Positions 1-31,651 of a stretch of DNA of 31,651 nt are shown here, piece by piece; positions within the stretch are counted from its first letter, which is position 1, and every line of letters starts with the position of its first letter. Origin of the DNA: a virus; the IMG/VR virus record IMGVR_UViG_3300032236_000467, positions 1 to 31,651 of that record. One strand, given 5' to 3'. The translations under genes and the position numbers were made by a program. The notes under the pieces were generated by a model. That model was given only the letters and a program-made list of their open reading frames with translations. It did no database searches and was not told the DNA's origin.

Positions 1-378
1 CCCGGAGTGCCAGAGAATGCCATGCTCGATATCGGGACACTTCAGATGTCACACGGGCTTTTACATACAAAGCCATGGGACAAAACTCTCGGTAAAATCT
101 CCGAGGATGATCGTCGGTATCTGCGTTCTTGTCTCAGAAGTGGTACGTTTGATGATCAATCACGTATAACGATATCCACAATCCACGGGGCAAAAGGTTC
201 CGAATGTGATAATGTCATGCTATTGACTGATGGTGTCAGACGCAACCAAGGACAGTGGAAGCGTTCGATGTATGAAGAAGAGGACGAGATGCGGGTTTTC
301 TATGTCGGCCTGACACGCGGCAAGAATAGCCTTCACCTAGTTCATCCGATGATGTCGAAGGGTTTCAACATTGTTTGA
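1..378 (+). CDS. UvrD/Rep-like SF1 helicase, C-terminal part (5' end outside window)
   Basis: The reading frame is open from base 1, so the gene starts upstream of the window. Two motifs of superfamily 1A helicases are visible: TIHGAKGSE (motif V region) and RVFYVGLTRGK (motif VI, with the arginine that contacts the ATP gamma-phosphate). Between them lies an acidic EEEDEMR stretch, also usual for UvrD/PcrA/Rep enzymes. These proteins use ATP to translocate 3'-5' along single-stranded DNA and unwind duplex. Lying directly before a DNA polymerase gene, it is most likely the phage replicative or repair helicase. The N-terminal Walker A part is not visible, so fusion to a nuclease domain cannot be excluded. 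Confidence 0.85.
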   Translation, partial: PGVPENAMLDIGTLQMSHGLLHTKPWDKTLGKISEDDRRYLRSCLRSGTFDDQSRITISTIHGAKGSECDNVMLLTDGVRRNQGQWKRSMYEEEDEMRVFYVGLTRGKNSLHLVHPMMSKGFNIV

Positions 379-387
379 GATAGAATT

Positions 388-585
388 ATGAATGAAGAAC
401 GTGTATCAATAAGTTGTGTCTGTGGCGACTATGGAAAAATCGTAGTGCCACTAAAAACTGTTACATTAAAATGGCCTAGATGTACCTGTGGCAGAATGAT
501 GAAAGCTGAGAAATATGCAGTTACCCCTGTTGAGAACGGAATCAGAATGGTGCGCTCCAGACAGTCTGCCAGACCTGTCAGGTGA
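388..585 (+). CDS. Small CxC...CxC putative zinc-binding protein
   Basis: 65 residues starting 9 bases after the helicase stop. Two CxC pairs (C10/C12 and C32/C34) are spaced like a rubredoxin-like or zinc-ribbon knuckle. The C-terminus is basic (RSRQSARPVR). A GAGATAG sequence precedes the ATG. The last 71 bases overlap the start of polA in another frame, so the two may be translationally coupled. I do not recognise a named family. A small metal-binding accessory of the replication module is the simplest guess from position. Confidence 0.6.
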   Translation: MNEERVSISCVCGDYGKIVVPLKTVTLKWPRCTCGRMMKAEKYAVTPVENGIRMVRSRQSARPVR

Positions 586-2398
586 AGTAGAGATCGCAAT
601 CGATCTTGAAACTTACGACCCCGAACTAAAAACAAAAGGTAGTGGCTGGCCTACAAAGACAGGTCACATCATTGGCATCGCTGTGGCTGTTCGTGGTGAA
701 GCTTGGTACTTTCCAATCCGCCATTTAAACGGTGGCAACATGGACCCGAAGCGTGTCATGCGCTGGATGGGTGACTTGTGTTCTGATCCCCGCAAGACAT
801 ACATTTTTCACAACGCTATGTATGACGTGGGTTGGCTTCGCGCCGAGGGCGTCGAGATCAAGGGCCGGATTATTGACACGATGGTCGCCGCTCCTCTGCT
901 GGACGAGAACCGTTTTAGCTATTCGTTAAACAATCTTGGTAAGGACTATTTGGCAAATCGTAAGGACGAAAAGCTTCTGACCGTCGCCGCTAATGAGTGG
1001 GGTGTGGATGCAAAAGCTGAGATGTACAAGCTTCCGCCGCAATATGTCGGATCATACGCCGAGCAAGACGCTTCTCTGACCTTGAAACTTTGGGACCTCT
1101 TCAAAGGGTTGCTCGTTAAAGAAGAAGTGACAGACATCTTCGAACTCGAACTGCGTGTCTTGCGAGCCATTATCGACATGCGGTCGCGTGGTGTTCGGGT
1201 TGATCTTGATGCAGCCGACAGGGCGAAGTCGAATTTAGAAAAAGAAGAACGCGCACTCATAAAAAAGATTAAGGACGATTACGGTTACAGTCCTGACATC
1301 TGGGCCGCAGCTTCCGTGGCAAAGGTATTTGATGCTGCTGGGTTGGAGTATCCGAAGACAGGTGGCACAGGTGCGCCGAGTTTCACCAAGCAGTTCTTAT
1401 CTTCCCATGAACACGCCCTGCCTCAGATGATCGTCAAGGCGCGGGAACTCAACAAGGCTCGCACGACGTTCATTGAAACGATCATGAAGCATCAACACAA
1501 TGGCCGCATCCATGCTGACATCCACCAGTTGCGGGGTGACGAGGGCGGGACGATCACTGGACGGTTCAGTTACTCGAACCCGAACCTACAGCAGATCCCA
1601 TCACGGGATGAGATCATCGGTCCTATGATTCGGAGTTTATTCTTACCAGAAGAAGGTTGTCAGTGGGGCGCTTTCGATTACTCTTCCCAAGAACCTCGGA
1701 TCGTGGTCCACTACGCTTCGGTCGCCAAGATGAAAGGTGCGGACGAATTTGTGGCACAGTACCGCGATGATCCACGCTCGGACTTCCATCAGATTGCCGC
1801 TGACATTGTGGGTGTGCCACGGAAGCAGGCGAAGACAATTAACCTTGGCCTGTTCTATGGCATGGGTGTCACGAAGCTGGCAGGACAACTTGGTCTTGAT
1901 CTGACTGTCGCCAAAGAACTCTTTGCAAGGTATCACGAAGAAGTTCCGTTTGTTAAACAACTCAGTGAGTTTGCATCGGATCGCGCAGGTAAGAATGGAT
2001 CAATCAGAACTTTGCTCGGTCGTAAGTGCAGGTATGACAAATGGGAACCTGCAAGCTTCGGCGTTCACAAGCCCCTGCCACACAAGGAAGCCTTTGCAGA
2101 GTATGGCGCTGGCATCCGTCGGGCGTTCACGTACAAAGCTTTAAACTCCTTGATCCAAGGATCGGCGGCAGACCAAACCAAGAAGGCTTTGGTCGATCTG
2201 GCTGATGAGGGTATTCTTCCCATGATCCAAGTGCATGATGAGTTGGCTTTGTCATTGCCCAACAAAGAAACTGGACGTAGGGCAAAGGAGATCATGGAGA
2301 ATTGTGTTACGCTTCGTGTACCATCGATTGTTGATGCAGAGATTGGCGCAACATGGGGACAAGCAAAGATGTCTATGGAAGAGGCGTTTGAGAAGTAG
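515..2398 (+). CDS. polA: DNA polymerase I (family A) with 3'-5' exonuclease domain
   Basis: 627 residues. The N-terminal DEDDy exonuclease is intact: DLET (D30, E32), HNAMYDVGWL (D104) and YAEQD (Y181, D185). There is no 5'-3' exonuclease domain, as is usual for phage enzymes. Polymerase motif A is FDYSSQEPR (D388), the O-helix (motif B) is RKQAKTINLGLFYG (440 region), and motif C is QVHDE (D575). All catalytic residues are present, so this should be the active replicative polymerase. The O-helix position equivalent to E. coli Phe762 is leucine (L444), a variant reported from viral PolA surveys. The ATG at 515 is chosen because the PLLRTESEW start resembles phage homologues; it lies inside the preceding small gene. 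Confidence 0.97.
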   Translation: MQLPLLRTESEWCAPDSLPDLSGEVEIAIDLETYDPELKTKGSGWPTKTGHIIGIAVAVRGEAWYFPIRHLNGGNMDPKRVMRWMGDLCSDPRKTYIFHNAMYDVGWLRAEGVEIKGRIIDTMVAAPLLDENRFSYSLNNLGKDYLANRKDEKLLTVAANEWGVDAKAEMYKLPPQYVGSYAEQDASLTLKLWDLFKGLLVKEEVTDIFELELRVLRAIIDMRSRGVRVDLDAADRAKSNLEKEERALIKKIKDDYGYSPDIWAAASVAKVFDAAGLEYPKTGGTGAPSFTKQFLSSHEHALPQMIVKARELNKARTTFIETIMKHQHNGRIHADIHQLRGDEGGTITGRFSYSNPNLQQIPSRDEIIGPMIRSLFLPEEGCQWGAFDYSSQEPRIVVHYASVAKMKGADEFVAQYRDDPRSDFHQIAADIVGVPRKQAKTINLGLFYGMGVTKLAGQLGLDLTVAKELFARYHEEVPFVKQLSEFASDRAGKNGSIRTLLGRKCRYDKWEPASFGVHKPLPHKEAFAEYGAGIRRAFTYKALNSLIQGSAADQTKKALVDLADEGILPMIQVHDELALSLPNKETGRRAKEIMENCVTLRVPSIVDAEIGATWGQAKMSMEEAFEK

Positions 2399-2954
2399 AA
2401 AGTTTTCTATTTTTCCAAATTTTCTTTTGAGAGTCAGACATCTTTTTTCTGGTTTCTAAGGAAGGTTTTGTTTTATTATTGGGGGGCTTTCCCTTTTTAG
2501 CATCCGACATTTTTTTTCTTGTTTCTTCGGAATGTTTCCTACCCTTTCTTACCCGTGAAAGTTTTGTGAGAGTTTCTTGTGAAAGTTTTTTCCCTAACCA
2601 ATATTTGTTGGGGTTGTTTTTCCGGATTTCGGACATTCTTTTTCGAGCCTCATCAGAATGTTTTAATCCACTCACTCCATCTCCACCCTTTGTTATATTG
2701 ACTAAATCCATGCCCTTGGATCTCCAAGAACTGATAAGAGCAATTTCTTTTTCAAGGGCTTCCTCTTCAGATAAGTTTTCAAAAACTATTTTAACTATGG
2801 TGTCGAATCCATTTCTTTTTAATTTAGCAACTATTTTTTTATGTCTATCACTTCTCTGTGTGAGGAGATAGGCGCGTTTTCCCCGTCCCTTTCCAACATA
2901 AAAAGGAATATCCTTATCTGCTCTCCAATGTTCGTAAACATAAAAATCATTCAT
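2373..2954 (-). CDS. Free-standing GIY-YIG homing endonuclease with NUMOD3 repeats
   Basis: 193 residues. The GIY-YIG core appears as VYEH (6-9) and FYVGKG (18-23), with a likely catalytic glutamate near E70 and LVNITKGGDG (84-93). Three NUMOD3-type DNA-binding repeats follow: KHSDEARKRMSE, KHSEETRKKMSD and PSLETRKKMSD. Such enzymes (SegA-like) cut a cognate site and spread their own gene by recombination. The ATG at 2954 is chosen because a longer frame to 3032 would run through the terminator hairpin at 2991-3016. The gene is AT-rich compared with its neighbours, and its end overlaps the polA end by 26 bases on the opposite strand. Both points fit a mobile gene. Confidence 0.9.
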   Translation of the reverse strand: MNDFYVYEHWRADKDIPFYVGKGRGKRAYLLTQRSDRHKKIVAKLKRNGFDTIVKIVFENLSEEEALEKEIALISSWRSKGMDLVNITKGGDGVSGLKHSDEARKRMSEIRKNNPNKYWLGKKLSQETLTKLSRVRKGRKHSEETRKKMSDAKKGKPPNNKTKPSLETRKKMSDSQKKIWKNRKLSTSQTPLP

Positions 2955-2990
2955 GCAAAAAATATTCGCATTTAAAAAATATTTGTCAAT

Positions 2991-3016
2991 AAAAAAGGCC
3001 CCGCCGAAGCGGGGCC
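2991..3016 (-). terminator. Rho-independent terminator of the leftward early cluster
   Basis: Read on the minus strand, GGCCCCGC pairs perfectly with GCGGGGCC around a TTCG tetraloop and is followed by six T. It lies just beyond the last leftward gene (stop at 3056) and before the homing endonuclease start at 2954. It therefore ends the early transcript and insulates the endonuclease gene. Confidence 0.92.
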
Positions 3017-3022
3017 AGTCAG

Positions 3023-3050
3023 CCTGAAACACTGGGAGGAAGGTTTCAGG
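3023..3050 (-). repeat. Stem-loop between last early gene and terminator
   Basis: CCTGAAAC (3023-3030) and GTTTCAGG (3043-3050) form an 8-bp perfect stem with a 12-base loop, directly after the stop at 3056 and before the terminator. It could be a 3'-end stabilising hairpin in the leftward transcript. No function is shown. Confidence 0.6.
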
Positions 3051-3055
3051 AAACT

Positions 3056-3391
3056 CTAAGCAAACATCTCCATGACTTTCTCACGTGTCATGAACTTAAC
3101 GTTCAACTCTAAATCCTCAATCAATACAGTGGCGGGAGTTGTTTCCCCTTCTGGCCCAACAAGGCCAAACACTAAACCGCGTCCGGCGAACGGCTGAGAC
3201 ATTCCGCGAATGTGAAAGAACTTCTGGTCAGGTTTCAAGAGACCTTCGTCATCCACATACACGTCACCAAAATCTGTGTATACAACATCAAACAACTCGC
3301 ATCCAAGGGTAGGCGCTATTGTCTTCCAGTTGCCGTTATATTCGATTTCGGTGAATGACTTCTCAACAGGGTCTATAAGTATTGCTCTCAT
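3056..3391 (-). CDS. DUF3846-like small phage protein
   Basis: 111 residues beginning MRAILIDPVEKSFTEIE and containing GCELFDVVYT, DVYVDDEGLLK and PFAGRGLVFG. This layout (N-terminal strand, acidic DEGL, then a GRGLV/FG strand) is typical of the widespread phage DUF3846-type protein of unknown role, as I remember the family. GAAAGGAAAGAG precedes the ATG. It has its own promoter (3428-3454) and is the last gene before the terminator at 2991-3016, so it can be transcribed as a single-gene unit in addition to read-through from the cluster. Confidence 0.75.
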   Translation of the reverse strand: MRAILIDPVEKSFTEIEYNGNWKTIAPTLGCELFDVVYTDFGDVYVDDEGLLKPDQKFFHIRGMSQPFAGRGLVFGLVGPEGETTPATVLIEDLELNVKFMTREKVMEMFA

Positions 3392-3427
3392 CGCTCTTTC
3401 CTTTCTTCGATAATGCGATGAGTTAAA

Positions 3428-3454
3428 TCTATAACTGCCAATTCAAACTGTCAA
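3428..3454 (-). promoter_or_regulatory. Leftward promoter with shared operator-like core (copy 1)
   Basis: On the minus strand TTGACA (3449-3454) is followed after 15 bases by TATAGA (3428-3433). The spacer holds CAGTTTGAATTGGC, which recurs at 10321-10347 and 11403-11431. The core is an imperfect palindrome (CAnTTnnAAnTG). The TTGACA lies at the end of the upstream gene. The 37 bases from the -10 to the ATG at 3391 leave room for a normal leader with a Shine-Dalgarno site. Confidence 0.75.
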
Positions 3455-3768
3455 GCGTCTAATTTAGAAATTATCTTCTTTAAGTTTTCATGGTCTTCAC
3501 GAATGTCTGCAAGGATTTCGCAGAGATGTTCGTGATCTTCCTGTGCGCGTTGTTCGGCTTTCTTGTTGCCAACGTCTTGACCGACCATGATCAAAGGCAA
3601 AGCAACCAACTGGATGATCCCGCCGCTGACATAGAACACAAACGTTTCAAGCGATGGAAACACCGACGGCAGCATCGACCAGATAAAAAAGAAATACACG
3701 CACCAGATGCTGCTCATCGCTGCCACAGTACGTAGAGCTATCGACTCGTTAATCTTAGAAAGGTTCAT
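3451..3768 (-). CDS. Small membrane protein with two TM segments and coiled-coil tail
   Basis: 105 residues. Two hydrophobic stretches (about 15-35 and 44-64) are separated by a short loop. A charged helical tail follows (KKAEQRAQEDHEHL..., 70-105), probably cytoplasmic and coiled-coil. GGAGTG precedes the ATG. The next upstream membrane gene (3995-4393) has the same plan of two TM segments plus a charged helical tail, so the two may be distant relatives. Function unknown. Superinfection exclusion or host membrane modification is possible but not shown. Confidence 0.8.
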   Translation of the reverse strand: MNLSKINESIALRTVAAMSSIWCVYFFFIWSMLPSVFPSLETFVFYVSGGIIQLVALPLIMVGQDVGNKKAEQRAQEDHEHLCEILADIREDHENLKKIISKLDA

Positions 3769-3777
3769 GACACACTC

Positions 3778-3993
3778 CTATTTGTCCCAAGACATCTTGG
3801 GTAAAGTTACAGGGACTTTCTTACTGCGGGCGATATTGCCACGGCTGATCTTGGCTGACAAGGAGTTCGGCCCTGCCGTTCCCAATTCATGCTTGGTGCG
3901 GACGTAATCTGCCCATTGCTTTTGGTCCTTTAAGTTCTCGTAGAACTTATCCTGTGACCTCTTGAATCTTTCATGTGCTATAGTGCTACCCAT
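3778..3993 (-). CDS. Hypothetical small basic protein
   Basis: 71 residues, basic and helical, beginning MGSTIAHERFKRSQD, with no TM segment or metal motif. The ATG overlaps the end region of the DUF1003-like gene on its right (stop at 3995) and the stop is 9 bases before the next gene, as expected inside this polycistron. No family recognised. Confidence 0.7.
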   Translation of the reverse strand: MGSTIAHERFKRSQDKFYENLKDQKQWADYVRTKHELGTAGPNSLSAKISRGNIARSKKVPVTLPKMSWDK

Positions 3994-3994
3994 G

Positions 3995-4393
3995 TCACTG
4001 CGCCATAAAACTTCTAATGTCTTCTCTTAACTCGTGCATATGATCATCGATATGCTTTTCCATTCGGATGATCACCTCATGATCCTGTTGGTCAATGATC
4101 AGGTTCTTCATGGCACGACGGCGATCCTGTAACGCCATCCGGTTAGCGGACAACAAAAGGATCGGGCCAGTGAACGCAGCCTGTACCGACAGGATGAGAT
4201 TGAGGAATGTAAAGGGATAGGCGTCGAACTTCCAGATGTTCAAGACGTTCACCAGCACCCACAGGATCAACAAGATCGTCTGTGTCAGGATGAACCGCCA
4301 TGAACCAATGACCGCCGCAAACCTATCCGCTAACCGTTCCCCAAATGTCATGCTATCAATCCAGAAGTGTAAATGTTTTTTCTTCCGGCTCAC
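3995..4393 (-). CDS. DUF1003-like membrane protein
   Basis: 132 residues. The sequence GERLADRFAAVIGSWRF, then TM1 (31-52), FDAYPFTFLNLILSVQA and TM2 (60-82), then LLSANRMALQDRRRA matches the DUF1003 family pattern (DR.A...GSWRF, FDPYPF.LLN..LS..AA, S.NR). The tail (95-132) is a charged helix. The start is GTG at 4393, overlapping the preceding gene by 38 bases; an internal ATG at 4351 is the alternative. DUF1003 proteins are small inner-membrane proteins of unknown role, seen in bacteria and phages. Confidence 0.85.
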   Translation of the reverse strand: MSRKKKHLHFWIDSMTFGERLADRFAAVIGSWRFILTQTILLILWVLVNVLNIWKFDAYPFTFLNLILSVQAAFTGPILLLSANRMALQDRRRAMKNLIIDQQDHEVIIRMEKHIDDHMHELREDIRSFMAQ

Positions 4394-4547
4394 CTTTCAG
4401 TGCGGCCAGTTCTTTCTTCAGGTCTCGTATCTGCTCCCGAAGCCTAGTCTCGTTCTGATATCCCAAATGTTCCCAGATTTCCTTGATGGTCTGCATGACT
4501 TTGACCGCCGCCCAAATCCCCATCATCGTTAAAAGGGTATCGTGCAT
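4356..4547 (-). CDS. Small protein with one hydrophobic helix and coiled coil
   Basis: 63 residues. A moderately hydrophobic N-terminus (MHDTLLTMMGIWAAVKVMQ) is followed by a coiled-coil stretch rich in E, L, R and K (about 32-52). AAAGGAAA precedes the ATG. It overlaps the start of the DUF1003-like gene, suggesting coupled translation and a possible membrane partnership. No family recognised. Confidence 0.65.
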   Translation of the reverse strand: MHDTLLTMMGIWAAVKVMQTIKEIWEHLGYQNETRLREQIRDLKKELAALKGEPEEKTFTLLD

Positions 4548-4548
4548 C

Positions 4549-4776
4549 CTATTTTCCTTTCAAAATACATATCCATTCACGCTCACCTATCCGATATCTT
4601 GGATAGCTCTTCGTGTCACTGTCACGACAGCGACCCATCTCCATTGTCATTGGAACTCGGCCCTCGGACCTTGGTCCTATGTATATCTTCCCGTCCACCC
4701 GATAGCACTCCTCGAACCGCACCCATGGGATGCCGCTCCAGTCCACCGCCAGATAGTCGCATGGCACGTTTTCCAT
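4549..4776 (-). CDS. Hypothetical small protein
   Basis: 75 residues, mixed beta character with several Tyr/Trp and three Cys (C6, C24, C50). The frame fills the gap between its neighbours and its TAG forms part of the Shine-Dalgarno region of the next gene. A weak GCGGGA precedes the ATG. No known family recognised. Confidence 0.65.
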   Translation of the reverse strand: MENVPCDYLAVDWSGIPWVRFEECYRVDGKIYIGPRSEGRVPMTMEMGRCRDSDTKSYPRYRIGEREWICILKGK

Positions 4777-4814
4777 TCCCGCATTGTACCAGACTCTGGC
4801 GATCTGTCAGCAAC

Positions 4815-5039
4815 TTACGCTTGTTCATTGTCCAGCACCTTAATGAGATTTTCAAAGGCTTCTTCTATGGTTTTTCCTTCGGCAATGTAATCGCCTGTGG
4901 CTTCACCCAAATTGACACAGTGGGCGGCGCGGTTGCAAAACTCTACACGCCAATATGGTTCAGGGTATTTTTCATAGAATAGTGCCAAGCTGTCATCGTA
5001 GACTGGATAGGACATTATCTTTTTGATCAGATCATCCAT
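4815..5039 (-). CDS. Hypothetical small protein with HicB-like look
   Basis: 74 residues. The second half (YIAEGKTIEEAFENLIKVLD) resembles the 'G.T..EA..N...' helix of HicB-like partial RNase H folds, but the protein is short and no HicA partner is visible, so no toxin-antitoxin call is made. The start ATG overlaps the stop of the 39-codon membrane gene upstream, indicating translational coupling. Confidence 0.75.
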   Translation of the reverse strand: MDDLIKKIMSYPVYDDSLALFYEKYPEPYWRVEFCNRAAHCVNLGEATGDYIAEGKTIEEAFENLIKVLDNEQA

Positions 5040-5151
5040 GACATCCGAACCCGAAGATCACTTGAGCGACATAGACCACAAGTATAAGGCCAAACCCTAT
5101 ACCCATGACAAAACCCATGCCCAAATAAAAAATATCCTTGAACATCTCCAT
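5032..5151 (-). CDS. 39-residue single-pass membrane protein
   Basis: A short frame from ATG at 5151 to TGA at 5032. It begins MEMFKDIFYLGMG and is almost wholly hydrophobic from residue 7 to 33 with glycine spacing, then ends CHG. GGAAGAG lies 2 bases before the ATG, and its stop overlaps the next start (ATGGATGA). Length, coupling and hydrophobicity support a real small membrane protein of unknown function. Confidence 0.65.
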   Translation of the reverse strand: MEMFKDIFYLGMGFVMGIGFGLILVVYVAQVIFGFGCHG

Positions 5152-5171
5152 TGCTCTTCCATTCCATCCAA

Positions 5172-5399
5172 TCATTTTTTATTTCCTTTCACTTCGTTAA
5201 TCCATCGTCTCACGTCGCCCTTGAAGTTCAGCGTAGATCGACTGTCAGATGGGCTGGCAGATCGTACAAACAAATGCTTGTGTGATCCGATCTGTACAAA
5301 AAACTTCAGATGCTTTCTGGAAATCTCAACCGTGGTTATATCTACTCCGCACTCGGTCAATAGTTCTTTCGTGTCACGAATGTGTTTCTTGATTGCCAT
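5172..5399 (-). CDS. Hypothetical basic small protein
   Basis: 75 residues beginning MAIKKHIRDTKELLTECG, with a beta-hairpin-like middle (KHLKFFVQIGSHKHLFV) and a basic end (DVRRWINEVKGNKK). The fold pattern (helix, strand, strand, helix) resembles small phage nucleic-acid-binding proteins or HicA-like folds, but no catalytic His motif is clear. It overlaps the preceding gene by 26 bases. Confidence 0.7.
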   Translation of the reverse strand: MAIKKHIRDTKELLTECGVDITTVEISRKHLKFFVQIGSHKHLFVRSASPSDSRSTLNFKGDVRRWINEVKGNKK

Positions 5400-5661
5400 C
5401 CTCTTCCTCTTTCAGTACGGCCTTTGGAATTTTCAAATTTGCTATCTGCATCATACGAGCAATTTGATACCCCATGAATGGCCTTAGCGGGGTAAAAATA
5501 CGTTTGCCATCTTGATCAACTAAATTGTTAGCAGCCATAAGAATCCATTCTGCTAATTCTTCAGTGGATTTTGGTTTATAGTGTAACAGCATTTCCATTG
5601 TTTGGTTGCTTTTTGGCTCGCAAATAAATGATTCTTTAAGAAGCCGTTCTGTAGCGTCCAT
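5374..5661 (-). CDS. Hypothetical small phage protein
   Basis: 95 residues from ATG 5661 (MDATERLLKESF...). A longer upstream frame exists but would cover another small gene; GGAGGTG before 5661 and the TGATG overlap with the preceding stop decide this start. The protein is largely helical with an acidic tail (KEEEDGNQETHS). No family recognised. Confidence 0.7.
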   Translation of the reverse strand: MDATERLLKESFICEPKSNQTMEMLLHYKPKSTEELAEWILMAANNLVDQDGKRIFTPLRPFMGYQIARMMQIANLKIPKAVLKEEEDGNQETHS

Positions 5662-5780
5662 CACCACTGCACCTCCCCATCCCGTGACACAAGGACATAC
5701 CACCGATCCCCGTCGTCGTTCTCCCACAATGCTAAGATGTCTTTGCCCACCTCTTCGTGGCGCACGATCCACTTTCTCAT
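5661..5780 (-). CDS. 39-residue hypothetical protein
   Basis: Short frame from ATG 5780 to TGA 5661, beginning MRKWIVRHEEVGKDIL and ending YVLVSRDGEVQW. It reads as a small beta-sheet protein with four Trp. It is placed exactly between two coupled genes: its ATG overlaps the stop of the upstream gene (5777) and its stop overlaps the next ATG. This is strong positional support despite its size. Confidence 0.65.
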   Translation of the reverse strand: MRKWIVRHEEVGKDILALWENDDGDRWYVLVSRDGEVQW

Positions 5781-5998
5781 TTTGACACCGTCCCCCCAAA
5801 CCCAACTGATTTTATTTGAAAAGATGGTTTTGCCATTGATTTCAAAATACTTTCTATATCTTCCTTTAACCGATTATTTTCCCGCTTCAATGGAACAATG
5901 TAGGCTGTGGCATTTTCCAACTGCCGTTCCAGTTCTGCCACGCGCTTGCGTAAGGCGATGATGTGATCAATCGTAATCGGATCAGCGTGTCTATTCAC
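5777..5998 (-). CDS. Small coiled-coil protein (GTG start)
   Basis: 73 residues. GTG at 5998 is chosen because GGAGGT lies 5 bases upstream and the longer frame covers the Cys-rich gene. A long heptad region (IIALRKRVAELERQ... to about residue 50) predicts a coiled coil. Function unknown. Small coiled-coil proteins of this sort are common in phage early regions. Confidence 0.7.
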   Translation of the reverse strand: MNRHADPITIDHIIALRKRVAELERQLENATAYIVPLKRENNRLKEDIESILKSMAKPSFQIKSVGFGGTVSK

Positions 5999-6197
5999 TG
6001 TGTACCTCCGGCTTTCTTTTACGGACTTCCCAATAGTAGTCGCAGATGACAGGACGGTTTGTACCGTCCCGATAATAAGGCTCTTCAATAAACCAAGATT
6101 GGTTGACAGGATCAGGCTCTGTGCCACTGGACGGACACCTGTAGCAAGTATCCGATAACGCACACGTGTCGCCTTTACACATTGTGATGTCAGGCAT
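5991..6197 (-). CDS. Cys-rich small phage protein
   Basis: 68 residues with C7, C12, C18 and C21 near the N-terminus (MCKGDTCALSDTCYRC) and a later CDYYW. This MPD.TMC.G..C.L...CYR layout is a recurrent phage small-protein type of unknown role, probably metal-binding. Its ATG overlaps the stop of the 34-residue gene upstream. Confidence 0.8.
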   Translation of the reverse strand: MPDITMCKGDTCALSDTCYRCPSSGTEPDPVNQSWFIEEPYYRDGTNRPVICDYYWEVRKRKPEVHSE

Positions 6198-6294
6198 TAG
6201 GTTTCTTCTTCCCTGATAAAAATAAGATCACCGACAAAACCCCGATGCCGCCAAGCGACAGCATCAGGATCGAAAGCAAGAACTCAAGGTACAT
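6190..6294 (-). CDS. 34-residue single-pass membrane protein
   Basis: ATG at 6294 to TGA at 6190. MYLEFLLSILMLSLGG and onward forms one TM helix (about 4-27), followed by a basic GKKKPNA tail, so the C-terminus is probably cytoplasmic. The ATG overlaps the stop of the DUF6378-like gene and the stop overlaps the next ATG. Confidence 0.65.
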   Translation of the reverse strand: MYLEFLLSILMLSLGGIGVLSVILFLSGKKKPNA

Positions 6295-6643
6295 TCTTAG
6301 CGTCCTTGGCCGCTTGAGCAATGGCCGTGACATTCGGGAAAGACGCCATGATAGCCAAGTCTTTCTCAACCGTATTCAGACTCGTGGCAGAGGACCTCTG
6401 ACCGAGAGCCGCGTACCCACCGATATCGTCCCAATGATCGCGGAAGTTCGCATCACCACTGAGTAACCGACCAAGCTTGTTGCAGATCATCTCAAGCGAC
6501 TCTTTCTGTCCGTCGTTGATCTTATCCCAATTAGGCGTGTCACGAATGATTTCTTTCAAAGTCTGAGAGAGCTTTGACACGTCAGCATATTTACCGTGTG
6601 TCTTCTCGCGCTGATCTAGGATTTCGTTGATACTGTTAGCCAT
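6284..6643 (-). CDS. DUF6378-like phage protein
   Basis: 119 residues. The sequence NEILDQREKTHGKYADVSK, then IRDTPNWDKINDGQKESLEMICNK, GRLLSGD and HWDDIGGYA matches the pattern I know for DUF6378: a helical phage protein with ERG.THG, W..L...Q.EALDMI..KI.RIL.GD and DHW.DI.GYA. The conserved acidic and His residues suggest a MazG-like or nucleotide-pyrophosphohydrolase-like helical bundle, which is inference only. It overlaps the DnaA-IV-like gene by 8 bases. Confidence 0.82.
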   Translation of the reverse strand: MANSINEILDQREKTHGKYADVSKLSQTLKEIIRDTPNWDKINDGQKESLEMICNKLGRLLSGDANFRDHWDDIGGYAALGQRSSATSLNTVEKDLAIMASFPNVTAIAQAAKDAKNVP

Positions 6644-7076
6644 TTGCTTTCAACCTCTGTGAATGTTTGTAGACTGAGTTCAAGATAGTAGTGTGGTCTT
6701 TGTTAAAGTAAATCCCCATTTCGATGTAGGACATACCGACCTCATTGCGTACCCGATACATAATCTCATGACGGGCCGCAACAATATGTTTCTTACGTGA
6801 CCCCGAAAAGATTTGGTTCTTGGTTAATCCGTGGACTTCTCCCACTTCATCGATAATCTTGTTCACCGCCTGACGCTTCTTGTTCACCGGACCTTTGCGG
6901 TATTGTTCAAGGAGATGTTCGGGGATTGTTGATAGCTTTCTTTTCGGTGGCTCAGGCTCCGGTGGTTTTGGAGGCTGTGGCCGTGTCACGTAGTTGATGT
7001 ACCTCGGTCCTTGGAACTTGCGCTTGAGTGCAGCGTAGTGGTTCTTGAGTTCCGTGGCATCAGTGAATTGAAGCAT
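6636..7076 (-). CDS. DnaA domain IV-like DNA-binding protein
   Basis: 146 residues from ATG 7076 (GAAAGAGAAAAG upstream). Residues about 70-140 match the DnaA C-terminal helix-turn-helix: an initial helix, IVAARHEIMYRVRNEVG (the R.IAMYL.RE helix), YIEMGIYF, then DHTTILNSVYK (127-137) with the diagnostic DHTT signature. The N-terminal half is a basic/proline linker (PQPPKPPEPEPPKRK). There is no AAA+ domain, so it cannot act as an ATP-driven initiator by itself. It may bind DnaA-box-like sites in the phage or interfere with host initiation. Confidence 0.85.
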   Translation of the reverse strand: MLQFTDATELKNHYAALKRKFQGPRYINYVTRPQPPKPPEPEPPKRKLSTIPEHLLEQYRKGPVNKKRQAVNKIIDEVGEVHGLTKNQIFSGSRKKHIVAARHEIMYRVRNEVGMSYIEMGIYFNKDHTTILNSVYKHSQRLKANG

Positions 7077-7512
7077 TTTTCTTTTCTCTTTCCAACATTT
7101 CAAGGTGTTCCTTGAATAGTTCAGTGATCTCAACTGTCTTATCGAACGCAATCGCTTGCACCGATTTAAACAGGTCCCTCGCATCGTCTTCTGTATCCGT
7201 GGACAGAAGGCATCCCGTCGCCGCCTTGCTCAACATCACAGAGATCAAGACGGAGTTCATCCGCCCAACCTCCAAGCCACTGGCTTCCGCTGAATGGAAC
7301 AACTGAACAAGAAGCATGTTCATGATCATATCCGTGGCATTGCCTAGGATATTCATCTTCTGCTCTTGGTCCATTGTGTCCATCAACCTTTTCGTCATGT
7401 CACGGTGAACAATCGCGGTTTTGATTAGGGCTGACGCTGTCATGGGATGCACACCTGCTTTCACTAAATGCGATCCTATGACCTTGGATAGTTCCTCGTC
7501 GCTCTGTGTCAT
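7060..7512 (-). CDS. Hypothetical helical protein
   Basis: 150 residues from ATG 7512, which overlaps the upstream stop (TCATGA). The protein is Met-rich and helical (RDMTKRLMDTMDQEQKMN, AEASGLEVGRMNSVLIS). The 100-residue protein at 9971-10273 has a similar look (GLTEGLCKMVVIKVVETL..., FSLKLGLMATTG), so they may be distantly related. No named family. Confidence 0.75.
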   Translation of the reverse strand: MTQSDEELSKVIGSHLVKAGVHPMTASALIKTAIVHRDMTKRLMDTMDQEQKMNILGNATDMIMNMLLVQLFHSAEASGLEVGRMNSVLISVMLSKAATGCLLSTDTEDDARDLFKSVQAIAFDKTVEITELFKEHLEMLEREKKNASIH

Positions 7513-7727
7513 GACCGTACCATCCCGCAATAGCCGTGAGTTGTGCTGTAGCCCACAGAGTTTTTGTGAACAACAACCCCGTTTGACGTCACTGTGCTAA
7601 AACGTTCCTCCCACCGCCAAGCCATGCACTTGGGGCCTTCACACCAAATGCTCATTTGGTTTGGTTTAAGGGGGCATATTTTTTCTTTAGCCTCTTCAGG
7701 CGTCACGTAGTGTAGATCATTTGTCAT
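7509..7727 (-). CDS. Cys/Trp-rich small phage protein
   Basis: 72 residues from ATG 7727 (GTG at 7736 is the alternative). It contains VTPEEAKEKICPL, CEGPKCMAWRWEE and GYCGMV. This 'VTPEEA..K.CP....C....CMAWRW...GYCG' layout is a recognisable recurrent phage small-protein type, probably metal-binding. It overlaps the next gene by 4 bases. Confidence 0.8.
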   Translation of the reverse strand: MTNDLHYVTPEEAKEKICPLKPNQMSIWCEGPKCMAWRWEERFSTVTSNGVVVHKNSVGYSTTHGYCGMVRS

Positions 7728-7736
7728 CGGGCGCAC

Positions 7737-8042
7737 TCACGCAAGCCGCCAGATACCGAGCGTCTCTTCATCAAGCTTGCGCGTGGTGATCTTAACGTCG
7801 GGGTTCTTCTTGCGGAAAGCGCCGATCCGTCCTGACACGTTGCCATCGGGGCCATCGTATTTGATCTTGATCATCTCACCAATCTTCAAAGCCAAGATGG
7901 CGAGCGTCAACTTACCTTGCATCGAGCGCGGATCAATCGGACGCGGCCTTGCGTTAGCCCTGACCTTCGGCAACTCCATGACACGTGGCTTTGAAATCTT
8001 TGTGATCACTGCGACTGGCTTTCTCGTTTCAGTGTTTAGCAT
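7737..8042 (-). CDS. Small basic protein, W-x-KxG family member C
   Basis: 101 residues. After a basic N-terminus (RANARPRPIDPR), the second half reads LALKIGEMIKIK, IGAFRKKNPDVKI and EETLGIWRLA. This fits the frequent small phage protein plan 'lk.G....v....r...kknp.....r.......WR.'. Two tandem genes at 10414-10949 follow the same plan, so the three are probably diverged paralogues. A role in binding nucleic acid is inferred from charge. Confidence 0.75.
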   Translation of the reverse strand: MLNTETRKPVAVITKISKPRVMELPKVRANARPRPIDPRSMQGKLTLAILALKIGEMIKIKYDGPDGNVSGRIGAFRKKNPDVKITTRKLDEETLGIWRLA

Positions 8043-8316
8043 TTTTATAGTTTCCTTCTACTGCCATGGTAAATAGTTTGGTTATATCTTCTTGGCTCAT
8101 TTCCAAGTGCATCGCCAGAATGGTTGCGAGTGTCACCAAGGAACTCAACGCCGTGCCATAAGACTGCAAGACGTTTCTGTCTGGCATATTCGCTTCGACG
8201 AATACGTCGACCTGTTGCTTCAACAACATGATGCACTCGGTCTGTTGTTGTGCTTCTTCTGGGTAAAGTATCTTTGCTGTACTCATGTCAGACTTAATGA
8301 TTGTCGTTCGTGTCAT
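8029..8316 (-). CDS. Hypothetical small protein
   Basis: 95 residues from ATG 8316, chosen over an upstream Met because GAGAGGAAAG sits 4 bases before it and it overlaps the stop of the upstream gene. Mostly helical with a hydrophobic helix (SSLVTLATILAMHLEM). No family recognised. Confidence 0.7.
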   Translation of the reverse strand: MTRTTIIKSDMSTAKILYPEEAQQQTECIMLLKQQVDVFVEANMPDRNVLQSYGTALSSLVTLATILAMHLEMSQEDITKLFTMAVEGNYKNAKH

Positions 8317-8831
8317 TTGCTTTCCTCTCTCATAATTGAATACCAATCGGGATCACCTTTTTCGATGAAGTTCCGAATAGCCTTCGCGGCTTGTTTGTTT
8401 GTCACGTCGTTATAGTTTAGTGTTTCCCAAAAATCTTCTTCCTCAGTACTATTTGCTTCTTCTGCATAATCTTGGAAGGGTGGAAAGAACAATGCTTCGA
8501 GACCGTGGTCTTGTCCTTCGATACCGTGAACGAATTCATCCGCTCTGGTTATCGCGTTCTCGTCATATGTCAGCGAGTCCTTTTCATCTTTAGGCTTCTC
8601 GTTGTTAAGAAGCCAACACCAACCGCCGATACATGCCACGGTGCCACACTTGTATTCCTCACCTTTACCAAGGTAGTCGGCTGTGACCTGCATGTTAAAG
8701 TTCTTGAACTGTAGATTTCCATTGTTTTCTGGTAACCGATAGTTATTCAAGTGGATAAGTTCTTCTACCTCGAGCATCTCTGCCACGACCTTCAACTGTT
8801 CTTTGATCTTGTTGCGATCTAGTTCTGTCAT
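8313..8831 (-). CDS. Hypothetical phage protein with CGTVACIGGW motif
   Basis: 172 residues, acidic. The segment FKNFNMQ...CGTVACIGGWCWLL is a recurring motif in uncharacterised phage proteins (N-terminal helix, 'F.M......CGT.ACI.GW', then an acidic region). Function unknown. GGAGAAAG precedes the ATG, and its 3' end overlaps the next gene. Confidence 0.78.
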   Translation of the reverse strand: MTELDRNKIKEQLKVVAEMLEVEELIHLNNYRLPENNGNLQFKNFNMQVTADYLGKGEEYKCGTVACIGGWCWLLNNEKPKDEKDSLTYDENAITRADEFVHGIEGQDHGLEALFFPPFQDYAEEANSTEEEDFWETLNYNDVTNKQAAKAIRNFIEKGDPDWYSIMREESK

Positions 8832-9037
8832 TTGCTTTCTCCTTGTTCTCTGGCTTTGTGTAATTCCATCTCAACCAAACTTGTTGGGCTGTCGCAATCC
8901 TCGCACACCGCCCCCTTATCAAACGTTGCTTGCACTTTCCATTCTTGATCGAACGCATCCCAATAAGCGAAAGCATCTTTCAAAACGTTCGCCCCTTGGC
9001 AAGCTTTGCATACATATGTCACTGGCTGTGTCATCAC
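8828..9037 (-). CDS. Small zinc-ribbon protein
   Basis: 69 residues with CKAC (10-13) and CEDC (45-48), a classic CxxC...CxxC zinc ribbon. A Trp/Phe-rich strand lies between (YWDAFDQEWKVQATFD). GGAGCGAG precedes tandem ATGs at 9037 and 9034. Similar 'VCKACQG..V..DA.A.WD...Q.W....F......C..C' proteins are common in phages. Probably a small DNA- or protein-binding factor. Confidence 0.8.
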   Translation of the reverse strand: MMTQPVTYVCKACQGANVLKDAFAYWDAFDQEWKVQATFDKGAVCEDCDSPTSLVEMELHKAREQGESK

Positions 9038-9046
9038 TCGCTCCTA

Positions 9047-9292
9047 TCAATCGTCGTCGTCTGTGTCGGGACTGTTCATCCGACCTACAATGCTTTTAAA
9101 AGCGCCAAACTCTCGTATAGCATATTGGAAAGCAACGGCTTCCGGTGGGGTGAACTCTATACGGTTGGTTCCTTGCGTTACTACCATCACCATTGGCACC
9201 CCTTGGATATATTGGATCTTCGTGTCAATGGAATTGCCCGCCTCGCATTCACGCTTGAGTGTGAAGCTTGTTTCAAACTTTGTGTTATTCAT
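9047..9292 (-). CDS. Hypothetical small protein with acidic end
   Basis: 81 residues, beta-rich first part (TSFTLKRECEAGN, VPMVMVVTQGTNRIEFTP) and a terminal DTDDDD. Its ATG overlaps the upstream gene's end. No family recognised. Confidence 0.7.
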   Translation of the reverse strand: MNNTKFETSFTLKRECEAGNSIDTKIQYIQGVPMVMVVTQGTNRIEFTPPEAVAFQYAIREFGAFKSIVGRMNSPDTDDDD

Positions 9293-9545
9293 TGGTTACA
9301 AAACCTTTGTTGTACTGTTCCGTTTGAAAGTCATTAGCAAAGCCTCGTGTGTCAACGATGCCGTGCAACTTTTCATCTGTCCCAGTTACGCGCCATTCGT
9401 GATGGTTGCCCGCTCGTCTTGCCCAAGCCTTTGTCATGGCTTCCTCCGCCGTCATGGCGACGACAGGGATCAAAGCGGTCTCCGTTTTTGTGCGGCTGAT
9501 CTTTACGATGTAGGTGATTGGTCTTTTTAAAATGTCATCGGTCAT
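9285..9545 (-). CDS. Hypothetical small protein
   Basis: 86 residues beginning MTDDILKRPITYIVKISRT, with AMTAEEAMTKAWAR in the middle. This gives a strand-helix-strand arrangement like small phage beta-alpha proteins whose 'A.s.eeA...A' helix follows a strand. Coupled to both neighbours by 4-8 base overlaps. Confidence 0.7.
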   Translation of the reverse strand: MTDDILKRPITYIVKISRTKTETALIPVVAMTAEEAMTKAWARRAGNHHEWRVTGTDEKLHGIVDTRGFANDFQTEQYNKGFVTNE

Positions 9546-9688
9546 TGGTTCTGTTCCTTTATGATTTCAAAAGCGGCTTTCATGGCAGGGCTGTTGTTTA
9601 CTGAACTCGGATAGTATTCAGCCATCCATGTGTATAGGTTTTGTAAAGCTATGAGTAATGCTTCTACTGTTATCTTTTCCTGTGTCAT
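9542..9688 (-). CDS. 48-residue hypothetical helical protein
   Basis: ATG 9688 to TGA 9542, beginning MTQEKITVEALLIALQ and ending AFEIIKEQNQ. The ATG overlaps the stop of the upstream gene and the stop overlaps the next ATG, which supports translation. Predicted all-helical; no family recognised. Confidence 0.65.
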   Translation of the reverse strand: MTQEKITVEALLIALQNLYTWMAEYYPSSVNNSPAMKAAFEIIKEQNQ

Positions 9689-9936
9689 TGGTCCTCGGTC
9701 CTTTGTTCAAGAGCATCTGAGATATCGTCAGCCAAACGCAAGAATAATTCTGCGGCCTGTCGCAAAGACTGCTCGTTAAATATCCACCCGCAATGATTTG
9801 TTTCTTCCCACTGCACGTCAGCCTCCGTCGAAACGCGATAGCAGACATTGCTTTCTTTCTTGTAATACAGGCAAGCAAAGTCCGGTGTGATTAACCGTTC
9901 ATAGCCGTTTCTATTTGTTTCGATATTCAGTTGCAT
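9685..9936 (-). CDS. Hypothetical small protein
   Basis: 83 residues, beta-rich first half with several Tyr/Cys (FACLYYKKESNVCYRV) and a helical second half (RQAAELFLRLADDISDAL). GGAGAAATG is visible at the start. It is the second gene after the leftward promoter at 10321-10347. Confidence 0.7.
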   Translation of the reverse strand: MQLNIETNRNGYERLITPDFACLYYKKESNVCYRVSTEADVQWEETNHCGWIFNEQSLRQAAELFLRLADDISDALEQRTEDQ

Positions 9937-9960
9937 GACATTTCTCCGTCACTTGGGGGT

Positions 9961-9984
9961 AGGCTCAGAATTAATTCTGAGCCT
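9961..9984. repeat. Perfect 24-bp palindrome, terminator-like on the plus strand
   Basis: AGGCTCAGAATT is followed directly by its reverse complement, and on the plus strand a T run (9984-9988) comes next. The palindrome contains the stop codon of the leftward gene 9971-10273. On the leftward transcript it would be a stem without a U tail, just before the next Shine-Dalgarno site. It may block antisense transcription, stabilise RNA or be an operator. Confidence 0.65.
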
Positions 9985-10273
9985 TTTTCCGATCTTCAAA
10001 TATCCGTTGCACGTCTTCGTCATGCTGAACAAGGTGATCCACCATCTGGTCAATCATCCCACGGAAGTCGTCCACGCCAGTCGTTGCCATCAAGCCAAGC
10101 TTTAGACTAAAGTCTAACACGGCAAATACCACCGTCCGCATGATGTCTGCTTCTGGGTATTTGTCCTTCAAGGTTTCGACAACCTTGATCACAACCATCT
10201 TGCAAAGACCTTCGGTCAAACCAAACGTCTCAGCCATCATATCGCTGTCTGGGGATTGGGTCTCAGTGTTCAT
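9971..10273 (-). CDS. Hypothetical helical protein, first gene of the main leftward operon
   Basis: 100 residues, helical, with an acidic/basic end (VQHDEDVQRIFEDRKKAQN). GAAGAAAGGAAGAAAG precedes the ATG, and the promoter with the shared core lies 48 bases upstream. The Met-rich middle resembles the protein at 7060-7512. Function unknown; being promoter-proximal it is probably made early and strongly. Confidence 0.75.
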   Translation of the reverse strand: MNTETQSPDSDMMAETFGLTEGLCKMVVIKVVETLKDKYPEADIMRTVVFAVLDFSLKLGLMATTGVDDFRGMIDQMVDHLVQHDEDVQRIFEDRKKAQN

Positions 10274-10320
10274 CGCTTTCTTCCTTTCTTCGAATCAGCG
10301 TTCTTGCTGATGGCTTCAAA

Positions 10321-10347
10321 GTTATAAGTGCCAATTAAAACTGTCAA
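10321..10347 (-). promoter_or_regulatory. Leftward promoter with shared operator-like core (copy 2)
   Basis: Minus strand TTGACA (10342-10347), 15 bases, TATAAC (10321-10326). The intervening CAGTTTTAATTGGC differs by one base from copy 1 at 3428-3454 and copy 3 at 11412-11425. It drives the main leftward operon starting at 10273. Confidence 0.78.
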
Positions 10348-10358
10348 TAGGGTTTTTA

Positions 10359-10400
10359 AAATAAATTTAAAGCGGCTCAACTTTTTCTGTTGGCCGCTTT
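10359..10400 (-). terminator. Leftward terminator after the two upstream paralogues
   Basis: AAAGCGGC/GCCGCTTT and CAAC/GTTG arms (10369-10381 and 10389-10400) form a 12-bp stem with a one-base bulge and a 7-base loop. On the minus strand a T-rich tract follows. It separates the 10414-10949 genes from the next promoter. Confidence 0.65.
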
Positions 10401-10413
10401 AAGTGGTTGATAT

Positions 10414-10683
10414 TCAAGGTAAATATAGTCCGCGCTTGGCTAGTTTGGTTCGCAACCCGTGGTCGGGGTCATGTTTGGCTAACCAAAATTTTGATGTCCC
10501 GTCACTGTTCTTTACTTGCCGTAAATCCAAATCTCTTAAATTTTTATAGGTAAAGATGTTGGATTTGTTTCTTTTGAAAGCGTTTTTGATTGCGTCGACC
10601 TCGACCTTCGTTCGCGCCTCCAAGCTGTCACCCGCCTTGAGTTCATCCCATGGAATGGACTGGTCTGATTTGAACAAGGTCAT
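10414..10683 (-). CDS. Small basic protein, W-x-KxG family member A
   Basis: 89 residues. It reads IPWDELKAGDSLEA..., then a basic middle (FKRNKSN), then SDGTSKFWLAKH. Its neighbour at 10680-10949 has the same length and the same landmarks (RWHEVKVGKTL, KNP, EDGTVRLW). The pair therefore looks like a tandem duplication. Role unknown; nucleic-acid binding is plausible from charge. The two genes overlap by 4 bases. Confidence 0.75.
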   Translation of the reverse strand: MTLFKSDQSIPWDELKAGDSLEARTKVEVDAIKNAFKRNKSNIFTYKNLRDLDLRQVKNSDGTSKFWLAKHDPDHGLRTKLAKRGLYLP

Positions 10684-10949
10684 TGGTCCTCTGACCTTTC
10701 TTTAGGGATAAACCAAAGACGGACCGTTCCGTCCTCTAACTTATGCTGAAGAATGGCTATGTCAGCGACATGGCTGTCAGGGTTCTTCTGGACGTAGTGC
10801 TTCAGGGAACTCCTGAAGACCTTGGCCCTGAAGGGACTGGCTACAAGAAGTGTCTTACCAACCTTGACCTCATGCCACCGGATTAACCGCCTACGGCTAG
10901 GAGGAAGGATCGTGTCGGGAGATATGTCTTCAAGAGTTTCAAGGGTCAT
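10680..10949 (-). CDS. Small basic protein, W-x-KxG family member B
   Basis: 89 residues, paralogue-like to the gene at 10414-10683 and to the C-terminal half of the protein at 7737-8042. Landmarks: RWHEVKVGKTLLVASP, HYVQKNPDSH, LEDGTVRLWF. It is the first gene after the promoter at 10980-11008 and ends transcriptionally at the terminator near 10380. Function unknown. Confidence 0.75.
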   Translation of the reverse strand: MTLETLEDISPDTILPPSRRRLIRWHEVKVGKTLLVASPFRAKVFRSSLKHYVQKNPDSHVADIAILQHKLEDGTVRLWFIPKERSEDQ

Positions 10950-10979
10950 GGTGGGTTCCTATGGCTGTGTGTGTCATAG

Positions 10980-11008
10980 GCTATATGTCTTCTGTGTCTC
11001 TGTGTCAA
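10980..11008 (-). promoter_or_regulatory. Leftward promoter of the paralogue pair
   Basis: Minus strand TTGACA (11003-11008), a 17-base spacer and TATAGC (10980-10985), 30 bases before the ATG at 10949. It lacks the CAGTTTGAATTGGC core of the other early promoters, so it is probably controlled differently. GTGTC repeats several times around it. Confidence 0.75.
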
Positions 11009-11402
11009 GGGTGGTGGATCGAGGGGAAGGGGTGGCGGACCTCCGTCCTTGGACCTTGGGCGGCAAAGGGAGTTGCTATAAGAGATCGACACTTATCACG
11101 AAAATCTGAGCAATATACTCATATAAAGGGCTATCCCCACCCCTACGGACCTGTTTTTGTTTTTTGCTCATTTACAAAGCCTTTATCGGCTCAGAGTCGA
11201 TATCGATCTCACAAACCATTGGTACATATACGTTTGCAATAAAGGGTATACCTCCAGTGCATAACAACGTCGATACATCCCCTTTATCACAATTAGCTAT
11301 GACATAATTGCATAGGTACAATATTATGCCTAGACGTGCGTGTGCGGGAAACGTTTGCTTCTCTGTCTAAACGGGAAAAACCGCTCTTATAGCAAAACTC
11401 TG
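11009..11402. promoter_or_regulatory. AT-richer divergent intergenic region, candidate origin or control region
   Basis: No supported gene. A 12-bp perfect inverted repeat, TTGCTATAAGAG at 11073-11084 and its complement at 11384-11395, brackets about 300 bases. Inside are four ATAAAGG motifs, two in each orientation (11123, 11180, 11239, 11280), TTATCAC motifs, and a CATAAT/ATTATG dyad near 11301-11328. Each arm of the 12-bp repeat resembles an extended -10 element pointing inward. The AT content, repeats and strand switch suit an origin or a regulatory hub. This is inference. Confidence 0.45.
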
Positions 11403-11431
11403 TTGAGCCGCCAGTTTGAATTGGCTATACT
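11403..11431 (+). promoter_or_regulatory. Rightward terS promoter with shared core (copy 3), leaderless
   Basis: TTGAGC (11403-11408), a 17-base spacer and TATACT (11426-11431). The spacer carries CAGTTTGAATTGGC (11412-11425), identical to copy 1. Only six bases separate the -10 from the ATG at 11438, so transcription would begin at or next to the A of the start codon. No Shine-Dalgarno sequence is present. Confidence 0.72.
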
Positions 11432-11437
11432 CCTGAC

Positions 11438-12151
11438 ATGGCGTCATTCCTGAAACAGAAGAAGCGTGGCAGACCAGTGCAGGACATCCGCAGGCCGTTG
11501 CCCGTGGAGCTTCACAAAGTTCTGAAGCCCGTGGCAAATCCGCGCCGCGTTTATGGTATAACCCCGAAACAGGAAGAGTTCGCCAGATTGTATGCGGGTG
11601 GAAACCTGTCACAGTCTGAAGCCGCAAGGCGGGCAGGGTATAGCCCGAACAATCCGAAGAACGCTGGCATCATGGGTCGGCTCCTTTTGCATGAGAAATA
11701 CTTTCCAAGGGTGGTGAAGCGAGTGGAAGAGATCAGAGAAGCGTTAGCACATCGCGCAGATGTGACTTTTGATAGCCATGTCACCAAGCTGGCCGAGATC
11801 AGAGATGCGGCCTTGGAGAAGGGAAACTTCACGGCGGCAGTCGCGGCGGAGAAATCCCGTGGACAAGCGGCAGGCTTGTATGTGTCACGGTCTGAAATCT
11901 TGGTAGGTAAGATTGACCAGATGTCACGGGACGAAGTCATGAACGAGATTCGCAGGCTTCAAGCTGAGTTCCCGATGTTGGCTTTGCCTAGTTCTACCAA
12001 TGTCATCGACATCCCTGATAATGACATCAAGGAAGTTATGACAACCGCAGTGAGGGATGATGCCGAGATACTCGATTTTAATGACCGAGGCGAAGATGTG
12101 GCAGAGCTTGAAGAAGGCGACGCCGACGGGGGTGGAATGGACGAGGCTTGA
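11438..12151 (+). CDS. terS: Terminase small subunit
   Basis: 237 residues. Residues about 42-70 form the terminase small-subunit helix-turn-helix (TPKQEEFARLYAGG, LSQSEAARRAGYS), followed by a helical middle (VKRVEEIREALAHRADV, FDSHVTKLAEIRDAALE) and an acidic tail (EDVAELEEGDADGGG). The small subunit recognises phage DNA and hands it to the large subunit for packaging. It lies over 5 kb from terL, with a leftward cassette between them. The ATG at 11438 is the only reasonable start; it appears leaderless. The acidic tail may contact the large subunit. Confidence 0.88.
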   Translation: MASFLKQKKRGRPVQDIRRPLPVELHKVLKPVANPRRVYGITPKQEEFARLYAGGNLSQSEAARRAGYSPNNPKNAGIMGRLLLHEKYFPRVVKRVEEIREALAHRADVTFDSHVTKLAEIRDAALEKGNFTAAVAAEKSRGQAAGLYVSRSEILVGKIDQMSRDEVMNEIRRLQAEFPMLALPSSTNVIDIPDNDIKEVMTTAVRDDAEILDFNDRGEDVAELEEGDADGGGMDEA

Positions 12152-12515
12152 GGCACGGGTCGGCACAGGGATGCCGGATATCAATGGTGCCACAAAGTTT
12201 GGAGAGTTCTGGATCGAGTTGAAGGTCTGTAAGACCAAGAAGTTCAAGACCGAGGGCCTATGGCGTCCGTCCCAGATATCGTGGCAGTACAAACGTAGTG
12301 AACACTATTGCAATGTCTGGAATGTCATAAGTCATCCGGCTCAGGAGTTAATCCACGTGTACAACTGTCGTGACATACTAGCCTTGAACACCAGCGAGCA
12401 ACCGCCCGAAGCGGATTTAGTGTTGAGCTATCCCGTGCCATGGCAAGACATGCTGGACCACATAAACGAAAAGCTAGACCGAAATCGCTCGGTTATGGAT
12501 TATGAGTGCGCGTGA
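12084..12515 (+). CDS. PD-(D/E)XK family nuclease
   Basis: 143 residues from ATG 12084 (MTEAKMWQSLKKA...); ATGs at 12057 and 12060 directly after GAGGG are alternatives. The catalytic pattern is clear: an N-terminal helix with E24, PD (32-33) in GTGMPDING, then FWIELKVCK (E46, K48). Next come an LRP-like WRPSQISWQY helix and a later YNCRDI strand. This is the plan of small phage nucleases that resemble VRR-NUC or Holliday-junction resolvases. It could debranch replicating DNA before packaging. It overlaps terS in another frame. Confidence 0.85.
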   Translation, partial: TEAKMWQSLKKATPTGVEWTRLEARVGTGMPDINGATKFGEFWIELKVCKTKKFKTEGLWRPSQISWQYKRSEHYCNVWNVISHPAQELIHVYNCRDILALNTSEQPPEADLVLSYPVPWQDMLDHINEKLDRNRSVMDYECA

Positions 12516-12799
12516 TGGATTTAATCTTTTTGAAGTCTACCTCCCAGTTCTCCAAGTGGGTTCTGGCCGAGCGCGATAAGCATAAGCTGTCACAACGGCG
12601 ACTCCTGAAACTGGCGGGCTTGTCACATGCCACGATGACAAAGGTAGGAATAAACACCGATCTTCGTTTGTCGACTGTGGCACATATTGCACACGTGTTC
12701 GGGTATCGCTTGGCGCTTGTTCCGGTCCCGCTTGATGACACGGAACAAAAAAAGCCCGCCGATCATGGCGGGCTTGATGACACGGTGGGGAAAGATTAG
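12515..12799 (+). CDS. XRE-family helix-turn-helix regulator
   Basis: 94 residues from the ATG at 12515, which shares a base with the preceding TGA. It has an HTH of the Cro/C1 type: FSKWVLAERDKHKLSQRRLLKLAGLSHATMTKVGIN, then LRLSTVAHIAHVFGYRLALV. The last 25 residues are charged and are encoded over the minus-strand terminator at 12747-12775. It is a candidate repressor for the shared promoter core, by position only. Its TAG overlaps the stop of the convergent gene by 4 bases. Confidence 0.85.
   Translation: MDLIFLKSTSQFSKWVLAERDKHKLSQRRLLKLAGLSHATMTKVGINTDLRLSTVAHIAHVFGYRLALVPVPLDDTEQKKPADHGGLDDTVGKD
12747..12775 (-). terminator. Terminator of the AAA+/VWA-like cassette, inside the XRE gene
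   Basis: On the minus strand AAGCCCGCC pairs with GGCGGGCTT (9 bp, 6-base loop) and is followed by seven T. The plus-strand gene reads straight through it as its C-terminal codons. It ends the leftward cassette transcript. Confidence 0.9.
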
Positions 12800-13014
12800 C
12801 GCGGCGGCGCGTTCGCTGCTAGTACGTCGAGCAATTCGGACACGGTTCGGGCGTGGTATAAATCCCCGCCCGCCATCACGCCGCGCCACAAGTGACGGTC
12901 ACGGCGGGACCGTTCGATCCAAGCGAACGCCGCGCCGTTGCGTAGGATCACCATTGCGTCTTTACCATCGGGACGCACGTCAAGGCCAAGCGCGGCGGCG
13001 TCATGCGGCGTCAT
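12796..13014 (-). CDS. Hypothetical small protein, third gene of the GC-rich cassette
   Basis: 72 residues from ATG 13014, preceded by GGGGTGG; an upstream ATG at 13029 is the alternative. It overlaps the VWA-like gene by 14 bases, suggesting coupled translation. The sequence has a beta-sheet look (DAMVILRNGAAFAWIERS, DRHLWRGVMAGG) and no metal motif. No family recognised. Being in the same operon, it may be the small partner of the ATPase system. Confidence 0.7.
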   Translation of the reverse strand: MTPHDAAALGLDVRPDGKDAMVILRNGAAFAWIERSRRDRHLWRGVMAGGDLYHARTVSELLDVLAANAPPR

Positions 13015-13882
13015 GATCCACCCCGCCATATTGTTTCAACATCCGTTCGAACCATTGTTCCGGTTCGCTCACGAGTTCATCGGCCATATGCGGCGCGGCG
13101 ATTGTCAGCATGTCGCCTGATCCGATCACACGGGAAAGCACGTGCCGCATGTTCTCACGGGACCAGTTCGCGTTGTTATAAGGCCACCAGAGGTTTTCGC
13201 CGCCCGTGCCGCCCATGTCACCTAGCATGGCATAGAACAGGCCACGGGACACGGCGGGACATGTCATCACGTGAGCCGCCCGCGCAAGATCAAGCGGCGC
13301 CGTATCGAGACGCGCCCAAATATGCCACGCGCCACCTTCGCTTGAACGTTCGCCGATTGTGGCGCTTGCGCCTATCCAGAGTTCGACAGGGCGCGTTGCG
13401 GACAACGCACGAACGAGCGCAAGGATTAACGCGCCGCGCTTTTGTAAAAGCTTCGCGTCGATACCTTGCGACGATACTAAGTCGACGGCGACTGCAAGCG
13501 GCGCGGTTTCCGTTGCTACCCGTTCACGCCGCCGCATGGTCAAAGGGGTTCCGGCGATGAACGCCGGAACGTTCGGGACGCCGCCCGTGACATCGTCACG
13601 AACGCGCCACGCGCCACGCATGGGCGCAAGAGCTTCGAACCGTGTCAGATAGGCATCGGACGCCGCAACGCCGCGCAAGTCGCCGTTGCGTGTCATGTCA
13701 AGCGCGGCATCATAGGACACGCCGCCGGACCATTTATTGCCCGCCGTTGTCGACTTGCGTGTTCCGTTTGTTTCCGGCACGGCGGCGGCGGCATCGGCGA
13801 ACGATACCAAGTCGCCTATCATAAAATAGTCTTTACCCTTTTTCGGGCATCCGTCGATTGTCGGAAGGGTTATTTTTTGCAT
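13001..13882 (-). CDS. VWA-like partner of the AAA+ ATPase (DUF7192-like)
   Basis: 293 residues from ATG 13882, with AAGGA upstream. The N-terminal part (FADAAAAVPETNG, then WSGGVSYDAALDM) resembles a phage family I believe is called DUF7192. The centre PLAVAVDLVSSQG (128-140) followed by helix and strand VELWIGAS recalls the first strand and MIDAS loop of a von Willebrand A domain, but DxSxS is not intact. Partner pairs of a MoxR/CobS-type ATPase with a VWA protein are known. Here the pairing is inferred from order, 31-base spacing and this fold-like segment. Confidence 0.7.
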   Translation of the reverse strand: MQKITLPTIDGCPKKGKDYFMIGDLVSFADAAAAVPETNGTRKSTTAGNKWSGGVSYDAALDMTRNGDLRGVAASDAYLTRFEALAPMRGAWRVRDDVTGGVPNVPAFIAGTPLTMRRRERVATETAPLAVAVDLVSSQGIDAKLLQKRGALILALVRALSATRPVELWIGASATIGERSSEGGAWHIWARLDTAPLDLARAAHVMTCPAVSRGLFYAMLGDMGGTGGENLWWPYNNANWSRENMRHVLSRVIGSGDMLTIAAPHMADELVSEPEQWFERMLKQYGGVDHDAA

Positions 13883-13913
13883 GGCCTGATCCTTTCTTGA
13901 TCCGTTGTTCCGT

Positions 13914-15266
13914 TTAAACGTTGCGACCTTCGACAAGCTTTTTTTGTTCCGCCGATAGGTTCGCAAGGTAGGTCAGCGCCGCCGCTTCGTCGTGCGTCAT
14001 GCCGCCCGCGATAAGCGCCGCGCCCGCCATGGTCGCACGTGGATCGATCAGCACCTTGAGGCCCGCCGCCCGCGCCCGCTCACGTGCCGCCTGTACGCGC
14101 CGCGCAAAGTCGGCGTTGCCTGAGATTGCGACTTCCAAGGCGGCGTCATAGTCCCATGCAAGGCGAACCGGAAACCGTGACAAGAAAGCGGCGTCGATTT
14201 TTGAGCGCCCTACGTAGTCCGCCGTAGCGCCTAACCCCCACGTGTTCGCCGTTGCCACGATGTGACAGTCCGCATGGCGCTCGACTTGCGTGTCTGGAAA
14301 GCTTGCCCGCCCGTTCGCAAGCGCGGCATTTAATGCGAGCAAAGCGGCATTGTCTGATCCGTCGACTTCGTCGAATAGGTACACGCCGCCGAATTCGAAC
14401 GCATCACGAAACGGCGTTCTATGGTATGATCCGGCGGCATCGATGAACCCTAGCAATTCGTGAGGCATCGACAACGCGCCGTTGTAATGAAACGACAAGT
14501 CAGCGGCGGCGGCGAACGATTTTGCGGCGTGCGTCTTACCTGATCCGGCGGGGCCTGCAATCCAAACGTTCGGCGCGAACCCGTCGACTTGACGCGCCGC
14601 AAGAGCGCGGCAAAGCGTTGCGAACATCGGGTGAGCGTGTCCCGTGGTTTCACCTACCGTTGCGCCGTTGCGAGCAATCTCGATTTTTACCGTCGAAACG
14701 TTCTCTAAACGGCGTTCGACTTCACGCATGACTTGCGCCGTGACTTGTCCCGCAATATGCGGAGCGACAAGCGCCGCAAGCGCCGCGCCCGCCGGATCGG
14801 CGGCGGCGTTCGCCGTGACAGTGACGGGCGGGACCGTGTCGACTTGCGCCGTTGTCGACGTTGTCCCGTCGAATTCAGCTTCGATGATGACACGTTCAAT
14901 CGCTGCATATTGTGCATCCGTTGCCATGCCGCCGCCGTGCGTGTTAATGCTTCGAAAAATACTGTCAACCCGCGAAGCCTTGTCGACATGTAATCGACTT
15001 TCGACGGCTTTGAAACGGTCCCGCAAAGCATTAACGGCGGCGGCGTCTTTTGTGCGTTCTTTTTTCATGGTTTCACCTTCGTTTGATGAATTCACAATCG
15101 TTTCGGCGTCAATCTTAAGCGCATGACACGCCGCCAAATAATCCTCTTTTTGATAGTCCGCGATCCCCTTACCCGTTGCCCGCTTATAGTCCGCCCATCC
15201 GGCGTGTGACGTGATAGCAGAGCGGAGGCGGGACCGTGCAGCGGCATCGATTTTTAGGTTAGACAT
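13914..15266 (-). CDS. CobS/MoxR-like AAA+ ATPase
   Basis: 450 residues. Walker A GPAGSGKT (238-245), Walker B YLFDEVD (296-302), sensor 1 ATAN (338-341), an arginine-finger region FLSRF (361-365) and a sensor-2-like DPRA (409-412). The N-terminus (HAGWADYKRATGKGIADYQKEDYLAACHAL) resembles the CobS N-terminal region. A linker (60-200) carries a long helix. The enzyme should remodel a partner using ATP, most likely the next gene's product. Real cobalt chelation is unlikely, since no cobalamin genes are visible. AGAAAGGG precedes the ATG. Confidence 0.87.
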   Translation of the reverse strand: MSNLKIDAAARSRLRSAITSHAGWADYKRATGKGIADYQKEDYLAACHALKIDAETIVNSSNEGETMKKERTKDAAAVNALRDRFKAVESRLHVDKASRVDSIFRSINTHGGGMATDAQYAAIERVIIEAEFDGTTSTTAQVDTVPPVTVTANAAADPAGAALAALVAPHIAGQVTAQVMREVERRLENVSTVKIEIARNGATVGETTGHAHPMFATLCRALAARQVDGFAPNVWIAGPAGSGKTHAAKSFAAAADLSFHYNGALSMPHELLGFIDAAGSYHRTPFRDAFEFGGVYLFDEVDGSDNAALLALNAALANGRASFPDTQVERHADCHIVATANTWGLGATADYVGRSKIDAAFLSRFPVRLAWDYDAALEVAISGNADFARRVQAARERARAAGLKVLIDPRATMAGAALIAGGMTHDEAAALTYLANLSAEQKKLVEGRNV

Positions 15267-15330
15267 TTGAAACCCTTTCTATGGTTTACGTTGCGTCATG
15301 TTGTGCCGCCCGTTCTTCGGCGGCGAAAAA

Positions 15331-15360
15331 TCAATAGAACGATTTGCCCGCCCGTGTCAA
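15331..15360 (-). promoter_or_regulatory. Leftward promoter of the GC-rich cassette
   Basis: Minus strand TTGACA (15355-15360), an 18-base spacer and TATTGA (15331-15336), about 65 bases before the ATPase ATG. It gives the cassette its own transcription unit, closed by the terminator at 12747-12775. Confidence 0.6.
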
Positions 15361-15791
15361 CTATAATTGCCACGCCGCTTTCCGTTCGCCTATTTTTAAA
15401 GAACGCCGCCCGCCGTGACATATACAGGGCCGGAAACAAGCCAAGGCCCGCCCGCCGTGATCCCCTATAAATCTCCCATGCCACGCCGCCCGCCGCCCGT
15501 GACACGATGCCGCATGTCATAGGACCGTGCCACGCCACCCGTGACACGCTGAACCCGTTTCGAGTTCATCGGCCCGTGACAGTGACACCAGCGTGTCACC
15601 TTACCTAACGGATGCCCATGCGTCATGTCATTAGGTATGACATCCTAGGTCCTAGGTATAAGGTCCTAGGTCCGCCGTGCCACAGGTCGGGTCCCTTTGG
15701 CCGTTTTCGGGGTGCCTATGACATCGTGACACGGACCTCGGTCCCCCCTTTTTCGGGGGCTCTCCGCAGGATTCCACTTTAGACCCTGTTT
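15361..15791. promoter_or_regulatory. Divergent intergenic region rich in repeats
   Basis: No supported gene. It contains many GTGACA/TGTCAC words (for example near 15415, 15498, 15541, 15572-15600 and 15727) and two related GC-rich blocks ending CCCGTGACACG (about 15480-15550). It also has an ACCTAA...TTAGGT dyad (15603-15636), the hairpin at 15627-15641 and the heptamer array at 15643-15673. A CCCCC/GGGGG hairpin with a T loop follows near 15743-15760. It sits where leftward and rightward transcription diverge, so an origin or major control region is plausible. Confidence 0.5.
15627..15673. repeat. Hairpin plus TCCTAGG heptamer array
   Basis: GTCAT-TAGGT-ATGAC (15627-15641) is followed by four abutting 7-base units: TCCTAGG, TCCTAGG, TATAAGG, TCCTAGG (15643-15670), then TCC. 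Three CCTAGG palindromes fall at 15644, 15651 and 15665. Confidence 0.85.
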
Positions 15792-15820
15792 TTTACAAAT
15801 TATGAGCATTTTCAAATAAT
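15792..15820 (+). promoter_or_regulatory. Rightward promoter of the late region
   Basis: TTTACA (15792-15797), a 17-base spacer and AATAAT (15815-15820), each one mismatch from consensus. It is followed by a CCTGTG-T-CACAGG palindrome (15843-15855) that could bind a regulator, a CCCCC/GGGGG hairpin, and AAGGAG before the ATG at 15918. Confidence 0.65.
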
Positions 15821-15917
15821 CGAGGCCGACCCCTTTTTCATACCTGTGTCACAGGGTCCCCCTAGCTTGCCGGGGGTAATTTTGGTATTTTAAAATCCCG
15901 CAACAAAGGAGTTGGCT

Positions 15918-16400
15918 ATGAAGATATCGTTTAACTACGCGATTGAGTTTGGTTCGGAAGTTCCTCCAGAGATCCAAGCCGACGCCATGGAAGAAGCTTG
16001 GGCTGCGATGGAAGCCGAAGGCGAGCTTAACCGCGAGCGGATTGACCTCTATGATTACATCCTTGAAGAGCCGCTTGTCACGGTCGAGGGTTTTGACTAC
16101 GCCATCATGGCAATTTCAGAACACCCACGCACCGTTGTCGTGTACGATTACTGGAAGTGCATTGAAGTCTACATGGTAGGCTCGGGGATGGACGAAGAAG
16201 AAGCTGTCGAGACCCTTGACGCTTTGATCGCCCAGTACACGGACGAGAACGAGCCAATCTTCATCCAGCCTTTCGATTCTTTCGACGACGCTGACGACGA
16301 AGAGATTGATCTTGAAGACGCTGAACTCGAACTCGACGACGACATTGACTTCTATTCGGAAGAAGATGACGAAGAAGAAGAGATCGACGAAGCTGCTTAA
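15918..16400 (+). CDS. Very acidic small protein
   Basis: 160 residues from ATG 15918 (AAGGAG 6 bases upstream). The N-terminal 100 residues have ordinary mixed composition (FNYAIEFG, IDLYDYILEEP, VYDYWKCIEVY). The last 40 or so are mostly Asp/Glu (DDADDEEIDLEDAELELDDD and onward). First gene of the late transcript. Possible roles are a DNA mimic blocking a host nuclease or regulator, or a histone-like protein binder. No family recognised. It converges on the HNH gene with a 4-base overlap. Confidence 0.8.
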   Translation: MKISFNYAIEFGSEVPPEIQADAMEEAWAAMEAEGELNRERIDLYDYILEEPLVTVEGFDYAIMAISEHPRTVVVYDYWKCIEVYMVGSGMDEEEAVETLDALIAQYTDENEPIFIQPFDSFDDADDEEIDLEDAELELDDDIDFYSEEDDEEEEIDEAA

Positions 16401-16888
16401 AAACGTTTTGGGGGCGTGGCACCTGTGACATGCCCCCAATTCCTCCCGGATTTAATCCGGCTTATGGTGTCAGGCAAAACCCCATACTGCTTAGAAATTT
16501 CCTTGTAAAGCCGCTCATCCTTGTAAATAGCCAGAACCTGTTCTTCGGTAAGTTTTGAATTTGGATTACGGGTCCCCTTAGCCGTCCGCCCCCGAATATT
16601 TCTATCTCGCATATTATCTTGGTGGGTCCCTGTCTCCAGATGATATGGGTTCACGCAGATAGGATTATCACATTTATGCCGAACCATAAGATCTGGCTCT
16701 AACTTTCCATTAAAGAGTAGATAACTAAACCGATGAGCATACCACGTCTCGTTAATCATACTTAGCTGGCCGTAACCCTTACTGGTCTTCTTCCCTGTAA
16801 AATTCCAGCAACTGTACTCGTCGGCTACCTTAACCTTGGAAAAGAACCGAGCTACGTCGTATAAGTCAAACGGATGTGGTATATCCAT
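16397..16888 (-). CDS. HNH homing endonuclease with HTH tail
   Basis: 163 residues. HNH core: WYAHRFSYLLFNG, VRHKCDNPICVNPYHLETGTHQDNMRDR (49-96), matching the HNH_3 type with two structural Cys (C73, C78). Then comes a NUMOD/HTH-like tail SKLTEEQVLAIYKDE...GVLPDTISRIKSGRNW (111-151). It is leftward inside a rightward late region and fits tightly between two genes, as free-standing homing genes do. Its 3' codons contain the hairpin at 16408-16439. Confidence 0.9.
   Translation of the reverse strand: MDIPHPFDLYDVARFFSKVKVADEYSCWNFTGKKTSKGYGQLSMINETWYAHRFSYLLFNGKLEPDLMVRHKCDNPICVNPYHLETGTHQDNMRDRNIRGRTAKGTRNPNSKLTEEQVLAIYKDERLYKEISKQYGVLPDTISRIKSGRNWGHVTGATPPKRF
16408..16439. terminator. Hairpin at convergent gene ends
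   Basis: TTGGGGGC (16408-16415) and GCCCCCAA (16432-16439) form an 8-bp stem with a 16-base loop, just after the acidic gene stop and inside the end of the HNH gene. The T tracts are weak on both sides (AATTCC rightward, AACGTTTTT leftward), so it may be a partial bidirectional terminator. Confidence 0.45.
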
Positions 16889-16979
16889 ACTTGGACCTCT
16901 GACCTTGTGGTTTACCGCAAGGGTTATTTCGTTGTATATTGTGTCACGACAAAGACAGTTATTATCGAACGGGGCGATA

Positions 16980-17327
16980 ATGAAAGCTACATGTTCTAAG
17001 TGTGGGGGAGAAAATGACCGCCTACCACAAAGATACTGTAGGTCCTGTCACGCAGGGTACATGCGAGCTAATAGAATTCCTTATAAAAACTTCTCATCTT
17101 TTCAAAAAGAGAAGGATATTGCCCGGTCAACAGCTAATGTTTACCAGAGACGGGGGCTTTTGACAAAGCAAACCTGCATGGTCTGTGATGACCCAAACAC
17201 TGAAAAGCATCACGAAGACTATAAAAAACCATTAGATGTGATATGGTTATGCCGGAAATGTCACTTAAGCCACCACTTGACACACATGAAACATCCCCCT
17301 GAAACTCTGGGACTGGACTTGCAATGA
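16980..17327 (+). CDS. Zinc-finger HNH-like phage protein
   Basis: 115 residues from ATG 16980; a longer frame exists but would cover the opposing HNH gene. N-terminal knuckle CSKCGG...YCRSC (C5, C8, C20, C23), then a second cluster CMVCDD, EKHHEDYKKPLDVIWLCRKCH (C66, C69, H77, H78, C91, C94, H95). This HHEDY.KPL.V.WLC..CH layout is typical of phage proteins annotated as HNH endonuclease. Whether it cuts DNA is not certain. It lies in a cluster with two other HNH genes before terL. It overlaps the next gene by 4 bases. Confidence 0.82.
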   Translation: MKATCSKCGGENDRLPQRYCRSCHAGYMRANRIPYKNFSSFQKEKDIARSTANVYQRRGLLTKQTCMVCDDPNTEKHHEDYKKPLDVIWLCRKCHLSHHLTHMKHPPETLGLDLQ

Positions 17328-17596
17328 CAAAAGAGAAGCGCGACCCAAGCTCCCATCGTACTCCATCGCAGATCAAGAAGATGGATCGCGGCTACAATGC
17401 AACCCCTGATAACATAAAAAAGCGTGGAATGCGAAACGAAGCTCGCAGGAAACTTGCAAAAGCAGGTCTTGTGAGCAAGGGCGATGGCAAAGATGTGGAT
17501 CATATCAAGCCTGTTCGCTCGGGTGGCAGCAATGCGAGATCCAATCTCCGTGTCATGTCACAAGCTAAGAATCGCGCTTGGAACAAGAAGAGCTAA
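17324..17596 (+). CDS. HNH endonuclease adjacent to terminase
   Basis: 90 residues, highly basic. The core VDHIKPVRSGGSNARSNLRV (58-77), then AKNRAWNKK, is a compact HNH (DH at 59-60, N74, N83-like). Small HNH nucleases directly before terL are known from many phages, where they act with the terminase in DNA cutting or maturation. Position here supports that role. terL starts 3 bases after its stop. Confidence 0.88.
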   Translation: MTKEKRDPSSHRTPSQIKKMDRGYNATPDNIKKRGMRNEARRKLAKAGLVSKGDGKDVDHIKPVRSGGSNARSNLRVMSQAKNRAWNKKS

Positions 17597-17599
17597 CCT

Positions 17600-19063
17600 T
17601 TGACAGCTAAAACACTTGCCCCGGATGAAGCCCTCAAGCGGTACGCCCAACTCTTGGAACGTGCGGCAGGGTTAGAGAAGCGGGATAAAGCCAAAGCCAA
17701 CTTCTTAGACTTTGTAAAGATGATGTGGCCCGCCTTCATTGCTGGCAGGCACCACCGTATTGTCGCAGAAAAGCTAGAAAGAGTCGCACGTGGAGAACTA
17801 AAGCGCCTGATCATCAACATGCCGCCACGGCATACGAAGTCAGAGTTTGCAAGTTATCTTTTCCCTGCTTGGATGATTGGTCGGCGTCCTGACTTGAAGA
17901 TCATGCAGGCAACCCACACGGCGGATCTGTCTGTCCGGTTTGGTCGGAAAGTCAAGAACCTGATGGAGACGAAAGACTATCAAGGCGTCTTCGACGTTAA
18001 ACTAAGGTCTGATAGTAAAGCGGCGTATCGCTGGGAGACGGACGATGGTGGTGAATACTACGCTGCTGGTGTGGGCGGTAACATTGCAGGTCGTGGCGCA
18101 GATCTGTTCATTGTCGATGACCCGCATTCGGAGCAGGATGCTCTTTCACCTACTGCTCTGGAGAATGCGTGGGAGTGGTATCAAGGCGGTCCTCGTCAAC
18201 GTTTACAACCGGGTGGTTCGATTATTCTGGTCATGACACGGTGGGGTGAGAACGATCTCACCGCCCGTTTGCTCCGTCAGTCTGCTCGTGACCCAAAGGC
18301 CGACCAGTGGGAAGTCGTTGAATTCCCTGCGATCTTCGATAGCGGCGAACCGCTCTGGCCGGAATACTGGAAGCTGGATGAGCTTGAAAAGATCAAAGCT
18401 TCGATCAGCATTGGTAAGTGGAACGCCCAGTATCTTCAGAAACCAACCTCTGACACGGCTGCTGTTATCAAGCGCGAGTGGTGGATGAAGTGGAACAAGG
18501 ACGATGTTCCGAGGTTGCATTACGTTATGCAGAGCTACGATACCGCGTACCTGAAAACTCGGACCTCGGACTTTACGTCCATCCAAACGTGGGGCGTATT
18601 CTATCCCACAGAGGACAGTCCGCCTAACGTGATCTTGTTAGACGCGAAGAAGGGGCGGTGGGAATTCCCTGACCTGAAGCGGATAGCTTTGGATGAATAC
18701 AAGTACTGGGACCCGGAAACGGTCTTGATCGAAGCCAAGGCAGCGGGTATGCCACTGACACAGGAACTTCGTGCCACGGGAATCCCTGTAGTCAATTTTA
18801 CACCGAGCCGTGGCAATGATAAACACGTGCGAATGAATTCCGTTGCCCCATTGTTTGAAGCAGGACTTGTGTGGTATCCTGAATCGGCGTGGGCTGAAGA
18901 AGTCATTGAAGAAATGGCTGCATTTCCATTTGGGGAACATGACGACCATTGTGACGCGGCGACACAGGCTTTGATGCGGTTCCGGCAGGGCGGATTCCTG
19001 TCACACCCCGAAGACTTTGTAGTTGAGCGTGAAGAGAAGGTCGGAAGAAGGGTTTATTACTAA
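17600..19063 (+). CDS. terL: Terminase large subunit
   Basis: 487 residues with a TTG start at 17600 (GAAGAG upstream). ATPase: a Walker A variant MPPRHTKS (74-81), Walker B LFIVDDP (169-175) and coupling motif MTRWGENDL (212-220). RNase H-like nuclease: acidic residues D314 (QSYDTAYL), E378 (VLIEAKAAG) and D448-D452 (HDDHCDAATQA). It powers DNA translocation through the portal and cuts the concatemer. All motifs are intact. Its TAA overlaps the portal ATG. Confidence 0.97.
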   Translation: MTAKTLAPDEALKRYAQLLERAAGLEKRDKAKANFLDFVKMMWPAFIAGRHHRIVAEKLERVARGELKRLIINMPPRHTKSEFASYLFPAWMIGRRPDLKIMQATHTADLSVRFGRKVKNLMETKDYQGVFDVKLRSDSKAAYRWETDDGGEYYAAGVGGNIAGRGADLFIVDDPHSEQDALSPTALENAWEWYQGGPRQRLQPGGSIILVMTRWGENDLTARLLRQSARDPKADQWEVVEFPAIFDSGEPLWPEYWKLDELEKIKASISIGKWNAQYLQKPTSDTAAVIKREWWMKWNKDDVPRLHYVMQSYDTAYLKTRTSDFTSIQTWGVFYPTEDSPPNVILLDAKKGRWEFPDLKRIALDEYKYWDPETVLIEAKAAGMPLTQELRATGIPVVNFTPSRGNDKHVRMNSVAPLFEAGLVWYPESAWAEEVIEEMAAFPFGEHDDHCDAATQALMRFRQGGFLSHPEDFVVEREEKVGRRVYY

Positions 19064-21450
19064 TGGCTGCTGGATCTCCCTATAATAATGTCGACAGTTC
19101 CATTTATTCTGGAACCTTGGACGGAAGCCGCGACGACGCCATGTCACAGGACGCGCAGAGCCAAGATGCCTTTGAACAGATTGAAGAAGCTCCTGAAAAC
19201 CAGCCCGATGCTGAAGACGGCATGGACGAGGACGAACTCGCGGCGCAGAACGTCTCCTTTGGGGCAAATCTTGCCGAATATATTCCAGACATGGTGCTGA
19301 ATAAGGTCGCCAAGGACCTAGATGACCTGATCACGGAAGATGATCGGAGCCGCGAAGAATGGAAAGACATGTACGAGAAGGGCATGGTCCTTCTCGGTCT
19401 GGGTTATGAAGAGCGTACAGAACCATTTGATGGTGCTACAGGTGTCACGCACCCAATCTTGAACGAGGCAGTGACCCAGTTCCAAGCTCAGGCGTATAAG
19501 GAACTCTTGCCACCGGGTGGTCCAGCTCGGACCGTGATCATTGGATCGTCTACTCCTGAAAAGGAAGCGCAGGCGGACCGTGTCAAGACCTATATGAACT
19601 ACCAAATCACCCAAGTTATGGAAGAATTTGATCCAGAATACGATCAAATGCTGTATTTTGTGGGTTATGGTGGCAGTGCATTCAAGAAAGTGTACTTTGA
19701 CGAGTACTTAGAGCGGGCAACAAGCCCTTATATCCTGCCAAAAGACTTCATTGTACCGTATGCAGCACGTGATTTGATGACGGCAGAACGGGCCACACAC
19801 GTCCTAAAATACTCCCCAAATGAGCTAAAAAGGCTCCAAGTTAGCGGTTTTTACCGCGATGTGGAGCTTGGAAAGCCTTATGCGGGCGGTAAAGACACAA
19901 TTCAAGATCGTGTAGACAGGATTCGCGGTGTTGAGATGCCCGTGGACCCAGAAGAGTATGTCGTGTACGAATGTCATTGCTACTTGGACCTCGAAGGGTT
20001 CGAGGACAAGGACGAAGACGGCAACGAGACGGGTTTACAGATCCCGTACATCGTGACGTTTGAAAAATCGTCTAATATCATCCTGTCAATCCGTCGCAAC
20101 TGGAAAGAGGGCGACCCAAAGAAGCGCAAGAAACAATATTTTGTACACTATAAATTCTTGCCGGGGATGGGATTCTATGGATTTGGACTCGTTCATCTTT
20201 TGGGTAATCTGTCTCGCGCTTCTACCTCTGTACTGCGTCAACTTGTGGATGCTGGCACCCTATCTAACCTTCCAGCGGGGTTCAAAGCCAGAGGTCTAAG
20301 GATCGAGGACCAAACTCCGATTCAACCGGGCGAGTGGCGCGATGTCGACGCACCGGGCGGTGATCTGGCCTCGAACCTCCTTCCTTTGCCATACAAGGAA
20401 CCATCGGCGACTTTGTTCCAGTTGCTGGGTTTCTGTATCGATGCGGCCCAGAAGTTCATCGGCACAACTGATTTAGGCATGGGCGACTCTAATACCGAGA
20501 TGCCTGTAGGCACGACCATCGCTGTTTTGGAGCGTGGTAGCCGTGTTATGTCAGCGGTCCACAAGCGGTTGCATTATGCCCAAGGTCAGGAGCTGAAGCT
20601 TCTTGCTGAAGTGTTTGCCGAGTCGCTTCCTCCTGTATATCCTTACGAGGTTCAGGGCGGCGATGCTTCGATCAAGCAGCAGGACTTTGATGGCAAGGTC
20701 GGCATTCTCCCTGTAAGCGACCCGAACATCTTCTCGATGACACAGCGGATTACGCTGGCCCAGCAGCAGTTGCAGATGGCGCAGCAATCTCCGCAGATGC
20801 ACAACATGTACGAGGCGTACCATCGGATGTACATGGCGCTCGGTGTTCACGACATCGATCTCGTACTGCCTCCACCGCCGACTCCTCAACCTCAGAGTCC
20901 GGCGCTGGAGAATGCCAAGTCGCTGACGATTCCGTCGGGTGGTCAGCCTTTGAAAGTGTTCCCGGACCAAGATCATTTGGCCCATATCCAAACGCATATG
21001 GCGTTCTTGAAACTGCCTTTGATCCAGACATCTCCGGCGGTGTATGGCGTTCTGTTGTCGCATATCCTCGAACATCTGTCCTTGGCTGCACAGCAGCAGG
21101 TTGTGTTGCAGATGCAGCAGCAGGGTATCAACATCCAGCTTCAACAGCATGAGATGGAGATCGAAGTAGCGAAGGCCGAGTCGCAGATGATGGCTGGCTT
21201 GATGCAGCAGCTTTCTCCTCCGCCTGCTGGCCCAGATCCGTTGATCCAGATTCAGCAGCAGGGTTTGCAGTTGAAGGCTCAAGAGTTGCAGCAGCGGGCA
21301 GAGGACCAACAACAGCGCACTCAACTCGATGCTCAGAAGCTGGCGCATAAGGTGGCGATAGATTCGCAGAGGGTTCAGTCTATGGAAGACGTGGCACAGC
21401 TTCGTGCTAATATCGCCATGGAACGTGTCAACGCGGCAAGGCAGAGGTAA
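19063..21450 (+). CDS. Portal protein
   Basis: 795 residues. The ATG overlaps the terL stop. Landmarks include RSREEWKDMYEKGM, RTEPFDGATGVTHPILNEAV, the conserved LLPPGGPARTVI segment, GYGGSAFKKVYFDEY and SPYILPKDFIVPYAARDL, typical of large portal proteins of podo- and siphoviruses. The last 180 residues are rich in Gln and helical (QQQLQMAQQSPQM and onward), forming the long C-terminal barrel/coiled part. It forms the dodecameric DNA gate at a capsid vertex and contacts the terminase. Confidence 0.93.
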   Translation: MAAGSPYNNVDSSIYSGTLDGSRDDAMSQDAQSQDAFEQIEEAPENQPDAEDGMDEDELAAQNVSFGANLAEYIPDMVLNKVAKDLDDLITEDDRSREEWKDMYEKGMVLLGLGYEERTEPFDGATGVTHPILNEAVTQFQAQAYKELLPPGGPARTVIIGSSTPEKEAQADRVKTYMNYQITQVMEEFDPEYDQMLYFVGYGGSAFKKVYFDEYLERATSPYILPKDFIVPYAARDLMTAERATHVLKYSPNELKRLQVSGFYRDVELGKPYAGGKDTIQDRVDRIRGVEMPVDPEEYVVYECHCYLDLEGFEDKDEDGNETGLQIPYIVTFEKSSNIILSIRRNWKEGDPKKRKKQYFVHYKFLPGMGFYGFGLVHLLGNLSRASTSVLRQLVDAGTLSNLPAGFKARGLRIEDQTPIQPGEWRDVDAPGGDLASNLLPLPYKEPSATLFQLLGFCIDAAQKFIGTTDLGMGDSNTEMPVGTTIAVLERGSRVMSAVHKRLHYAQGQELKLLAEVFAESLPPVYPYEVQGGDASIKQQDFDGKVGILPVSDPNIFSMTQRITLAQQQLQMAQQSPQMHNMYEAYHRMYMALGVHDIDLVLPPPPTPQPQSPALENAKSLTIPSGGQPLKVFPDQDHLAHIQTHMAFLKLPLIQTSPAVYGVLLSHILEHLSLAAQQQVVLQMQQQGINIQLQQHEMEIEVAKAESQMMAGLMQQLSPPPAGPDPLIQIQQQGLQLKAQELQQRAEDQQQRTQLDAQKLAHKVAIDSQRVQSMEDVAQLRANIAMERVNAARQR

Positions 21451-21453
21451 GCT

Positions 21454-23538
21454 ATGTCTGATGAAGGTGATAGTGTCCGTGCTGGCGATACTGCCGGATT
21501 TGGCACGGGAGGCGGTGGTGGTTACGGAACAACTTCTAGTGGCGACCCCGCTGGGGGTGGTGCTAGTGACACCAGAGGTAGCAGGGGTGGTGGAACCCCG
21601 TCACAAACATTAAATGCTGTATCCCCTGCAACAGAAGTAGCTCCTGTATCAACCCCTACAAATAATAGCTACCTGCCAATCAACCCATCAAACCCCGGCC
21701 TGTTACCGGGGGGTGATATAACAAGTTATAGCCCTGCAAATGTCCCATACTTTGCATCGATTGGCGTTCCGACGATTGTGTTGGGAGCAAGTGCTAAAGC
21801 TCCTTCGTCCCTTAGCTTTGCTGGAACTACCCCATCTGCATACAACCTTAACCCAAATCCGACCGGATATATTCCCGGTTATACCGATATGGGCTTGGGT
21901 ACAGGCATCCCTTCTATTGTAACGAAGAACGCTACCTATGGCGTGGGGGCATTGACCCCTACCGTTACGAACGTTCCTTTGATGTCTTCTGGAACATTCT
22001 CCGGCCCTAAAGGCGCGTTGCCTATGACGAACCAAGAACGGTTCGCAGGGTACACTGCTGCGGGTGCAGGTGGTTCTGATTTTTCTGATCTAGAAAAGGC
22101 AGGTAATTTACCTAGTGGGACGATGGGCAAGATCATGGGTGTTGAAAGCACCTATGGCACGAACCCTAAAGCTTTTAATCTAACCAGCGGCCCGTCTGGT
22201 ATTTTCCAGATGTCCAAGGACATAGGTGAGAAGTACGGCATCGTCGGACCGGGTTACGACCTCCGTAATGACCCTGTAGCAGCGCCACAGGCTGCGGCGG
22301 CGTATGCAGCGGACATTGCCAAGCAATTGGCAGGGAATATCGGTCGTCAGCCAACGGCAGGTGAAGTAGGTCTGGGCTACAACCAAGGCGCGGCGGGTGC
22401 GGCTGCATTGCTTAATAACCCCAATGCTTCCGCAGCAGAGGCTTTAGCTCCGGCGTATAAAGGTAGTATTGATGCGGCTGCACGGGCTATTCGGAACAAT
22501 GGCGGAGATCCAAACGCTCCGGCCAGCCAGTTCACGGACAAGATAACCCAAGCCTATCAAAATACTCCGGCCAGCTCTCCTACTTTAGTAGCAAGCCTCC
22601 AGAACCTTGCAACGGGTGTTGGCTCGGCAGTCAGTAACCTTGCTTCGGCAGCGGCGTCTGCTCCGGGTAACTTTGCCAACACGCTTCAGTCGATCTTGGA
22701 TAGCGGCAAGACAACGGCTGCTCCTAATCTTGAAGCAGGAAACTTGGCTGATCGCCCTGCGGCAGGCGCTGTACCAGCATCGTTTGCTAGTGAAGAGCGT
22801 GGCTTTGCAGTACCGGGAGGAGAGACCATCCCAGCCAATACGGTTGGTGGCGCACCCGGCGGTAATCCTAATGCTGCGGATATTACTCCTAGCGGTGAGA
22901 TCGATTGGTCCAAGGGCAACCTTCCGTACATAGATAACACTAAGGCTAAAGAGGATCTGTATAGTCAGCCAAATCCTTTCTTCCCCGGGCAAGACGTAGC
23001 TAATTCCGTGTCAGGTGACACGCCGGAAACCTACGCTCAGAAGTTTACAAATGGTGACGTGTCTCAAGTTCAGTCCCGGATATCCTATGTCAACGGGGTT
23101 CCGCAGGTTGAATTCTTCTCCAAGGGTTTGGATCAGGTAGCTGGAGAGATGGTCAGCGGGATCATGTCCGTTCCCGGCGCTCTTGTTAATGCAGCAGGGA
23201 ATATCTTTAATCCGACGCCTTCGGACACGGCAAAGGCTGCTCAAAAATCTCCTGAAACTTTCTCAGATTGGCTTTCTGGTTTGTTGGGTAATCAAACGCA
23301 ACCAACACCTAGCTCCACTGTTTCTGCAAGCCGTGGCAATCAACCTAACTTTGGTGGCTCATTGCCTGTGGCACAAGCTCCTGCCACCGTGGCAGCAGCA
23401 GATACTATCCCTGTGACACAAAATAATGTAAATACTACAGGGATGAATCTTGCTCGTCGGCCTTATGTGGGAAATCCCACCGTAGCTACTAGCAGTGTCG
23501 CCTATCCTAACTACCAGCCTTCAAGCCGATTCACATAA
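21454..23538 (+). CDS. Virion protein with lytic transglycosylase domain
   Basis: 694 residues. The N-terminal 200 residues are Gly/Ser/Pro-rich and low complexity. Residues about 205-330 form an SLT-like domain: catalytic-type E231 in GVESTYGTNP, GIFQMSKD (249-256) and GYNQGAAGAAALL (308-320). The remainder is Ala/Gly-rich and probably structural. Position between portal and scaffold suggests an internal or ejected protein that cuts peptidoglycan during DNA entry. The low-complexity arms are unusual for a soluble lysozyme and support a virion role. Confidence 0.85.
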   Translation: MSDEGDSVRAGDTAGFGTGGGGGYGTTSSGDPAGGGASDTRGSRGGGTPSQTLNAVSPATEVAPVSTPTNNSYLPINPSNPGLLPGGDITSYSPANVPYFASIGVPTIVLGASAKAPSSLSFAGTTPSAYNLNPNPTGYIPGYTDMGLGTGIPSIVTKNATYGVGALTPTVTNVPLMSSGTFSGPKGALPMTNQERFAGYTAAGAGGSDFSDLEKAGNLPSGTMGKIMGVESTYGTNPKAFNLTSGPSGIFQMSKDIGEKYGIVGPGYDLRNDPVAAPQAAAAYAADIAKQLAGNIGRQPTAGEVGLGYNQGAAGAAALLNNPNASAAEALAPAYKGSIDAAARAIRNNGGDPNAPASQFTDKITQAYQNTPASSPTLVASLQNLATGVGSAVSNLASAAASAPGNFANTLQSILDSGKTTAAPNLEAGNLADRPAAGAVPASFASEERGFAVPGGETIPANTVGGAPGGNPNAADITPSGEIDWSKGNLPYIDNTKAKEDLYSQPNPFFPGQDVANSVSGDTPETYAQKFTNGDVSQVQSRISYVNGVPQVEFFSKGLDQVAGEMVSGIMSVPGALVNAAGNIFNPTPSDTAKAAQKSPETFSDWLSGLLGNQTQPTPSSTVSASRGNQPNFGGSLPVAQAPATVAAADTIPVTQNNVNTTGMNLARRPYVGNPTVATSSVAYPNYQPSSRFT

Positions 23539-23548
23539 GGAGTTCTAA

Positions 23549-23740
23549 ATGGCCTACCCAATCCCACGCGATAAAACGATCACCCCAAAGGTCGAGACCT
23601 CGATGAGCGTTCAGAGCCAAGGCACTGTTCCATACAAGGATATGAAAGAGGTCCCAGTTCCTCCAGCCCCTTCAAAAAATGACATGGAAGCTCGCGGCTT
23701 TGGCCTGATGATGCGTTCGCAAATGTACAAGGTCCGCTAA
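23549..23740 (+). CDS. Hypothetical small protein
   Basis: 63 residues beginning MAYPIPRDKTITPKVETS, with PVPPAPSKNDMEARGFGLMMR in the middle. AAGGAG lies before the ATG; its TAA overlaps the next ATG. Short, basic and proline-rich. No family recognised. Position suggests a head-associated accessory. Confidence 0.75.
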   Translation: MAYPIPRDKTITPKVETSMSVQSQGTVPYKDMKEVPVPPAPSKNDMEARGFGLMMRSQMYKVR

Positions 23741-23979
23741 TGGCCGAGCGTAAGAAAGGTCCTAACCTTTCTGTAGGCCGTGGCGAGAAGCTCTCTGTCA
23801 AAGAAGGCAGCGGGCTGACGGCGAAAGGCCGTGCCAAATACAACCGCGCTACAGGCAGCAACCTGAAAGCCCCGACCAAGGATACCAAGAATCCTCGGCA
23901 CAAATCTTTCTGCGCTCGCTCGAAGAGCTGGACGGGAGAACGGGGTAAAGCAGCTAGGGCGCGGTGGGGCTGTAAATAA
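23740..23979 (+). CDS. DUF6321-like basic phage protein
   Basis: 79 residues, strongly basic. The segment GLTAKGRAKYNRATGSNLKAP, then PRHKSFCARSKSW and an arginine-rich end, matches the recurrent 'GLTAKGR.KYN..TG..LK.P......SFCARS' phage protein of unknown role. The charge suggests DNA contact inside the head. Overlaps both neighbours by one base. Confidence 0.83.
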   Translation: MAERKKGPNLSVGRGEKLSVKEGSGLTAKGRAKYNRATGSNLKAPTKDTKNPRHKSFCARSKSWTGERGKAARARWGCK

Positions 23980-24446
23980 TGGACCCCATTACCCTTATTG
24001 CTGGTGCCACGGCGATCTATAATTCAATCAAGTCGGCGGTTGACGCAGGCCAAGATGTTATGGATACGGCGGAAAAGGTCAGTAACCTTTTTGCAAAGGT
24101 CGGCCAGATCGTAACACTGGCTTCATCCCCTCGTAAGAAGGGGATGTTTCAATCTCAGGCAGAGTTCGAGGCTCAGGCCATTAAGATTTATACGGCCAAA
24201 CAAAAAGCCTTGGAGATGCAACAGAATGTCAAGAACTTGTTTGTTTCCCAATACGGGAAGGCTGCATGGGAAGGCATTCAAAGACAGGTGATTGAGATGC
24301 GTAAAGAAGCAGCGCGGCAGGCGGCGGCGGAACTTAAACAGCAAGAAGAGAACCGCAAAGACCTTATTTTTGTATCCAGCATTGTGTTCTTTCTCTTGGT
24401 GGGCATGGCCGCAATCGGCATAACCCTGATGTTGACGGTGAAATAA
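23979..24446 (+). CDS. Protein with helical body and C-terminal TM segment
   Basis: 155 residues. Helical, coiled-coil-like body (AEFEAQAIKIYTAKQKALEMQQ, IEMRKEAARQAAAELKQQEE), then one clear TM helix (about 128-150) and a short tail. The plan (cytoplasmic coiled coil, then TM) could fit a lysis accessory acting with the holin gene directly after it, but no signal peptide or lipobox is seen. Otherwise unknown. Confidence 0.75.
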   Translation: MDPITLIAGATAIYNSIKSAVDAGQDVMDTAEKVSNLFAKVGQIVTLASSPRKKGMFQSQAEFEAQAIKIYTAKQKALEMQQNVKNLFVSQYGKAAWEGIQRQVIEMRKEAARQAAAELKQQEENRKDLIFVSSIVFFLLVGMAAIGITLMLTVK

Positions 24447-24971
24447 ATGGATCTTTTGAAGACTTTTGGACCATTGATTGGTCAGGTTGCGCCTACGATT
24501 GCTACGGCGCTTGGTGGCCCCATCGCTGGAATGGCGGTACGGGCTTTGTCCAGCGCGTTGCTAGGACATGAAAACGGTAGCGAAGACGACATCTCCGCCG
24601 CCTTGGCTTCTGCCACACCGGAACAGTTGGCCTCGATCAAGCGGATTGAGAACGACTTCAAGGTTCAGATGAAGTCTTTGGACATTGATCTGGTCAAGAT
24701 TTCGGCAGACGACCGTAAATCTGCCCGTGACATGCAGATCAGCACCCATTCTTATATCCCATCCATCTTAGCCACAATTGTTATTGGCGGGTTTGGAATC
24801 ATCACCGCGATGAAAGTGCTAGGTATTTCAATGTCTTCTGATCCTACCGTACAGGATTTGCTGACTACCTTGCGTGACGGTGTGATTTTAGTCCTATCTT
24901 TTTACTTCGGTTCGTCTAGTAACTCTCGTGACAAGGATACAATGCTGTATAATTCCACCCCGAAAGAATAA
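24447..24971 (+). CDS. Holin of the 3TM (GTA-holin) type
   Basis: 174 residues. N-terminal hydrophobic/amphipathic segment (MDLLKTFGPLIGQVAPTIAT, 1-38), a charged linker with IENDFKVQMKSLDID and ADDRKSARDMQ, then TM (103-126) and a second TM (143-155) before a polar tail SSSNSRDKDTML. This is the layout of the holin 3TM family (PF11351), including DR.SAR.M and FGSS. It would form the membrane lesion for lysis. A second holin candidate lies at 30083-30274. Confidence 0.85.
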   Translation: MDLLKTFGPLIGQVAPTIATALGGPIAGMAVRALSSALLGHENGSEDDISAALASATPEQLASIKRIENDFKVQMKSLDIDLVKISADDRKSARDMQISTHSYIPSILATIVIGGFGIITAMKVLGISMSSDPTVQDLLTTLRDGVILVLSFYFGSSSNSRDKDTMLYNSTPKE

Positions 24972-24981
24972 GGGATAACCT

Positions 24982-25206
24982 GTGGACGCACTTTACTTTG
25001 CTGAAAGTACGCTTAAATTCATCCGTGAAAGGATTAAAGTCCTTAAGGAACAGATAACAGAGGGTTCTGTTCCTGACTTCAATGCTTACCAGAAGCTTCG
25101 CGCTCAGTACGAAGCTTGGGTTAGTATGGAAGAACATATTATCTCTCTGCTAAAAAGGAATGGTTTTGAAGATGAGCAGCCTAATTCTGCCCGACCACGT
25201 AGCTAA
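24982..25206 (+). CDS. Hypothetical helical protein (GTG start)
   Basis: 74 residues from GTG 24982, with TAAGGG upstream. Helical (STLKFIRERIKVLKEQITEG) with a central 'DFNAYQKLRAQYEAW' helix. Similar short proteins sit between holin and GroES-like genes in related phages, as I recall. Role unknown. Its 3' end overlaps the GroES-like gene. Confidence 0.75.
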   Translation: MDALYFAESTLKFIRERIKVLKEQITEGSVPDFNAYQKLRAQYEAWVSMEEHIISLLKRNGFEDEQPNSARPRS

Positions 25207-25705
25207 AGCCGCAGAGGCAAAAAAAGCTAAGGATCTTTTAGAGAAGATCAAATCCAAAAATAAGAAGCAAGAAGAACCGACCGAAGAAGCCAGCAAGGCC
25301 ATCGACATCACATCTGCCTATGTCACAGAGGCAGAGCGTGTCATGGACCCGACAAAACTTCCTGAATCGGCTCTTCAGCGTATGCCACAGCCTACGGGCT
25401 GGCGCATTTTGATTCTGCCATATCGTGGCAGTGGTAAGACCAAGGGCGGTATTTTGATGGCAGACGAGACGATTGAGCGCAACTCAGTCGCCACGGTTGT
25501 TGGATATGTACTCGCTGTTGGACCAGAAGCGTATGCTGATAAGACCAAATTTGCCACAGGCCCTTGGTGTAAGAAGGGTGATTGGGTGATGATTGGTCGT
25601 TATGCGGGCGCTCGCTTCAGGATCGAAGGCGGTGAAGTTCGCATCATTAATGATGACGAAGTCATTGCCACAATTTTGGACCCCGCCGATGTCCTCAATG
25701 TCTGA
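25172..25705 (+). CDS. Phage GroES-like co-chaperonin
   Basis: 177 residues from ATG 25172 (ATG 25160 is possible). A helical, charged N-terminal extension of about 70 residues precedes a Cpn10 domain: WRILILPYRG, mobile loop KTKGGILMADE, ATVVGYVLAVGPEAY, CKKGDWVMIGRYAGARF, VRIINDDEVIATI. GroES caps GroEL; phage versions such as T4 gp31 adapt host GroEL to fold large capsid proteins. It sits four genes before the major capsid gene, consistent with that role. No groEL is visible. The N-terminal extension is longer than the usual approximately 95-residue GroES. Confidence 0.88.
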   Translation: MSSLILPDHVAKAAEAKKAKDLLEKIKSKNKKQEEPTEEASKAIDITSAYVTEAERVMDPTKLPESALQRMPQPTGWRILILPYRGSGKTKGGILMADETIERNSVATVVGYVLAVGPEAYADKTKFATGPWCKKGDWVMIGRYAGARFRIEGGEVRIINDDEVIATILDPADVLNV

Positions 25706-25730
25706 GGACAGGCGCGTCATGGAGTAACCC

Positions 25731-26603
25731 ATGCTTGACGAAGACGATAAGAAAGAGGACGTTGTCGAGGACAACGACCTTGAAATATCTAATGATGACA
25801 AAGAGTTAGCTGATGGCGGCGAAGTAGCTAAGGCCGCAGACAGCGAAGATGACGACCTTGCAACGTATAGTGAGGGCGTCAAGAAGAGAATCAACAAGCT
25901 AACCTATAAGACCCGCGAAGCAGAACGCCGTGAGCAGGAAGCTCTGGAGTATGCTCGTGCGGTTAAGGCTGAACTTGATACAATCAAGAAGCGGGAAACA
26001 ACTCTCAGCAAAAGCTTTGAAACTGAAGCTGAGACCCGTCTTCAGACCCAAGAACGGCTTTTCCGGGATCAACTTCGCACTGCGATTGATACTGGTGATG
26101 TGGATAAACAAGTTGAGATTCAGTCAAGTCTCAGCCAGTTAGCCTCTGAAAAGGAACGCCTCCGTAATTATAAAGCGTACCGTCAGGAAGAGGATTCACG
26201 TCCTGTTACCCCACCTCCTCCACCCCCACAGCAGCGGGTTGTTCCAGACCAGAAGGCTCAAAACTGGGCCGAACGCAATACTTGGTTTGGTGCAGACCGT
26301 GTCATGACAGCGGCAGCATATGCCATTCATGACGACCTTCTCGGCGAGGGGTTCAATGCTTCTGGGGATGCTTATTATCGGGAATTGGATAAGCGCATCC
26401 GGGACGAGTTCCCACAGAAGTTCAAACCAGTAGAGACCAAAAAACCATCATCAACTGTAGCTTCAGGCCGTCCTGCACAGGTCAAGAAGTCATCTGGTGA
26501 CACGGAATTGACTGACACGCAAAAAGTAATTGCGCGTCGTCTCGGTGTCAGTTATGATGACTACAAACGGCAACTGAAGCTCGTACAGGAAAGGGCCGAC
26601 TAA
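25731..26603 (+). CDS. Capsid scaffolding protein
   Basis: 290 residues, acidic N-terminus (DEDDKKEDVVEDNDLE), a long coiled coil (about 50-150: KLTYKTREAERREQEALEYA and onward), a proline run (TPPPPPPQQR) and a C-terminal helical, basic region (TQKVIARRLGVSYDDYKRQL). This composition and the position before the capsid genes are typical of scaffolding proteins that guide procapsid assembly and then leave. GGAG precedes the ATG. Confidence 0.85.
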   Translation: MLDEDDKKEDVVEDNDLEISNDDKELADGGEVAKAADSEDDDLATYSEGVKKRINKLTYKTREAERREQEALEYARAVKAELDTIKKRETTLSKSFETEAETRLQTQERLFRDQLRTAIDTGDVDKQVEIQSSLSQLASEKERLRNYKAYRQEEDSRPVTPPPPPPQQRVVPDQKAQNWAERNTWFGADRVMTAAAYAIHDDLLGEGFNASGDAYYRELDKRIRDEFPQKFKPVETKKPSSTVASGRPAQVKKSSGDTELTDTQKVIARRLGVSYDDYKRQLKLVQERAD

Positions 26604-27055
26604 TGGCTAAACCTACACGCGCTGAAGAGACCCGCACCAAGACAACCAGACCTTCGGTCTGGAAGCCCCCGTCCACCTTGGACGCACCCCCTGCTCCAGA
26701 GGGTTTTGCACACCGTTGGCTCCGCACGGAGATCAATGGTCTCGACGACCGGAAGAATCTTACCGCCAGATTACGCGAAGGCTATGAACTTGTTCGCGCC
26801 GATGAATACCCAGATTGGGACCTGCCATCGATTCAAGACGGCAAACATGCCGGAGTGATTGCAGTTGGGGGCCTTGTTCTTGGGCGTATTCCAATCGATC
26901 TCGCCAGACAGCGTGATGAATACTACCGCCAGCAGGCTAATAACCAGCAGGAAGCAGTAGACAACGATTTCATGCGAGAGAACAACCCAACCATGCCGAT
27001 TCAGAAACCTGAGCGGCAATCCCGTGTAACATTTGGCGGCTCTAGGGCTGGCTAA
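26603..27055 (+). CDS. Hypothetical head-region protein
   Basis: 150 residues. Basic, Pro-rich start (RTKTTRPSVWKPPSTLDAPP), then EGFAHRWLRTEINGLDD, RLREGYELVRADEYP and GVIAVGGLVLGRIPIDLARQRDEYY. This recurrent protein between scaffold and capsid genes has a small beta domain and a charged tail. It may be a capsid accessory. The ATG overlaps the scaffold stop. Confidence 0.8.
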   Translation: MAKPTRAEETRTKTTRPSVWKPPSTLDAPPAPEGFAHRWLRTEINGLDDRKNLTARLREGYELVRADEYPDWDLPSIQDGKHAGVIAVGGLVLGRIPIDLARQRDEYYRQQANNQQEAVDNDFMRENNPTMPIQKPERQSRVTFGGSRAG

Positions 27056-27072
27056 TTAAAAGGATCTAAGCA

Positions 27073-27690
27073 ATGGCAAATACTAATGCCGCGTTTGGCT
27101 TGAAGCCATATCGTATGCTTGGAAGTGGTGCCAACACCAATGGCGACGTAGTCTACAACATTCAGACTGGTTCGACCGCTGGTACGTCCAACTTGATCTA
27201 TCAGGGTTCCCCTGTGATTCCGTTGGCAAATGGCATGATCGATATCGTCGGCTCTGCTGCTGGCGGTACGGTTCCACTTCTCGGCGTTTTCCTCGGTTGC
27301 AACTACATCGACTTACTTGGTAAGCCACGTTTCGCGCCATATTGGCCCGGTACGTCTGCGGTTAAGGCAAACACGCTTGCTACGGCAATCGTTTCTGCTC
27401 ACCCTGATCAGGCTTTCTCCATCAATAGCGATGCAGCTAACCCTGATGCAAACATTCACGCTAACGCAAACTTCTCGACGGCAACGTCCGGCAGCACGAC
27501 TTCCGGTCTTTCTTCGGCGCAGCTTGCGGTTTCGACTGTTAATACGACCAATACCCTGAACATGCGTATCCTCGGCTTCCAAGACACACCGAACGACGCA
27601 GATCCAACGGTTGCTGGCCGCATTGCTATCGTAATGCTTAACAACCACTTCTACCGCTACGGTGCCAACGGCACTGGCGCTGGCGTCTAA
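27073..27690 (+). CDS. Structural protein, capsid decoration-like
   Basis: 205 residues, Thr/Ser/Ala/Asn-rich beta protein starting MANTNAAFGLKPYRMLG and ending NNHFYRYGANGTGAGV. AAAGGA precedes the ATG. Two residues of its plan (PLLGVFLGCNYID, GFQDTPNDADPT) recur in uncharacterised phage structural proteins placed just before the major capsid gene. Probably a decoration or minor head protein. Confidence 0.8.
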   Translation: MANTNAAFGLKPYRMLGSGANTNGDVVYNIQTGSTAGTSNLIYQGSPVIPLANGMIDIVGSAAGGTVPLLGVFLGCNYIDLLGKPRFAPYWPGTSAVKANTLATAIVSAHPDQAFSINSDAANPDANIHANANFSTATSGSTTSGLSSAQLAVSTVNTTNTLNMRILGFQDTPNDADPTVAGRIAIVMLNNHFYRYGANGTGAGV

Positions 27691-27705
27691 GGGGAGTATT
27701 GAACA

Positions 27706-28617
27706 ATGGCTATTACTCGTTCCCAACTCCTCAAGGAACTTGAACCCGGCCTCAATGCCTTGTTTGGCATGGAGTACGACCGCTACGACAACCAGCACAA
27801 AGAGATCTTCGACGAAGAATCCTCGGAACGTGCGTTTGAAGAAGAGGTTATGCTCTCGGGCTTCGGTCAGGCTCCAGTCAAGGGTGAAGGCTCTGCCATC
27901 TCCTACGACTCCGCTGGTGAAGCTTTCACGGCTCGCTATACCCATGAGACGATTGCACTAGCATTCGCCATCACGGAAGAAGCCGTCGAAGACAACCTCT
28001 ACGACAAGCTATCGGCTCGTTATACCCGCGCTTTGGCCCGTTCGATGTCGAACACCAAGCAGGTTAAGGGCGCTGCGGTTCTCAACAATGCTTTCTCGTC
28101 GTCCTATGTTGGCGGTGACGCAGTATCGTTGATCAACTCGGCTCACCCAACGACTGGTGGTGGTACGTGGTCGAACCAGACGGCAACCGCCGCTGACCTT
28201 AACGAAACGTCCCTTGAGCAAGCTCTCATCGACATTTCGTTGTTCATCGACGAACGTGGTCTGAAGATCGCTCTTCGTGGCATGAAGTTGATTATTCCGC
28301 CTGCACTCCAGTTCACGGCGGAACGTCTCCTCAAGTCGGAACAGCGTACTTCGACTGCCGATAACGACATCAACGCGATCAAGTCCGGCGGATATTTGCC
28401 ACAGGGCTTCGCAATCAATCACTTCCTCACGGACGTGAATGCTTGGTTCGTTAAGACTGATGCTCCAAATGGCATGAAACACTTTGTTCGTTCGCCGCTC
28501 AAGACGGCTCTCGAAGGCGACTTCGAAACGGGCAACGTTCGTTACAAGGCCCGCGAGCGTTATTCGTTCGGTTGGTCTGACCCACGTGCCATGTACGGCT
28601 CGCCGGGTTCGTTCTAA
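27706..28617 (+). CDS. Major capsid protein
   Basis: 303 residues. MAITRSQLLKELEPGLNALFG, EEVMLSGFGQAPVKGEG, FTARYTHETIALAFAITEEA, YTRALARSMSNTKQ, and a C-terminal ARERYSFGWSDPRAMYG are typical of the Mu gpT-like branch of HK97-fold capsid proteins. GGGGAG precedes the ATG, and a strong terminator follows at 28644-28672, which would keep capsid mRNA abundant. The codon pattern is rich in NNC and NNT choices, as in highly expressed genes; this is an impression only. Confidence 0.92.
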   Translation: MAITRSQLLKELEPGLNALFGMEYDRYDNQHKEIFDEESSERAFEEEVMLSGFGQAPVKGEGSAISYDSAGEAFTARYTHETIALAFAITEEAVEDNLYDKLSARYTRALARSMSNTKQVKGAAVLNNAFSSSYVGGDAVSLINSAHPTTGGGTWSNQTATAADLNETSLEQALIDISLFIDERGLKIALRGMKLIIPPALQFTAERLLKSEQRTSTADNDINAIKSGGYLPQGFAINHFLTDVNAWFVKTDAPNGMKHFVRSPLKTALEGDFETGNVRYKARERYSFGWSDPRAMYGSPGSF

Positions 28618-28643
28618 AATAGTGTGTCACTGACACGAAATTG

Positions 28644-28672
28644 GGGGCTGGCCTTGTGTCAGCCCCTTTTTT
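28644..28672 (+). terminator. Terminator after the major capsid gene
   Basis: GGGGCTG (28644-28650) pairs with CAGCCCC (28660-28666), followed by six T. A GTGTCA-C-TGACAC palindrome precedes it (28624-28636). Confidence 0.9.
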
Positions 28673-28688
28673 GTACTAGAGTAAATCA

Positions 28689-28703
28689 ACCGGGATTTCC
28701 GGT
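28689..28703. repeat. Short hairpin upstream of the decoration-type gene
   Basis: ACCGG-GATTT-CCGGT, followed shortly by TTGACA (28708-28713). A -10 element at the right spacing is poor (ACAGAC), so a promoter is uncertain. TGCACA...TGTGCA also flank the next gene start. Confidence 0.5.
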
Positions 28704-28765
28704 CATGTTGACAGCCCCGGCTGACGCTGCACAGACAACATGGCCCAATTGTGCAGGAGCATAAA

Positions 28766-29239
28766 ATGGCAGTTACTACCTTTTCGGGTCCCGTAAAAGC
28801 TGGCCCAATCAAGTTCACTACTGGTTCGACGCTTGGCTATAACGTAGCAAATCTTGGCTACATGCAGCTCTGCCAGACGGAAGCAATCACGCAGGCAACG
28901 AATGGTTCTGTCGCTGGTGTCTACACCACGAAGATCGTGATTCCTGCAAACAGCACGATTCTTAGCATCGCTCTGTATGTCAACGCTGTATGGTCTGGCG
29001 CTGCCACGACTCTTGGTATTGGTAATACCGTTTCTGCCACGGCTTACACTGCGGCTGGCGGCGTAGCAGGCGGTACGCTTGGTGCAGTCAACGCTGCTCC
29101 AACAACGGCTGGTCAGACCAACAACTGGATCAATGTCGGTTCGACTGATGTTGAACTCGTTGTAACCTCGACCAATACTGGTACGGGTACAGGCTTGCTG
29201 GTTGTTGAGTACATCCAAACGGGTACTTTGGTCCCTTGA
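28766..29239 (+). CDS. Beta-rich structural protein
   Basis: 157 residues from ATG 28766 (AGGAG 6 bases upstream; a GTG at 28751 in frame is rejected because the AGGAG lies inside it). Rich in Thr, Gly, Ala; no charged tail. MAVTTFSGPVKAGPI and KIVIPANSTILSIALYVN suggest a beta-sandwich capsid decoration or fibre-like protein. Sits alone between two terminator-like hairpins. Confidence 0.78.
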   Translation: MAVTTFSGPVKAGPIKFTTGSTLGYNVANLGYMQLCQTEAITQATNGSVAGVYTTKIVIPANSTILSIALYVNAVWSGAATTLGIGNTVSATAYTAAGGVAGGTLGAVNAAPTTAGQTNNWINVGSTDVELVVTSTNTGTGTGLLVVEYIQTGTLVP

Positions 29240-29247
29240 TGTGATTT

Positions 29248-29274
29248 AGGGGGTGTCAAATACTGACATCCCCT
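29248..29274 (+). terminator. Stem-loop after the decoration-type gene
   Basis: AGGGGGTGTCA and TGACATCCCCT form an 11-bp stem (one G-U pair) with a 5-base loop. A T run follows only after 7 bases, so it may be a partial terminator or an mRNA 3' end. Confidence 0.5.
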
Positions 29275-29300
29275 CCACACCTTTTTGAAGGATAAATCAC

Positions 29301-30083
29301 ATGACTGACATTAAATATAAGCCAAGGCCACCTGCTTCGATCACTCGTACAGGCGCGTATGAACCTTTCGAACTTCAAGTTGCTCGTAATCAGATTACGT
29401 GGCATACCCCGGTCAATATTTTCGGTTATAGCACTGCGGTCGGGTCCTCTGCCTTGGGACCTCTGTGGGAAGGCTTGACGCTTTCTGGTGGAGCCTACAC
29501 CTATCCAAGTTCAGCTTCTGTTCTTACTTTGGTTAGTAGCTCAACCTCAGATACCTCGGCATTGAGTATTCGTATTGATGGATTGGATGCAAACTACGCT
29601 CCAATCAGCGAAACGATTGCTTTAAATGGAACGACCAACGTAACTACGACAAATGCCTTCTTACGCATCAATCTTATGTCCACGACGAATGGGTTGAATG
29701 TCGGCAATATCACTGCAAAGATTGCCGGAACTACATATGCTCAGATTAACGCGGGCATTGGTCAGACGCAGATGTCGATCTACACTGTTCCTGCTGGATA
29801 CACGTTTTATTTATCGTATGTACAGGCGGACGCCAATATTGGGTTCACTTCCAGCAACTATATGAAGTTTGCCGAGTATAATAAGGACAATACGACAGGT
29901 GAGATTAACCTCTTAAACCAATCGACATTTGTTCAGTCGTTCCAATTTCCATTCACATGCCCAGTTGGACACAATGAAAAAGTGGATATCCAGTTTCAGA
30001 TTGTGTCAGCAAGCGGCAGCCCATTTACAGCAAACCTGTATGCGGGTGGGATCTTGATCAAAAATGATGCTGGAGTCGCCTGA
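29301..30083 (+). CDS. Beta-rich structural protein
   Basis: 260 residues. GAAGGA precedes the ATG. Many Thr/Ser/Asn strands (YTYPSSASVLTLVSSSTSD, NGTTNVTTTNAFLRINLM), AQINAGIGQTQMSIYTVPAG and FYLSYVQADANI, as in phage head-fibre or head-surface proteins. No enzymatic motif. It shares its last base with the next start (TGATG). Confidence 0.78.
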   Translation: MTDIKYKPRPPASITRTGAYEPFELQVARNQITWHTPVNIFGYSTAVGSSALGPLWEGLTLSGGAYTYPSSASVLTLVSSSTSDTSALSIRIDGLDANYAPISETIALNGTTNVTTTNAFLRINLMSTTNGLNVGNITAKIAGTTYAQINAGIGQTQMSIYTVPAGYTFYLSYVQADANIGFTSSNYMKFAEYNKDNTTGEINLLNQSTFVQSFQFPFTCPVGHNEKVDIQFQIVSASGSPFTANLYAGGILIKNDAGVA

Positions 30084-30274
30084 TGATAACGCTCGATGAA
30101 GGTGTAAAACATACAATCGACCTCGTCTCAGTCACTACAGTATTTGGTACACTTATGGGTGCTTTGCCTGAAATTGCTGCATTATTCTCCATAGCTTGGT
30201 CTGTTCTTCGTATTTACGAAACAGACACGGTTCAGAAGATCATTAAAAACTATAAGGATAAGACAAATGCGTAG
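30083..30274 (+). CDS. Small membrane protein, possible second holin
   Basis: 63 residues. VSVTTVFGTLMGALPEIAALFSIAWSVLRIYE gives one or two short TM segments (about 15-47), then a charged tail DTVQKIIKNYKDKTN. The 'TT..G.L....P.IA..FSI.WS..RIYE..TVQ' plan is that of T7 gp17.5-like small holins. Lysis by two holins, or a holin plus antiholin, is possible. Confidence 0.72.
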   Translation: MITLDEGVKHTIDLVSVTTVFGTLMGALPEIAALFSIAWSVLRIYETDTVQKIIKNYKDKTNA

Positions 30275-30584
30275 TGCTATTAAATCTCGTATTGCTCGTA
30301 ACCCATCGATGCCTGTGGCACCTGCCATGCGGGCTTCCCGTCCAATGACGGCAACCCCAGCAATGGCTGCTTCTCCTGCTATGGCCCCAACGGGTATGAA
30401 AAAGGGTGGCAAGGTCAAGTCTGGCGCTGCAAAATCAGGTCCTGAAAGCATCAAGGGCAAGTCCACACCTCGTGGTTCTGCTGCAAAATCTGGCCCAGAA
30501 AACATCAAGGGCAAAGCAATCCCTAAGAAAAAGGGTGGCCTTGCCATTATGATTGCTGTCGGTAAGTCCAAGAAGGCAAAGTAA
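30267..30584 (+). CDS. Basic Ala/Lys-rich protein with internal repeat
   Basis: 105 residues. Strongly basic and low complexity, with alternating Met/Pro/Ala in the first third (PAMRASRPMTATPAMAASPA). KKGGKVK is followed by two near copies of AAKSGPE-IKGK. It overlaps the holin-like gene. It belongs to a run of small basic proteins with KxGGx motifs; packing with DNA or inner-capsid function is inferred. Confidence 0.72.
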   Translation: MRSAIKSRIARNPSMPVAPAMRASRPMTATPAMAASPAMAPTGMKKGGKVKSGAAKSGPESIKGKSTPRGSAAKSGPENIKGKAIPKKKGGLAIMIAVGKSKKAK

Positions 30585-30585
30585 T

Positions 30586-30744
30586 ATGGCTAAGGACGTT
30601 TGGGACAAGCCACGGCCAAAGGGTTTAGGTAAACCTAAATCCCTAAGCCCAAAAGCTAAGGCTTCGGCCAAAGCAGCGGCTAAAAAAGCTGGGCGTCCTT
30701 ATCCAAACCTTGTTGATAATATGCGGGCTGCGAGGAAGAAATGA
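30586..30744 (+). CDS. Small basic phage protein
   Basis: 52 residues from ATG 30586: WDKPRPKGLGKPKSLSPKAKA, then GRPYPNLVDNMRAARKK. About one third Lys/Arg. This WDKPRPK...GRPYPNLVDNM type recurs next to the other KxGGM proteins in related phages. The ATG lies 1 base after the preceding TAA, and the stop overlaps the next gene by 4 bases. Function unknown. Confidence 0.78.
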   Translation: MAKDVWDKPRPKGLGKPKSLSPKAKASAKAAAKKAGRPYPNLVDNMRAARKK

Positions 30745-31061
30745 AGAAGTCTGAAAAGATTAAAACAGTCATGAAAGAGTTCAAGGCTGGCGAACTTCAT
30801 TCTGGAAGCAAAAAGGGTCCAAAGGTTACAAATCCTAAGCAAGCTATTGCTATTGCAATGCAGCAATCTAAGGGTTTGAAAAAAGGCGGTATGTGGATTC
30901 AAGAAGCCATCAAGAAACCGGGCGCACTTAAGAAGTCGCTTGGTGTTAAAGAAGGTGACACGATTCCAAAAGGCAAGCTTAAAGCCGCTGCAAAATCTTC
31001 TAACCCAACCACGGCAAGACGCGCTAATCTTGCCACGACACTACGCAAGTTAGGTAAGTAA
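30741..31061 (+). CDS. DUF6496-like basic protein
   Basis: 106 residues. First half KTVMKEFKAGELHSGSKKG and NPKQAIAIAMQQSKG matches the DUF6496 pattern (V..EFK.G.L.SG......KQAIAIA). Second half KKGGMWIQEAIKKPGALKKS, then GDTIPKGKLKAAAK resembles the other common phage cationic domain (WI..AI.KPGAL...LGVK.G..IP). Two small domains fused. Probably a DNA- or virion-associated protein. Confidence 0.82.
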   Translation: MKKSEKIKTVMKEFKAGELHSGSKKGPKVTNPKQAIAIAMQQSKGLKKGGMWIQEAIKKPGALKKSLGVKEGDTIPKGKLKAAAKSSNPTTARRANLATTLRKLGK

Positions 31062-31062
31062 C

Positions 31063-31431
31063 ATGGCTGATCCAAAAGAATCTGACGCATCTACCGTCCT
31101 CTCCTATTTCTTGGATAAGAAGAAGAGTGATTCAAAACCTGTGACAGAGCAGCAACGTGTCGGCAAAGCCATGAGCGATTATGACACGGAAGCCTCTAAT
31201 GTCGGCGCTGGTGGAAGTGATAACGATGTCGTAGGGCAACGTAATATCAATAACGCAGGGATTAGCCCCCGCACTACGAAAGCATTGAGCGACCTAAAGG
31301 CGGCTCAGAAACAAGCTGGAAATACTCCGTCTCCGTATAAAAAAGGGGGTATGGTAAAGAAGGCTAAAGGCGGATCTGTCCGTGGTGGTGGTTGTGCTGC
31401 TAGGGGACAAGGTAAAGGGACAATGTACTAA
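31063..31431 (+). CDS. Hypothetical protein with basic Gly-rich KKGGM end
   Basis: 122 residues. Acidic/neutral N-terminal two thirds ([34 protein letters not shown]) and a C-terminal [19 protein letters not shown], then [12 protein letters not shown]. One of four genes here with a K-x-GGM motif. Function unknown. Its stop overlaps the following ATG. Confidence 0.72.
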
Positions 31432-31478
31432 TGTCCGGTATTACAACTGGTCTTCTGACCGACACTAAGGAGTCTAAA

Positions 31479-31651
31479 ATGGCTAAGATGCCCGCAGAGA
31501 AGTGGGAAGCATCTGCAAAGGATGCTGCTCAGGATAAGAAGCTTGCTAAAAAGTACGGCATGTCGATGAGCGAATGGGAAGGTTCTTCCAAAGACGCCAA
31601 GCATGACGCGCAGCAGTCGATGGCTGGTTTGAAGACTGGCGGTATGCTTTC
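31479..31651 (+). CDS. Small KxGGM-containing protein (3' end outside window)
   Basis: From ATG 31479, with AAGGAG 7 bases upstream; an in-frame ATG at 31431 lacks such a site. [21 protein letters not shown], then [18 protein letters not shown] and GLKTGGML before the window ends. [13 protein letters not shown] and [14 protein letters not shown] are an internal repeat. Role unknown; same family of small proteins as its neighbours by motif. Confidence 0.75.

Follow-up and report, generated by a model that had tools for sequence, protein, structure and literature searches.

The DNA analysed here, a 31,651-base stretch that we call the window, is a tailed-phage contig with a DNA polymerase gene on the left and genes for the small terminase, large terminase, portal and major capsid proteins on the right. 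The three open reading frames reported within 12796-15360 in a preliminary description are present and lie in the interval from an HTH gene to the large-terminase region. All of them are read leftwards from the minus strand, opposite to the structural genes and on the strand of a region of small ORFs. The features are as follows, with the evidence in brackets.

15331 to 15360, minus strand: possible promoter, with a -35 TTGACA (15360-15355), an 18-nt spacer and a weak -10 TATTGA (15336-15331) (by eye)
13914 to 15266, minus strand: CobS/MoxR-type AAA+ ATPase, 450 aa (PHROG 249, Pfam AAA_5)
14529 to 14555, minus strand: Walker A GPAGSGKTH of the ATPase, residues 238-246 (sequence)
14361 to 14381, minus strand: Walker B YLFDEVD of the ATPase, residues 296-302 (sequence)
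13001 to 13882, minus strand: partner protein, 293 aa, predicted VWA-like fold (DUF7192/PHROG 1909, model)
13520 to 13594, minus strand: pre-strand-1 loop DVxGGxPNVPAFxAGxPxxMRRRER of the partner, residues 97-121, putative pore "finger" (inferred from conservation, low pLDDT and position relative to NorD; PMC13036017, PMC9976466)
13469 to 13498, minus strand: strand 1 and degenerate MIDAS motif LAVAVDLVSS of the partner, residues 129-138 (alignment, model)
13274 to 13306, minus strand: DTAPLDLARAA loop of the partner, residues 193-203, positional equivalent of the VWA loop-2 threonine (alignment)
12796 to 13014, minus strand: small protein, 72 aa (overlaps the partner stop; kept only in the nearest relatives)
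12752 to 12775, minus strand: intrinsic terminator, 9-bp stem and T-run, located within the 3′ end of the HTH gene on the opposite strand

The stop codon of the ATPase gene is separated by 31 nt from the start of the partner gene, whose 3′ end, including the stop, is covered by a 14-nt overlap with the small gene. The partner contains APLAVAVDLVSSQG; a longer version beginning at a TTG at 13966 is possible, and the ATG is favoured by its agreement with relatives. In a comparison with a syntenic relative (locus L008, contig G001), pN is 0.19-0.22 and pS 0.77-0.85 for all three genes, which are therefore under selection as proteins.

The ATPase carries each of the AAA+ motifs originally ascribed to it, namely Walker A GPAGSGKTH, Walker B VYLFDEVD, sensor 1 ANTWG, an arginine finger in FLSRF and sensor 2 DPR, and the key residues show little or no variation among 31 relatives. 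Judged by its motifs, the ATP-hydrolysis site is intact. The protein matches PHROG 249 (E 1.9e-47) and Pfam AAA_5 (32.6 bits, cut-off 22), and its family profile retrieves Midasin (8e-21), CobS (4e-10) and NorQ (5e-5) from the PDB, with direct comparisons giving 2.6e-15 for cyanophage CobS and a weak 3.7e-5 for RavA. On the strength of the AAA+ motifs, the above-cut-off profile match and the homology to CobS, Midasin and NorQ, this protein is by sequence a member of the CobS/MoxR-like AAA_5 group. It matches no NCBIfam model and hence none of the equivalogs (CobS, GvpN and others). PADLOC models gave no defence family match except a weak, P-loop-sized match of the ATPase to mad8 (E 0.029).

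The 293-aa partner belongs to Pfam DUF7192 (PF23822; 48.1 bits against a gathering score of 27, E 1.3e-12) and also to PHROG 1909, neither of which carries a function. Its AlphaFold2 model, computed with 37 phage homologues as input, has a mean pLDDT of 86 and a pTM of 0.83. The VIA-align search with this model placed first the VWA domain of NorD from the NorQ-NorD complex (Z 7.1, rmsd 6.1, 205 residues) and second Rea1-MIDAS (Z 6.9), and the remaining matches were almost exclusively VWA domains. A Z of about 7 is also attained by unrelated models, and we argue for a VWA-like fold because the match list is uniform rather than because of the score alone. Foldseek against the PDB returned nothing below E 0.001, the best entry again being the Rea1 MIDAS domain (E 0.047), and a search of BFVD listed DUF7192 proteins first, followed by phage CobT/VWF-A proteins at E 2-7e-4.

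At the sequence level, hhalign found no significant relation between the partner and cyanophage CobT or E. coli ViaA, and an hmmsearch of the PDB with the partner gave nothing significant; the VWA assignment is for this reason a claim about predicted structure. The non-significant alignment of DUF7192 with ViaA coincides exactly with the strand 1 motif. A search of 84,980 genomes for cellular homologues, made with a pattern that reaches fairly close relatives only, produced 81 matches, none of which was confirmed. With modest scores, the model partly supports the VWA-like character first suggested for the 293-aa protein, and the prediction for DUF7192 is a small VWA-like domain that is extended at the N-terminus and whose MIDAS site is eroded.

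The erosion can be followed residue by residue. Many DUF7192 members have DxTxS at the end of strand 1. The window protein has DLVSS there; it retains D134, S138 and T194, has V instead of S at position 136, and shows no TDG strand. Among 51 members of the family, D134 is present in 33, T or S at 136 in 28, S138 in 43 and T194 in 37, and a T-x-P-L motif sits where the loop-2 threonine of VWA domains belongs. The third MIDAS aspartate was not found in the partner, which leaves the DxSxS-T-D set incomplete, and the DUF7192 adaptor is probably metal-free. Thus, the "degenerate VWA-like core" of the preliminary description holds insofar as DLVSS ends the predicted strand 1 and a TxPL loop follows; its limits are this missing aspartate, the modest scores of the structural matches and the lack of a significant sequence match.

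One of the best-conserved segments of the DUF7192 protein, GxxPNVPAFxAGxPxxM, directly precedes strand 1. Its mean information content is 2.37 bits, compared with 1.47 for the N-terminus, it is recognisable even in members lacking the MIDAS aspartate, and its pLDDT in the AlphaFold2 model is low. In NorD, a "finger" formed by residues 403-448 enters the pore of NorQ, a single strand connecting it to the MIDAS face, and the MIDAS mutations T534V and D562N leave NorQ binding intact while abolishing activation of the target (PMC13036017, PMC9976466). As deduced from the published residue numbering, the NorD finger should be located just before strand 1. By position only, the DUF7192 loop may therefore be its counterpart.

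The proposal that the ATPase and its partner belong together is upheld by their distribution, since they are neighbours essentially wherever they occur. Given this and the VWA-dominated match list of the model, neither of the refuting outcomes named in the preliminary description, a 293-aa protein lacking a VWA/Rossmann fold or genes that are seldom adjacent elsewhere, was obtained. A search of viral contigs with the profile of the partner yielded 42 loci, all of them (42/42) directly preceded by the ATPase gene in the same orientation. The reciprocal search with the ATPase profile yielded 484 confirmed loci, and among the best 80 of these 484 the partner lies downstream in 79, directly in 78 and in another frame in L114; in the single locus without it, the contig ends 114 bases past the ATPase. 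The two sets overlap, with many contigs found by both searches. The median spacing between the two genes is 1 nt. Staphylococcal phages show the ATPase in 236 records and the partner in 236 records, and the pair was also found in phiM5, P106B and X2_24 (two small genes in between), in kayviruses, in Listeria, Gordonia, Acinetobacter and Tunturiibacter phages, and, by weak match, in crAss-like phages. Mycobacteriophages of cluster L have one ATPase and two DUF7192 copies. Gene order is the same in mycobacterial, Gordonia, Listeria, Acinetobacter, Rhizobium and crAss phages, and the usual labels for the two genes in phage records are "porphyrin biosynthesis" or "hypothetical". The ATPase and DUF7192 genes are thus an effectively obligate, genetically inseparable pair. 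In cyanophages, by contrast, the partner of the CobS-like ATPase is a 700-aa CobT that bears a MIDAS, and therefore related ATPases use two different types of partner.

Several known systems resemble this arrangement. NorQ/NorD of Paracoccus denitrificans (9qh6, PMC13036017) has the gene of a MoxR-type AAA+ ATPase beside that of a VWA-type partner, the arrangement predicted here, and the finger of NorD plugs the ATPase pore. NorD differs from DUF7192 in that its DxSxS-T-D MIDAS is complete and that it carries a large N-terminal domain and a linker, whereas DUF7192 proteins are only about 290 aa long. The likeness to phage and bacterial CobS-CobT extends to the homologous ATPase, the two-gene neighbourhood and, at the level of the fold, a likeness between the modelled partner and models of phage CobT; cyanophage CobT, however, has an intact MIDAS, is located before cobS and shares no sequence similarity with DUF7192. 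Virus-encoded MoxR-type ATPases with VWA partners are also represented by p618/p892 of Acidianus two-tailed virus (ATV), which has been linked to tail development, and by the MoxR-vWA pair of jumbo phages. In both cases the VWA protein is larger than DUF7192, and those of jumbo phages bear an N-terminal peptidase domain. RavA/ViaA of E. coli combines a MoxR ATPase with a VWA partner, as predicted for the phage pair, although the similarity to RavA is weak and ViaA has a canonical DTSGSM motif and different accessory domains. A non-VWA partner with the same pore-plugging geometry is found in McrB-McrC.

The two proteins probably constitute a two-component AAA+ remodelling machine of the MoxR/VWA type, encoded by a tailed phage and equipped with a reduced VWA-like partner. 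By this model, the ATPase would assemble into a hexamer and, in the manner of NorD on NorQ, one DUF7192 protein would sit on it, its pre-strand-1 loop in the central pore and its C-terminus resting on the ring. Turning of the partner, powered by ATP, could then distort a target protein, which would be held by the N-terminal region of the partner or, in the lineage of the window, by the 72-aa protein. As to the identity of the target, our tentative preference is for a host protein or a replication protein that the machine would act on during the non-structural phase, rather than for a client in virion assembly, because no CobN was found in the 44 records searched and because the pair opposes the structural genes in the window and sits apart elsewhere; the target may be of this kind. 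The main text of the expression papers on kayviruses and P100-like phages does not name the genes of the pair. A further-reaching version of the model, conjectural and in our estimate rather unlikely, is that DUF7192 represents a new class of MoxR co-chaperone that has lost metal-dependent adhesion and of its VWA functions has kept only the pore loop and the contact with the ring. Hundreds of phages with unrelated hosts would then carry a compact motor directed at a single conserved host target, in takeover or counter-defence, its specificity being set by third proteins peculiar to each lineage.

Other accounts of the pair can be weighed against the same observations. For viral cobST clusters, a cobalamin role has been proposed (PMC8651126), according to which the two proteins would feed a CobN-type cobaltochelatase of the host and thereby raise cobalamin. 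The homology of the ATPase to cyanophage CobS and to the solved CobS, together with the "porphyrin biosynthesis" annotation in phages, agrees with such a role, as does the increase in host porphyrin/cobalamin pathway transcripts upon infection by a P100-like Listeria phage (PMC12282133). Against this, CobN was found in 0 of 44 phage records searched, many of which are fragments and whose hosts could supply the enzyme, and ribonucleotide reductase in only 2 of 44, again with many fragments. The partner, moreover, has no sequence similarity to CobT and its MIDAS is eroded. Pairs are also carried by the 236 staphylococcal phage records, and staphylococci are, to our knowledge, not known to make cobalamin. 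With the CobN and reductase counts and the non-significant CobT comparisons, the cobaltochelatase reading is unsupported, and we consider it highly improbable. It is also quite unlikely that DUF7192 adopts another alpha/beta fold and merely lies beside a CobS-like ATPase. The lack of significant sequence and Foldseek-PDB matches, and a VIA Z of a size that unrelated models also reach, would be expected of an unrelated fold; yet the match list consists almost exclusively of VWA domains with the MoxR-partnered NorD on top, phage CobT/VWF-A models come next in BFVD, and the DxTxS and TxPL motifs fall at the correct strand ends.

Among the possible clients, a head or tail protein folded or remodelled during virion assembly would parallel ATV p618/p892 or the proposed role of the jumbo-phage MoxR-vWA pair. 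In ATV, p618 binds p892, whose presence stimulates the ATPase of p618 (PMC4124505, PMC7824862), and packaging and structural genes surround the pair both in the window and in two Rhizobium phages. In these same phages, however, the pair and the structural genes are transcribed in opposite directions, and mycobacteriophages and phiM5 carry the pair near a genome end, away from the structural block; the annotation of phiM5 flags particle proteins, and neither the ATPase nor the partner is among them. A role in virion assembly thus appears unlikely. Disassembly of a host defence or takeover target, by a pair acting in counter-defence or against the host more generally, is a possibility, if one on the unlikely side. 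The position of the pair is non-structural and rich in small genes in several phages, and in the window it shares its strand with the small-ORF region. Furthermore, the cassette is only 72-73% identical to its syntenic copy, as compared with 95-100% and 97% for the adjacent genes. This divergence is not specific, because the gene at 21454-23538 has diverged further in the same comparison (55%). The PADLOC result, limited to weak P-loop similarity to mad8, lends a defence-related role no support, and conservation across very different hosts suggests instead a broadly conserved target.

AAA+/VWA pairs in viruses are already known, and a literature search found no paper mentioning DUF7192. What is new is that DUF7192 is probably, according to its model, a reduced, MIDAS-eroded VWA-like partner, and that in this branch it is inseparable from the PHROG 249 ATPase. 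Hundreds of genomes of unrelated phages carry the two genes, including the staphylococcal records, and for these the label "porphyrin biosynthesis" is unlikely to be right. Reading the pair as a remodelling machine of the MoxR/VWA type would give a function class to the unannotated family DUF7192 and to PHROG 1909, and argues against listing it among the auxiliary metabolic genes for vitamin B12. If the MIDAS is dispensable in DUF7192, the motor-coupling role of VWA partners would be separable from metal-dependent target binding, a point left open by the work on NorQD.

The 72-aa protein, described at the outset as coupled to the other two, is real, and conserved homologues exist in at least 8 other contigs, all close relatives of the window. 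It has no family matches, and neither the phage collection nor a single-sequence search of viral contigs contained a relative. Its model (pLDDT 88) has five predicted strands between two helices; in fold searches no match stood out (best Z about 6), and BFVD yielded uncharacterised phage proteins only. In other phages the slot of this gene holds different small genes. The protein is lineage-specific and not a general part of the system, and the self-contained three-gene cassette of the preliminary description accordingly applies to close relatives, the unit elsewhere being two genes. Of the promoter and terminator attributed to this cassette, the latter is strong, with a GC-rich 9-bp stem and a T-run at 12775-12752 on the minus strand. 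A promoter scan returned no sigma-70-type site on the minus strand and one match on the other strand (1.5 expected by chance), leaving as the candidate the sequence found by eye upstream of the ATPase, in which a perfect -35 is combined with a poor -10 and which falls below the scan threshold. The TTGACA hexamer is also present upstream of the ATPase in several relatives.

Comparison of the cassette (window 12796-15266) with its syntenic copy in contig G001 (locus L068) revealed protein identities of 72-73%, which are low beside those of the adjoining genes: the HTH and PHROG 2165 genes are 95-100% identical between the two contigs, and the large terminase is 97% identical. The window gene at 21454-23538 is likewise strongly diverged, exhibiting 55% identity to G001.

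Cluster L mycobacteriophages carry one ATPase versus two DUF7192 paralogues, the latter separated by approximately 3 kb:

L004, 3313-4197 and 7378-8256, DUF7192 paralogues
L059, 3604-4431 and 7294-8154, DUF7192 paralogues

In other lineages, the slot 3′ of the partner is occupied by a protein of approximately 95 residues that is unlike that of the window, but is mutually similar between loci L010 and L013 (PLF..GxxxATxGxxAM...LLTPDEY type):

L010, 5883-6176, protein after partner
L013, 6035-6316, protein after partner

Upstream of the cassette, window 15340-15550 contains GC-rich CCGCCCGTGACA-like repeats, three of which (15406, 15448, and 15490) are spaced by exactly 42 nt, and one copy is overlapped by the TTGACA of the possible cassette promoter. 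These repeats are possibly regulator-binding sites. A 21-nt tandem repeat, TAGGTATGACATCCTAGGTCC, is present in two copies (86% identical) at window 15632-15673.

At the opposite end of the cassette (window 12746-12799), the HTH and small-protein genes converge and overlap at their ends (12799/12796), and the HTH coding sequence contains the cassette's terminator. The minus strand of window 2373-10949 bears a long run of small ORFs, mostly lacking annotation, within which lies the following gene:

2373-3032, minus strand, homing-endonuclease-like gene
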